The notes below the pieces were generated by a model, which saw only the letters and a program-made list of their open reading frames with translations, did not search any database and was not told the origin of the DNA. A program made the translations under genes and the position numbers. DNA of 64,000 nucleotides from Chrysopilus asiliformis. Taxonomy: Eukaryota > Arthropoda > Insecta > Diptera > Rhagionidae. The DNA lies in assembly GCA_964034945.1 (NCBI GenBank), contig OZ035962.1:26161530-26225529 (forward strand). Reading direction: 5' to 3'. Below, one piece after another: positions 1 to 64,000 of this stretch (within the stretch, counting starts at the first letter, position 1; each line of letters starts with the position of its first letter).

Positions 1-2951
1 AATATTTTTTGGCTAACAAAAATGATTTAAAATTAATTCGTACGAATTTTTTTGGCCAGCCAGATTCAAGTGTGCCATTTGGAAATACATCGGTTATACC
101 AAAAAGATATTTTCCCAGCTATGAAATCGAAACCAATTGTGATAATAAAATTCAAAGTGATGGTGCGACGATAGCAAAAAGTGATAACGAGAATCGACAA
201 AATAATCTTACAACAAATAAAGATTTCGCTGAATTTTCTAACAATAACAACGATTATGATAATAAACATAAGAAAAATTCCGAAAAGCCAGGTAGTCGGA
301 AAGATAATTACGTGAACAATTCTGGAAAATATCATGCAATTCCAAGTACGAGTACTCAGACTTTGAAACAAATTCCAGTACCAGAGTATTTTAATTCTAA
401 TGAAACAAAAGTAGAAAAATCTTTTTTGGAAATGGCAATAAATGATGAAAAAATTGTTCAAATATCTGCAAAGAGTCACCGAGAAATATCAAATGAAAAA
501 CCGGATTCAATTCATAAATCCGACATAGCTCTACCATCAGACGCAATCCAAAAAACCGACAATTTTGAAAAATCCGACTCAATGCAAAAAGGGCATTTGA
601 CCAAAAAAACAGAAAGCGATCCAGCTCCACTTTCCGGAAACACTTTCGAAGTTAGCTATGCCCGTCCCGGTACCAGTAAGGATTTTTCACCCGATTTTAA
701 CCAACAATCGACGCACTTCAATGTTGCAAATTATGAAGCTTTACATAAAAAGGATAATGAAAAAATATTTAAAAATAGTGGAAAACCATTAAGGATTAAT
801 TATGAATTAAGTGGAATTGGAGACTTTAAACGAACTAATGCGAATTCAACTGAATTTCTCCAATTCTCTGTAAAAGACGGCCTAACACTTGAAATTCAGT
901 GTTGCCGTTTTGAATTAAAATCAGGATTCTTAGACATTGACTTTAAAGAAGAAGAGTGTTTAGTGAAAAGTAAAAAATTTGAATTTATAGCGACATGTGA
1001 CTCCCAGAAATTGACAAATTTAAACTTTGAAAATGTGGATTTTACAAAATTGAAAGACACAGTTTTAAAATCATTACTCGTAACAAAAATTATTCGAGAT
1101 GGATTAGTGGAAGAACGAGATAAAGCGGTGGTTAAATTTGTAAACGAGTTTTATTCAATTGATACAACTGGAAATGTTGATGATTTTTATCAATTATATC
1201 GACTAATATCATCGCTAAATTGTTATACTGATGCCGCAACAGGATTAACTTTTAAGCAACTGTTATTTAATCAATATTTCAGTGAAAGTTTTCGTATTTC
1301 AATCAAACAAATCGAACGTTTAGAACATGTAATTTTTGAGCGTAGTTTACAATTACAATTCAATGAAGTCTACAAAGAGAAACAGTTTTTAAATTGCATA
1401 GATTTACTGAAAAAATTTGAACAAATTTATAAAAAAGAATTAGAACGACATCGCAGAGATTTACTTGAAGCGTGTGGATCGGATGCACATTTCAGTTTCA
1501 TCAAATTTGATATAACAGAATTAAATGACGTTCAGTTAATGTGTTTGACAATGAAGGCGATCACAAACCTATCGAAAATAATTGATATAATTAATCATCC
1601 GCAATATGAAGATCATAGGACAGCATTTAATACACTTTTACTGAACGCATGGAACGAAACTGTTAAAAAACTCAACGATCTTGATAAAAGTTTGGAATCA
1701 TTGACGGATGTTCAGTATAATACCGTTGGAATTTCAACATATCTGGTCACTAAATTTAAACACATCGCATTCAAAATTCATCCTCCATACCAGCCAAGTA
1801 ATATTTTTGTCCCAAAGCCTATTGTCCATAACGAATATTATATTTATGCCAGTGATAGACAACGCAAGTTTCTTAAGAATTTAATTTGTAAGGCTAACCA
1901 GACCACACATCAATTTCATTCGACATTCTTAAATGGTTATTGCAGTGCTCACACAAATATAAAAAAAAAAGAATTGATCGAATTTCATATCATCGATGAG
2001 GGAGTAAACGGCATTACTGAAAACTTACAGGGTGACATAACCCAAGATTTACAAAAGCGATTCAAGAATATTTCTGATATTGCTATCGCTGCATTTGTGG
2101 AAACAATTCGAAATTCATCGGAAGATGAAAACGCGAAACTGGAAGATTTTACTGACGATTTCACAAAATTTCTAGCTGTGATAACACCTTACGTTGTCAA
2201 AATACAGAAGAAATGCACTGCATTCGACTATGATGACTACATCCTTCTCAGTCAAATAAATCTAATTAAAGAATTTAGTACAAAATATGTTGAAGTTTCA
2301 CATTTAGTTGAGTTTCCGGTCTTTTTGGCAACCCTCGCCGTTTATTGGAATCACAGAGAAAATTTCCTGCAGTTTCTACATGACAAATTTGCAGTTACGC
2401 CACTAAATACACAAATAAACTCTTTTGAAAATGAAATTATGGCTATAATTTACAACATTCATTTGCATAGTTTAAATGCGAAGAATTTGAATGAGTTTTA
2501 TAGAGTCTTCAACAAATTCCTGCAACTTTTATCAAAAGAGTCCTTTGATTGGTTTATTAAGGACTCGGATATACCTGAGCATTATTGGAACACTGAAGCT
2601 ATCGAATTAATCGATGAAATGGCAAAAACATACAAAGTAATAGATTTTAACATATTTAAAAATATGGACAATACACCAGTTCACTATACAATGGATATAA
2701 TTACAGTCCTTGTGAAATTAGTGTTAAAAGTCTTAACTGAATTTAACTGGAATGCCGAAGAACGACTCAATGCTTCTCTTGAATTAATTTTTACATATAC
2801 TCGAATCATTTCAAAACTTAAGAACCAACCAAATCAAGCAGATTTCAGAGTTTTCCGAAGGAATATAATAGAACCAGTAGAAAGTGTTGTGGTGGGTTCA
2901 GAAACATTTAAAGATTTGTTTATTAATTTGGGGGAACTACAAAATAATTGA
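1..2951 (+). CDS. Helicase-less paralogue of the SecA-like protein family (5' partial)
   Basis: The reading frame is open from the window edge to a TAA at 2949-2951 (about 980 codons). Base 9 is TTG, not ATG, and the first in-frame ATG is at 432, so the gene probably begins upstream of the window. The first ~260 residues are polar, Asn/Lys/Ser-rich and probably disordered. The rest is helical and aligns block by block with the protein at 19686-25154: shared DDFYQLY, a VQLMCL/IQIMCL block, FYR-FN-FL-LL, DWFIK, TYKVID and ESVV. The match ends where the SecA-like motor of that protein begins; this protein stops with no Walker A, DEVD or other helicase motif. Two AATAAA signals follow. No function is known. 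It may be a truncated but expressed paralogue, perhaps an ATPase-lacking partner or competitor (inference). The paralogy is well supported; the role is not. Confidence 0.75.
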   Translation, partial: YFLANKNDLKLIRTNFFGQPDSSVPFGNTSVIPKRYFPSYEIETNCDNKIQSDGATIAKSDNENRQNNLTTNKDFAEFSNNNNDYDNKHKKNSEKPGSRKDNYVNNSGKYHAIPSTSTQTLKQIPVPEYFNSNETKVEKSFLEMAINDEKIVQISAKSHREISNEKPDSIHKSDIALPSDAIQKTDNFEKSDSMQKGHLTKKTESDPAPLSGNTFEVSYARPGTSKDFSPDFNQQSTHFNVANYEALHKKDNEKIFKNSGKPLRINYELSGIGDFKRTNANSTEFLQFSVKDGLTLEIQCCRFELKSGFLDIDFKEEECLVKSKKFEFIATCDSQKLTNLNFENVDFTKLKDTVLKSLLVTKIIRDGLVEERDKAVVKFVNEFYSIDTTGNVDDFYQLYRLISSLNCYTDAATGLTFKQLLFNQYFSESFRISIKQIERLEHVIFERSLQLQFNEVYKEKQFLNCIDLLKKFEQIYKKELERHRRDLLEACGSDAHFSFIKFDITELNDVQLMCLTMKAITNLSKIIDIINHPQYEDHRTAFNTLLLNAWNETVKKLNDLDKSLESLTDVQYNTVGISTYLVTKFKHIAFKIHPPYQPSNIFVPKPIVHNEYYIYASDRQRKFLKNLICKANQTTHQFHSTFLNGYCSAHTNIKKKELIEFHIIDEGVNGITENLQGDITQDLQKRFKNISDIAIAAFVETIRNSSEDENAKLEDFTDDFTKFLAVITPYVVKIQKKCTAFDYDDYILLSQINLIKEFSTKYVEVSHLVEFPVFLATLAVYWNHRENFLQFLHDKFAVTPLNTQINSFENEIMAIIYNIHLHSLNAKNLNEFYRVFNKFLQLLSKESFDWFIKDSDIPEHYWNTEAIELIDEMAKTYKVIDFNIFKNMDNTPVHYTMDIITVLVKLVLKVLTEFNWNAEERLNASLELIFTYTRIISKLKNQPNQADFRVFRRNIIEPVESVVVGSETFKDLFINLGELQNN

Positions 2952-3107
2952 CGAAAAACTTTTTTTTTTAACAAAATCCTTGCTACTTACAATTAGTTTT
3001 AATAATTCAATGGCTGTTTAATAATTAGTTTTAATAATTTTTATTGGAGAGCTTCCAGTTCGCTGTGATAAGTGAATGAAAACGTACGATTCGTGTGTTT
3101 GAATAAT

Positions 3108-3135
3108 AATAAAAATGTGTTTGAATAATAATAAA
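3108..3135 (+). terminator. Polyadenylation signals of the gene ending at 2951
   Basis: AATAAA occurs at 3108-3113 and again at 3130-3135 within a short tandem duplication, about 160 bases after the stop codon. This is suitable spacing for a 3' UTR end. Confidence 0.5.
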
Positions 3136-3659
3136 AATTAATGTAACCCCTAAAGCTGTTTAGCTAAATTATAATAAAAAAATATGAAAACAACAAAATG
3201 CTGTTTGTGGATCTAGTTATTAAGGTAAGAAAAAAATTTTCAATATTAGTGTAAACGGCAATAATTTTTTTAGGTTATTTTAAATTTAGGGCGTGTGCGA
3301 AATGATCTAACTAGATTGTATTGCCAACTGGAAACTTTCCAATATAAATTGGAATTAGAACGGAAATCATCATACAATTAAACCGCTTTGCACACGCTCT
3401 GTTTACATTACTGTCTACTGGCCGGCAAGTAGATGGAAATCCAGTAGGTCAGTCATCTACACGAATTCGGCACTCGCCACACAGCAATATGACATTCGGT
3501 TCAAAAGCTAACTCGAAAAATTCCTTTTTCAGTATAAAGTGACACTCGTAATTTTTTTTTTATTATTTTGTGAAGTGCCAAATTCACATACAGTTGCCGA
3601 GCTGAATGTTTGCACTAGTTGATAGAGAGTGTATTTGTTCTCACTGCCTGAGCTACTAA
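3136..3659. other. Intergenic, no gene; outer inverted repeat
   Basis: No coding signal was seen. A CTACTGGCCGGCAAGTAG-like segment near 3416-3433 recurs in inverted form near 4368-4385. The two flank the MITE at 3660-4103 symmetrically, so an older fold-back element may surround it. Confidence 0.4.
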
Positions 3660-4103
3660 CACCGCGTCTTGATTTGGGATTTTTCATCGCAGAGATTTTT
3701 GATTGACCAATCAGAGCTCGAGTTGACGGCGATAAAAAATCCCAGAGATAAATTTCAAGAAATCTTGCAATTGCAAAATTTCTTGGAATTTCCCAATTCA
3801 AGATGGCGGAATCTAAATTCTCCCGACAAGTAATTGCGAAAATAACTAATTTTTACAAAATACGATACAAAAAGCTTTGGAAGAGAATATATAACATTAA
3901 GAGGTTTTTCTTTTCGTCTGTTCTTCTGTTTCAGCCTTTTCAATTTCACGTATTGCATTAATTGCGAGAGCGGCGACTATGTGTTTTCTTTTCATCGGCA
4001 TTTTGAGTACTAAATTTCAAGAGATTTTCGGCCCAGCTGTCAAAAAAATCTCATTACGGTGAGATATTTCTTGGGATGAAAAATTGTTAATCAAGACGCG
4101 GTG
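3660..4103. mobile_element. PIF/Harbinger-like MITE (444 bp)
   Basis: The terminal inverted repeats begin CACCGCGTCTTGATT and end AATCAAGACGCGGTG. They are flanked on both sides by TAA (3657-3659 and 4104-4106), the 3-bp target duplication typical of PIF/Harbinger elements. Similarity between the arms continues weakly inward. There is no transposase frame, so it is non-autonomous. Confidence 0.7.
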
Positions 4104-4520
4104 TAAACCGATTTCCAATTTCGCGCAAGTAAACGCCCACATAACTCCCACGAATACCATGAGACAAGCTGATAGCAGAAATGAAATCAAACGCAGCAAT
4201 TGAATCCTTGATCTTTATTCGTTGACTGTTAATACAGGAATGAATTTAGTGAACTTAGAATAAGCTAAACAATTGCAACGGTTTTAATATCCAATTCAAT
4301 ATTAATATTGCGTTGCTAACAAAGTATTACAATATAATTTAACACAAGTTGCGTGTACCGACGAGCTAGTTGCCGGCCAGTAGCAGAGAACAAAATAATC
4401 TAGAAAGTAAACTCTTAGAACAAATTTTTAGAAAAAATTTTTCCACTGTGAGATGAAGCAAGAGGATCCGATGTAACACGGAAAAAATTATCCATTCGAT
4501 TCCTCCATCTCATTGAATAG

Positions 4521-5885
4521 CAGTGTTGCACTTTCATTTTTTTGAAAAGTAATAAATTGCCTGTCCAAAATGTACTAAATGTAATAGATTGCCTGCCCAA
4601 AATGTACTAAATGTAACAAATTTTTGGACAGCAAAATTTCGAAAGCGAATTTCGTTTTTTAAGTACATATATGAAATGCTAATAGTAGTTAAGATTAAAT
4701 GAAAACACAGGTAAAAATTGATCTATATATTAATTCATATTTATATTCAGGAAAATTTGTCAAAAAAATGACAAATCAATGCAAGTAGACGGCTGGAAAT
4801 TTTTTGGTCGAAGTATCGAACTACGATAGCTAAACTTTTTTGGCTACTAACATCGGTAGTTTCGTCTAACAAAATTGAAAATTTTGAATTTCCCAAAATG
4901 GTGCAAAGGTTTTTTTGCTATCGTGGTCCGAGGCGCTCTGTTAGAATTTTTTTCCCCTTATTTCGTCCACATTTTAACTTTGGCAGAACTTTTTGAAATT
5001 CGGTCCCAGCAGCCTTAATCAGTTTTGTAAGATGTTCCAGAGTATTAAAACTTATGTTATGCTCAACTGAAAACATAACCCTATTTTCCAAGTCTTCTAG
5101 AGTATTTTTAGTAACTAAATCTTTAATTTTGGGGACTCGAAACAGTGTTTTAGTTAATTCCATATGTTTTTTAGTTTTTTCGTGTCGCATTAAATGCGTT
5201 AATCCGCCAGTAATAATTGTTGAGCACACTTTGCAATAGGCTGACTCAGCCCTTTCCTTTACCCAAGAAAACTGTTGCAACCATTCTTTGCGGAATTTTT
5301 GCACGTAACACTTTTTGTTTTCTTTCGTCAGACTAAAGAAAGAAAGAAAAAGCGGCATAAGTTGCAAACTTTTAAGAACAATTTTGGGTTTGACTTACCA
5401 CGAGATATCGTTTTCTTGATCCGTGGGGGACTTTGGGGGCAGTGGTTCTACTGGCAGCTCATGGCTTCCGTTGGGCTGACCCTTTTAAAATGCCTTAAGA
5501 GATGTCTTTTAGGTTTTTTGGGCTTACATCATAATCAAAAAAAATTTACCTGTACAACGCCATTCTGACAAGGAATTTTAGCGCAAACGAACAACTGGCA
5601 AAAGATGTCAACAGGGTTGGGACAAGCAAATAGGCTATGTACGTATGGGATTTTATGATGAGTACAATGAACTAGATTCCAAAACAGAGAGGTAGATTCT
5701 TTTTTTTTAAATCACGCAGCTGATTCAAAATTAAAGTTTGCTTTTTATAATGAAAAAATCCATACATTTTGATTTTGGGTCCAAATGTACTAGATTTGGC
5801 TAAAAATGGCATACGTAAGTAATAGGTATATTTAGAGCTTGAAATGTACTAAATCTATTACGATTGTACTAAAAGTGCAACACTG
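4521..5885. mobile_element. hAT-type transposon with perfect 8-bp target duplication
   Basis: The ends are CAGTGTTGCACTTT and its exact reverse complement AAAGTGCAACACTG. The 8-bp target duplication TTGAATAG is present at both sides (4513-4520 and 5886-5893). Length (1365 bp) is far below that of autonomous hAT elements, and only the zinc-finger part of a transposase is recognisable inside. It is probably an internally deleted, non-autonomous copy. Confidence 0.85.
4918..5367 (-). pseudogene. Truncated hAT transposase, zinc-finger N-terminal part
   Basis: The minus-strand frame (149 codons) shows a BED/TTF-like zinc finger: KFRKEWLQQF, then YCKVC and HLMRHEKTKKH, giving C-x2-C and H-x-H-type ligands. 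A DLENRVMFSVEHNISF segment follows that resembles the start of hAT transposases. The DDE catalytic region and the C-terminal hAT dimerisation domain are missing. A GTAAGT on the minus strand near 5397 could be a donor for a short upstream exon. It lies wholly within the hAT element 4521-5885. A domesticated zinc-finger protein cannot be excluded, but decay by internal deletion is more likely. Confidence 0.6.
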
Positions 5886-5893
5886 TTGAATAG

Positions 5894-6228
5894 ATACGAC
5901 GAAAATGATTAGAAAATGTTCTCTCTGCTTCGTGCTCCCTAGTCTAAAAGTAATTAACTTTTAGGCCGTAGCTAGTGAATGATAGGGACATTTTTCCCCC
6001 CTTCGAAGGGGAAATTTGTCAAAAATTTGTTCGGCAGAGTTTTTTCTATATATTCCTTATTCTATGCCAGTAGATATCGTGGAAACGGGCCTTTAGCTTT
6101 TGGCGGTTGACGGGTTATTGTTAAATTTATAAGATACTCGTGCCGTCATACGTTTTCTAAAAAAAAAAATTTGTTTGCATTTTTAATTAACGTCATTGGT
6201 GTTATGGCTACGATCAATTATTTTTTAA
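5894..6228. other. Intergenic, nothing recognised
   Basis: No coding signal or structured repeat was seen between the target duplication of the preceding hAT element and the short tandem motif that follows. Confidence 0.4.
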
Positions 6229-6365
6229 TCTAGATAAGATAAAGATAAATGTTCGTAATGTATATCTAGATAAGATAAAGATAACATTTTTGGGGTGTTA
6301 TCTAGATAAGATAAAGATATCATTTTTTTATCCAAATGATTATCTAGATAAATTGTATCTAGATA
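6229..6365. repeat. Short degenerate tandem motif built on TATCTAGATAAGATAAAGATA
   Basis: Three to four imperfect copies of a roughly 50-base unit, each starting with a palindromic ATCTAGAT core followed by AAGATAAAGATA. The last copies are truncated and partly inverted. Confidence 0.6.
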
Positions 6366-6527
6366 ATCGCAACACTGACTACGATGACCATATTTTTGTA
6401 ACCAAAATACAGATAACAACGAAAATACAAATCAATTCGTCCCAATTTTCAATTTTTACTTATTTATTGAAAATAATTTATTCATACAAAACGAAACGAT
6501 GAATAAATATTTTTTTTAAACCTAAAC

Positions 6528-7398
6528 CAGCGCGAGTACATTTAAGGGGGGGCGCGAGCATATCCAAGAAAACAAAAATATTTAAAAAAGTTTATTAATT
6601 GACTGAAAGGAAAGTACATACCCACATACAAAACAAAATACATTTTGACATAATATTTAATAATTAACTTATTAACTTACGCTTGGAGCACAATGAACGC
6701 GAAACCAACGCAACTACAACGCTCTGAACTGTCACGCAGTGCAAAATTCTAGCGGCAGAGCACAATGGCAGCTCGTGAAGTAGTACAAGTGACATAATAT
6801 AAAGTGGTATAAACTTGGAAAAAATACAAAAATGGATAATTTTGAAGCGATAATTTGCTTTGTTGGTCTTTATCTTTGTTATTTGCACTAAGGCTATCAA
6901 TTTTTCCTCGAACGACATTTTTCCAACCTCACTTTATGAACTGTCAACGCAGAATTCTGCGGCAAAGTTAGAAGTTTGCAAACTTTTGCGTTGCGGTTAC
7001 GTTGTAGCTGCGTTCTATACGTTCACTGTGCTCACTTCAAACAATTTGTGGGAACCAAACTTTTAAGTGCCAGTTTCTGCGCCAGTTTCGCGTCGGTTTC
7101 GCGTTCATTGTGATTTCAGGGTTAAAACAACTTCTCGCGAAACCGCAAAAATGACGCAAGAGCAATAAAAAGGCACCGGATTCTTGTTTTGTCAACGCTG
7201 AGGATCGGTGTTGCCAAATGTCAATAAATTACTGTTTTCTTGGTAATTTGTGCTTAAAATTAGGGTAGTAGTGTAGGTTTAGCGCCAAAATACTCAAATT
7301 ACGTTATTATTGTATACATTTTATTGTATGCAGGGGGGGCGCGATGACAATTTTGATTGAAAATTGGGCCGCGAATACTGAAAGGTTGAGAAACGCTG
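6528..7398. mobile_element. hAT-type element with perfect 8-bp duplication (871 bp)
   Basis: ACCTAAAC is duplicated on both sides (6520-6527 and 7399-7406). The right end read inward is CAGCGTTTCTCAACCTTT, a sequence type typical of hAT ends; the left end is CAGCGCGAGTACATTT, so only the first bases match. G-rich GGGGGGCGCGA tracts lie inside both ends, and imperfect inverted similarity runs through 6687-7115. No transposase is visible. Confidence 0.7.
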
Positions 7399-7406
7399 AC
7401 CTAAAC

Positions 7407-8812
7407 AAACAAATTTTTATGCCTTTAAAAATTTCTATTGTGGCGCATTTACTTTTATTAGGATTTTCGAGTTGAAAAAGCCAGAAACAGCAGCGTGAGG
7501 ATATCTCAAAGGCAAGAATATTGTGGCTCGCGCATAATCCAAAATTTGATCCATCAAAGAATCAAATTGGACAGCCCTGCAGTAAATTATTAAATTGGGC
7601 TTTAGCGGGCAAAGCTGAAAAGTGAAACTTTTATTAAGCTTTTATTTTTGATAGGGAATTCCCCGAAACTCAAAAGTTCGATTTTCTTTTGAAGTTTATT
7701 TTCTCTTTTATAAGTACTATTTAAACAAATTATATACAATTATGTTTCATAAATTTAAGAGCAAACTTCAGAAAAAGCTCATGAATATCTTAATACATAT
7801 ATGTGAATAAATGGACTTGTACCACATGCAAAACCAACGAGAAAAAGAATCTAAAAGTAATGAGAAAAAGAATCTCCCTGAACGAAGAGTTTCACGAAAA
7901 AAAAATTGAATAGAAAAAAGATTGTACGAAATTTTCAAATTTTAGTGTTTCTAGTAAAATATAATGAAAAATTTTTTAGTTGAAACTTGTAGATAAACAA
8001 TTTGGGGTCATAAAGGACAAATTTCAATCACAATTCGTAGAAAAATCCCCTATTCAAATAATATGTGTGATTCATTTCGGGTAAAGAACCTACGGTAAAG
8101 AATCTATGTAAGAGTAACTCACATGAGTTCTATGTATAGATCCATTTATGAAACTAAGAAATAAAGAAAGAAGAATTGAAAAAATCGACTCTGAATCTTT
8201 AATTTTTAAAGATTAATTTTTAAGAGTTACAAATTAATTTATTAGCTTTTATAAAAGCCTTAATTCTAACTATATTCAAGTTATATCTGAAGTTCTAGAT
8301 AAACGGTTTGATTCCATAATGGTTAATACTTATCTCAAATATTAATTTGTGGTCAAACTTCATCCATATTAAAAAAATTTGATAGCTCTTCATTATTATT
8401 TCACAACATTGCACACACATGCCGGCAGGCACACACAGCATCTTATCTCCATGATATCCCTGTAAACCAGAAAATGATCGTTCAGAAAAACTTTTATTGC
8501 GGTCCACGGGCTGGACAAGCCTGCTCTAGAACATCACAACAACCCATCGAAGTTCTTTGATTTCTGGAAAAAAAAAGTCTGAATATTGAGAAAAAAAATT
8601 TACGATTTCCATCAGTATGTGCATTAAATTGTTTAATGTAACATGTTTTATTTCTACCTCCTGCACGTCTTAATCCTGTAGATGCCTTTAGCGGATAAAG
8701 AAACGAAATCTCCTTCAAGTGGAAAGGGTTCAGAAAAATAACTTTCATAAGTGAGCGCAGTATCTAAATTCTGTAGTTCTAAAATGCACTTTTGTTTAAA
8801 GCTTACCAGATG
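7407..8812. other. Intergenic, nothing recognised
   Basis: AT-rich sequence with only short open frames lacking coding character. No clear repeat boundary was identified. Confidence 0.4.
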
Positions 8813-9140
8813 AGCTCTAAGAACGATCACCAAACGCTTGAAAATCAATAAATGGGCATGATAATGGGGCGTAGCGAGCGTTTGGTGCAGTGATGCCAGA
8901 TTGTGGTAAATTTACCTCTTTATGGTAAATCTCAACCTGAAAGGTAAAAAGGGAATTTACGAGCTCTCTAGAACAAAAAAAAGGTAAATTTTGTGTTAGC
9001 GACAAATTACGAAAATTTCTCGTTTTTTTATAAATTAATGTGAATGTGGCAACGATCTAAGAACTTTAAAAGTTGACCACGATGGTATATTGATGACTTT
9101 CAAAATAAATGTGCAGCAGCGCCACATTCAATATTACGTA

Positions 9141-9917
9141 TAGGGATGCCAACGATACCTCGATGTTTGCAAAACATCGAGGTATCGTTGAAAAATATCG
9201 AGTTTTAACCTCGATGTTGAACAGGCCGATATATCGAGGTATCGATGTTGCTATCCACGATGTTAGAACATTATTACTCTTCATAAAATTAGTAGAGAAA
9301 CTAATTTTAGCTGATTTAATATAGCCACTCGGCTTAAAGATTTGTTTCAAATTTTCTTTGCTATCAATTTTCGGTTTCATCTTTCTACAAGATTTTGCAA
9401 AAAATACCAGAGCTAGCCATGAAATTTTACAGAGAAGTTTGGTCCTGATGTGGAAATCCGTTAACCGGAAGTAACCAAAACGGCGGCTTTTTAAAAACTA
9501 TGCGGTTTTTTGCGATTTATTCCGAAACTAACCATTTTCCAGTAGTCTTATGTATAACAAAACTTGGAGACAATAAAATTTGCTACATTTATGTCTTTTA
9601 CGAGAACTCCGTTATGAAGATATGCCGGTATTTCAAAAAAATTAGTTTTTTGCGAATATCTCGAAAACTAACGGGTTTTTGGTCGTTCAACGTATAAGAA
9701 GAATTAAAACCGTGTCAATTCTACCTGGGTGCGCTCCACCCACAGTAGAGCATCCGCCAGGTGGCTAAATTATTTATAAAATTTAACTTTTTTAAAACAT
9801 CGGAAAAACATCGAGGTATCGCTGTTTTCAGGACGATGTTTTTTGACATCGATGTCGCCTTAAAAAAAACATCGATTTTCGATGTATCGAGGTTTTATGA
9901 ACGATGTTGCATCCCTA
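9141..9917. mobile_element. Nested inverted-repeat element, hAT-like ends
   Basis: The ends are TAGGGATGCCAACGAT and ATCGT-like sequence running into GCATCCCTA in inverted orientation. Many CATCGAGGTATCG motifs lie in both arms, and each arm is itself partly palindromic. TAGGGATGC termini recall hAT elements, but no clean 8-bp duplication is visible (flanks ATTACGTA and ATTGTATG), so the class is uncertain. Confidence 0.55.
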
Positions 9918-10219
9918 ATTGTATGACATATTCCAGGGTAAAATTTACTCTGACTTACGATCTTTTTTTTTTTGCATTTCTTTGCTGTTTCAAATTTTTC
10001 CGGCCATGCTGATTGGATTTTGCATTGACGAAACTGCCGCGATTTGGTGAGAACTTTGTTTAGTCAATTATTGATATCATAATTATTTATATAACATATT
10101 TTGCAGACAAAATATCGAAGCTATTTTAAGTTAAACAAAACATGTGTACTTTCCCATTTTTTGTGTTTTTGTGTACCTACCTAAACGCATCGTTTTCAAC
10201 ATTGCGGGTCTAGTGGGAC

Positions 10220-10284
10220 TCCTGTAGCAACGGACACAAACGACCAGGTATGATACCTGATCGTTTGTACCCGTTGCTGCAGGA
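10220..10284. repeat. Near-perfect hairpin with about 31-bp arms
   Basis: TCCTGTAGCAACGG... and its near-complement ...CCGTTGCTGCAGGA are separated by only a few bases around GGTATGATACC. It lies inside the hAT element 8888-10478. Confidence 0.7.
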
Positions 10285-10479
10285 CACTGTATATACATTT
10301 TGTGCTTTGAATTTATGTTTGTTGTACAATTTACGTGGTAATTTAGGTAGGTCTTAGGGTTTTGTCAACGTTTTGTTCCGTGGGAAAAAAAGAGGTAAAA
10401 ATCGACTATTCTGTGGGAAAAAAGGGAAATTCAGGCAAATCTCGTGGTAAATTTTGCATCGATCGTCTGGCAACACTGG

Positions 10480-11060
10480 TTTGGTGATCGTTTTTAGAAC
10501 TGGTGAGCGTTTGGTGATCGTTTTTAGAACTGGTGAGCGTTTGGTGATCGTTTTTAGAACTGGTGAGCGTTTGGTGATCGTTTTTAAAACTGGTGATCGT
10601 TTTTAGAACTGGTGAGCGTTTGGTGATCGTTTTTAGAGCTGGTGAGCGTTTGGTGATCGTTTTTAGAACTGGTGAGCGTTTGGTGATCGTTTTTAGAACT
10701 GGTGAGAGTTTTTAGAACTGGTGAGCGCTTGGTGATCGTTTTTAGAACTGGTGAGCGTTTGGTGATCGTTTTTAGAACTGGTGATGGTTTTTAGAACTGG
10801 TGATCGTTTTTAGAACTGGTGAGCGCTTGGTGATCGTTTTTAGAACTGGTGAGCGTTTGGTGATCGTTTTTAGAGCTGGTGATGGTTTTTAGAACTGGTG
10901 AGCGTTTAGTGATCGTTTTTAGAGCTGGTGAGCGTTTGGTGATCGTTTTTAGAACTGGTGATCGTTTTTAGAACTGGTGAGCGCTTGGTGATCGTTTTTA
11001 GAGCTGGTGAGCGTTTGGTGATCGTTTTTAGAACTAGTGATCGTTTTTAGAGCTGGTAAG
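10480..11060. repeat. Minisatellite, 30-bp unit with 18- to 20-bp variants
   Basis: About 580 bases of tandem copies of a unit reading GGTGATCGTTTTTAGAACT followed by GGTGAGCGTTT. Some copies drop the GAGCGTTTGGT part, giving shorter units. Single-base variants (AGAGCT, GAGCGCTT, GATGG) are shared among subsets of copies, as expected of unequal exchange. An inverted single unit lies at 8814-8842, left of the hAT insertion. Confidence 0.9.
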
Positions 11061-13768
11061 CTTTGTGTATTTCGAAATGATAGAAGGCTAATTGTGAGCT
11101 CATAATGACGATCATTTTAAAAAAAACGCTCATCGAGAGATTCATTTTTGTGCTCATAACGAATCTTCTAGTTTGCAGGGATACCGTGCTGTTCTTTTGA
11201 GCCTACGCGAGTTTCTGCTTTGCGTTACATATTTCAGTTTAGTTAAGCTTGATGACGCCTTGTGATCGGTTCAAGTTTGTCTCTTTTTCCAGTTTGTTAC
11301 CAACCATTGGTTTCTGTTTTTTTTTTGTTTTAATTTCATTGAAAAAAAGGAATAAATGAAATATGTTGAGGAAACAATATCATATTTGATAGAAAAAAAA
11401 ACAGTTCTAAAACATTTTGCTGATTTTGTGTGATTAGTTCAGACCATTAAATGCTTATGGATTGTACCGGCTAGATGATTAATATATGTTGGTGTACTTC
11501 TCTTTAGTAAGTAAAGTTTGAGTTTAGTTGCCAGTGAAGCCCATTGGACATTCTATCATTTAATTGTATCATTTTGGACACATTTTTTTATAATTGACTT
11601 TGGATTCAAAAATTCCTGATTGGGATACACTACATAAAAACATCAAAAAAGTGGATAGCATTGGATACATTACATTAAAACACCCATAAAGTTGATACAA
11701 TTGGATACAAATTAAAAAAAGTGTGATTCACCGAACTTGCTGACAACATTTGCCGTATACACGTAGCCAAATCTTTTTGGAATGGGCTGCAGAAGTGTGT
11801 GCCTTACGCTAATACGATCGATTTTGCGGAAAACTTTTTACCAATTTACATTGTCAATCCATCACGAAAAGCTTTCTATCTAAAAATCGTAGACCTTTGA
11901 CAAAAGGAAATTATGCGAAAAGTAGGAAAAACCATTACTAATTTAGGCGGAAACAAGGCAAAACTAAGCGTATATCATTTTCATTTTGAGATACTTTTCG
12001 ATACATTTTTTGATGAAAAATCTGGATACTTAAAATTTTAATCATGGGCATCTCTGATAGTTTTTTTTCGAATTTTAGAGATTTTTTGCTAGTGAATCCT
12101 CTGGAACTTTGCTCGTTTTTCTGATATTTTTATATCAAATGGCCAGTAGTTTTTTGTTTGTACGCTTTTAGTGATACATTTGGACATTTAAAAAAAACTC
12201 ATAGAATTAAACACAAATCTTTGAGGTTAAACACGAATGATTTTTTGCCCGCCAGCCAGAATTAGCAAAAAAAGCTCTTCATCAGCGGTTCGAAAATCAC
12301 AAAGTAATAGAGTTGGCCTTTTCGAACAGTCCACCACCCAGTAATACACAAACAGGCCACAACAGAGCTATTGGTAATGTTTTTAGTGGCCTTATTATTA
12401 TCATTCTTTATAAAGTTAGCTGAGATATCTTAATTATTTCTTGGAAATCTGAAAGTATTGAAAGTAAAATATGAGATAACTTTAATGTCTGCAATCCATC
12501 CATCAGCGCATGTAGACGTGTAAATTTGGCGAGCTTTTCTCTATCATAGTTCTCGGAAAAATGTTTCTGGGCTTAAAATAGATTTAATCAGTTGGATTTC
12601 AGTATAAAAAGTATTAAAACATAAATGGTTTGAACGCTTTCAGTTCGCAACATCATTTCAAGCGTTGAAGACTGAAATTGACCAGCTAATATTATCAATT
12701 ATTAACACTATTAGAGTGTAATAGAAAAAATTTAAAAGAAATTTAATGATCAAAACAAGGTGCTCATTCATTGTTTGAATTGTGTGAGAACAGTTTGCTA
12801 TTTTTTACCACTACAAGTTTTGTAGAACATTTTTGGTGAATTTAATTTGAATTTTGTAAATGGATTGGTTTTATCAAAAATTTCAATTTCATATTTAAAA
12901 AAAACATTTCGTGAGAATATAATTAAAAATAACGGTTTGAACTAAAGACGCAGTGGAAACCGAGTAGCGCAAAATTGAAATAATGAAAAATGTGGCATTT
13001 TTATCCGATTATTTGTTGTAACAAATAGAAAAATACCTTATGGGCTTTAGCCGGGCACTGCAAATGTTTTTTTTTATTGCCGATATGTCGTTATAGACAG
13101 TTTTTTGATTGTGATAAGACTTTAAGCAAAAGTTCTTCTTGTGAAATAAAATTTAAACTTGATATGACAGTGAAGTTTCAAAGTATGAGCTCAAACAGCA
13201 CACCGGAAATTCCATTTCGTTTTCTGATTGTATTTTACTTTTTTCACAATTAAAAAGCTTTTGGTTGTTGGTGTAATTGAAAATATAATAAAAGCTACGA
13301 TTATCGAGTGGTGAAAAGTACGATTCAAGTCACAAAATTTGAAAAAAAAAAATCTGCCAAATAAAATTAAATAAATCAAGATTTTTTTTGTGTGTTCTAC
13401 TTGGGAGAGACAACTTTTCGATTTCTATGAGGGGGAGCGTCACATGTTATCCACTAAAAAGTGGTAAGTGTTAGGTATCACAAGGTTTTTAGACGACTTT
13501 TATTATTGCATTATCTGATTTTAAAAGTTTATATACAATTTTAGAAGCATTTTTAATTCTCTGCGTTTTACGTATATAAACCTGTATATTTTTCTCCAGC
13601 AAAATACCTCATGTTTATCCCACTAAGAAAAACCTATATTAAATTTGGGTCTTTGTCTGGTTTCTTTTTAAAATTTCTAAAAAATACACCCAGTTTAATA
13701 TTTTTCAAAGTTTGTTGCTTTATTGAATAGTGTTAATCTTGAAAGTGTAAAAGTATTTGGATATAACT
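11061..13768. other. Intergenic, nothing recognised
   Basis: AT-rich sequence of 2.7 kb without a credible reading frame, exon or bounded repeat. It is possibly old transposon debris. Confidence 0.4.
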
Positions 13769-13882
13769 CCCGATTCTGATAGTCGTGTTGTTTTCGACAA
13801 GAGTCGTTTCACGTTTTTGGAAACGACTCTTATTGATAGAAAAGCACCAACAAGTAAAACGATACGACTATCAGAATCTGGG
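13769..13882. repeat. Fold-back (hairpin) element
   Basis: The outer arms CCCGATTCTGATAGTCGT and ACGACTATCAGAATCTGGG are inverted. An inner pair, AAGAGTCGTTTC and GAAACGACTCTT, makes a second stem. It is probably a small MITE. Confidence 0.6.
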
Positions 13883-14180
13883 TGAAAATTTCATTAAAAT
13901 GGCTGCCTAAAAATTCGCACTGTCTCGGCAAAACAGCACGCACTTTTGGAAATAAATTTTCAACATTTCCTAGCGTTGTTCAAGCGTAAATCGATTCATT
14001 TCACATCGCGAAGTTTCGACACTAAAAATCCATCGTTTTTTTCGAGAGCATTGGTGTGTAAAATGTTGAAATAACATGAAATTCAAAAAGCAATGAATTT
14101 ATCCCACCCACTAAAGTAAACATTAATGATTTGTATTATAAACATTTTCATTCATCCTGTCATTTACGCAATTTTTAAAA

Positions 14181-14716
14181 TAAACATAACAAAAGCTATA
14201 ATTGCCAATCTGGCAATTATTCAAAACCCGTATGGTGATATTCGTATCAAAATTCGAACAGTTGTACCAAAATTCCACAAGATTTTTTAAAACTTATTCC
14301 AATCGGATTTTGATGTATGGGAGTTTTATGTAAAATCATATCCTAAATAACTTTTGTTCTCGCACTTTTTTAATAAGATACACCGTTTTTGAGATATTAA
14401 AAAAAACGTTTTCGTTCGTATGGGGGGTACCCCCCTCTAATGGTCCATTTTTGCTCATGAACGAACTTGGCCTCGCATTTTACGAAAAACGGAAAAACGG
14501 ATCTGCTCAAAATTTCAAGTCTCTAGCTCAATCCGTGCGCCCGCAATCCGCGCCACAGACGGACGGACGGACAGACGGACCGACATGCTAAATTCAACTT
14601 TTTTTTATCATTCTAAACACACTGGTGTAATTCATTTTTTTTGTGTGATGACGGGATCTTGGCGTTACAAACGGTAAGGCAAATCTAATATACCCTTTGG
14701 TTTCACCATACGGGTA
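14181..14716 (-). repeat. Dispersed repeat family R1, copy A
   Basis: A 0.5-0.6 kb family with four copies in the window. Shared marks are a palindrome AATTGCCAATCTGGCAATT near one end, ACCCGTATGGTGA and its inverse near both ends, a GGACGGAC-type simple tract, a GGGGGGTACCCCCC patch and a TATCATTCTAAACACAC segment. The copies differ mainly in the length of the GGAC tract. No duplication or coding capacity is clear, so the class is unknown. Confidence 0.7.
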
Positions 14717-15819
14717 TAAACACTCCAAATCAATTATTTCGCAGGAAGATTAATTAAATGTTCTTGAGAATATAAACTTAGATAACAGTTATTTTCATAT
14801 TTTTGCGATATGAAGATGTATGATTTCTTATCAAATTACTTAATTCAAAGTAAATTTAAATAGTTTACAAAGAAATTTTGATAAGGTTCTAAGAATAGAT
14901 TTAACTGTCAATAACTCGACGATTTCATGATAAAGAAAAGATGCATTTTCAACTATAAAGAAAATAATAACTTTCGTTTTGTAAAGTCAGATAAGAACTC
15001 TATTATTCAATAAATTACGTAGAAAGCTTTGCGAGAATGTAAATATACTTTTATCTATCTTGAATTCAAAACGAGAAATAATCAGAATTCTTCGAAATGA
15101 TTTTCGTGGCAAGAAAAACATTATTGCCTATTCTGAAATCCGAAGTAGCGTTAAGTTTGTCTGTCCGCTGCGTTAGAATCCGCTGCTTTTCACTTCTGTT
15201 CGATTGCGTATGCTGTAGTAACAGTTTGAAGGTAGAATTACTCGTTGCAAATTTTAGAATACCAGAATACCAATTGAGTGGCGAATCTAATCGACTGTGA
15301 TTGGTTTTACGTTTTAACTTCGGATTCTAAGTTAGCCATGATAACAACTGACCAATAAACCGTAAATTTATTGGAAAAACCAATTTTTGGCGGGATTTTT
15401 TAAACACTGCGCTTTATTCGGTTTTGGGCAAATTTCTCAATGGTATTAAATCAGCTGTTCAACGAAAATAAACATACTTATATGATTTTTGAACTTGAAT
15501 GTTTTCTAATACACTGAAATGTTACACATTCAGTGGTTTTCAGGGAGAGCTTTTTTTAGTGTCGAAATAAAGAGTATTAGCTTAACACCTCTTGAGGTTG
15601 AGCTTTTTGATCAATTTTCGACAGATGCCAACAACATAAAAGGGAAATCCCCATTTTCTTATGAACAAAGTGTCGACGCGGATAATTTTTTGAAATAAAA
15701 TATTGTTACGATTTTGGAACTTAAAATATCACAGTGGTGACTGAATTCTTAACCTGAAAAATTCTGTTTGTTGGTCTCGAGTAGCGCGATTATTGAAATT
15801 TATGTCATTATGTTTAGAG
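14717..15819. other. Intergenic, nothing recognised
   Basis: No credible gene between the R1 copy and the target duplication of the Penelope element. Confidence 0.4.
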
Positions 15820-15833
15820 ATTTTGTATTTATG

Positions 15834-16176
15834 ATATTTTCTCAAGTTAGGCTCATCGGTCCTCATTATTGCTTTTTAGGTTTTAATTGAAAGCATATTT
15901 ATATTGTATTGTGTTTTTGTTCGTTTATTTTAATCCGACGTTTCGGTCACGGTGGTGACCTTCTTCAGGAAAATGCGTTACAAAAATATTCACTAAAGTG
16001 CAAGAAGCATTACTATTTTAAATTTGTTTTGAAAAATAACTTACAGATTTGGATAATTTTAAGAGGTTTGACGATCGTGTTTCTGTTTTTTGTTTGACAA
16101 GTGTGATGTTTTTATTTTTATGTTGAAAACCATGATTTTAATATTGTGTCGAAAGTATGATAATAACACTATTGTT
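15834..16176 (-). repeat. Left terminal inverted repeat of the Penelope-like element
   Basis: It matches the reverse complement of 18255-18599 almost throughout. Both arms can be read as the same 62-codon open frame in opposite orientations, which is only a consequence of their identity. Confidence 0.85.
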
Positions 16177-16428
16177 TTAACACTGAAGTTTTTGATCATT
16201 TATTGTTTTTATTATTTCTTCAACATCAGCGATGATGTCGAATAGAGGAAACTCTTTGTTGTTTGGTGGTGGTGCAAATTTTGGTCCGAGAGCCAGCAGC
16301 CACATGATTGCCCTTGGGACATGGATATTTGTTAAATTAGTAAAACATTTATCGTCTATTGTTATATTTAACTCGTCAAGTAAATGGGTGTATAATTTGT
16401 CAAATTTTCTATCGTGAAGACCCCACAT
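16177..16428 (-). pseudogene. Inverted fragment of the Penelope ORF N-terminal region
   Basis: This 83-codon minus-strand frame contains LGPKFAPPP followed by a DVEEII helix. This resembles the conserved segment upstream of the reverse transcriptase in Penelope proteins. It lies head to head with the + strand reverse transcriptase, so the element begins with a partial inverted copy of itself, an arrangement known for Penelope elements. Confidence 0.6.
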
Positions 16429-16439
16429 CCAAACTTCAG

Positions 16440-18087
16440 GTAAAAAATAACAATTTCAGTAGATTTCTATACAAAAATAAATTGATTAATATACATGAAA
16501 AAAACCAACTAACCAAATACAACACTACATCTCCAAAATTATATGCACTCCCTAAAACACATAAATCCAATATCCCTTTAAGACCAATCGTATCAACCAT
16601 AGACACACCTGCCTCATATATGTCAAAAATGCTAGCACATCACTTACAATCAATTACCGAAAATGACAAATATAGCATAAAAAATTCCTTTGATTTCATA
16701 AATAAAATTTCCAATATTAAAATAGACAATACAGAGGTTATGGTCAGTTTCGATGTTGTGTCATTATTCACAAGCATTCCAGTAAATCTCGCTATTAACA
16801 TAATTAACCAAAAATGGGAAGTTATAACTACCAGAACGCACATACCCAAAAATCAGTTTCTGCAGATGTTAAGATTTCGTTTAATAGACGCTAATTATTT
16901 TATTTGTAACAACTCGTTCTACCAGCAGATCTTCGGAATACCAATGGGTAATCCTCTCTCGTCCATCATTGCGGATATTGTCACCCAAGAACTATTGAAC
17001 AACATTTTGTCAGAACTACCATATACCCCAAAATTATTTGTGAAGTACGTAGATGATGTATTCGCAATTATCCCGAAAAACTCAATAGACCAAACTCTAA
17101 CCAAATTAAATTCATTCCATCCAAAAATTCAATTTATGTACATATGAAACCGAACATAATAACAAACTACCTTACCTCAACATTCTATGTATACGAAATG
17201 GTAATAATAGCATCGATACAGATTGGTACCGAAAAACAATTACCTCAGATCGCATTCTTAACTATCTATCCAATCACCCGGAATCGCAAAAAAATAACAC
17301 CGCTAAACAATTAATAAATACAGCACTTAAACTTAGTTCACCAAAATTTCATCAAAAAAATCTAAAATTAGTAAAAGAAATCCTAATCAAAAACAATTAC
17401 CCAACAAGCATAATTAACAAATTAATAAAATCTATAAATAACAATGACGGACATTCAAAAAGGACACCAACTGATGTAAGCAACACTAAATACATGTTTA
17501 GAAGCATAACTTACATTAATGGAGTCACAGAAAAAATCGCTAAAACAGTTAAAGAACACACTAAAGACATAATGCTAGCATATAGAAACAAAACAACTTT
17601 ACGAAACATATACACCAAATTAAAAGACCCCATACCAAAATTAAAACAAACAAATATAATATATAAAATCCCTTGTAAAGGAAACGAAGAAAATGGTGAA
17701 ACATGTAACCTCAATTATGTTGGTCAAACAAAACAGCATTTGGAAAAGAGAATCGGCAACCACATGAACGACCTAAAGAGAACAAGAAAAATAACAGATG
17801 ACACACCACACACCGCTTTAGTAGAACATTTTAAAACACACGGACATAAACCAGATTTTGAAAAAACTGAAATTCTAGCAAAACAAACCAACCTTAGCAA
17901 AAGACTAACAGTCGAGTCTCTACACATATACACAGAAAACACATATAACATTAAACGTGATACAGATCAAATCTCCGCCATATATTGCTTGCTGTTGAAC
18001 GATAGCGTAAAAAATAATAAGAGAAAAAGAACGTTCTCTGACAGTGACGCAGACATAGACGACGACAACAAACGAATACGACGATAA
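16440..18087 (+). pseudogene. Penelope reverse transcriptase / GIY-YIG endonuclease, one frameshift
   Basis: The first part (to a stop at 17147) has LYALPKTHK, RPIVS, FDVVSLFTSIP, GIPMGNPLS and the catalytic YVDD. The second open stretch begins in another frame at about 17145 and runs to a TAA at 18087; it includes the GIY-YIG-type nuclease segment NYVGQTKQHLEKRI with a downstream Glu region. A single frame change near 17140-17147 separates the two, otherwise the protein would be continuous. The N-terminal part in + orientation is absent. Substrate is target DNA for the nuclease and element RNA for the transcriptase (family knowledge). Confidence 0.8.
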
Positions 18088-18254
18088 GAGATTTTGATAT
18101 GATAAACTGTTATTGTTCTTACTGTTCCCTCTTTTTTATTTTTAATCAGCCGTTCAATGTTAAAATATTTTCAGTGCAATAGCCATTTTGTGACGTCGTG
18201 TTTATTTATTCTTATTAGTTTTAGTTTAACTCAATGTTTTTTATACTTTTGACT

Positions 18255-18599
18255 TAACAATAGTGTTATTATCATACTTTCGACACAATATTAAAATCAT
18301 GGTTTTCAACATAAAAATAAAAACATCACACTTGTCAAACAAAAAACAGAAACACGATCGTCAAACCTCTTAAAATTATCCAAATCTGTAAGTTATTTTT
18401 CAAAACAAATTTAAAATAGTAATGCTTCTTGCACTTTAGTGAATATTTTTGTAACGCATTTTCCTGAAGAAGGTCACCACCGTGACCGAAACGTCGGATT
18501 AAAATAAACGAACAAAAACACAATACAATATAAATATGCTTTCAATTAAAACCTAAAAAGCAATAATGAGGACCGATGAGCCTAACTTGAGAAAATATC
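18255..18599 (+). repeat. Right terminal inverted repeat of the Penelope-like element
   Basis: It is the reverse complement of 15834-16176, with small differences at the inner end. Confidence 0.85.
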
Positions 18600-18692
18600 A
18601 AAAATTAAATACGGTCGACATGAATACATATTTTGTATTTATGTTTAGTGTTAAGAATCAGGGCCACATTGTACCCGATCTACCCGAATCTA

Positions 18693-18980
18693 CAGTAATC
18701 CCTCGAACTGCGCGGTAGTTTACGTTGTGAAAAAACAGCGCGCAATCCGAAATCGCGCACTGTGAACCCTATTTTGTATTAAATTAGTGGGATACGTTCC
18801 AAACCCTAAAATTCTCACGAAAAATTTAAACTTAAAGTATGTACATAACTAAAATAAAGTCTTTCTTCAGTGACTAGTTATATTATATATACATATAAAG
18901 TTAAACATAGACCAAAAAAAATTACCTTTATTATTAATTTTCCCTTGCATAAAAAACTGTTTTTTCTCGAGGGATTACTG
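18693..18980. mobile_element. pogo/Tigger-like MITE (288 bp)
   Basis: The ends are CAGTAATCCCTCGA and TCGAGGGATTACTG, perfectly complementary and flanked by TA on both sides (18691-18692 and 18981-18982). It has no transposase. Confidence 0.75.
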
Positions 18981-19299
18981 TACTCCGCTTTGGACCATTT
19001 ACTATATTTTTCGGCATTTTTGTTTGTGGTTTTTTATTCTTTGGTCACTTTTTTTGATCTAGTAGTTTTTGGCTTCAGAACAGTAAATTGTATGTTCAAC
19101 GCCTATTATAACTCATTCACTTATTTGAACATCAGTTTACTCAATCGTGCGATTATTCAAAATAAATAACGCAATATCTTTAAACAAGTGTCGAAACTTA
19201 TTACTAAATTCAAGAAAGTAATAAGAATTTACAATATAATGTCCTACTGTAATTTTTAATAGCCTGTGAGGTGCAACGAAATGTACCTGTTTTTTAAAA

Positions 19300-19510
19300 G
19301 CTTTTATTTAGCATGCCTTCGTATCATTTGTTTGTCGGGGTCAAATCTTGCAATCTAATTTTGACCCACTTCCACTCATCGGATTGACTTGAAATTTTGC
19401 ACACATACGTAAGTCCCATTACAATACAATATTTTCACTATTTCATCCCTGTAAGGACAAGCGAAGATTCTGTAAGGAAAACGTGATTATCCTTTTTCTC
19501 AAATTTCCTG
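19300..19510 (+). repeat. Dispersed repeat family R2, copy 1
   Basis: About 200 bases (GGGTCAAATCTTGCAATCTA, then TTTGACCCACTTCCACTCAT, then ACAATACAATATTTTCACTA) recur at 30443-30640 and, inverted, at 50985-51195. This copy ends about 110 bases before the splice acceptor of the SecA-like gene. Confidence 0.65.
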
Positions 19511-19620
19511 GAAAAAAATTTCAACCATGAAGCGATTTGAAATAGATCACTTGATATTTTATAATTATCTAATCTTTATAGCATTTTTCTTGATAAGTAT
19601 TTTTTGTTAATTATTTCCAG

Positions 19621-19685
19621 ATACATACCGGATACTACCGACATATGCAACAAATTAATTGAAGCTTTTAAATCAAAAAGGAGTA
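19621..19685 (+). other. 5' untranslated exon segment with a short upstream ORF
   Basis: A pyrimidine-rich TTATTTCCAG acceptor ends at 19620, so the transcript probably has an upstream non-coding exon. The leader contains an upstream ATG at 19645 followed by a stop at 19660-19662 (five codons), which could dampen translation (inference). Confidence 0.5.
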
Positions 19686-22600
19686 ATGGAAACAGGTGAG
19701 GAAGCTAAAGTTGGTATTCCGGATACCCAACCCGATGTGAAAATTGGTATTTTAAACACCGAGTATGGGGCTGAGAGTTTCTTTCATTCGATTTTCGGTG
19801 CTGAGTTTGAAGGAGTTTTGGTCGAAAAAAATCCCAATTTCTATCGTGAAAAATGGTACAATTTCCTAAAGCAATTTAAATCCATCGATGATGAGGAACT
19901 GCCTTTAGTTTTAAGAGATCAACTCGAGCCGCTTTTTAATTCAATGCTCAAAAATGCCAGTAGTACTAGTGAAATGATTCAGGAACTTTTCCAAAAGACT
20001 AAAGATCGCAAATTTGTAATAAAACTAGAACGGGAAAAGCTAATAGATGATATTGTAAATAGATTTCATAAAGATCAAGAATTTTCCAATAAAATGTCAA
20101 TGATATTAAAGTTATGTGATGAAAATTTTGTAATATCCGAAAATAATTCAGATCAATTTAAAGATAAAATTAGAAGTAATATAAAATTGTGCGCATTTGC
20201 ATATGACACTTCATTAAATGATAAAAAATTCAACAAAAAATATTGCTCACATAATTTATTCACTAATTTAATTAGAAGTGAAGAATTTTACAAAACTTAT
20301 ATAGAATCAGTTAGAAGTTCAAATTATTTTGTACATTTGGAGGAAATCGGTTTACTCGTTTCATTGTTTAACATTGAAATCGGGGTCTACTATAATGAAG
20401 AAACATATTTAGTACGTAAATATTTTACACCAAATGAAGAATATTTTAACAATAAATTCAAAGTAAATTTAATTCCTACCGAAATAAAATGCGAGACCAT
20501 AGTTTTCTTTGATGGTTTAAATTTTTCACGGGCTCAACTTTACAATGAGGAAATTTTTGATAATAATCAATCTAAAAATCAGGACCCCGTAAGGGAAGCA
20601 TTCAATAAGTTTCAAAATTATATCGAAGCTAATCGAACAGAATACATATCTGATGAAGTAAATATTGATTTTGATGAAATTGATGATAATCAGAATTCCG
20701 ATGAAGCCCACATTGAAGATGATTTTTCTGACATTTCCGATTTTGAAACTGCAACTTTGCCGAATGACTTAAAACCTAAACGTTGGCAAAAATCACAAAT
20801 AAAAACCAGGAAAAGAAATACGCAGAAAAAATTTACCGGGTGTAAAAAAATTTTTAACGACACAGATCAGGAATTTATCGAATCTAATTTAAAAGATGAC
20901 ATTTTAGAGGAGATACTATCATGTAAATTTCTTTATTGTGGAGACAGGATTTGGAAATTGGAATCCGTCGGTGATGGTGTCTATTACATGCTTAGCAAGA
21001 ATTTTGTTTATCAGATATCGATATCTTCATTAAGAATTAATTTCAGTAAAAAATCGTTTTTTAAAATAAAAAAACAAATAATCAATAGTTTAACAATCGC
21101 AAAAATTCTTACCGATACTTTATTAGAGCGCAGAGATGATGCTTACACTTGTCTGGTATCAGCTTTCAAAACCAGCGATGAAATAGACGACTTTTACCAA
21201 CTGTACAAAGTCCTCATGTTAACATTGCTAAATTTAAGTAGCCAGGATTTTCTGTTGAAGCTATTACAAAATCCTGATATCAGTGAAAATATTCTGAACA
21301 GAATAAGAACCTTATGGGAATATGAAAATGACGTTGCTGAACGTAACAAGGATTTACCAAAATTCAACTCGGGTTTGGCTCCGCAACTATCAAGACTTGT
21401 GGATAAACTGCGTGAAATTTGTAAAGCTAAAATCGAAAATATTCGCCAAATTATGTTGGATATCTGCCCCCCACTAATATCTTTTCCCAAAATTTTTACG
21501 GATATTTCCCGGCTAACCGATATTCAAATTATGTGTCTTAAAACTGATGATGTTAAACTCTTTACGGAATTGGTGGACATCACAGATCAACAATGCTATC
21601 CTGCCGATCATGTTCAATTCGATTTTACAGAAAATTCTCATCGTTTCATAACGGATTCGTGGCAAAATTTACTGCAAAAAATCCGACCTGTCGACATTTC
21701 CATGCAAAGCGTAAAAGAAGTGGGGAAATTAACTAACGTATGGTATCCGTATTTATACAAAAGCTTTCTAGAATACATGGTGGAAATAAATAAACAGACG
21801 GGGTTAAAAGCAGCAGAATTATTCCACAATAGTAGCTCAAAGTGGAAAACCAATAAAACAATTTCTTGGCCAACACCGTCAATATACGTTTCGACCATCC
21901 AACGGCAGTACGTATTTTTGGGAAAATTATTGAATGAATATAAAATTGCGAGTGAGGTTACCTATGAGCATAAATATAATTTGAAGTTTTTAAAGAAATC
22001 CGTAAAGCCTGCACAGGATCAAATGGTGTGGGTTTATATATTGGACGATGCTATCCAAGGTATTATTGACTATCAGAAATCAAATGGCGGCCTCACAAGT
22101 GATAGTGAAGCTAAATTCAATTCTCTGTGTAAAACAATTGTGACTGCATTTTTGAAGTTTCTACAAGATTCACCACCAGACAATTACGAATCCTTTCGAT
22201 CTGGACTTCATGGATTAATAAAATTCATGGCAAAGATTACTCCATACATGGTGAAATTGAAAAAGAAACCAGTATCAGGTTTTAGGAAAATATTCAAATA
22301 CATGAAAGTATTTAGCGATAAAGATAACGATCAAAAGATATTAGAGGATCAAGTGACATTTATTAGTAAAATGTTAAATGCATCCACGACCAATTCATTT
22401 TCGATATATTTCTCAAGTTTAATTGACGTTTTCACGGATTACTGGGAATATCGTGATTTAATTATTGAAAAAATTTATCAAAAATTCGACGAAACTTGTT
22501 TGGACGGTGCCTTAGAAAATTTAAAAAATTCCATACTAAAAATTTTGATATCCGTTCATTCGATCGACGTTGATTTCGAAGACGTCATCCAGTTTTATCG

Positions 22601-25154
22601 TACATTTAACGAGTTTTTAAAACTTTTGGAGAATGTTCCCCTAGACTGGTTTATCAAGGAATTCGCATTGTGTGGTAATTTAAAAAATACTTCAGTGGTT
22701 GAATGTGTGAACAGTGAAAAACAAACATATAAAGTCATTGATCTTAATGAATTTGCAAAAACTTACACCGATGACGGATTAATGTTCCCCGACCATGATC
22801 AAATAGGGATTCTCCTCAAGCAAACTGAATTAGTTGAGAAGGTCATAAAAAGGACTATTTGGAGTCCCAAAGAGAGCATTAGTGCTGCTAGCGACTTGTT
22901 GTACACAATTAGCCAGACGCTTTTTTACTTTAAAGATCAACAAAATTACACAATTTTCACATCTTTCTATAACGAAAATACGAAACCGTATGAAAGTGTT
23001 GTGGAAAATTCAAAAACTTTTGCCGACTTCAAAACACGATTGGGAAATATTGAGAAAATGTTTGTTTTTTCAAAGAAAATCAATGAAATCGATATTGATA
23101 TGGCATTAGATATATTTGCAAATAACTCGCGTCAAATACCAGGAGAATTTAATTCCACTTACGATGAAGCGATTTTAAAATCTAGCTATAATGTATATGA
23201 GGCACAATTTAACGAATTCGTACAAATGTACGGCGTGAGACAAATTTTGGACATTATCAAGGATTTAGTACAACAAGATCGTGAAATCAGTACATGGGAA
23301 CAACAGTACAAACAGAAAATAGTTCCCAGGATTCTAGCAGGATTAGGAGCAATTTGGTCCATTCGAGAGTCTAAAGATTTGGCCTGTGTTAATCAATGCC
23401 TTAAGCCACACTGCATTCAAATCCTGTGCATTTTACGCTTGATTAGTGTTGATGAAAACTCGACTGGCATCAATCATCATTTAGCGCAGGTGTTAACCGG
23501 CCAAGGTAAATCAATTATCTTGGGTTTACTATCGGCACTTCTGGCTATTCATGGTCATAATGTTCGAATCGTGTGCTACAGTGGATATCTAGCTAAAAGA
23601 GATAGTGAAGATTTCTTCGATTATTTCGAGAGTTTAAAGGGTTTCAATGTTAATAGAAATGTAAGTTATGGTGTATTTGACGATATGTCAAATGAAACCA
23701 TCTGCGTGGAATTGAATGGTCAAAGTGAAAATTTACGATCCCTTCAAAGGAAACTTGTTTTGAATGAATTACCACGACAATCAGGCAATTTAGTAATTTC
23801 CAAAATTGATAAAACTATTCTTCTAATTGACGAAGTCGACGTCTTCTTTTCAGACAGTTTCTATGGTAGTACTTATGCAGCTTGTAGTACAATTGGTTTT
23901 AAACTTTTGGAAGAAATCCAAATTGAAATATGGAAGACCGTTTCAAGTGGTAATCACAATCCGGATAATATATGCAAAATTCTCGAAGAGTTTATCGTGA
24001 GCAAAGGTAACAAAAATTGTGATAAGGAATTCTTCAAATTTTATAATACCACAAAAACTATTTTTTATAAGCATCTTAACAAAATGATACTAAACGCAAT
24101 CGACGTGTTTAAGGGAGATGATTCAAATTGGTACATTAATAGATACAAAATAAATGAGGATGGTCGCATTTCGTACAGATGTACAGACGGATTGTATGTG
24201 TTACATGTGTTTCCCAGTTATTATAATGTATTTAACTACTTTCGTCTCAAGAAAAAGAATTTCGACTCAAAAAATTCCCAAAACTTTGGATATTTGAATA
24301 TATCAACCGGTCATGTTTCATATGCGAAATTACCAAATGAATATCCCTTGATTTTGGGCGTGAGTGGAACAATAACAACACTGAACAAGCCAGAAATGAA
24401 TGCCATACAATCGTACAATATTAGAAAAATTTCAAGTGTTCCGACATTTTTTGGTAGTCATAAATTAAAATTTTCACAAAACAACGATTTCGTAATACAA
24501 AACGAGGTAGATGATTGGTTAAGAAATATTTACAGTAGTGCAAATTCTAAGATCCAATCTGGCCGTTCAGTTCTAATATTTTTTGAAAGTGAGATAGAAT
24601 TGTACAAATTTCATAACGAATACCATACGAAAATCAATCGATTGCAAATATTAACCGGTAATGAAGATTTAAAAACTCTATCTTGGAATGTAAATGAATC
24701 GGGAGTGGCTAAAACCATAACCCTTGCGACACGTCTTATGGGCCGTGGCGTTGATTACAAATCGAATGATTCAGGAGTGGAGAAAAATGGCGGCGTTCAT
24801 GTAATTCAAACATTTTTCTCAATCGACATAAAGGAGGAGATCCAAATTAAGGGAAGAACAGCAAGAAAATATAATGAGGGTAGCTATGAATTGATTCTAC
24901 TGCGAAAGCAATTAGAAGATATCGATTGTTCAAAAGATAGCAGTGGAAGCGTATTAACTTCATATTCGCAGCTATGTACAAAGAGAGAAAAACTATGTGG
25001 GGAACAGGGTGAGAAAATGGCAAAGAAAATTGCAGAATCTGATAAAAAACATGCAGAAACTATGAAATTTTTAAAATCATTTTCGAATTATACACCAGAG
25101 AAACGCAGCCAATATTTTAATGAATATCCAATGAATGAAGAGGAATTAAAATAA
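19686..25154 (+). CDS. SecA-like DEAD motor protein with degenerate OTU-like N-terminus (1822 aa)
   Basis: The frame extends upstream to a TTG, but the ATG at 19686 has G at -3 and G at +4 and is chosen. Residues ~25-290 look like a decayed OTU peptidase fold: GAESFFHSIFG in place of the usual Asp-x-x-Cys box, a HLEEIGLLVSLFNIEIGVYY block, and FFDGLNFSRAQLY where OTU enzymes have a catalytic His. An acidic linker and a Lys/Arg stretch follow, then a ~800-residue helical region shared with the gene at 1-2951. The SecA-type motor has GQGKS (1272-1276), IDEVD (Walker B, 1382-1385), SGT (1560), ATRLMGRGVDY (1681-1691) and IKGRTAR (1721-1727, Arg finger present). A charged helix closes the protein. 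No SecA zinc motif, signal peptide or membrane segment is seen. ATPase activity is plausible; substrate unknown. Confidence 0.8.
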   Translation: METGEEAKVGIPDTQPDVKIGILNTEYGAESFFHSIFGAEFEGVLVEKNPNFYREKWYNFLKQFKSIDDEELPLVLRDQLEPLFNSMLKNASSTSEMIQELFQKTKDRKFVIKLEREKLIDDIVNRFHKDQEFSNKMSMILKLCDENFVISENNSDQFKDKIRSNIKLCAFAYDTSLNDKKFNKKYCSHNLFTNLIRSEEFYKTYIESVRSSNYFVHLEEIGLLVSLFNIEIGVYYNEETYLVRKYFTPNEEYFNNKFKVNLIPTEIKCETIVFFDGLNFSRAQLYNEEIFDNNQSKNQDPVREAFNKFQNYIEANRTEYISDEVNIDFDEIDDNQNSDEAHIEDDFSDISDFETATLPNDLKPKRWQKSQIKTRKRNTQKKFTGCKKIFNDTDQEFIESNLKDDILEEILSCKFLYCGDRIWKLESVGDGVYYMLSKNFVYQISISSLRINFSKKSFFKIKKQIINSLTIAKILTDTLLERRDDAYTCLVSAFKTSDEIDDFYQLYKVLMLTLLNLSSQDFLLKLLQNPDISENILNRIRTLWEYENDVAERNKDLPKFNSGLAPQLSRLVDKLREICKAKIENIRQIMLDICPPLISFPKIFTDISRLTDIQIMCLKTDDVKLFTELVDITDQQCYPADHVQFDFTENSHRFITDSWQNLLQKIRPVDISMQSVKEVGKLTNVWYPYLYKSFLEYMVEINKQTGLKAAELFHNSSSKWKTNKTISWPTPSIYVSTIQRQYVFLGKLLNEYKIASEVTYEHKYNLKFLKKSVKPAQDQMVWVYILDDAIQGIIDYQKSNGGLTSDSEAKFNSLCKTIVTAFLKFLQDSPPDNYESFRSGLHGLIKFMAKITPYMVKLKKKPVSGFRKIFKYMKVFSDKDNDQKILEDQVTFISKMLNASTTNSFSIYFSSLIDVFTDYWEYRDLIIEKIYQKFDETCLDGALENLKNSILKILISVHSIDVDFEDVIQFYRTFNEFLKLLENVPLDWFIKEFALCGNLKNTSVVECVNSEKQTYKVIDLNEFAKTYTDDGLMFPDHDQIGILLKQTELVEKVIKRTIWSPKESISAASDLLYTISQTLFYFKDQQNYTIFTSFYNENTKPYESVVENSKTFADFKTRLGNIEKMFVFSKKINEIDIDMALDIFANNSRQIPGEFNSTYDEAILKSSYNVYEAQFNEFVQMYGVRQILDIIKDLVQQDREISTWEQQYKQKIVPRILAGLGAIWSIRESKDLACVNQCLKPHCIQILCILRLISVDENSTGINHHLAQVLTGQGKSIILGLLSALLAIHGHNVRIVCYSGYLAKRDSEDFFDYFESLKGFNVNRNVSYGVFDDMSNETICVELNGQSENLRSLQRKLVLNELPRQSGNLVISKIDKTILLIDEVDVFFSDSFYGSTYAACSTIGFKLLEEIQIEIWKTVSSGNHNPDNICKILEEFIVSKGNKNCDKEFFKFYNTTKTIFYKHLNKMILNAIDVFKGDDSNWYINRYKINEDGRISYRCTDGLYVLHVFPSYYNVFNYFRLKKKNFDSKNSQNFGYLNISTGHVSYAKLPNEYPLILGVSGTITTLNKPEMNAIQSYNIRKISSVPTFFGSHKLKFSQNNDFVIQNEVDDWLRNIYSSANSKIQSGRSVLIFFESEIELYKFHNEYHTKINRLQILTGNEDLKTLSWNVNESGVAKTITLATRLMGRGVDYKSNDSGVEKNGGVHVIQTFFSIDIKEEIQIKGRTARKYNEGSYELILLRKQLEDIDCSKDSSGSVLTSYSQLCTKREKLCGEQGEKMAKKIAESDKKHAETMKFLKSFSNYTPEKRSQYFNEYPMNEEELK

Positions 25155-25500
25155 ACGATAGTATGAAGAGATGGTCCGATTTTATTTTAATGTATGGAAA
25201 AATTATGTAAAATTCTATTCTAAATATTTTTTATCTTAATAAGTTTTGGATGAAAAGTTTTTATTTTATTAAGCAAGTTTATACAGTATAAAATTTACTA
25301 TAACCATCTTATGGCGAATTTCACGAAACTTTTAGCGGCCACTAAATCGAGTTGGCAGGCCTTTTTGTTTGAAATTCGTTCAATAACTCGATTTAGCGTT
25401 TGCTAAATATTTCAGGAAACCCACCATTAGAGTCGTTTGCACTAAGAAAACTTAAAAATATTCCCAGAATTTCTATGGTTTCTAGGATAAGCAGATCATA
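25155..25500. other. 3' flank of the SecA-like gene
   Basis: An AATAAA overlaps the stop codon, and AT-rich 3' UTR-like sequence follows. A small inverted pair (CACTAAATCGAGTT and AACTCGATTTAGCG) lies at about 25336-25400. No gene. Confidence 0.4.
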
Positions 25501-25925
25501 CTAATATATAAAAATGCGTTGGTGTCTGTCTATCTGTCTGTCTCTCTGTCTGTCTGTTCCTCTTTCACGCAAAAACGGCTGAACCGATTGAACATAGGCA
25601 TACGGAAAAGTAGCGCGAGGGGTGGGGGGGGGGGGAGTAAGGGGAGAGGGTAAAGTGATTTCGAAACTTAGTTTTTGCGCTATGTTACACTTTCGCGGGG
25701 AAACTACTGAACCGATTGGCCTGAAATTTGGCATAGATATTCGTCGGGGGTCCAGCGCCAACATAGATCCATTAAAAAGTAGCCCGAGAGGTGGGGGAGT
25801 AAGGGGAGGGGGTAAAGTGAGCTCGAAACTGAGCTTTTCCTCTATGTTACCCTTTCGCGGGGAAACTACCGAGCCGATTGGCCTGAAGTTTATCTCCAAC
25901 ATAGACCATCAAAAAACTTAACCCG
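25501..25925. mobile_element. Probable non-autonomous Helitron-like fragment
   Basis: Begins TATAAAAATGCGTTGGTGTC with GTCTGTCTGT repeats, has two copies of a block including TTTCGCGGGGAAACTAC and ACCGATTGGCCTGAA, and ends with the short hairpin CCCGGCAACGACGGGT. This layout is common in insect Helitron derivatives (family knowledge). The expected CTRR terminus after the hairpin is not evident, so the 3' end is decayed or the class is wrong. Confidence 0.45.
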
Positions 25926-26202
25926 GCAACGACGGGTATGCAATATTTTAAGAAGAACACGCGCAGACAAGCCTAAATTTTATTTGACATTAATATAATT
26001 ACCAAGTATATATATATATACAGTGGTGGCTCGATAATTCGGACACTTGGTAATTCGGACACCTCAGTAATCCGGACAGAAAATTTTTAATATTGAAGAC
26101 TCTGTAATTCGGACATAAGACAAAAAGTCTGACTCAGTAATCCGGACACTAGATAAAAAATCGTATTTGAACCTGTCACTTATGTTACCGTAGCCGAAAC
26201 TC

Positions 26203-27458
26203 TTGAACCACATGGCCAAAATGTGCTTTAAATTCATTTACACCGATTTCTCCAAAACGTTTGATTTAGTAAATCACAAGATCTTATTATCAAAGCTAGA
26301 GAAATACGGTGTAAAAGGAAACCTATTGTCTTTACTTGCATCCTACTTGACGAATAGAGAAAACTGTGTAGTAGTCAACAATATTATGTCTAAATGTTTC
26401 AGTCCATGTAGTGGTGTACCGCAAGGTTCTGTATTGGGTCCTTTTTTGTTTTTAATTTTTATAAATGACTTACCTCAATTTTTATCATCGGACTCTCTTT
26501 TATTTGCGGACGATCTTAAGATTTTGAAAGTGATTAAGGCCCGTTTGCGCGTATTATTCTTAAAAAATTAAGTTGTGGTTAGCCTACTTAAACCGTAGAA
26601 ATTCTTCGACTTAATTTTTTTAAGTTGTACATAAGTTGCTAAGTTTTGTTGGTGCAAACGGCACTAAATCATCTACATTAGACTGCGAAACTTTACAACT
26701 TGACCTTAATTCTTTATGTATGTGGTGCAAAAACAATGACCTTAGATTAAATATACCTAAGTGCAATACAATGACCTATTCCTTACTGAAAATTGTGACG
26801 AAATTTAAATATAAGATTGACAACAAATTTTTGACTGAAATTTACAGTGTTTCTGATCTTGGTGTGATTTTTGATCAAAAGCTAAAATTTGACCACCATA
26901 TACAAAATATTACCAACAGAGCACTACGACTTTTTTGGTTTTATTGTTCGTTCTTCTGTTTCCTTCAGTAATCCTCGTACTTGTATTACTCTTCTCATAA
27001 GTCTTGTTCGTAGTATACTTGAATATTGTTCTGCTGTATGGTCTCCGTCATATATGTGTTACGTTAAGCAAATTGAACAAGTGCAAAGAAGGTTCACTAA
27101 ACAAGTGTGCTTTAAATTAAAAATAGAAAATGACAATTATAATAGACGCCTAACACACCTAAGCTTATCTAGTTTAGAAAAGCGCCGAATATTTCTCGAT
27201 GAGTGCACCCTATTTAAAATTTTTAATGGTTGTTTCAATAGCACTCTAAGCAATCGCCTTTATCTTAGATACTCTAATTTTCCGAACAGGCTTAATCTAA
27301 TTTTTACACAGCCTCGAGCTACGATAAATCCATATTTTCATTCCCCACTAGTACGGCTACCAAGAAACCACGATAACTTTCAATTTGGTTCTTTGGACAT
27401 ACCATACTTAACTTTTCGCCGTAAACTAATTATTTGGCTAAATGCAGAAATTTTTTAA
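26203..27458 (+). pseudogene. Non-LTR retrotransposon reverse transcriptase fragment
   Basis: Motifs: DFSKTFD, SGVPQGSVLGP, FADDLK (catalytic ADD), then a thumb-like region LDLNSLCMWCKNN, DLGVIFDQKLKFDHH, and RSILEYCSAVWSP. The fragment is 5' truncated. It is interrupted by a small MITE at 26537-26664 and has a frame change near 26930. It resembles jockey/CR1-type polymerases. An AATAAA lies near 27575. Confidence 0.75.
26537..26664. mobile_element. Small Harbinger-like MITE (128 bp) inside the reverse transcriptase
   Basis: The ends are GGCCCGTTTGCGC and GGTGCAAACGGCAC, imperfectly complementary, flanked by TAA on both sides (26534-26536 and 26665-26667). The reverse transcriptase frame resumes right after it. 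Confidence 0.55.
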
Positions 27459-27804
27459 TCTATTTTATTTATATAAAGTTTCATTTTATCTAATTTTTCA
27501 ATTTTTTCTATCTTAATTTTGTACACTATTGAGTTATTGGAGTCATATCTGTTCTGTAGCGATATTGTAAATAAATAAAGACCTTTCGCGATTAACGGCA
27601 TAATACGAATACAAATACGTATATGTATGAACGTAGAATTTGATTATGTTTATTCAGTTTCCTTCATATTCTTCTTTTAACACTATAAAATTTTGTTTAA
27701 AAAACTAACTATGGATCCAACTAATAAAATTAAACACAACTCCCTAACAATAAAAGAAACACTTGAAATTTTAAATAAATTAAAGAAAGGCAATAGCGCT
27801 AGAA

Positions 27805-28281
27805 GTCCGCCCGTCCTTCTGTCCGTCTGTCCGTCCATCCATCCATCCGTCCGTCTGTCCGTCCGTCTGTCTGTTCATCCGTCTGTCTGTCCATCTGTTG
27901 CGCGGATTGCGGGCGCACGGATTGAGCTAGAGACTTGAAATTTTACGCAGATTCATTTTTCGTAAATACAAGGCTAAGTTCGTTAATGGGTAAAAATTGA
28001 TCATTCGAAAGAAAACGTTTTTTGCGAATATCTCAAAAACGGTGCATCTTATCAAAAAAGGGCAAGAACAAAAGTTATTTAGGATATGATTCTACATAAA
28101 ACTCCCAAACATCAAAATCCGATTGAAATAAATTAAAAAAAAAATCTTATCGAAAAGTTTGCTTTCAAAGCGGAATTTTGATACAACTGTTCGCTGTTCA
28201 ATTAAACTTCGAACAATGCCATATCACCATATGGGTTTTCCATAATTGCCAGATTGGCACTTATAGCTTTCGTTATGTTTA
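27805..28281 (+). repeat. Dispersed repeat R1, copy C (inside the pogo-like element)
   Basis: Long (CCGTCTGT)n-type tract, then GATTGAGCTAGAGACTTGAA, ending in ATTGCCAGATTGGCA and GTTATGTTTA as in the other copies. Confidence 0.7.
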
Positions 28282-28385
28282 AACCAAAAATTAGGATGGA
28301 AATATATAGGTTTTAGTAATTCGGACAAATCGATAATTCGGACAACGTCTGGTTTGCAATTGTCCGAATTATCGAGCCACCACTG

Positions 28386-28997
28386 TATATATATATATAT
28401 ATATACAGATATTCAAAAGCAGAGTTAATAAAAAAAAAATTTAACGCCAAATTTTATATTATTCACAATCTTGCCGGATGCGGACGAATTACAAAAATAA
28501 GTGTATATTTCATATCGTAAACTGGAATTTTACGCTGCCGAAATCGAGAAAAGGTAATTCAATTTGCAAAAAAGCACCTTACTGCCTTGAATGTAATTCG
28601 CTTGCATTCAGTGAGAGTGTGGAGCCGACATACAATTTAAGAAAAAAAATGTTTTAAGATCCTACCAATAATATTTAAATGTAACAACTCAATTTGGACA
28701 ATGATTCTGGAAAACATTTTATTGTTAAAAAAGTGTTCATATCAATGTTATGAATTAAGTAAATAATCTTATAAAGAAAAATATTTGAAAATTTTAATAT
28801 ACCTGATATATTTGTTAGTTTTAGGGGTTTGATAAATATAAAAAACAACTTTTTTTATTTTTGTACAATTATTTTATTTGAAAATTGTAATGTTTTGCTA
28901 ATAAATTCACTAATTTTATTTTTGTTTTTCATTTGTCAATCCCCTATTACTGATTATAATATTGGGCAGACTGAAAAAAATCTAGCAAATACTTTTA
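28386..28997. other. Intergenic, (TA)n tract and AT-rich sequence
   Basis: A (TA)n run follows the pogo-like element. No gene or bounded repeat was recognised in the remainder. Confidence 0.4.
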
Positions 28998-29001
28998 TTA
29001 A

Positions 29002-29251
29002 CACTAGATTGCCCAAGGAAGTCAAGCAGTCAAAATGACTGCTTTTGGCAATATACATAGGTATAACACATATATATATATATATATATATATACCGGAA
29101 ATGAAGGAGGGGGGAGGTAACTACAATTATTAATAAACGCATTTATATGTTGTACAAAAAGTCACAAAATTCTAACAAATTGTGTCAACATAATTGTTTT
29201 TCTGATTCAAATTAAAAAGCAGTCAAAATGACTTGCTTGGGCAATCTAGTG
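29002..29251. mobile_element. piggyBac-like MITE (250 bp)
   Basis: Perfect ends CACTAGATTGCCCAAG and CTTGGGCAATCTAGTG, flanked by TTAA on both sides (28998-29001 and 29252-29255), the piggyBac target. A second inner inverted motif (AGTCAAAATGACT) is present. A (TA)n microsatellite lies inside. Confidence 0.75.
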
Positions 29252-29300
29252 TTAACACGGTGGTAAATTTAGGTTAATGTTTTAATTTTCTTAGGTTTTT

Positions 29301-29889
29301 ATACCCGTATGGTGAAACCAAAGGGTATATTAACTTTGCCTTACCGTTTGTAACGCCAAGATCCCGTCATCACACAAAAAAATGAATTACACCAGTGTGT
29401 TTAGAATGATAAAAAAAAAATTGAATTTTGCATGTCCGTCCGTCTGTCCGTCTGTCTGTCCGTCTGTCTGTCTGTCCGTCTGTCTGTCTGTGGCGCGGAT
29501 TGTGGGCGCATGGATTGAGCTAGAGACTTGAAATTTTGCGCAGATCCGTTTTTCGTAAAATGCGAGGCTAAGTTCGTTAATGGGCAAAAATGGACCATTA
29601 GGGGGCGGGGGGGGGGGGGGGGGGGTACCCTCCATAGGAACGAAAATGTTTTTCGCAAATATCTCAAAAACTGTGCATCTTATCAAAAAAGTGCAAGAAC
29701 AAAAGTTATTTAGAATATAATTCTACATAAAACTCCCATACATCAAAATCCGATTGGAACAAGTTTCAAAAAAATCTTATTGGAAAATTTGAATTCAAAT
29801 GAAATTTTGATACGCCGGCCGTTCAATTAAATCACCATACGGGTTTTCAATAATTGCCAGATTGGCAATTATAGCTTTTGTTATGTTTA
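29301..29889 (+). repeat. Dispersed repeat R1, copy B
   Basis: The most complete copy: begins ATACCCGTATGGTGAAACCA, contains a (GTCTGTCC)n tract and a run of about 20 G, and ends with CCATACGGGTTTTCAATAAT, ATTGCCAGATTGGCAATTAT and GTTATGTTTA. Confidence 0.75.
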
Positions 29890-30442
29890 TATTTATCCTA
29901 ACTCAATTGATTTCAAATTTCCAGCTAAAAAGTTAAGAATTTGTAAAACGACTAAATCACAACACTTTTTTCAACCAAATAGTTTAAATTTTCAGCTTTT
30001 TGGTTGAAACCAAAAAAGTCGAATTTTTAAACCACAAAAGTTCAAAATTTACACCAATTAATCCAGATTTTCAACCAAAAAGTTTAAAAATCTAACCAAA
30101 AAGGATAGAAAAAACCTTTTCAGCTGTAGAAATTTTAAACCTGTAGAAGTACTTGATATTGCGAACTAAGAGTGATTGGAAGATTTGTACGGTTTTTAGG
30201 AGGGGGAAATTGTCACATTTTTAAGGGTATTTTTTAAAGCAAGCTTGAAATGGACTGGAAATGACATCGTGCTACAGTCGGGATTCGAACAAAATAGTTT
30301 TAAATCCAAAATAGTTGAGTAATTAATGTCAGCTTTTAACCCTTTGGCACCAGTGTACGGCGGCTTGGTAAACGAATGTGGGGAAAAACATAGAAGGAAA
30401 ATCAAGTCTTTTGGTTCTCTATGAACATCAGAAAATTTTCAA
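29890..30442. other. Intergenic, loosely repetitive AACCAAAAAGTTTAAA-like sequence
   Basis: Between about 29930 and 30110 the motif CAACCAAAAAGTTTAAA recurs irregularly on both strands. No gene. Confidence 0.35.
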
Positions 30443-30640
30443 AAGTTTTTATTTAGCTTGCTTTTTTGTCTGGCTGTTTGTTTGTTGGTCTGATTTCGTG
30501 TCTATTAGGGTCAAATCTTATAATCTAAATTTGACCCACTTCCACTCATCCGATTCACTTTTGTAACATACGTAACTCCGATGACAATACAATATTTTTA
30601 CTACTTCGTTCTTGCATGTATAACTGAAGGTCCTGTAAAT
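30443..30640 (+). repeat. Dispersed repeat family R2, copy 2
   Basis: Same segments as at 19300-19510 (TTTGACCCACTTCCACTCAT, ACAATACAATATTT), again upstream of a SecA-like gene and ending about 320 bases before its splice acceptor. Confidence 0.65.
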
Positions 30641-30962
30641 GACTAAAAAGGATAAAATAAAAAAAGCAACTAATTTTTTTTAAACAGCTTTTAATATGCT
30701 TATTATCCAGCGAAAACCTCCCACTTACTTTAACTCACTTATATTCAGCGAAAACTCCCTAATGCCAATTTTTCGAGGGAAAAACGGGGAAGAGGATATT
30801 TGCGTTTTTTTACAGGACCTTCCATTTGGATTTTTGGAATTCTAACACATTATTCTTGATCAGTGACCCCGAAAACCCTCCATTCACAAATATTACAAAA
30901 CATTTTTTCATCCACAAATATTACAAAACAGATAAATACAAATTATTTACTTTACTTTTCAG

Positions 30963-31009
30963 TTTAACCGTAATTTAAATTGAAGTCAACAACTTTAGAA
31001 ACAAAAAAA
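30963..31009 (+). other. 5' untranslated exon segment of the giant SecA-like gene
   Basis: A TTTACTTTTCAG acceptor ends at 30962, followed by 47 leader bases and a strong start context (AAAAAATGGCC) at 31010. The first exon is not identified. Confidence 0.5.
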
Positions 31010-34000
31010 ATGGCCAAACAAAATTTAAGCACAATTGAGCAAAAGTTGTTGGAATTTAGAGGATCCCGAAAAGATGGTGAATGCGACGAATGGACTAAAA
31101 CGTTTCTAGTCGGACTAAATTCGGAATACAAAAAATTGAGAGAAAATATTCGTAATAATCGGGATTCCATAACGCTGCAAGAGTATTCTGAATGCCTCGC
31201 ATATCATTTTTACAATTTAACACTTCAATATCAGGAACTTTATGTAAATCACACGATCGACTTAAGAAGTGCAATTCGATGTGCGGAATACGCTTTAAAA
31301 TATTTCAAATCCATTCCAGATGAATTTTTATCTGACGAAGCAGAAGATCTGCACACACAATTATTAAATCTTCTTGATAAGTTGAATAAAATTTACAACA
31401 ACACGAAATGTAAAATTTTACAGTCTTCAGGCAGTGCTCGTAATTCACTATCATCAAATGTAAAATATCTGAAATATTGCATTGCATTGGGAGATATTGA
31501 TGATATTGACTATGAATTGAAGTATTTTATTAAGCGCTCCAATGGACAGCATCAACAAACGGTCAAATATCTTAAGAATCAGATATTTCATACTGAGCTA
31601 ATTCGAATTGCCCAAAATCTGGAAAATGAGCTAACAATTGATCAGGATAAAGAACAGTTCCTCCTATGGAAGCGGTCTCTATGCCTTGCATATTGTTATA
31701 AGTTGGCTGGCCAAGATGAGCACTATAAGAGATATTTACGAACGGCTAAATTATATTTGAAAAAGTTTGTGGATCTTGAAAATATCAGTGAGAAAAAAGA
31801 CGACAATGAATACCAAGTTGATGAACAGGACGAACTTGAGGAGTTCATCAGGAGTGCAATAGAAGAGAAACAAAGCAGTTTAATCGATGTTAAGAAGAAT
31901 ATTGAAGAAAACTTTGGCTGTTCAGCATTTAGCAATGTTGATGAGATTTTTATTGAGCAAAATTACATAAAAATATGTCTAGAGATGTGGTATTCAACAT
32001 GCATGGACCACATAAAAATAGCTATTGAGGATCGAAATGAAAATATGATCAAAGAAGTTCTAAATGCAGTCGATAATATTCAAAATTTAAATCAAATCCC
32101 TGAAAACCTCAAAAGATTAAAATATTTCCAAATGTTGTCAGAGAATTATCGATTAATAGCACGAAAAGCTGAATGTGACATTATTAGGAATTTTAAAAGT
32201 GAGTTTTTAGTCATGATTTGTGACTACAGTGAACTCCTTAAATACGAGTTTAAGTTCTTTGAAGCATTCTGTGACTTCCTCAATCACTTTAAAACATTTT
32301 CTGTGATCGTAGAAGAAATCGAATTGGAGCAATTCTGTTGCTTTGATATAACTTTCACGCAGTTGGCGGAAAACATATGTAAATTAAATGTTGATTCACG
32401 CTACATCGAATCGTTAGAATTAGTGAAGGAATCTTTGGATTGTCTCAAGAGTAAAGAACTTTTTATGTTAGAACAATTCCATAGACTCATCCTTCCTTAC
32501 ACCAAAAAACATACAATCGATACCAAATTGATAGAAAATCGATACGTTATCGAAGTTGTGGGAAAAAACATAATTTCCTGTGATTGTAAAGCAGAAATCG
32601 AGGAAAATTTTGTAAATAATTCGAAAATCGAAGAAATTCGATTTATTGCGACAAATTTGCTTTACGTGAATTGTGACTTTAAACAGGACCAATGGCATGG
32701 TAAAAACGTGGTGGTGTTTGCGAAAACGATCGAGATTGATGAAAAACCGGATGCGGAAGGATCAAAATATGTGTGGAATTTATCGGGGCTAAATGGGACG
32801 AACGTCGAGAGTAGTGCTGGCGTGGATGCAGAGGGAGATGGGAAAAATGGCCAAGACGGAAATGCAGGTGAAAGTGGCGGAAATGTTTTAATAATTGCAG
32901 ATCATATCATTAATGGAAAACAATTCGTTATCATATCGAATGGTGGTGACGGAGGCCGCGGTCAGAATGGTGGGGATGGCAAAACTGGATCCGATGGTAA
33001 AAGTCTATCCGTGTGGGACTTTAAGGACAAATTCCCACCGCCAGCTAAGTTTTTCACGCAGAAGCCCTTATTTAATAACATAAGAACTCTAGAGAGTATG
33101 GGAGTGAATGAGAAAAAATGGGACAATAAGAACTTCTTTATTGATGGTGGTACAGATGAATCCCGAATGAAAATACGTAACGTTTCCGTCTACATCGAAG
33201 GTACAACGCCTGAAAAGAATCACGTGAAGTTTTCATTCTACAGTCAAATACTGTTTCCCATGGACGCCGCATTTCTTCTATTCAAAGGATCACTGGGCCA
33301 GCCTGGTGGCAAGGGTGGTGAGAATGGTTTAGGTGGCCAGGGTGGTTTCGCTGGAGATATCAAAATATATGATCCGACGATTGAGGTGGAAACGTCGAAT
33401 GGCAAGCACGGTGAAAATGGACTTGGAGGTCAACATGGAAAGTACGGAAGTAACGGTTGGGATTTGGCGTATATGGATTACTCCGTAACAACCCCGTTGA
33501 ACGATTCCTGGCCAAAGTATCACGGCCTCGATGAAAATAGTACTTTGAAAGTGGTTAAGAGAAACTCAGATTCCTCGGATCGAGTTTATTGTGCATACCC
33601 GGAATACGAGTGCTACGTTGAAATCGAGCGCAATGAACGTGAGAAAAGCGACATGAAAAACTTTAATGAACGAAACACCCGCAAGGATAACAAAAGACAG
33701 CAACACGCGAATGCAATTAAAAAGAAATCCATATCGGAAAGTACAATTCAATCGGCGTATTCACAATATTTTAGTGCAATTGATCAGGAGATTCTGGATC
33801 GTGGGAATATGACCGAAACTCGGGAGCGAGCACTCGATTTGTTACGAGAGGAAAAGATTCAGGAAGATGAACAGACAATTAATTTACATGTAAGACAACA
33901 TCGATCGTCCGATTATATTCAAGAGACGCATGGTAGACAAATGCACCTCAATAAAATGTCGATGAGAGGACAGTTTAAAGTCAGGGAATTAGATGACCCT

Positions 34001-37000
34001 CTATTAGAATTGATTAAAAATGACAGTGTCGAGTTTGAAAAGTGGGTTTATGCTAGGACTCCGCACGTCAAGATCGCTGAGTTTGAGAAAGTCTTTGAAA
34101 TTTTCCAACATTTTGAAACCACATGCGAGGATCCCATTAAGAAACTTTATATAAAAAGTAATTTGATAAAGAAATATCGGTTTACAATTTTACAACAGAT
34201 TGAACATCAAATATATCCTGAAAGTCTAAATATGGATGTCGCTGAACAGAATCAAAAGAGTCGATGGTTCAAAAAGGCATCAGAGGATTTCAATAAAATC
34301 GGTCACATAAATTTGGGAGCGTTGTATCCATACATCTTTACCGATTCTGAGGAAAACAGAGACATAATTGTAAAACATTGTACCACCCATGAGGTGTCTC
34401 TTGATGGTCCACTGGAATTGTTTGTTAAAATTATTGGGGAGTTCACGGAGATGCGACAGCGCCTACTGGAAGAACTCAACGAGAATAAAAGCAATGATCA
34501 AAATGAATGGGGTGACGTCAATATACCCGATCTAAATCCAACTGTGAAGAAATTCTATAAGGAATTTAAGGATTTTTCACAATGGAAGTTCGATAGAACC
34601 AAAATACTGCTGGAGGAATTGAAATCAGAGATTAAAGTGTTGGGTGATGGGCTATACGATCTCTGGTTGAAAACTTTCAATTCACAGGCGACAAAGTCAG
34701 AATTCGAGACTAAAATCGGGAAACATCCTTTATTAAAGCAAACCTATGAGACATTTACGAACTCAATGAAGTCACAATTCGATTGGAGTGAATGTATTAG
34801 GAATGCGGAAATACGCGAAGAATTTGAACATCACATCCGAGAGAATGGTTTCAAATCACCAGCGTATCGAGAACTTTTAGCTGAAATTTTTGACGCTCAT
34901 ATCTGCGTTTTTAGTCAAAATGATTGCAAGCAGTTTCAACAATTGAGTGATCACAATCGAACCAGTAGACAAGAGACAAACATCCTAGCATGCGATACAG
35001 ACGACGGAGTAGAGCGATTTGTGCAGCTCCAAGAAGATGAAAATTGTATAAAATTATATGCTCAACGCGAGGTTCTAGACACGGCCTATAAAACCATCAT
35101 GACAAATGTTAACATGTTAGATAGTAGAGAAGAGGTCGAAAAATATTTTTATGAATTGAATATCACTCAATTAAGTAGAACGGATTCAATTTATCAACCC
35201 CAAACAGACAGTACTGGTTATATCGACAAGATTTTAAAGCATTTTTCATCATCTTCAGAAGAGGACACCATGAAAGACCGCCTTTTCAAAATATCCTCAA
35301 AATTCATCGAAGATCAACATATTTTACAAAATATTGCCTCTCGTTTTGATGTTGAAGGTCGATACATTACAGCGAATGAACTTTACAACGTCATTGACAT
35401 TGTTCTAAATTCTTATAACAACAAGAAAAATGACAAAAATCTGCTAAATTGGATAATAATGTCATATTCACAAGACCATTGGACCGATGAGCTGACACTA
35501 TACGAAATTGAAAACTACTGTCGGTATATTTTGCCAACCAAGACCAAATTGCGAAGATATTTGGAAAAAATTCCAAATAAAAACATTTTACTTGTATTCC
35601 AATCGAAATTGAAGCAGTTGAATGAGAAAAATCCCATTTCATTGGAGTTGATTGAAAATATATTTTATCTACTGAGCAATATTAAAGATGAGGTCAACAA
35701 TTTGCAAGATTTGGCGCTTGCCGAATGGCCTTCGGCAATCAAAGAGGATTTTTGGATGTCGAAGCTTATATCATTAACCGGAAATATAAATTCCAGCAGT
35801 ATGACGCTTTCCACTGCTTGCTACTATATTTTGCACATGGAAAATATTTACTTTTCAACTCCCGTTGAACAACTATTGGAGAATATCCAGAAGCAAAATC
35901 AATCTGTGTCAGCGGAAGAACTAGAAAAACTCCTGCTGCATTTTTACAACGAAGAATTCCATCTAAATGATGACGTATTGAAAGTTTTTTCGGAAAATAA
36001 AGTACTTGATGCAATGCAAGTTTTAAAACGGCAATATCCAATCACCAATGATGAACGTGATATCTCAAACTTATGTCAACTGATCAGACACAATAAGAAT
36101 TCATCAGAGAATTTAGTAAATATTTTGGAGACTATTGAAAATATGATTACAAACATCAAAGCATCAGATTATCCACAAAATGGATCAAAACTCAAAGATT
36201 TTCAGTATGAAGAGAATCATCTATTGGATCAATCGATTCAGGACTACAGTGAAGCGGATATCCGAAATTGGGTGATTATTTTCAAAACGGTGCTCGCAGA
36301 GAATCCCACTATAAAAGCAACTTTAGACTATAAAATTTTTGAAGAACTATTGGCAGTGATTAATCGTGGTATCGAATTGAAGCGTTCCTTCCGTCTTCGA
36401 GATACCCAAAATCTGGCAGTTCTTTGTCTCTTGTTGAACGTTCGCAATACATTGGCTCAGGTTTCCACGGGCGAAGGGAAATCTCTGATTGTGGTCGCGG
36501 CAACTCTGATAAAAGTTCTGTGTGGTGAAAAAGTCGACATCATAACGAGTTCATCAGTCCTCGCTAAACGTGATGCAGAATGTGAACCTCCAACAGGTAA
36601 CAGGGATATCTATGACTTGTTTGACATCAGTGTGTCGCATAATTGCAGCGACGATATGGAGACAAGGAAGATAGCATATTCCCAAAATCAAGTTGTCTAC
36701 GGTGATCTCTCTAGTTTCCAAAGAGATTTCCTGCTTGATCGCTTCTACCAGATGAATGTCCTGGGCGATCGAACATTCGAAAATGTTATTATTGATGAAG
36801 TTGACAGTATGCTCCTGGATAAGGGAAACAATATGCTGTATCTGTCACATGATCTTTGTGGTATGGATCAATTAGAATCCGTCTACTTGTTCATCTGGCA
36901 ATGGGTGAATCGGCCAGCCGGTGATTATCAGGATTTTGCCTACAATTTCGATGTTAATGCTATTAAAGCGGCCGTTCTTTATAACATGTATGGAACTATC

Positions 37001-39494
37001 ACGGGAGATGACGTTAAGCGAATTGATAGTGAGATTAAAATACAAGAGATCAATCGGATTATGTCAAGTTTGACAGACGCCAAGATCATCGACAAAGATG
37101 GGAAGTTGCTGGTGAAAAATTTGAATGATAACCTAAGAAAAAAATTGGACCTTGTTCTTACTGAACAGAGAGTCAACACGTATCGAACGAGAGTATTCTA
37201 TCTAATAAAGGAAACCATTGATCGCGATCAAATTATCTCGGTGCCAAATTATCTGCGATCATTTATTGAAGAACACGTCGAGTGTTGGATCAATAGTGCA
37301 ATAACAGCTCTGTCAATGAAAGAAGGATACAACTATGTGGTCGATATAAACCGAAGGGGACACAGCACTGATATTAATCCGAATATAATTATTATTGATA
37401 ATGACACTGGAACTGATCAAACCAATTCACAATGGGATAATGCCTTACATCAGTTTCTGCAACTCAAACATGGCTGTAAGATTTCTATGCAGAGCCTGAA
37501 AGCAGTCTTCGTATCGAATGTGTCCTACTTTAAGCTCTACACCAAATTATATGGATTGACGGGAACTTTGGGCTCCAAGCCAGAACGAGAACTTCTGCAG
37601 GTGATCCACAGTGTAGATTTTGTAACGATACCGACGGCAAAATCGAAAAAATTCCGTGAAATGGAACCGATTTTGTGTGGAAATGAGATGCTTTGGTTGG
37701 ATTCAATTGTGGCCAATGCGAATAAAATGACGATCGAAAATGATCGATCTGTACTGATCATTTGTGAAACTGTCGATACTGTGAAGAAAATTTACAAAGC
37801 ATTCGGTGGAAAATCGGCCCGCGATGTTTACACATACACTCGAGACTATGAAGAATTTGTTATGGGGCAGGGAAATCAGCGACTTGAACCAGGTAAAATT
37901 ATAATTGCGACAAATTTGGCTGGTCGAGGCACAGATATTAAAATCTCTGAAACCCTTCGACAAGCGGGTGGTCTTCACATTTGTCTTACTTATCTGCCCA
38001 ATAATAGTCGCATCGAACAGCAGGCCTTGGGAAGGGCAGCCCGTTGTGGGGATAGTGGATCTGGTCAGCTGATAATCATGAATAAGACGGGCTACATGTA
38101 CGGATGTTCGATGGTGGTGAATTTGAAACACTCTCGAAACCAAGATGAGCTGCAAAGGATTTCGAAAATCAAGGAGTACTACGAGAGTCAAATTATGGTT
38201 GAGGAAGAATGTTTTAATAAATTCAAAACGAAATTCCTTGAAATTTACGGGAAACTGAGTGAAAAGAGAGTCAATGAAAATACTCTGTTATTACTTATCC
38301 AATCAATCTTGGATCGTTGGGCCTTTTGGCTAGATAAATACGGAAATCTCATCCCGAAATTTTCTGAGGCAACAAACAAGAGAGATTTTTATGCAGCTCT
38401 AAAAACATTCTTACAAGACTTGGCCGCCTTAAAATACGACAGTCCATATCACTTATCCCTTTGGGTAAAGGGTAATCCGGTTCAGTCAGTAAAATTGGCA
38501 ACTTATTTTGTGAGCGATGGACACCGGGCCGATGCAATTGGAATTTTAAACGACATCATCGACAGTGAAGAGAAATTTTCCCATGCTGCACATTACTTTA
38601 AAGCTTACGCGTTTGCTAAAGATGGAAGATCCTTAGATTTAGTGAAACGAGAACTCGAAATCGCGAAAAGCCTTTTTGAATACCATAGCGAGAACACAAT
38701 AAATATGGGAGCTATTATTGATAAAATCCGTCAAAGTAACACAAATAACTTAATTCAGATCAACGCATATGTAAATCAAAAGAAGAGCCTCAGTAATTTG
38801 TTTTACACTTACATCAATTCAATTAATGAAATTTTGGGGCGTTCAGTGGAGCCCGAGACATTGTGCTATGGCGGGATATCTGATGAGTATATTGAACTCT
38901 TATTTAGTGATCTTCTGGAAAATGGCATATTACTTAAGCCGAAAGTCACATGGAATCGTGATATAACGGATGACATTAAAAACACCTGTTCTGGATATGG
39001 TATATCCTCTGAGATTCTGACACAATTCTTGAATAGATACAAAAACCAAGAAATCGACATGGAAGCATTTCTGAAAGATTTGGAAAAATCGGTACGCTTG
39101 GCGAGCAGAGAAAGATTTTGGAATATTCTCGTGGAAAAGGACATTCTTCGTCAAGAGCACCAATACATTATAGTTGATACCACCAAGTTGAATTTAATTG
39201 ATCAACAACTATTCAATCAATTGAATGCGAATATGAATAGAAGCCAAACATTTTCAAATAACGATAATTGTGAAATTTTCTTGTATGGAGAACAAATTGA
39301 AAACCTAAAAGAACACTCGAAAATATTTCTTAAAAGTGACATTGAATACTTATTTGATCCTGACACAATCAATATCCTTTCGAAATTGGGCGTGTTTTTT
39401 ACCAATAAAAGGGCGCGGATCTGTGCGGAGAAGGTGGATGTTCCAGATTTTACTATCTACGATGCAGTCTCGATTAGTGACTTCTTAAATGAAG
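31010..39494 (+). CDS. Giant SecA-like multidomain protein, exon 1 (residues 1-2838)
   Basis: The frame extends to a TTG at 30980, but the ATG at 31010 has the strong context. Residues 1-~580 are helical and TPR-like. Residues ~610-820 hold collagen-like Gly tracts (GGDGGRGQNGGDG, GGKGGENGLGGQGG) around a region with beta character. A long helical part follows. The SecA-type motor has TGEGKS (Walker A, 1821-1825), IDEVDSMLLD (Walker B, 1929-1932), LTGT (2184), ATNLAGRGTDI (2300-2310) and LGRAARCGD (2341-2345, Arg finger kept), closer to bacterial SecA than the gene at 19686 is. Two small helical modules follow, one starting GISDEYIELLF. No SecA C-terminal zinc motif is seen. The donor GAAG|GTATGT at 39495 interrupts a Gly codon; without splicing, a 45-residue tail would precede a stop at 39631. 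Motor and order are clear; cellular role unknown. Confidence 0.85.
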
Positions 39495-39692
39495 GTATGT
39501 TTGAATTATATGTTTTTACTTACATTTTTTATGAAGTGTACAATGGGCCCAACTTGAGGCCTACGTGCGTGGGGTTCACTTTTGAGCCCCCTTCCTATCA
39601 AACCAACCAACCAACCAACATTTTTTATTGAAATGAGTGGTTATAGGGTAGTCCTTACACTAATACATACTCAAGTGGGAAACCAAACCAGG

Positions 39693-39861
39693 AGTGGTAT
39701 TCCGTAACTTGTTTCAAGCGTTTGTTTCGAGTTAGAAGAAAAAGTAGTATTCGCGATCTCTGTTTCGCCCTGTCATTTATCTTGATCGGAACAAAGACAG
39801 CGAATATTACTTTTTCTTCTAACTCGAAGCAAACGCTTGAAACAAGTTACGAAATACCACT
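39693..39861. repeat. Hairpin element with about 62-bp arms
   Basis: AGTGGTATTCCGTAACTTGT... and its near-perfect inverse ...ACAAGTTACGAAATACCACT are separated by a ~47-base loop. It is a fold-back MITE of unknown class. Confidence 0.75.
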
Positions 39862-40737
39862 ACAGCTGTTAAGCATTTCTCCATAAAAATTGTATCTTTA
39901 ATGCTAGTATTAGACTTTCACTACTCATCATGAAGAAAAATTGTGCGGCATGACGAAAAGTCTGCAATGTCTGAAGCCCTCTGCATCTGCAACCCAAAAC
40001 ACTGTACAGCTTTTGAAACAGCCGCAGTTTTTTCAAATGCTGCGCAACCTAAAAGCAAAAAAAGTTCCATCTGCTTGCATCTTTTGCGGCACTACTTTGG
40101 TAGAACCAGTTACCAGCAGAAATTGACACTTTCATCCGGTTTTTTTTCTGAACCTTTTTCAATTGAAAGCAAATGCAATAAAAGGGTGAAAATGTGTATT
40201 TGGTTTAGTTTCCAGGATTTTATCCAACAACTTTGTTTCGTCAGGCGATGACGGCGTTTTCTTCTCGCCATCAATGTAAAAGGCAAACAATCTGCTACTA
40301 TCACTGAATTATTGATAAATTCGAAATAAATAACAATTAAATTATGCTAAAGAGTCAATTGGGGGCTTAAAATTCGGATAGCCACAAAAAATTTTGCGGG
40401 AAAAAATTTCGAGTCCATAGAATTTATATGACCAAATTTTTGATAACTGCTTTGTTTTCCCACTCAAGATACATACATACACCTACGCGCAGTCAAATAA
40501 ATGCACGTAAATAGTGACGTGTTCTGTTTAAGTTCTCGGTTTTTGTGAAAATTATTTTGTTTCTGTTATTTTATTTAAAAACATATTCTTCACAAAACTT
40601 TCATCCGGAATAAGAATTTTTTACGATCATTTAATTAAAAATTTACAGATCTTCTAACATCTGTTATCCAGAAAATTTTCTTGTATGCGTTTGAAAATCA
40701 ATTTAAATTAATGTTATTTCTAACCGGGCTTATACAC

Positions 40738-41343
40738 GTCTATTTCATACGCAGGCCAAGTTTTGCCATGCTGCTTGCAGGTCAATCAAAAACAGTGGGT
40801 TTTGATGAGAAAATAAGAAACTCGTTGCCCTGCTGTTTTTAAAATTAACCCTAGTCCTACGTTGGTGTAGAAAACTACATTTTTGGTTTTTCATTTTTTA
40901 ATATATTTGGAACTGTAAAATAAAATTTTGGGAGCCGATTCTCCGTGACTTTATTTGTTCCATGGAAATCTACCACAACCAAATAATTTTAATATCTCCA
41001 TAGTAGTAGAAGCCAACATTTTTTTAAATTTAAAAAAAAAAAAATTAAATGAATTTTTTCTCAACGTAGGACTACGGTTAATAGTTTTTGAAATATCGTA
41101 AAATTGATTTTATTTATTTGCCCTGCATTTCATATGTTGCTAGTTATTTTTTAAATGAGATTTTCCTTTTAAATATTGAGGATCGTCATAGTAAGTAAGC
41201 TTTAGACTTTTTTTTTTTAATTTTTCAGTGATTGGTATAACAGGAGCCTGATAATAGTTATATTGGGCTGTTAATTCAAATTATTCTGTGCCATGCTGGA
41301 ATATGAAATGCCCGGCAATTTGCCCTGCGTATGAAATAGACGC
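40738..41343. mobile_element. Inverted-repeat element (606 bp) flanked by an 11-bp direct repeat
   Basis: The ends are GTCTATTTCATACGCAGG and CCTGCGTATGAAATAGAC(GC). GGCTTATACAC is directly repeated at both borders (40727-40737 and 41344-41354), consistent with a duplicated target. Inner arm similarity extends to a CATGC motif. It sits 58 bases before the splice acceptor. Confidence 0.7.
40849..41077. mobile_element. piggyBac-like MITE (229 bp) nested in the 606-bp element
   Basis: Ends CCCTAGTCCTACGTTG and CAACGTAGGACTACGG, flanked by TTAA on both sides (40845-40848 and 41078-41081). Confidence 0.7.
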
Positions 41344-41401
41344 GGCTTATACACCATAAAAATATTGAAGAAAAATGTGATTGCTTTTATTTTTTTCGCA
41401 G

Positions 41402-44370
41402 GTATAACGAAAGAAGATGCGACGGTCATTTTGACGGATCTTCTCGAGCAAGGAATTTTGAAAAAGGATGAACACGAAACTTATCGACTGACAAAAAAAT
41501 ACGATCCTTCAGTAGGCCCACGACTGAAGAGATTTACAATATATGAAAATTCAGTCAAGTCAATTTTTGCTCTACGTTTTATCTACAGGATCGCATGGGA
41601 AAAAATTCTTTTGCAATTGGAAGACAAAGCACCGATTCGCCTTCCACTAGTTTCCAGTCCTCACAACCAACTGATGGTGGATCTAATCAAGCTAAATATT
41701 GTGTCTCCGGTGCGTGTGAACTCGAAAATCGACGATTTTAAGACAAAATTAAATGATTTATTTAATGATCAGAACCAGGGAAAGTATCGACACCGTTTCC
41801 AAGACGAACAGGTTTTGAATAGTGTTCAGAGGTCCCTGGAGAAATCCCAAAGTCTGTTTGAAACTCTTGAAAATCCAAGTTTTAAAACAAAACCTTTAGA
41901 TGAATGCTTTGAGCAAAATCAATTTGGTAACTATGAGGAAATCCATCAGTTCGATTTGAATGGACTGGAATATGTTCTCCAGGTCGAAGAGCAAAAATGG
42001 ACCCTAAAGATGTGGTTATACTCGGGTGTGGTTATACTGATGGGCATTGGCCAAATTGTGATTGGAGCTTTGATCGAAATGTACACGGTTGGTGCTATGA
42101 CCCATGTTGGTTCAGGATTCATTAGTGAAGGCATCAATGATATATTTTTTGCTATAGGCGCAATAAAGTCGGGCTACTTCAGTTGGAAGGATTATGGCCG
42201 GGCAAAAATAGAGAGTATTCTTTTGACTATTGTGAGTGTGGGTGTGGGTGCGTATCTTTCGAGAGGAGTAAAATTGAACCGATACGGATATAAAATCGCT
42301 GGATCCACGGCAGAATTCTCCGGAAAGAAAGTATCTGAAACGACTGGAAAGAGTTTATTTAAAGCGGTCTCAAGTGCAACATTCAGCGAAACCAAGAGAA
42401 GCGTTTGGAAGGAGTTTGGAAAACGAGTTGGCCTAAAGACACTCCAAGGAATCACATATGGTTGTGCGCATGCTGCAGTTGACTCAATCGCCGAGAATTA
42501 CCTGCAACAAATGATTGCAAATATTACTTCAACGATTTTGGCGACTGTTCGGGCCAGAGTGAATGATCACGTATTGTCAAATACATTGGAGCTATTGGTA
42601 AGGACAATGGGTGTAGATAGGGCGAATCAGTTCATTGATAACGTTACGAGAGATTACTTCGGAATGGCAACAACTTTGGATGCGTTCTTGCCATTTGCCA
42701 TCAAACTTGCGGGAAGCATAACATCCGGCATTATCGAAGCATCAAAGAAAATGTCCAGATCAGGTGCAGAACTCGCTCTCCCCATAAAAGTCATAAGTGA
42801 AACGGTTAAATGGTCTGGCAAAACAGGAGATATTCAGAAAGTCATAGAAATCATAGGAAACATCCTCGATAATGTAAACAATCAGTTGATCCTGGCACTA
42901 GGAGCCCTACAAGCACTTGGCATTAACAACGCAACGGAAGAGGAAGTTCAGGATTTCAGGCGGTCAACTTTGGAACGATGGAATGTGTTTTTGAATGAAA
43001 AAGTCGGTCAAATTATTTCAACGAAAATCGTTGTTCCGATATTAAAGCAGAGCGCTGAGAATCTCGTCCGTTCGGTAGGTAAATCCATTGAAAACTCCTA
43101 TAGACAGGGAAAGGAAAATAAATACTTTAAAACATTTGAAAAACTCAAGGACGAGTACAAGGAACAATGCGATGCACTCGCGGCGAAATCTATTAATGAA
43201 TCCGACCCGACTGCAAAGGACCTGGTAACAAAACAGTACCACAAAGAGTTGCTCATACTGATGTCGAAAACGCGAGATTCCAAGCTATTTGCGTCCATTA
43301 TTCGTGAAGACATTCCGATGGACTTCACTTGCGTAAATGCCTGCACATTGGCGATTCCCCGTATAATGCAGGCCCAAGGAATACCCATGACCGGCCTGAC
43401 GATTGTCGTAGAAAATGAAAATGGCTTAACGGAGAAATTCTCTAGCGGAAATGGTGGACCGGTTGTGAAATTGAAATTGGGCAATCAGCATTATGAGAAC
43501 GAAAATCAAAAGACGGATCAACAGTCCGATTCGGGATCTTATAATTGCTTATTCCAAGCGGTCTCCGATTCTATGAAATTAAATATGAACGCAAAGACAT
43601 TTAGGACCCACATTGCAAACTGCATTGAGCACGATCCGAAAATGGTGAACGTAATCCACAAAGGATACCATCAGTTTGCTATATCCCATGAAGGATTCGG
43701 TGGTGCTAAAAAAGTTGTCCGGGAGCATAATTTCAACGTGGAAGCGGAGAAGTTCATGAAGCACGAGCATCGAACATGGAAGTTCAATAAAGAAAAAGAC
43801 GTGGACTTGCGCGATTTGAAGATCAAAAGCCGTGCCGAATTGAATGATCAACTGAAGAGAGCTTTTGAGTCCGGCCTCAACGAGATCCACAGTCGTTTCG
43901 AAGAGGTAGAGGCCCGTGGACATAACAGTAAAATGTCATTCGATAATTTCAAGGAAACGAAATGGGATGTTGTAATGATGGATGATAAGAATGGTAATCC
44001 AACTCCGGTTCTATTTCCCGTTGAATTTGTTGGACAGTGTAACGTTAAAGTTCAAAATACTAATGGATATAAGACATTTGATCTAAAATTGGACCTTGAC
44101 AATCCAAACGTATTTAGTGGACCGGAAGGGCCACATGGGCCGCATGTAGGATACGAAGTAAGATGTAACAATCCTGGATCGGACTTTAAATATCAGAAGA
44201 TCGTTGGCCACGTTCTGCTCAATAAAAATGGTAATGAACGCTTGCCGGGGAGAGAAGGGCATCACGACTACTATGACGATGTGAAGGACATACCGAAGGT
44301 TCGCTTAAGCCATATTGTAACTGGGAAATTAAAGGACAGGCCTTTAGAGCGCCATTCGGATTTTTCATAA
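41402..44370 (+). CDS. Giant SecA-like multidomain protein, exon 2 (residues 2839-3827)
   Basis: The exon opens inside a helical module. Residues ~3043-3100 contain strongly hydrophobic Gly-rich segments (VVILMGIGQIVIGALIEM, then a HVGSGFISEGINDIFFAIGA stretch), and a long amphipathic region follows. This resembles the hydrophobic C-terminal region shared by latrotoxin-like and bacterial insect-associated toxins (family knowledge, weak match by eye). After ~3540 comes SGSYNCLFQAVSDSM, like an OTU or toxin-associated Cys peptidase box with Cys3554. A candidate His pair lies at GHHDYY (3792-3793). Unlike the N-terminal OTU-like region at 19686, the Cys is kept. Stop TAA at 44368-44370. No secretion signal is seen on the assembled protein. 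The splice assignment is firm; the pore and peptidase calls are tentative. Confidence 0.75.
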
Positions 44371-44452
44371 TATTATCTACATAATATATTTATATCTACG
44401 TACGATATGTTTTGGATTAGTAGATATAATTTGTAATCCCAAACTAATTTTT

Positions 44453-44458
44453 AATAAA
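44453..44458 (+). terminator. Polyadenylation signal of the giant SecA-like gene
   Basis: AATAAA followed by an A-run, about 85 bases past the stop codon. Confidence 0.6.
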
Positions 44459-44469
44459 AAAAAAATCAA

Positions 44470-44610
44470 GTATATTACATTTTTATAACAAGTATAATAA
44501 AGTATTGTATTCATGAAAAATTTCGACCTCTTCATTTTGCCTAAAAAAACATTTCCAGAGCACACGTGAGTTTCAAAAATATCTTTTTGTTTGTCAGTCT
44601 GTTGGTGTGT
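44470..44610. repeat. Family R3 end fragment
   Basis: AACAAGTATAATAAAGTATT, then CATGAAAAATTTCGACCTCT and TTTTGCCTAAAAAA, match the left end of the element at 56072-57076. A GTCTGTTGG-like start of a simple tract follows. Confidence 0.5.
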
Positions 44611-45210
44611 GTACAAGATTTCCCCATTTTTTTACCAATTCTTTCGTTACATGCATTTGTGCAAAATTTCAAATCTCTAGCTAAAGTCGTTCGGAAAATC
44701 AAAAAATATTGTTAAAAAAATCGAAAAAATTTTCACAGGCGAAAACAAGCAAATGAACAGCGAATGTAAACTTGATTTCATTCAATAAATTTTTATGGTT
44801 TTTTGAAAGATTTTTATTTTAAATTGTGGGATTTGATCTGAAAATGCAAATTCGCTTTGAAAATGCCAATTTTTATGTAATTTTATCCATTAAATGGGAA
44901 GAAAACAGGAAAATTAGAAAATTAATTTCCCCTTCTGTGGCCACCGTCAGATTTTCCATGATTTTCGTCGTTCCCAGGCTGTTTTCTTCACAGATCTGTT
45001 ACCTGTTTTCCGGGAAAATACCTCCAAAATAGATACGCATAAAAACGAAGCATTTTCCTCCACTCAAAGTTTGGAAAATTGCAAATTAAATTTATTTTCA
45101 TTTTGGCGGGAATTTCTTTAGTTGTCAAGAGGGGAATTTCATAAGTCACATTTATAATGGCAGCATGGGAACTATAATTGAAAATGATGATAATTTTTTT
45201 TTGTACTACC
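44611..45210. other. Intergenic, nothing recognised
   Basis: No gene or bounded repeat seen. Confidence 0.4.
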
Positions 45211-45525
45211 CCTTTTGCGTGGCATAACTCCTCACCGGAAGTGAATTTTTTCGCTCTGAAAGCAGTTTCTGAAAGGGGAGGAATAGGACTTTGGTGGTAT
45301 TTCTCAGATTTTTGAAAAATTGCCCCAAAAAAAAGTTATTTCGATTTTTCCGTATGTGTGCTGACTCCTTTGGCGTGGCATAACCGCTCACCGGAAGTGA
45401 TTTTTTTCGGTCTGAATGCGGTTTCTGAAAGGGGGCATACTTACCTTTGGTGGTATTTCTCAGATTTTTGAAAAATTGCCCCAAAAAAAAGATATTTCGA
45501 TTTTTTCCTGAAAGTGTGCACTTTT
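45211..45525. repeat. Two tandem copies of a ~156-bp unit
   Basis: TGGCATAACTCCTCACCGGA (45220 on) recurs as TGGCATAACCGCTCACCGGA 156 bases later. Both are followed by TTTCTGAAAGGGG and CAGATTTTTGAAAAATTGCC. Confidence 0.75.
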
Positions 45526-46105
45526 TCTGAATGTTTTTCTACCAGTATAAATAAAAATTAATAAAAATCATAAACTGTTGATATAGAGTGAATTTGATTT
45601 GTAATAAAACCTTTTTTAAACTAAAACAATAATACATAGTTTCAAAAATTTCTGCTTGTTTCCATGAAAAAATCTGTGTGGTGAATATTTGTGGTGAATT
45701 TCCTAAATATTTTAGCAAAGACTCTATTTTTACAAAGAATGTAAATATTTTACATTCTACGTATGCGGAAAAGTTCCTTTTTTAGCCACGGCGCCACATT
45801 CGCGCTAAAAAAAGTAAAACCAAGAACCTTTGTTTATCCAATGCACTAACCATTTCTTAATCTGTCTTAAAAGACGAACACGTAAAAGATTCACTGGGTT
45901 ATTTTTTTGACATTTCAATCTTGTTTTACAAAATAAATCATATAAATCCAAGAGGTAGGCGCATAGGCGGCGGCGGAAGGATGAAGTTGTTTTTGATAAG
46001 ATAAGCGAATGATTTAGCAAATTGCGTGACAAAAAAAAACAAAATTATCTCAATTGTGATGAAAGTGCAAAACATTAAACAGATTATTGTTATTTGCTCG
46101 GGAAA
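45526..46105 (+). promoter_or_regulatory. Upstream region of the enoyl-CoA isomerase gene
   Basis: No coding exon recognised. It must hold the promoter and leader of the gene starting at 46106, but no TATA box or initiator can be assigned with confidence. Confidence 0.3.
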
Positions 46106-46999
46106 ATGTCGACATACCAACATATTCTGGTCGAACGCGATGGCAAGTTACTGGTAATAAAATTTAATAATCCGCGAAAGAAGAACGCCCTTAACAGAAC
46201 CGCGTACAAGGAAATCACGAAAGTCCTTCAGGATGCGGCCAAGGATAATTCTGTTTCGGTTTGTGCGATAACGGGAGTGGGAGACTTTTACAGTTCCGGC
46301 AACGACCTCCAACAAGGCAGTGACGATCCTAACGACGATTTCGACGAAGTTCTTCAACAGGCCAAAGTCACGATATTCAATTTGGTTCGTGCGTTCTATG
46401 AGTTCCCGAAATTGTTGATATCCTGTGTTAATGGTTTTTTTTTTATTTATTTTTTAAATTTTCTAGTTTCATTTAATTTTATTTCAGGGCCATGCATAGG
46501 AATCGCAGCAACAACAGCAGCACTTTGCGATGTTGTCTATTGTTCAGATACGGTAATTTAATACGATAAGTACAAAAGTATTAATTGAAAGGTTGACAAT
46601 TATTTTTAGGCCTATTTCTATACTCCCTTCACCCTACTAGGTCTATGTCCCGAAGGATGTTCTTCCTACACGTTCCCGGCGATTCTAGGTCGTAGCAAAG
46701 CCAACGAAATGCTTCTATTGAACCATAAAATGACCGCCGAAGAGGCACTGCGATTTAATTTCGTATCAGAGATCTACAAGAAAGGTGAATTCGATACGAA
46801 ACTGTGGCCGAAAATACGTGAAATTTCAAATTTACCTGCGGAATCCTTGAAGACGGCAAAAAAGCTTGTGAACAAATTCAGGATCGAGCAATTGGAAAAG
46901 GCGAATCAGACAGAAATTGATGCTCTCCATCAATGTTGGTATTCGGACGAGTTTGCTGACGCTATTAGCAATTTTCTTTCGAGAAAATCGAAATTATAA
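46106..46999 (+). CDS. Eci2-like: Enoyl-CoA delta isomerase 2-like, peroxisomal (three exons)
   Basis: Exons 46106-46433, 46488-46552 and 46610-46999 join in phase to 260 residues. All borders are GT-AG. The protein is a single crotonase fold: VIKFNNPRKKNALN near the start, the oxyanion-hole segments GDFYSSGNDL and VNGPCIGIAATTAALCD, and CPEGCSSYTFP with Glu146 in the position of the catalytic acid of ECI2-type isomerases. The family moves 3-cis/trans double bonds to 2-trans during beta-oxidation of unsaturated fatty acids. The C-terminus is SKL, a canonical PTS1 peroxisomal signal. The acyl-CoA-binding domain of vertebrate ECI2 is absent. ATG at 46106 is chosen because the frame upstream begins only with TTG. 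Confidence 0.9.
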
Positions 47000-47494
47000 T
47001 AGAAAACGTTCGTTAACTATTTTTAATCCATATTTTTATTCTTCGGTGCGCTGCAAATTGTTTAAAAAAGCGAAAATCGCTCTATAATTTAGATACTAGG
47101 TCAAAAAGCCTGTACTATTGTTTGTATTTTTATAATAATATATCGGATTCGATGAAATCATTGAGTTTTTTTTTAAATCAACTACAGAAAATCTCGATTT
47201 ACAACACCTCGATATACAACGTTTTGTTCCTTACCTCGATATACGACGATGTAGTCGGCGAACACGAAACGAATGGTTCGATTCATGAATTTAATTGTAT
47301 AAAACCATAAAACACTAATAACAACATTGGATTTACAACTCGTCCTATTCGTGTCATGTTCGCCGACATTCTGTTCAATATGAGTTTAAATCGACCAAAA
47401 ACCATAGCAAATTGTCAGTGCAAACTCAACTCATATTTAAAGTTCAATATCCATTGCAGTGACATGCTAAAACCTAGAGACACACTTACGTAAA
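47000..47494. other. Spacer with imperfect inverted repeat
   Basis: GTCGGCGAACACGAAACGAA (about 47251) recurs inverted near 47345-47367, with several TCGATATAC motifs nearby. It is probably a degraded MITE. No RNA gene seen. Confidence 0.4.
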
Positions 47495-47755
47495 ATGGCC
47501 TACGCAAGAAAGAGAAAGAATATCGTATGCAAAAAAAATATGTCAACAGATGTCGCTTTTGTGGTTCTTTTTCTACGATGTATCGCCTTTATGAATGAAG
47601 TTGACAAAAGTTTGGCAGCTATAGCACTGAAATTTAAAAACGGTAAAATGGATCGAGGAATTAGGATCGAAGAATTCTTTAAAATGTTGAATAAATCAAC
47701 TTTGTTTCCAATAACAGATTATCTCGGCGCAAGGGATGCGGGGTGGTATAAATAA
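47495..47755 (+). CDS. Hypothetical 86-residue protein
   Basis: True ATG start, TAA stop overlapping an AATAAA-like sequence. The product begins with a basic stretch (ARKRKN), has a hydrophobic segment VAFVVLFL, and ends with ITDYLGARDAGWYK. I do not recognise it. It could be a small gene, a last exon, or a fragment of a transposon-encoded DNA-binding protein. Composition looks more protein-like than neighbouring chance frames, but support is weak. Confidence 0.3.
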   Translation: MAYARKRKNIVCKKNMSTDVAFVVLFLRCIAFMNEVDKSLAAIALKFKNGKMDRGIRIEEFFKMLNKSTLFPITDYLGARDAGWYK

Positions 47756-48335
47756 AAAAAATATGAGGTAATTTATTGAATTTTGCACAACAAATATTTC
47801 TAAATTACAAACACAGAAATATAATGAATTAAAAAAAATAAAATAATAGGTCTCTGCAGAGTTTACTTGTTGGGAACGTCACGTCGAGGAAGAATTTGTG
47901 CCGTATTCCGTCACGCTTTTTCAAATTTCGTTTTAAAATATTTTACTTATTTCACTTTAGATATTCAGTTTAGATAAATAAGAGTAAATAAAGTTAAACT
48001 GTTTGAATGACAATCTCAAATACGACTTCTTAATCCCAGTATTAATGAAATTTCGGTCAAAAATTCTTGAAAACCGAGTGAAGTTGGCAGCAATTGCTAA
48101 AATGACATCAATTAACCACTGAACGATAATTGCGGAGATTTCTAGTTTCTCTCCACTCACCACCTCGTGCACTAAAAAGTTGAAGAAAATTAATTTCGTC
48201 AGATTCGTCCGATGACCGTGTGCGAAATAACGGAAAACAAAGTGTTTTAATCAAATTATTGAGAAAGTGTCGAGAAATTCGGTTACATGTTGAAAATGTA
48301 CACGAAAAACATTCGGAAACAAGCATAAAAGTGCA
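47756..48335 (+). promoter_or_regulatory. Upstream region and leader of the Usp10-like gene
   Basis: No other gene seen. The sequence just before 48336 lacks long frames and probably includes the 5' UTR. Confidence 0.3.
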
Positions 48336-48347
48336 ATGGATGCATCG
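48336..48347 (+). CDS. Usp10-like: Usp10-like candidate first coding exon (12 bases)
   Basis: ATGGATGCATCG followed by a perfect GTGAGT donor, phase 0, matching the phase-0 acceptor at 52547. Alternative: a frame starting with ATG at 48906 has only a weak GTATGA donor at a phase-0 position. Confidence 0.45.
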
Positions 48348-51300
48348 GTGAGTAAAAGTGCCAGCGAAAAATATTGAATGCAAAAAAAAAAAATATGTCG
48401 AAAGAAAAGTCGGTGTGTGGCGAAATAAAGAACAACTGCATGTAATTATGCAGTTAAATATTGGACACGGCGAAATTCTTGTGCGAAAAATCACACAAAT
48501 CCAACTGCAAAAGTCGCAATCGATTAGTAAAAAAAAACATTCGCAGTGAGTTTTTCTTCAGCTTTCCGAGGCGATTTTCATTCGATTTTCTCTGTAAAAC
48601 TGTAGTGAATTGGTTCGGGGAAGGGAGAAGAGGTCAGCACAGCTAATAGATTTCCATTTCGTCAATTTTTCTCAATAAAATCGTTGGACTTCCATTTCTG
48701 CATCTCGGCTTGGAGACCATTTGACTTTCTGCCATCTCATGCTGTCAATAAATTTTATGTAATAACTGCGAAGACTTGCCCACACACTTGCTAATTATCG
48801 CGTTTTTAGCCGGAGCAGAAGTGGAATCAAGTTGATGGCGAGAAATCTCCCGGCTTGGCGATTTTCCGATCAATTCTGTTGAAATTCAATTCGCGACTTT
48901 GACAGATGGCGGCTGATTTTGGCTACGTTGGCACTTCGATTTCCTCGTCCGACCACAAAAGGAAAACAAGAACAACAACAAAAAAAAAGAACTTGCACGC
49001 CGTATGAAAAGTGGAAAATCGTTCCAAGTGCATTTCTATCATTCTTCGATTTGTTTTCCTCATTTTCCACATTCCCATCGTTGAAGGTATGCTCGAATTC
49101 AGTTGTTAGGTAACTTTGAAATCTTTGGTAACTCCCCCGAATCGAACATAACCTCAATGTTTTCGGCGTTTCTTGAGTGGTCTAGAATTTTCGCCGGATT
49201 CGAATGAAGTGCGATTTTCAATAATCAAATCTTACTAAAAACGTTATTAAAACTGTTCTACTGATTTCTGAAACAAGGGTTTTTAAAACTCATAGTAATT
49301 TAAAAAAAAGCGACCACTCAATTCGGAAGCATGGCTGAAGGTATTTTCTTCAGGGGGTAATTCTAAAAATTTAAGATAACCTGAAATAATATTTATATTC
49401 ATTCACCAGAATATCATAGTTGAAATATTGATTTTTAAAATTTCCATTATTTAGTGTTGATCTGGCATTTCGTTATCTATTTGTAATTTAATTTTGATCG
49501 CATTGGAATTCTTCTCGATGTTTCCACGTTTTGCGATAAAAATAAAACTGTTTGCATTTGGCTCTTTGAACTACGGCTAATATATGTAAATAAGTAAGTA
49601 ATTAAAAGTTCAGTATCGAAGCTTTTTCGCAAAACAGCCCTAGAATGGCAACTCAGACCGGATGTGTGACGTAATCAGAGCTGCATTTATGTTAAAAAAA
49701 ATCCTATGACTTGACCCTACAAATTTAAAAACCAAAAAGTTCTCCGTTACTTTTATATCTGATATATTTTCTTTGGAATTACCGAGAAAAAACTGGCACA
49801 TCGCGTTGGGAGTGTATTTGAAACCAGCAGAGAAAACAACATAGAAAAACGTTTGATGTTTTGTTTCAATTTTTAAAATTCTAAATTAAAAAAATGTTTT
49901 ACGAAAATATAATTTGTTAAAAAACTAATTTGAATCTGTCACGAAAATAATTTGGAATATTTTTCTATCACGACACCCGTTTTATGATGCCAGCGCTACA
50001 CTCTCGCCGAATGTGGGCGAATCACAAGTTGCGTTTTTTTAATGTTCTAGAACACGGAACATTAAAAAAACGATCCAGAGTAAGTGGGAAATTTCATTGA
50101 GTTCGAATGGCAACTAACTTCACGTTGGTTACATTAGTAGGCCGTTACTGCTATATTTTCTTGATATAATCACGATTTGCTATCTCCCATGATTAAAACT
50201 ATTTCGCTGTCGAACAGAACCAACAAACCACCAACACAAAATCCTCAATTGAGAATAAAATGTCAGATTTATTATGTTGAAGTTAGCAGCATTTCATTAC
50301 CGTACATTACCGTATAAATTTTCCCTTTGTTCCAAGCGCTGTTCGAGATGAAAAGGTGGTGCAGGATTTTGTAGGGAAAGCTTGTTCTGAACTGCTTGAG
50401 AACATTAAAAAAACGTAACTACAGTCGCTGTTGCCAGGTTGAACGATTTTTAACCGGCTTCGAAAAAGGAGGCTATGCCATACAGTAGTCTCCGCTTAAT
50501 TGCACAACCAATTTGCAAAGAAAAACGTTGCAATTAAGTGGCAAGCCGAAAATAGGCTAATATTTAGTGCCATTAGACGAATTTTAATATTAAATTTAGT
50601 TTATTATTTGCAAAGCTTAAAACAAATGTTCGAACAATAGAAACTATTGCTTTTACATAAAAAAACATTGGGGTCCACATGTCTGTTCGTCCGTCCAAGA
50701 ATAAAATAAATATCTAAGGAATTTAGTCAAACAGTTTCCATATCGCATGTTTCTCATAAAAAGTTAAAAGATACTATTAGGATTAATTTTTATCACAAAA
50801 AAAAACGTTCAAGGTGAGTGTGGTAGCGCAATTAGAAAAAATAAATAAAAATTTAAAAAAAAAAACTTTTGTTAAAAAAATGTACTAAAAGGGACAAAAA
50901 TAATTTTTTGGACTCTGTGTATCAAAAATAAAAGCGAGGTAACTATTTATTAGCGACCCCAAAAACACCCAGATGATATTCTTTCGGGAACATTTGAGAA
51001 AAAGCACAATGCCGTTTTCCATACAGGACCTCTTGTTATTCTTACTAGGACGAAGTAGTGAAAATAGTGTACTATCATCACAGTTACTAATGTGTGCAAA
51101 ATTTTCAAGTCAATCGGATGAAGGAAAGTTGGCCTAAATTACATTACAATATTTGCCCCTGATAGACAAGCTTAATAAAAGCTTTTAAAACTTTATCGAT
51201 TTGGTTAAAAAAAAAGCGAAAGAAACCGGGTTTCAAAAAAGCAAGAGAGAGAACAGCAATTTTTGGGCATCCGTTTTTTCACGAGGCTAAATTGCTATTG

Positions 51301-54300
51301 TGCTGAAAAGCGGCCAAACATTTTTTGGCACTAATTTCGATATATCTGTGGTCACAAGGAAAAACCGCTTAAGTCGAAAAAGCGTGTTTTGAGTAATTTG
51401 GGTTTAAAGTTTTGATTATTTTCTTTTTTGCAAGCAAAACTGACTTAGTTTATATGGTTTTTGCTCTACCATTCCTCACTGGGGTACGGCATGAAAACCA
51501 AACTTTGACAGAATATAGAACTGGATATGGGGAATTCAAATATTCACTAACCTTTAAAACAACATAACTCGACTTAAGCTGTTTTTCATTGTGACCACAG
51601 ATATAATATAAAAAAAATCTTGTTTTCTTATTGTCATTTTTATGGACAAAGTGGGACTGATCCTCAGTCCAGATTCCTAACAATTTTACGTCTTCGCAGC
51701 CCATCTCCTACATGGATTGCAAGCCATGGGTAGATTGCAACATTTGTAAGGTTTCTTAATTACAACCTATCAAAAGCTATAAAAAAAGCGGATTTCGTGA
51801 TAAAAGTCTAGACTGGTGGTGTTGTTAGCAACAATCAGTAATTATTATTACTTATTTCGATAAAACAAGTTGAGTGTGGGCTTGAAATGAGAGGATGCCA
51901 GAAATAAGGTTAGAGTCAACCACTTCCGGCTTACAGGCTCAATGATTTACCACTAAGCCACATTGCCACATATTTATGGACTTAGGTAAAAAAAATCTTA
52001 AAACAATTGTATGGTTTCAACTGTTAATGGCCCTGATAAGTATTTTATCAAGTCATTGTGAAAAAATGGGCCTTTGTCCAATAGTAAAATGAATTTTCTG
52101 TACACTTGACCATTCCTCAGTCAAAACTTGGACAGTTTTGATCTAAAAGGGGTTGTTTTTTGTGTGGTTACGATAAATCTGTGATGGCAGTGCCTGCTGG
52201 TGATGTGAAATGTTATAAAAAAAAGTCCCCAAACACGAAACCTTGAAGTACATTCGTGAGGATTTTTTTTCCTGTAGAAAATATTCTGGAATTCTCATAA
52301 AAATCTGAAATGAAGTATTTTAGTTGGTTTTTTTTTCGTTACAAGTATATCTAGAGATTCTATTAAAATATCATAGTTGAAAAAATATAATATTTTAATT
52401 AAAAATATTTTTTTTTCCAATTCTTTGTTGTTGTTTCCATGTTGAACTCAAATTCAAATGCTGGATTTTTATCTTAAAAAAAAAAACAAATAAAAATAAA
52501 TTCGAAATCGCATGAAATCATAAAAAAAAAACAAAAAACTTCATAGGCGCCCTATGAGTTTCTCGATCTAACAGACATTGATGATAGTGAACGAAAGCAT
52601 TTAATTTGTACACTATATAAAACAACTAAAGAGGAATCATCACAGAATGATTCAACAACAAAATCAACAGCTATTGTAACACCAGCAATAACAACAAATA
52701 CAATTAAATCAAAGAAATCTTCTCATGGCACATCGACAACAACAACCAAAGATCACAGCAAATTATCAAGATTTGAATCGAGTAAATATGTTAAGAATAT
52801 AGCGGCACACCAATTGCCATCAAATGGTAAGCTATAAACTTAAACATAAATGTTAATTATATATTTATGAAAAGAAAAAAAACGTACACAATATGAAAAA
52901 AAAAATTAGTCAAAAGAGATAAGTTTTTGTACACTTAAGCAAAACAAAAAAAAAACAATACTTTCTGTTTTAGTTATTTTTATTTACTACATATCTATAT
53001 ACTCGTTTTATTATAAATATAATCTAGAAATATAACAAGTTACTAATATGAATACACATATTTATATAAATATTATTATAAAATTATCATATAATAATAG
53101 CGCTGTCTATAGAAAACATTTAGTTGTAGTAGATTATGCTTTTCACTACATTTATTATATTTATTTCACAAAAGCTACCCCTCAATGATTTTTTTTTTGG
53201 TTTTTTCTAAACAACAACAGCAACAAAAATGCAAAAAACAAAACTATCCTCTTTTGTATATTTTTGCAAATCACAAAATTTCACAAGACAAAAAAAATAT
53301 TTTTTTTATTGCACAAAATTTGCGTATTGAAGGAAATATCGAATAACAAAAATCTACAAATTTGAAAAAAAAAGATTAAAAAAAACAATTGAAGTTTTGA
53401 TTTTCATGAAAATATCTTTGTAGCATTGTTTGATTATGAATTTATGTTTTTTTTTTAAAAAAAATCACATTGTTATCTGTTTTGGTTGATATTAGTGAAA
53501 ACCACAATATTAGATAAAAAGTTATAAATTACTTGCAGTTTAACTAATGAAAAATGAACAAAATGTTTTATTTTGTTTAATTTATTTTCAAGAATGAGCC
53601 TTCAATGCCCCATGATAAATTTTTATGCATTGACAGTAGATAACGACTTTTTTTACAGCGAATTTTTAAGTTGGTATACATAAAAGTGGACAAATCCGCT
53701 TGCTTTAGGCAATTTATAGATATTCCAAACAGTTACAGTTCATACAAAATTAAAAAAAATATCTGATGTGAACAGCTCTTGACTTTCTAATACAAAATTT
53801 ACGTTTCTGCACAATTTATAACCCGATGAATAAAATATTTACAAAAAAATTGATTTTTTCTACGAAATAACGAGAAAAGCTATCGATTTAATGTGAGAGG
53901 CAAAAATGTAGGGCATTTTTATATCTTGAATTCATTCTTTAACTGTTTTTTTTTTTTAATTTAGCTTGCAAGCAATTCGCAAAAATCTTATTTTTCACAT
54001 TTTAATGAAATTATCTCTATAACGGTAAAAGAACATGAGAAGATAAAATTTTGAGAAATATCTTCCGTTCATCTCATACATTTAACCACGAAAAACCCGG
54101 TATTTTTCAGGAAAAACCGATTTAAAAAAAAAAACGGCATATCGATACCGATTTAAGATATCAAGTTCTAGTAAAAGTAAAAGTGTAATAAGTTTTACTA
54201 TCTTCTGGGCACCAATCATGTATTCCGACGCGTCTCTGTCTTTCGACTTCGACGCAACTTTTAACTCCTGACTTCGCCAAATCAGCAGCTTCAAACTTCT

Positions 54301-57300
54301 TGGAGTGACAGTCAGAATCACGTTTCGATTCATAGTCACGACTCCGCGAAATTTCAAGCTGCAGAAATGGCGAAGTCAAGAGTTAAAAGCTGCATCGAAG
54401 TCGAAAGACAGAGACGCGTCGGAATACATGATTGGTGCCCAGCTTTGGTCAAACTGAAAAACACGTAGTTTCGGAGTAAAAAGCAAAAAACGAAATGACG
54501 ATTCATAAAAAGCCGTCATTTTAACGGATTTCCAACAAAATAGGATCGTCCCATTCCCGGAGCAAACATGCCTGTCAAATTTCATGGCTCTAGTTCTATT
54601 AGTTTTTGAGGATTCTTGTACACAGGTCGACATCTCCTTTCGTTCTTCCGACCATCCTGAGCTGTGCTTCGGCATTAAAGGGTCTTCCCCTAAGCTCTGA
54701 AAAAGGGCTGACAAACAGAAACACATTTCTGTAATAATGCTCCAATCTACTCAAGAGTGCTCGGGAAATGTTTTTTTAGGCTAACTTAAGAGGTCGAAAT
54801 TTTTCACAAATACAATACTTTATTATACTTGTATAAGAAAGTAATAATAATAATTTTTTCGATTCAATTTCACACGTTTTTCTTAATTTAAAATGTTTGT
54901 GAGTCATTTTTTTTATCATGATCACTCGCTCGCAGACTGAGATAAGCGAATCTCGGAGGTGTTGAAACAACAGCAAATCATGACTAATAGTCCAAAATAT
55001 TTACTTTTAAGGGGAAAAAAATAAATCTGAAACCAAAAATTGATTTTTCGGTGTTTTAATTGTGATAACATTTTTGTGCGAACAAAAAGAATCACGATTC
55101 TAGAAATTACGGTCATTAACTTACAGACATTACTGTTAAGTTTTGTTTCATTTCAATTTAATGACAGAAATCGGAAAGCTTTGACGAAAAAGTGCACGGA
55201 TCGGGCGGACGGAAAGAAAATCTAACTGAAATTTTCGGCCTTTCGAAGGTTCACTTGGGAAAGCAAGTGCGATTCTTTTCAAATAATTTTTTTGTCCTTA
55301 AAATTAATAGAAACATTTGAAATTTTACAAAACCTTACAATTCCCATCAATAATAAAGGGAAATTTTGTTAGATATTTTTTAATATCTTAAAAATTGTCA
55401 TAATCAGTAAATTGGAGACGAAAAACCTGCACTCTATAAGAAAAGCTATAAGAAAAGCTACAATTGCCAGGAGCCAATCGTTAAATACACTATATGAGGG
55501 CAGACAAAATTTTTATGAGAAAAATGCATTTGTATGGGAGAGGAGAAGAGATTCATTTTAGTATAAGATGCCGTTTTTGAATTTCCAGTTCTTGAATTTT
55601 TCCTCAAAAGACTGAGGGTGAGAACATCTAAAAGATAAATTACAGTAAAGCAAATTTCGAAAAAGGAAAAATATCTTAGCAAAAAATCATAAATATGTGA
55701 AATGATTATTGAAAATTTTTTTAAATGGTATGCAACTTTGTTATGTCTGACTTGTTGCGGCTTTAGCTCTCATTTCAAGGGAAAAAATTATGTTTAACGC
55801 GGAAACTGTAAATATGTAAAGAGTATTTTTTTCTTTTTCACGATTTTATGGTGCATAGAATTTCAACAGTGCGAGTACTAACCCTCACATCATATTTTCG
55901 CCTGTTCTACCTAAGAATTCGTGGCGTATGCATTTCGCCATATAATCAAAAGAGTAATAAAATATTTATTGTGAACAGCACATGACTATCTTATACAAAA
56001 TCTACGTTACCACCGAATTTACAATAGAACCCGACGAATCAAATATTAGATTACAAAAAAACATCGATTTTTTACGTTCTTACACGAAGTATAATCAAGT
56101 ATTGTCTTTATGAATAAGTTCGACTTCTTAATTTTGCCTAAAAAACTGCTCGAGAAACTCTTGAGTCGATTGGACTTATATTACAAAAATTTCTTTTTGT
56201 CTGTCAGTCTATCGGTCTGCCAGCCTGTCTGTCAGTCTACCGGTCTGTCAGTTTGTCTGTCAGTCTAACGGTCTGCCAACCTGTCTACCGGTCTGTCAGC
56301 CTGTCTGTCAGTCTACAGGTCTGTCAGTTTGTCTGTCAGTCTAACGGTCTGTCAGTCTGTCGCCTGTATGTCAGTCTACCGGTCTGTCAGCCTGTCTGTC
56401 AGTCTACAGGTCTGTCAGTTTGTCTGTCAGTCTAACGGTCTGTCAGTCTGTCGCCTGTATGTCAGTCTACCGGTCTGTCAGCCTGTCTGTCAGTCTACCG
56501 GTCTGTCAACCCGTGTGTCAATCTACCTGTCTGTCAGTCTACCGGTCTGTCAGTTTGTCTGTCAGTCTAACGGTCTGCCAACCTGTCTACCGGTCTGTCA
56601 GCCTGTCTGTCAGTCTACCGGTCTGTCAACCCGTGTGTCAATCTACCTGTCTGTCAGTCTACCGGTCTGTCAGTTTGTCTGTCAGTCTAACGGTCTGCCA
56701 ACCTGTCTACCGGTCTGTCAGCCTGTCCGTCAGTCTGTGTACAAGATTTCTGAAAAACTAATAGAGCTAGAGCCATGAAAGTTTGCAGGGATGTTTGATC
56801 CTATCAACTTTTAGTGGATATCCATTAACCGCAAATGGCCCCAATTCAGGTTAACGATCGCGATTACGATTGAGTTTCCTCGACCAATGAGATCAAAGCT
56901 TTTATATCCCTAACGTTGAAAGCTTTTATATCCTTATCGTCGAAAGCTTTGATTGCATTGATCGAGAAACTTTAATCGTAATCGCAATCGTTAGCCTGAA
57001 TGGAGCTTTAGGCAAAAATATGAGGTCGAAATTTTTCATGAATTCAAAACTTTTTTATACTACGTATAAGAAAGTAAAAATTGATTATTAAACATCGAAC
57101 CCATTGCATGATGAATTCGATTTCTGATTCTAATTACTAAAAAAAACAAACATAAAATATTTACATTGGTCTTTGCTAAAAATAAACATTGTTTTTATTT
57201 AAACATCTTGAAGTCTTTTGTTATTAAATTAATGTCGTCTTTCTTTTGTTGGACAGTTCTCATCCTTCTTTTTTATTGTACGATTTTTATTTCTTTCATT

Positions 57301-60300
57301 TCGTTGAAAATATTTGATTTTATGGTTGAATAGTGTAGTAAGTAAACCACAGCCACATTTGGAAATTATTTTTGTAGAAAAGTCAACAACAATATTAACG
57401 TCCTCGTTCGCCCCAACAACCGCATCAACAACGCATGTGGTCAGAAATTTAGTGATTCCACGTTTTTTGACACCGATCGCATTGCCGTTATGTGCTGTTG
57501 TTAAACCAACTTTGGCTGAGGTTGCCACCGTTGTACCTCTGCGCGCGCCGTCATTAACGGCGGCGGGTGCTGCAGGTAAATTTTTTTCCACCTTTCTTTA
57601 CAAATATAAAAAAAAACAGTTACCAAAAAGTTACCCCCTTATGATTTTTCTTTTTTTTTTTTTTGAAAAAGTAAATCTCCAAAAGATAAAAGTTTTCTAC
57701 TATTAAAAAATATTGATCGCTTTTGGTTTTGACATGATGAAAAATTGAAAAAAAATTAATAACACATGAAGCACAATTCCCACAGGGTACATGGTTGGAA
57801 TGGCTTTCCTCCATGTTTCGTGGGAATTTTCATTCAAAATGTGCGTTTATCAAAATGTAAATTATTTTACTTTCGTCCATTGCAAAAACATTATTCGAAA
57901 TGCACATTTTTTTTCCTTCAATTCGCATTTTATTGAATACGTCTTTATTTGTTTGTTTTTAGTTTTTATCCAAATTTTCTTATGCTTAACAATTTATCAT
58001 TTTTACTCGTTTTTCAATTAGTTTTTATCAATGTGTTAAGTTTTTTCCGTTTGGAATTAAGAAAATATATATATATTAATTTGATTTTCCTTGTTGTTTT
58101 CCAGCAAATGTGCATGTAGAGCAGAATTCTTCCAAAGTCAAATCGAATCGAAAGATTATCATTCATCCAAATCAGTCAAATTTTGCAATGGCGCCTCATA
58201 CATCCGCTCAACAGCATCAACAGCAGCAGCAGCAACAACAACAACAGCAACAACAGCAGACGCAACTAGTCACCACATCGTCTCAGTCTCAACAGTCGGC
58301 AGTATCTCAGAATCAGCAGCAGGCGGCGGCGATTCAAGTGCAGGCTGGACCACAGAATAACAACATTAATCCGTATTCAGGACAGTCGACAGTAGCGTCT
58401 GGTGGACAACATGTTGCTCTCGCTAATGCAGCGGCCTACAATCAGATTCCACCGGGTGGTGTCTTCATGCCGCCCCATGCATCGACCGGAGGCTCCATGT
58501 ATTCAATGTTACAGCCCGGTTTGCCAAGCAATGTATTTGTGAATAATGTGACTGCCAATGTAAATCTTCACGGTTATGTTACTCATTCTGTTCCACAGTT
58601 TGTCCAGCAAGGTGCAGCACCCGCCTATTTACCCGCTGACGTACAGCCAACGATTGGACAGCATGCAAATGAACAGGTATTCATCAAGCATTTGGAAAAG
58701 GGTGTATATTAGCATTTGGAAAGGACATTTGGATTAGAAGCTTTTGGAAAGGGGTTTGACGGGTCTTTATATACTCTATATGAGAATCATATAGTAGAAT
58801 TAGTATAATCTTATAGTAAATACCGTTTGTAACGCATCGAAGCAATTGTTGGACACAAAAATGAACTACATCAGGGTGTTGGGGATGACAAAAGATTTCG
58901 ATTTCCGTATGTCCGTTCGTCTGTCTTTCCGTGAACACCATAACTTTCAAAATAATTGAGCTAGAGGTTTGAATTTTTATCACAACAAAAATATATCGTG
59001 GGTGGGTGGGGGAGGGGATGACAACGATAGAAATGTCTTTAAATTTTCGGTTCACAAAAAAAAAACGCCCTTTCATTTTCAATCGTGGAAAAGAGATTTA
59101 AGAAAATGAGTCGAAGTTAAAACAGCTTTGTTGCAGGATCTAATTGATTTCAAGAGAATCAATAGGCTAAGTTTTTTTTTATTAAAAACGCCCCAAGGTA
59201 GGCAACGGAGAATTAAATTAAGGAATGATAGTCCGCTAGTTGGCAAAACCGACAAAGCCTTTAGTCTATATGTTAAGAAAATTTCATTCCTGTCTGACTG
59301 TATCCGTAATTGAATCCAAAGAGCTGGGAAATAGATTTTATTTAGTTTACACAAGATTCATTTATTTTTTATTTGTTGGAAAAATTTGGTGATAATTTAG
59401 TTTGACTTTTTTAATCAGAATTTTCTGAACTTCGCACCAATTAAAAATTAACACCATATGGAATTTAATCAAGAAATCTTATTAGTAAAAAAAAATGTGT
59501 TTAGTATTGAATTTAATTGAATTTTTCTTTTGTAATTTCCAGAGTTTACCGGTTCAAACGATCCAGACGAGCACTACTACTGGAGTATCCACTCGGGGAG
59601 CACGACGTGGTCGTGGCCGTGGTAATAACAGTGGCAATCGACGTTCGGACTACAATCAAAGGCAGTCCGGTGCGAATGCCACACTACAGCAACAACAACA
59701 GCAGCAACAACAGTCACAACAGCAGGAAGTTATCGGTCAATCATCCGTTGATCAATCGACAATAACTCAGCCAGGCTACACTCAATTTTATCCATATCCA
59801 TATCCGCAGCCATTCTTTAGTGCACCGTCGCAAAACATTGGCCATCCGCAAGTTCAGAATGCCACTGGGCCACCACTATTTGTTACCAGCCATGTTCCAG
59901 TCTACAGCTATCCAGCATTCTACAATATTCATCCGGGATTCGTTTGTCAAACGTTAATGCCACAAGACTATGTGGTAGATGAAAAGGGTGAGGAGCAACC
60001 GCCCCCGGAAGGCATGATTTGGCATCCGCAAATGCAAATGGAATATCCAGAAGAATATCTTCATCCTGACATGGTAGACGTCAATCATAATCCATCACCG
60101 CTTAATTCATCGCACACACCGAGTATGCTAAGTCCAATTATGCCCATTTATGATCCTCACATTCACTCATCAATGGACCTGCCACAGCATATGAATGAAA
60201 TGCATTTATATGACACCTCATCACTTTCCCAGCAATCCCTACAATCCGATGAACAATTGTCGGAGTGCCAACCGCCTATGCATCAAATGATCCATCCCGA

Positions 60301-63101
60301 TATGATGGTAGCCGCCGCTAACCAGCTAACCATGGAGCAGATGGCCGAGCACGGAATGGTGATGTCCGGATCCAAAGACGATCTACATAATATGCATATT
60401 CTTAATAATAACGAAATCATGGCTAACGAAGTCCCTCTCCAAGGTGTCTTAATCTCAGCTGAGCAAATGAACAACAACAACAATATGACCGGCAATGATC
60501 AATGCGAGATGCTAAGCAATGGCCAACATCATCTTGAAATCGATGAGATTCATAGTGATATTCATCCGCATCATAATCAAATTGTTATGGTTGAGGTTCA
60601 AAAAATCCCATTGCCAGGCGAACATCAACAACAGTCCTTGCACGCGGCACTGTGCGACGATCAAGACGGGCAAGAGCTGGAGTTCTTGCAGAACGAAGAG
60701 CCGGAAATCCAAGAGCAACAGCAACAGCTCGAGGACGTACAGCAATCGTCGTACATCAGAACGACAGTCATTGGCAAAACAATGTCCTGGACGAATCAAA
60801 TGAAAAAGACAACGGCATCAGTTTCAGTCACTGCGACGCCATCAACATATAATCCTCATCAGCAAGCCTACCAACAAGCACTGCCGCTCAGCAACAAACA
60901 ATTCAATCAAACATCACAGCCACAACGAATTCCTCATGCCGGTCAAAAAATGTCTCCATCGGCCGTAAATCCCAGTGAAGTGATGAATGCAGATAAGAAA
61001 ATCGCAACATCACCGATAACATCAAACGAAACTAAATCAGTTGCAACAATATCCATCGCTAGTGCCGTCATTCCACAGCAATTACAAGAAGCCAAATCAT
61101 CAATGGTTTCTTCTCAGCAGCCGCCAATTGTTGATGTACGTCGCTCATCCGATGGTTCATTCGCCAGCGTTGCTCTGCCGAAAGAGGTAATTAAGGAAGT
61201 CATGAAACCACAGATCGCCGAATTTGCCAGAGGTAAAAAGGATGGCGTGACGTCACCAATCCTCGGTGGACCTCTGCCGATGCCTACGCCAGTGGCCGCT
61301 CAGTCCTCTGGATCAACATCGTGGGCGGGACTTTTCGCTAAGAGCAGTTCGAATGTCACTGCATTGCCACAATCGAACATAACTCAGCAAAATGCTACCC
61401 CGAAACGACCAGTAGCTAAAGTTCCTCCATTTGAAGGTACAGCGAGTTTTATGCCATCGACACCTGGCGCTCTTTCGTACTCTGCTGCCTCAGCTCAGGG
61501 TCTGCCATCGCAGCCAGCAAAGATGTCGACAGTTAAAACTAAGCCACAGCAATTCGAAGTTGCCGAAACCGATATCAGCAGCGACACCTCCGATGAATGG
61601 TCATTGAAGTTGGCCAACTCTCTGACCAAATACAAGGTCGACTTCACACCGATCAGCTTGCGACCGCGAGGATTAACAAATCGATCCAACTATTGCTATA
61701 TCAATGCTACACTACAGGCCTTGGTGGGATGCCCGCCATTTTACAATTTATTAAAGTCGATACCGAAACTCCCGACGCTCGGCTTCAACGAAACATCGAA
61801 TGTTCCAACTATTAATGCAATGTAATTTACAGATATTTTTATTATTGTTTGCAAAAAAATGTTTTAATTTGCAAATTGTTTATAGGTTCGAACTGATTTC
61901 GGCATTCTCCCAGTTGCCTCAGGGAGCGAGACTCGCTCGCCGTGAAAAAGGACAGAAAAAGGACGACCTATCAACGGAATTGACTTGTGATCCGTCCTTT
62001 GAACCGACTGCGATTTACAAACTCTGGAATGCCACTCGTATGGATGTCGAGGGACGACAGGAAGATGCTGAAGAATTTTTGAGTTACGTTTTAAATAAAC
62101 TCAACGATGAAATGCTCGAGGTAGGGGAAATTTGGCCTGTTTACAGTGGTTTGATTTTAATATTTTTGCATTTTTATTGCAGATTATGAAAATGATTCCG
62201 AAACCGGCTAATGCCGAAAATGGCGATCAAATTGCCGAATGTGATGATGGTGATGATTGGCAAGTATGTATGAAGAAATTTGAAATACAAAAGATTATTT
62301 TTTTTTATTTCTTTATTTTCGCATAAATATTAAGGGGTTATGACAGTTTTTGCTTAGAAAATTAAGTCAAAATGATTTAAAATGAAGAAGTAGTGATAGA
62401 AAATACTCAATTAGAGAAGTTGCAGAAACGGGTTTCTGCAAAACAGTGAAATACGCATTAAAATTACTTTAGCGGTTCAGAAGATAACTCGTTAGGTGGC
62501 TTGGGACCTCAATAAGTTAAAACTCGAGTCGTCGTGAAGTTCGAGATATCAAGATACATTTTGAACTCGCTTCAGTTATCAAGATATTCGAGTTATTTCA
62601 GTCGTTTTGAGGAAGCCGTTTAGCTGTTAAAATTGTCAGAAATTGTGAAAAAAGCTTTTATACCACATTAAGTCAGCAAAATATTCTTTGTTAGTAGAAA
62701 ATTTAGCGTTACAAATGTGGTAGAGAAATTTGTCGCAAACGGTGAAGTTTTGTGAGACTGTTTTAGTTAGCAAAATGGATTCTCTGTGGCAAAAGCATTT
62801 CCAGAGAGTTGTTTGGGAGTTTTTTTTTTCGTGCATCTTAAACTTAGTTGAAATGCGAACAAGTTATTTTGCCTTTTTTTTATTAATTCACCATTTCCAG
62901 TGTTTTTGCTAATGATTTTAATTTCAATTATAGATGATTTACAATCACCGTAACAAGGGAAGCGTTACAAGACAAACTGATTTTGGACGAACACCTCTTA
63001 GTGATATTTTCCGAGGTGAATTGCGTTCAAGATTGCAAAGGGAAGGCGAACTATCAACTGATGTTATTCAGCCATTCTTTACGTTGCAATTGAATATTGA
63101 G
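48336..63101 (+). CDS. Usp10-like: Usp10-like ubiquitin carboxyl-terminal hydrolase (3' partial, 8 coding exons)
   Basis: Assembled exons: 48336-48347, 52547-52826, 57378-57575, 58105-58676, 59543-61821, 61886-62120, 62183-62263 and 62934-63101. All have GT-AG borders and matching phases, giving 1275 codons before the window ends. The long N-terminus is disordered, with polyglutamine and an RGRGRG patch. A SWAGLFA motif matches the conserved SWASLF of USP10. The catalytic domain starts at RPRGLTNRSNYCYINATLQ with the nucleophile Cys1072 and continues with GRQEDAEEFL and SDIFRGELRS. The His/Asp part must lie downstream. USP10 removes ubiquitin from cytoplasmic targets and binds stress-granule proteins (family knowledge). 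The first exon (Met-Asp-Ala-Ser) is the least certain. Confidence 0.85.
50985..51195 (-). repeat. Dispersed repeat family R2, copy 3 (inverted)
   Basis: Reverse complement of the segments at 19300-19510; contains AGGACGAAGTAGTGAAAATA and TCAATCGGATGAAGGAAAGT. Confidence 0.55.
51895..51975 (-). repeat. tRNA-like or SINE-head sequence
   Basis: On the minus strand, TGGCTTAGTGG fits a pol III A box, and about 30 bases on GTGGTTGACTCTAACC weakly fits a B box. The arms do not fold into a clean tRNA, so this is at best a tRNA-derived SINE head. Confidence 0.3.
52547..52826 (+). CDS. Usp10-like: Usp10-like exon 2
   Basis: Acceptor TTCATAG, donor AATG|GTAAGC. The only open phase reads APYEFLDLTDIDDSERKHL and then a Ser/Thr/Lys-rich stretch. 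It ends in phase 1, matching exon 3. It was found by splice signals and open frame rather than by ATG. Confidence 0.7.
54207..54440. repeat. Fold-back with about 73-bp arms
   Basis: GGGCACCAATCATGTATTCC and its inverse GGAATACATGATTGGTGCCC bound arms that also share TCTGTCTTTCGACTTCGA. The arms span 54207-54280 and 54368-54440, with small differences. Confidence 0.8.
54460..54846 (-). repeat. Family R3, partial inverted copy
   Basis: Contains TTTCATGGCTCTAGTTCTAT and the terminal GGTCGAAATTTTTCAC...CTTGTATAAGAAAGTAA, matching the ends of the 56072-57076 element in reverse. A further fragment (CTAGCCATGAAATTTTACAG) lies at 9414. Confidence 0.5.
56072..57076. mobile_element. Family R3 inverted-repeat element carrying a satellite (1005 bp)
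   Basis: The ends TTACGTTCTTACACGAAGTA and TACTACGTATAAGAAAGTAA are imperfectly complementary over about 70 bases, including TTTTGCCTAAA / TTTAGGCAAAA. No transposase. The interior is a CTGTCAGTCT satellite followed by a unique tail. Confidence 0.6.
56203..56745. repeat. CTGTCAGTCTACCGGT satellite with higher-order repeats
   Basis: Short units such as GTCTGTCAGTCTACCG are organised into a 91-base repeat (56329 and 56420) and a 120-base repeat (56505 and 56625). Long open frames in this tract follow from the repeat periodicity and are not genes. Confidence 0.85.
57378..57575 (+). CDS. Usp10-like: Usp10-like exon 3
   Basis: Acceptor TTTTTGTAG, donor GCAG|GTAAAT. Phase 1 in and phase 1 out, matching exons 2 and 4. 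Encodes a Ser/Thr/Ala/Pro-rich low-complexity segment. Confidence 0.65.
58105..58676 (+). CDS. Usp10-like: Usp10-like exon 4, polyglutamine
   Basis: Acceptor TTTTCCAG, donor ACAG|GTATTC. Encodes VHVEQNSSKVK, a run of CAG/CAA glutamine codons, then an Ala/Gln/Pro/Gly-rich region. Ends in phase 0. Confidence 0.8.
58677..59542 (+). other. Usp10-like intron 4
   Basis: Ends with TAATTTCCAG. Contains a GTCCGTTCGTCTGTC-type fragment near 58910 that recalls the simple tracts of R1. No gene. Confidence 0.4.
59543..61821 (+). CDS. Usp10-like: Usp10-like exon 5, linker and catalytic Cys
   Basis: Opens SLPVQTIQTS; has TRGARRGRGRGNN, a Gln run, Pro/His/Met-rich regions, the SWAGLFA motif, and NYCYINATLQAL with the catalytic Cys (codon 61694-61696). 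Donor GCAAT|GTAATT in phase 2. Confidence 0.9.
61886..62120 (+). CDS. Usp10-like: Usp10-like exon 6
   Basis: Continues the USP domain: FELISAFSQLP, PTAIYKLWN and GRQEDAEEFLSYVLNKL, the conserved QEDAEE box. Short 64-base intron before it. Confidence 0.9.
62183..62263 (+). CDS. Usp10-like: Usp10-like exon 7
   Basis: 27 codons (IMKMIPKPAN ... DDGDDWQ) between a TTTTTATTGCAG acceptor and a GTATGT donor, phase 0 on both sides. Confidence 0.75.
62663..62863 (+). repeat. Intronic repeat, first copy
   Basis: About 200 bases sharing CACATTAAGTCAGCAAAATA, AATGTGGTAGAGAAATTTGT and AAACTTAGTTGAAAT with 63240-63436 in the next intron. Confidence 0.8.
62934..63101 (+). CDS. Usp10-like: Usp10-like exon 8
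   Basis: MIYNHRNKGSVTRQTDFGRTP, SDIFRGELRSRL, then IQPFFTLQLNIE before a GTGAGT donor. The remaining catalytic exons lie beyond the window. Confidence 0.9.
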
Positions 63102-63239
63102 GTGAGTTTTTTTTAGTTCAATTTCTAGTAATTTCATGAAAATACTTTTAAAAAATTAACAAAATTGAGTTTCAAATCGATTCCATTTTTTTTGTAAAAA
63201 ATTGAAACAAAGTAAAATTGACGAAAGACATAAAAAGTG

Positions 63240-63436
63240 CCACATTAAGTCAGCAAAATATTCTCATTTAGTGGAACATTTAGCGTTACAAATGTGGTAG
63301 AGAAATTTGTTGCAACCAATGAAACTTTGTGTGACTGTTTTAGTTAGCAAAGTGGATTTTTTGTAATAAAAGTATTTCCAGAGAGTTCTTTAAAAAACTT
63401 TTTATCGTTTTTAAACTTAGTTGAAATACAGACAAG
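63240..63436 (+). repeat. Intronic repeat, second copy
   Basis: Direct, diverged duplicate of 62663-62863. The two copies bracket exon 8. Confidence 0.8.
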
Positions 63437-63492
63437 AAATACAAAGAAAAAAAAACGATTTTAATGGACGAAACTGATTTGTTTTATGGAAA

Positions 63493-64000
63493 AAACATAA
63501 CAAAAGCTATAATTGCCAATCTGGTAATCATTATGATATTCGTATCAAAATTCAAAAAGTATTATGATATTCGTATCAAAATTCGAACAGTTGTACCAAA
63601 ATTCCACTTTGAAGTCAAACTTTCCAATAAGATTTTTTAAAATTTATTCCAATCGGATTTTGATGTATGGAAGTTTTATGTAGAATCATATCCTAAATAA
63701 CTTTTGTTCTTGGACTTTTTTGATGAGATGCACCGTTTTTGCGATATTTACAAAAAATGTTTTCGTTCGTATGGGGGGTACCCCCCCTAATGGTCCATTT
63801 TTGCTCGTTAACGAACTTAGCCTCGCATTTTACGAAAAACGGATCCACGCAAAATTTCAAGTCTCTAGCTCAATCCGTGCGCCCGCAATTCGCGCCACAG
63901 ACGGACGGACGGACAGACAGACAGATGGACAGACGGACGGACATGCAAAATTCAATTTTTTTTTATCATTCTAAACACACTGGTTTGTGTGTGAGGACGG
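63493..64000 (-). repeat. Dispersed repeat R1, copy D (cut by the window end)
   Basis: Same orientation as copy A: ACATAACAAAAGCTATAATT at the start, GGGGGGTACCCCCC patch, GGACGGAC tract, TATCATTCTAAACACAC near the edge. It lies in the last visible Usp10-like intron. Confidence 0.75.

Follow-up and report, generated by a model that had tools for sequence, protein, structure and literature searches.

In the fly Chrysopilus asiliformis, a giant gene with a SecA-type motor (gene 1) is probably a long-resident animal copy of the effector-like, wBol1_1092-type family shared with symbionts, and it stands beside its wBol1_1091-type partner (gene 2). Proteins of this family have a shared body that runs to a Gly-Gly junction, followed by an exchangeable tail; self-processing, a motor drive and domestication are parts of this reading that we infer. 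Comparison of the homologous sequences suggests that the last 200-odd residues of the gene 1 protein are swapped on a fixed body like a cartridge. Excerpts of PMC3639933, PMC5062602 and PMC9680635 treat the SecA pair as horizontally transferred and suppose that it serves in secretion; in the light of the Gly-Gly junction and the swapped tails it becomes a polymorphic-toxin-like protein common to symbionts and animal genomes.

Structure and residence of gene 1 in the animal chromosome

The window, by which we mean the whole 64,000-nt stretch of DNA that was analysed (C. asiliformis assembly GCA_964034945.1, contig OZ035962.1, positions 26,161,530-26,225,529, forward strand), is a host locus, because it lies at 26.16-26.23 Mb within a 114.8 Mb contig (genome 429 Mb, 42 contigs) and holds, downstream of gene 1, an enoyl-CoA hydratase-type (ECH-type) gene at 46106 and a UCH-type gene at 59489, the latter matching Pfam UCH at its cut-off and USP10-like by eye. 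Gene 1 is on the plus strand, with its start ATG at 31010 and its stop at 44368-44370. Exon 1 (31010..39494) encodes residues 1-2828 and the first base of codon 2829, and exon 2 (41402..44370, stop included) encodes 988 residues after the split codon; the frames 31010-39494 and 41402-44367 are both open. The phase 1 GT...AG intron between them (39495..41401) has canonical splice sites, with the donor after 39494 (tgaag/gtatg, cut at the slash) and the acceptor before 41402 (cgcag/gtata). The exons sum to 8,485 + 2,966 = 11,451 nt, or 3,817 residues, which corrects the 3827 residues given in the preliminary description of this DNA. The 39494/41402 junction proposed there is borne out by homology, as the intronless Wolbachia protein P0004 and the Osmia protein P0001, both collinear with exon 1 over 99% of it, run through this point: P0004 aligns with exon 1 to residue 2826 and with exon 2 from 2831, P0001 aligns to 2820 and from 2825, and in each case four residues separate the two local alignments. 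With this intron and a position 26 Mb deep in the contig, the view that gene 1 is a host-encoded, spliced gene holds. By our own arithmetic, which takes the window branch as 0.43 changes per column, a value for the motor only, and the stop/missense ratio of exon 1 as 0.073, neutrality predicts ~89 stops in exon 1, where 0 are observed.

There is a second copy of gene 1 in the same genome, at C1:23.78 Mb on a 117 Mb contig. This C1 paralogue consists of two open parts (1,898 and 1,910 residues) that are 30% (residues 40-1939), 44% (1939-2828) and 36% (exon 2) identical to gene 1; it has inside DEVDSMLLDKG/NN a GT...AG break, within which is a long CAGA-type microsatellite, and it reads SGTLG in place of the motor motif TGTLG. 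It has no intron at the gene 1 site, and the Wolbachia proteins are uninterrupted at both places. The simplest reading of this distribution would be intron gain after acquisition, which would fit an intronless, ultimately bacterial source. The paralogue retains the putative His and Cys and the FGG discussed below and lacks histidines 914 and 936, which are conserved in 20/24 and 23/24 aligned rows, respectively; its tail is perhaps disarmed.

These observations bear on whether gene 1 could be a Wolbachia contaminant or a recent, functionless nuclear insertion of phage WO DNA. Among the matches listed, proteins of Wolbachia type and from Osmia are indeed the closest, with 61-63% identity over the motor, but the canonical intron, the location deep in a long contig beside ECH-type and UCH-type genes, the long branch of gene 1 itself (0.43), the lack of any stop in 3,817 codons and the presence of the divergent, open-framed C1 paralogue on a contig of its own largely refute this explanation, and we regard it as very improbable.

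The SecA-type motor and the rest of the body

The SecA-type ATPase core (36215..38080, plus strand, residues 1736-2357) was recognized by profile, structure-chain and alignment matches. The earlier claim that this core is intact stands: Pfam SecA_DEAD (PF07517, E 5e-32) and P-loop_SecA (3e-8) both match, and all core motifs are in place (TGEGK at 1820, DEVDS at 1929, TGTLG at 2184, AGRGTD at 2304 and QQALGRAAR at 2337), in columns that are mostly invariant in an alignment of 11 rows. The best match to solved SecA chains had an E-value of 1.8e-33, and the family profile matched SecA to 1.6e-44; NCBIfam SecA models matched gene 1 to 8.8e-48, yet far below their cut-offs. A match to the preprotein cross-linking/binding domain was weak (12-16 bits in the window, against a cut-off of 23.5), with 10 of 11 family members matching at E ≤ 0.5 (best 3e-5). 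The SecA alignments displayed stop past the motor core, at about residue 540 of SecA, and leave the scaffold and C-terminal parts of SecA without a match.

Gene 1 thus resembles the bacterial SecA translocase (PF07517, PF21090) in its ATPase core and motifs and differs from it in that the motor is embedded in 3,817 residues, that the SecA scaffold and C-terminal parts are unrecognised, and that the tail is exchanged. We consider it improbable that gene 1 encodes a working translocase whose motor exports host proteins in the fashion of SecA: while the motor motifs, the P-loop domain and the weak preprotein-binding match would suit such a role, an alignment that ends so early in SecA would not, nor is tail exchange expected in a housekeeping translocase. 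On our preferred reading of an effector-like protein, the ATPase core might instead move the protein's own chain or its partner, so that delivery would be motor-driven, a step that we put forward with low confidence.

N-terminal to the motor, the Gly-x-x tracts noted previously are present (32672..33499, plus strand, residues 555-830) and keep their register, with 20 of 28 invariant columns being Gly in 32 rows. Behind the motor is a hydrophobic helical region (41935..42279, plus strand, exon-2 residues 178-292) with one strongly hydrophobic stretch at its peak (residues 203-229). That such a region exists had been correctly seen in the preliminary description, and its likeness to a latrotoxin pore is not supported. 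Pfam, whose library should include a model of the latrotoxin C-terminal domain, listed no latrotoxin family for exon 2 (E ≤ 1) or for either of the full-length homologues, P0001 and P0004 (E ≤ 0.5), and the exon-2 model had no match in the PDB at E ≤ 0.001. Four bacterial genomes (Rickettsia, Cytophagales, Legionellales and gammaproteobacterial) contain SecA-motor frames of 1,242 to 4,195 residues that share the motor together with all or some of the hydrophobic region; in the bacterial proteins of loci L001, L002, L004 and L006 this region, whole or in part, lies behind the motor.

A probable OTU-like domain ahead of a Gly-Gly junction

A domain at exon-2 residues 622-760 (43267..43683, plus strand) has as its best fold match a deubiquitinase, EschOTU, and we assign it with moderate confidence to the OTU-like peptidase fold. 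In it the putative His (H696, 43489-43491), an aromatic residue (F/Y697) and the putative Cys (C715, 43546-43548) occur in reversed, i.e., permuted EschOTU-type, order; they are kept in 42/51, 45/51 and 43/51 rows, respectively, and are putatively catalytic. The domain is followed by the Gly-Gly at the body/tail junction (43699..43704, plus strand, exon-2 residues 766-767), which is GG in 41/51 rows. A peptidase-like, C-terminal Cys-box region had been described here by eye; the region with its NCL box at C715 does exist, but it precedes the Gly-Gly, and the real C-terminus of the protein is the exchangeable tail. Sequence profiles did not recover the fold: Pfam listed no OTU family for the window exons or, at E ≤ 0.5, for P0001 and P0004, and OTU was absent among 25 of the 28 families listed for 11 members of alignment A1. 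We also considered a canonical OTU composed of C715 and the tail histidine H914 and rejected it, because the tail including H914 is exchanged while C715 stays constant.

The 2020 structural paper on EschOTU, a permuted OTU deubiquitinase, saw the reversed His-aromatic...Cys order in EschOTU alone (PMC7396840). The gene 1 domain has this order in common with EschOTU and differs from it in having no OTU profile match, in lacking a clear third residue of the triad and in being fused to an exchangeable tail. If C715-dependent cutting of the protein after its own Gly-Gly is real, gene 1 would be an additional case of the reversed order, and one would have to ask to what use animals put proteins of this sort.

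What the domain cuts may be read in two ways. It would, on our preferred reading, cut after the Gly-Gly and free the tail (a low-confidence step), and the freed tail would then act on a target within a cell. The domain might instead be a deubiquitinase acting on host ubiquitin, an alternative that is doubtful though to be taken seriously: its best fold match is a deubiquitinase, and excerpts of the literature propose that OTU-like peptidases of intracellular bacteria act on host ubiquitin. Against this, the domain directly precedes the Gly-Gly at which tails are swapped, which fits processing, and the processing peptidases of polymorphic toxins are, in the excerpts available, mostly N-terminal or placed before the toxin domain.

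Exchangeable tails

In gene 1 the tail (type A; 43705..44367, plus strand) comprises exon-2 residues 768-988 and had no convincing match in Pfam, the best being DUF2141 (E 0.12, under its cut-off). To survey tails, the best 120 of 1,147 homologues were cut after the conserved stretch and the remainders grouped; 80 of the 120 reach that stretch, and removal of 6 with tails shorter than 60 residues left 74. These fell into classes A (30, to which the window is added; four rows of this class are uncertain, as their tails contain body sequence), B (26), C (6) and D (2), with 10 singletons. The junction is sharp. Five Wolbachia or Wolbachia-like protein pairs compared across it all drop to 0-32% identity after it, P0005 and P0006 being identical up to the junction and the other four pairs having 40-100% identity per 25-column block; identity ends directly after LGAFGG in four of the five pairs and two residues later in P0013/P0014. 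When the class A, B and C profiles were compared, just 39-51 columns aligned, around and before the junction.

Some of the tails are recognizable enzymes. All three class C rows scanned terminate in an OTT_1508-type deaminase, and P0085 terminates in a GIY-YIG domain (6e-5), to which P0084 has a weak match (0.024). Judged purely by eye, class D resembles an LHH/HNH nuclease and the P0014 tail a ParB-type toxin domain; Pfam had no match for either. A few of the singleton tails probably reflect faulty annotation, e.g., a nuclear-receptor domain in P0061 and a tail in P0028 that is retroelement-like by eye. Placed on the motor tree, the tail classes of 64 labelled rows require 12 changes or more (P0105 is labelled but outside the tree), against a mean of 26 and a minimum of 21 in 200 shuffles of the labels; tails are therefore partly inherited and repeatedly exchanged.

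The gene 1 family thus combines a shared body with an exchangeable C-terminal domain, in the manner of polymorphic toxins as described in excerpts of Zhang 2012 (PMC3482391). The likeness extends to the sharp junction, to the enzymatic nature of the C-terminus in some rows, and to a peptidase-like domain preceding the C-terminus; gene 1 differs in that its body has a SecA motor and occurs in animal chromosomes as well. PADLOC had no match for gene 1 or gene 2. In the accessible parts of the open-licence PMC literature (PMC5062602, PMC12445526, PMC13389597, PMC3639933, PMC9203015, PMC7397232, PMC3482391, PMC7396840 and PMC9680635) we came across no account of tails being exchanged within the SecA-pair family.

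In outline, a shared body (helical N-terminus, Gly-rich region, SecA-type core, hydrophobic helices and Cys/His domain) ends mostly at Gly-Gly and is followed by the tail. The animal gene was probably domesticated; as to its use, we suggest with low confidence that it is kept to fend off or to control microbes or competing genetic elements. A bolder and more tentative version, which we think possible but would not favour, is that animals and Wolbachia share a self-processing giant in which a permuted OTU-like peptidase on a SecA body would cut itself at a ubiquitin-like Gly-Gly to release an interchangeable enzymatic tail, the whole being kept with its partner as an intracellular weapon.

Gene 2, relatives and spread

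Next to gene 1 is a second SecA-like gene. Gene 2 (19686..25154, plus strand; 1,822 residues; SecA_DEAD 7.6e-8) is a homologue of wBol1_1091, lies on the same strand 5.9 kb from gene 1 with a reverse-transcriptase fragment in between, and is flanked by such fragments on both sides. It is 38.5% identical to Wolbachia P0122 over residues 351-1799, has about 330 additional N-terminal residues relative to the 14 best rows, and groups in its tree with spiders at an SH-aLRT of 81 only. A partial, worn gene-2-like copy (792..2975, plus strand) is 29% identical and has one in-frame TGA.

A pair of this kind is not new. Excerpts of Duplouy 2013 (PMC3639933) describe wBol1_1091 (4,488 nt) and wBol1_1092 (11,829 nt) as consecutively numbered, eukaryote-like secA genes, with wBol1_1092 under purifying selection; the homologues wHa_3920/wHa_3930 are in wHa, whose phage WO carries two different SecA homologues (excerpts of PMC5062602), and homologues also occur in wAlbB-Uju (excerpts of PMC9680635). 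We identify P0004 as the wBol1_1092 type by its length (3,942 aa, i.e., 11,829 nt with stop) and its host group; it covers 99% of gene 1 exon 1 (39% identity) and 97% of exon 2 (35-38%). The Wolbachia and window pairs are alike in having two adjacent giant SecA-domain genes of the same size classes, with gene 1 collinear over its full length, and differ in that the window pair is in an animal chromosome and its gene 1 has an intron and is divergent (39% over exon 1). Gene order in Trichonephila P0121, a single gene model in which gene 2 is joined to the N-terminal portion of gene 1, is the same as in the window, and the Wolbachia locus numbers suggest 1091 then 1092.

Nor is the joining of these parts in one polypeptide peculiar to this animal, since it also occurs in Wolbachia, in many arthropods, and in nematodes and rotifers. 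Of 7,968 candidates scored against gene 1, 1,147 were homologues at E ≤ 1e-3, and the organisms named among the best 120 included Wolbachia groups A and B, bees, ants, flies, mosquitoes, bugs, a moth, a butterfly, brine shrimp, a spider, nematodes and rotifers. In a phage collection the gene 1 motor matched 20 records (27-50% identity), of which none bore the name Wolbachia, and there was no match for gene 2; in IMG/VR, alignment A1 found 3 loci (28-33% identity) and the Wolbachia queries P0004 and P0123 found no loci; and GTDB contigs gave 12 loci (23-41% identity, none titled Wolbachia). In the motor tree the Wolbachia rows are nested among arthropods on short branches, in agreement with Duplouy (excerpts of PMC3639933), the window branch is long, and the deep part is star-like and does not follow the hosts.

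This patchy spread and the poor fit of the tree to the hosts would also be expected of a selfish or mobile two-gene unit (a toxin and its partner, or mobile-element cargo) that passes from symbionts to animals or back and resides in a host only for a time. The joint occurrence of the pair in Wolbachia, a spider and the window points the same way, as do the reverse-transcriptase fragments on either side of gene 2. We nevertheless consider such a unit rather unlikely, because the divergent, open-framed gene 1 paralogue and the worn gene 2 copy argue for long residence. The pair is probably also present on one 19,191-base contig, which is given as the longest contig for both P0090 and P0142.

The second giant SecA-like gene of the window, which is of the wBol1_1091 type (19686-25154, + strand), grouped with spider proteins (SH-aLRT 81), and its N-terminal ~330 residues had no counterpart among the 14 best rows. 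A homologue of this gene in the Wolbachia of Chorthippus parallelus (P0130) is extended at its N-terminus; the name given to it by its source is OTU domain-containing protein. Reverse-transcriptase fragments (Pfam RVT_1) flank the gene on both sides (16344-18087 and 26194-27458, both + strand); judged by eye, they represent a Penelope-like (GIY-YIG) and a LINE element. We also saw a worn gene-2-like copy at 792-2975 (+ strand), which had 29% identity to gene 2 and a single in-frame TGA.

The giant SecA-motor gene, gene 1, has an open-framed paralogue elsewhere in the same genome, at 23.78 Mb of the 117 Mb contig C1 (L024 2799-8492 and L025 1006-6735). This paralogue has its own intron, placed within motif II and containing a long CAGA-type microsatellite; it reads SGTLG where the motor motif is TGTLG and lacks two conserved tail histidines. 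In bacteria, the SecA-motor proteins of four loci (L001, L002, L004, and L006; from Rickettsia, Cytophagales, Legionellales, and a gammaproteobacterium) had all or part of the hydrophobic region C-terminal to the motor.

Outside exon 2, we noted by eye a second OTU-like stretch in gene 1 (YRELLAEIF...HN; residues ~1290-1420, 34880-35270), for which no profile match was found; the stretch is kept across the gene-1 family.
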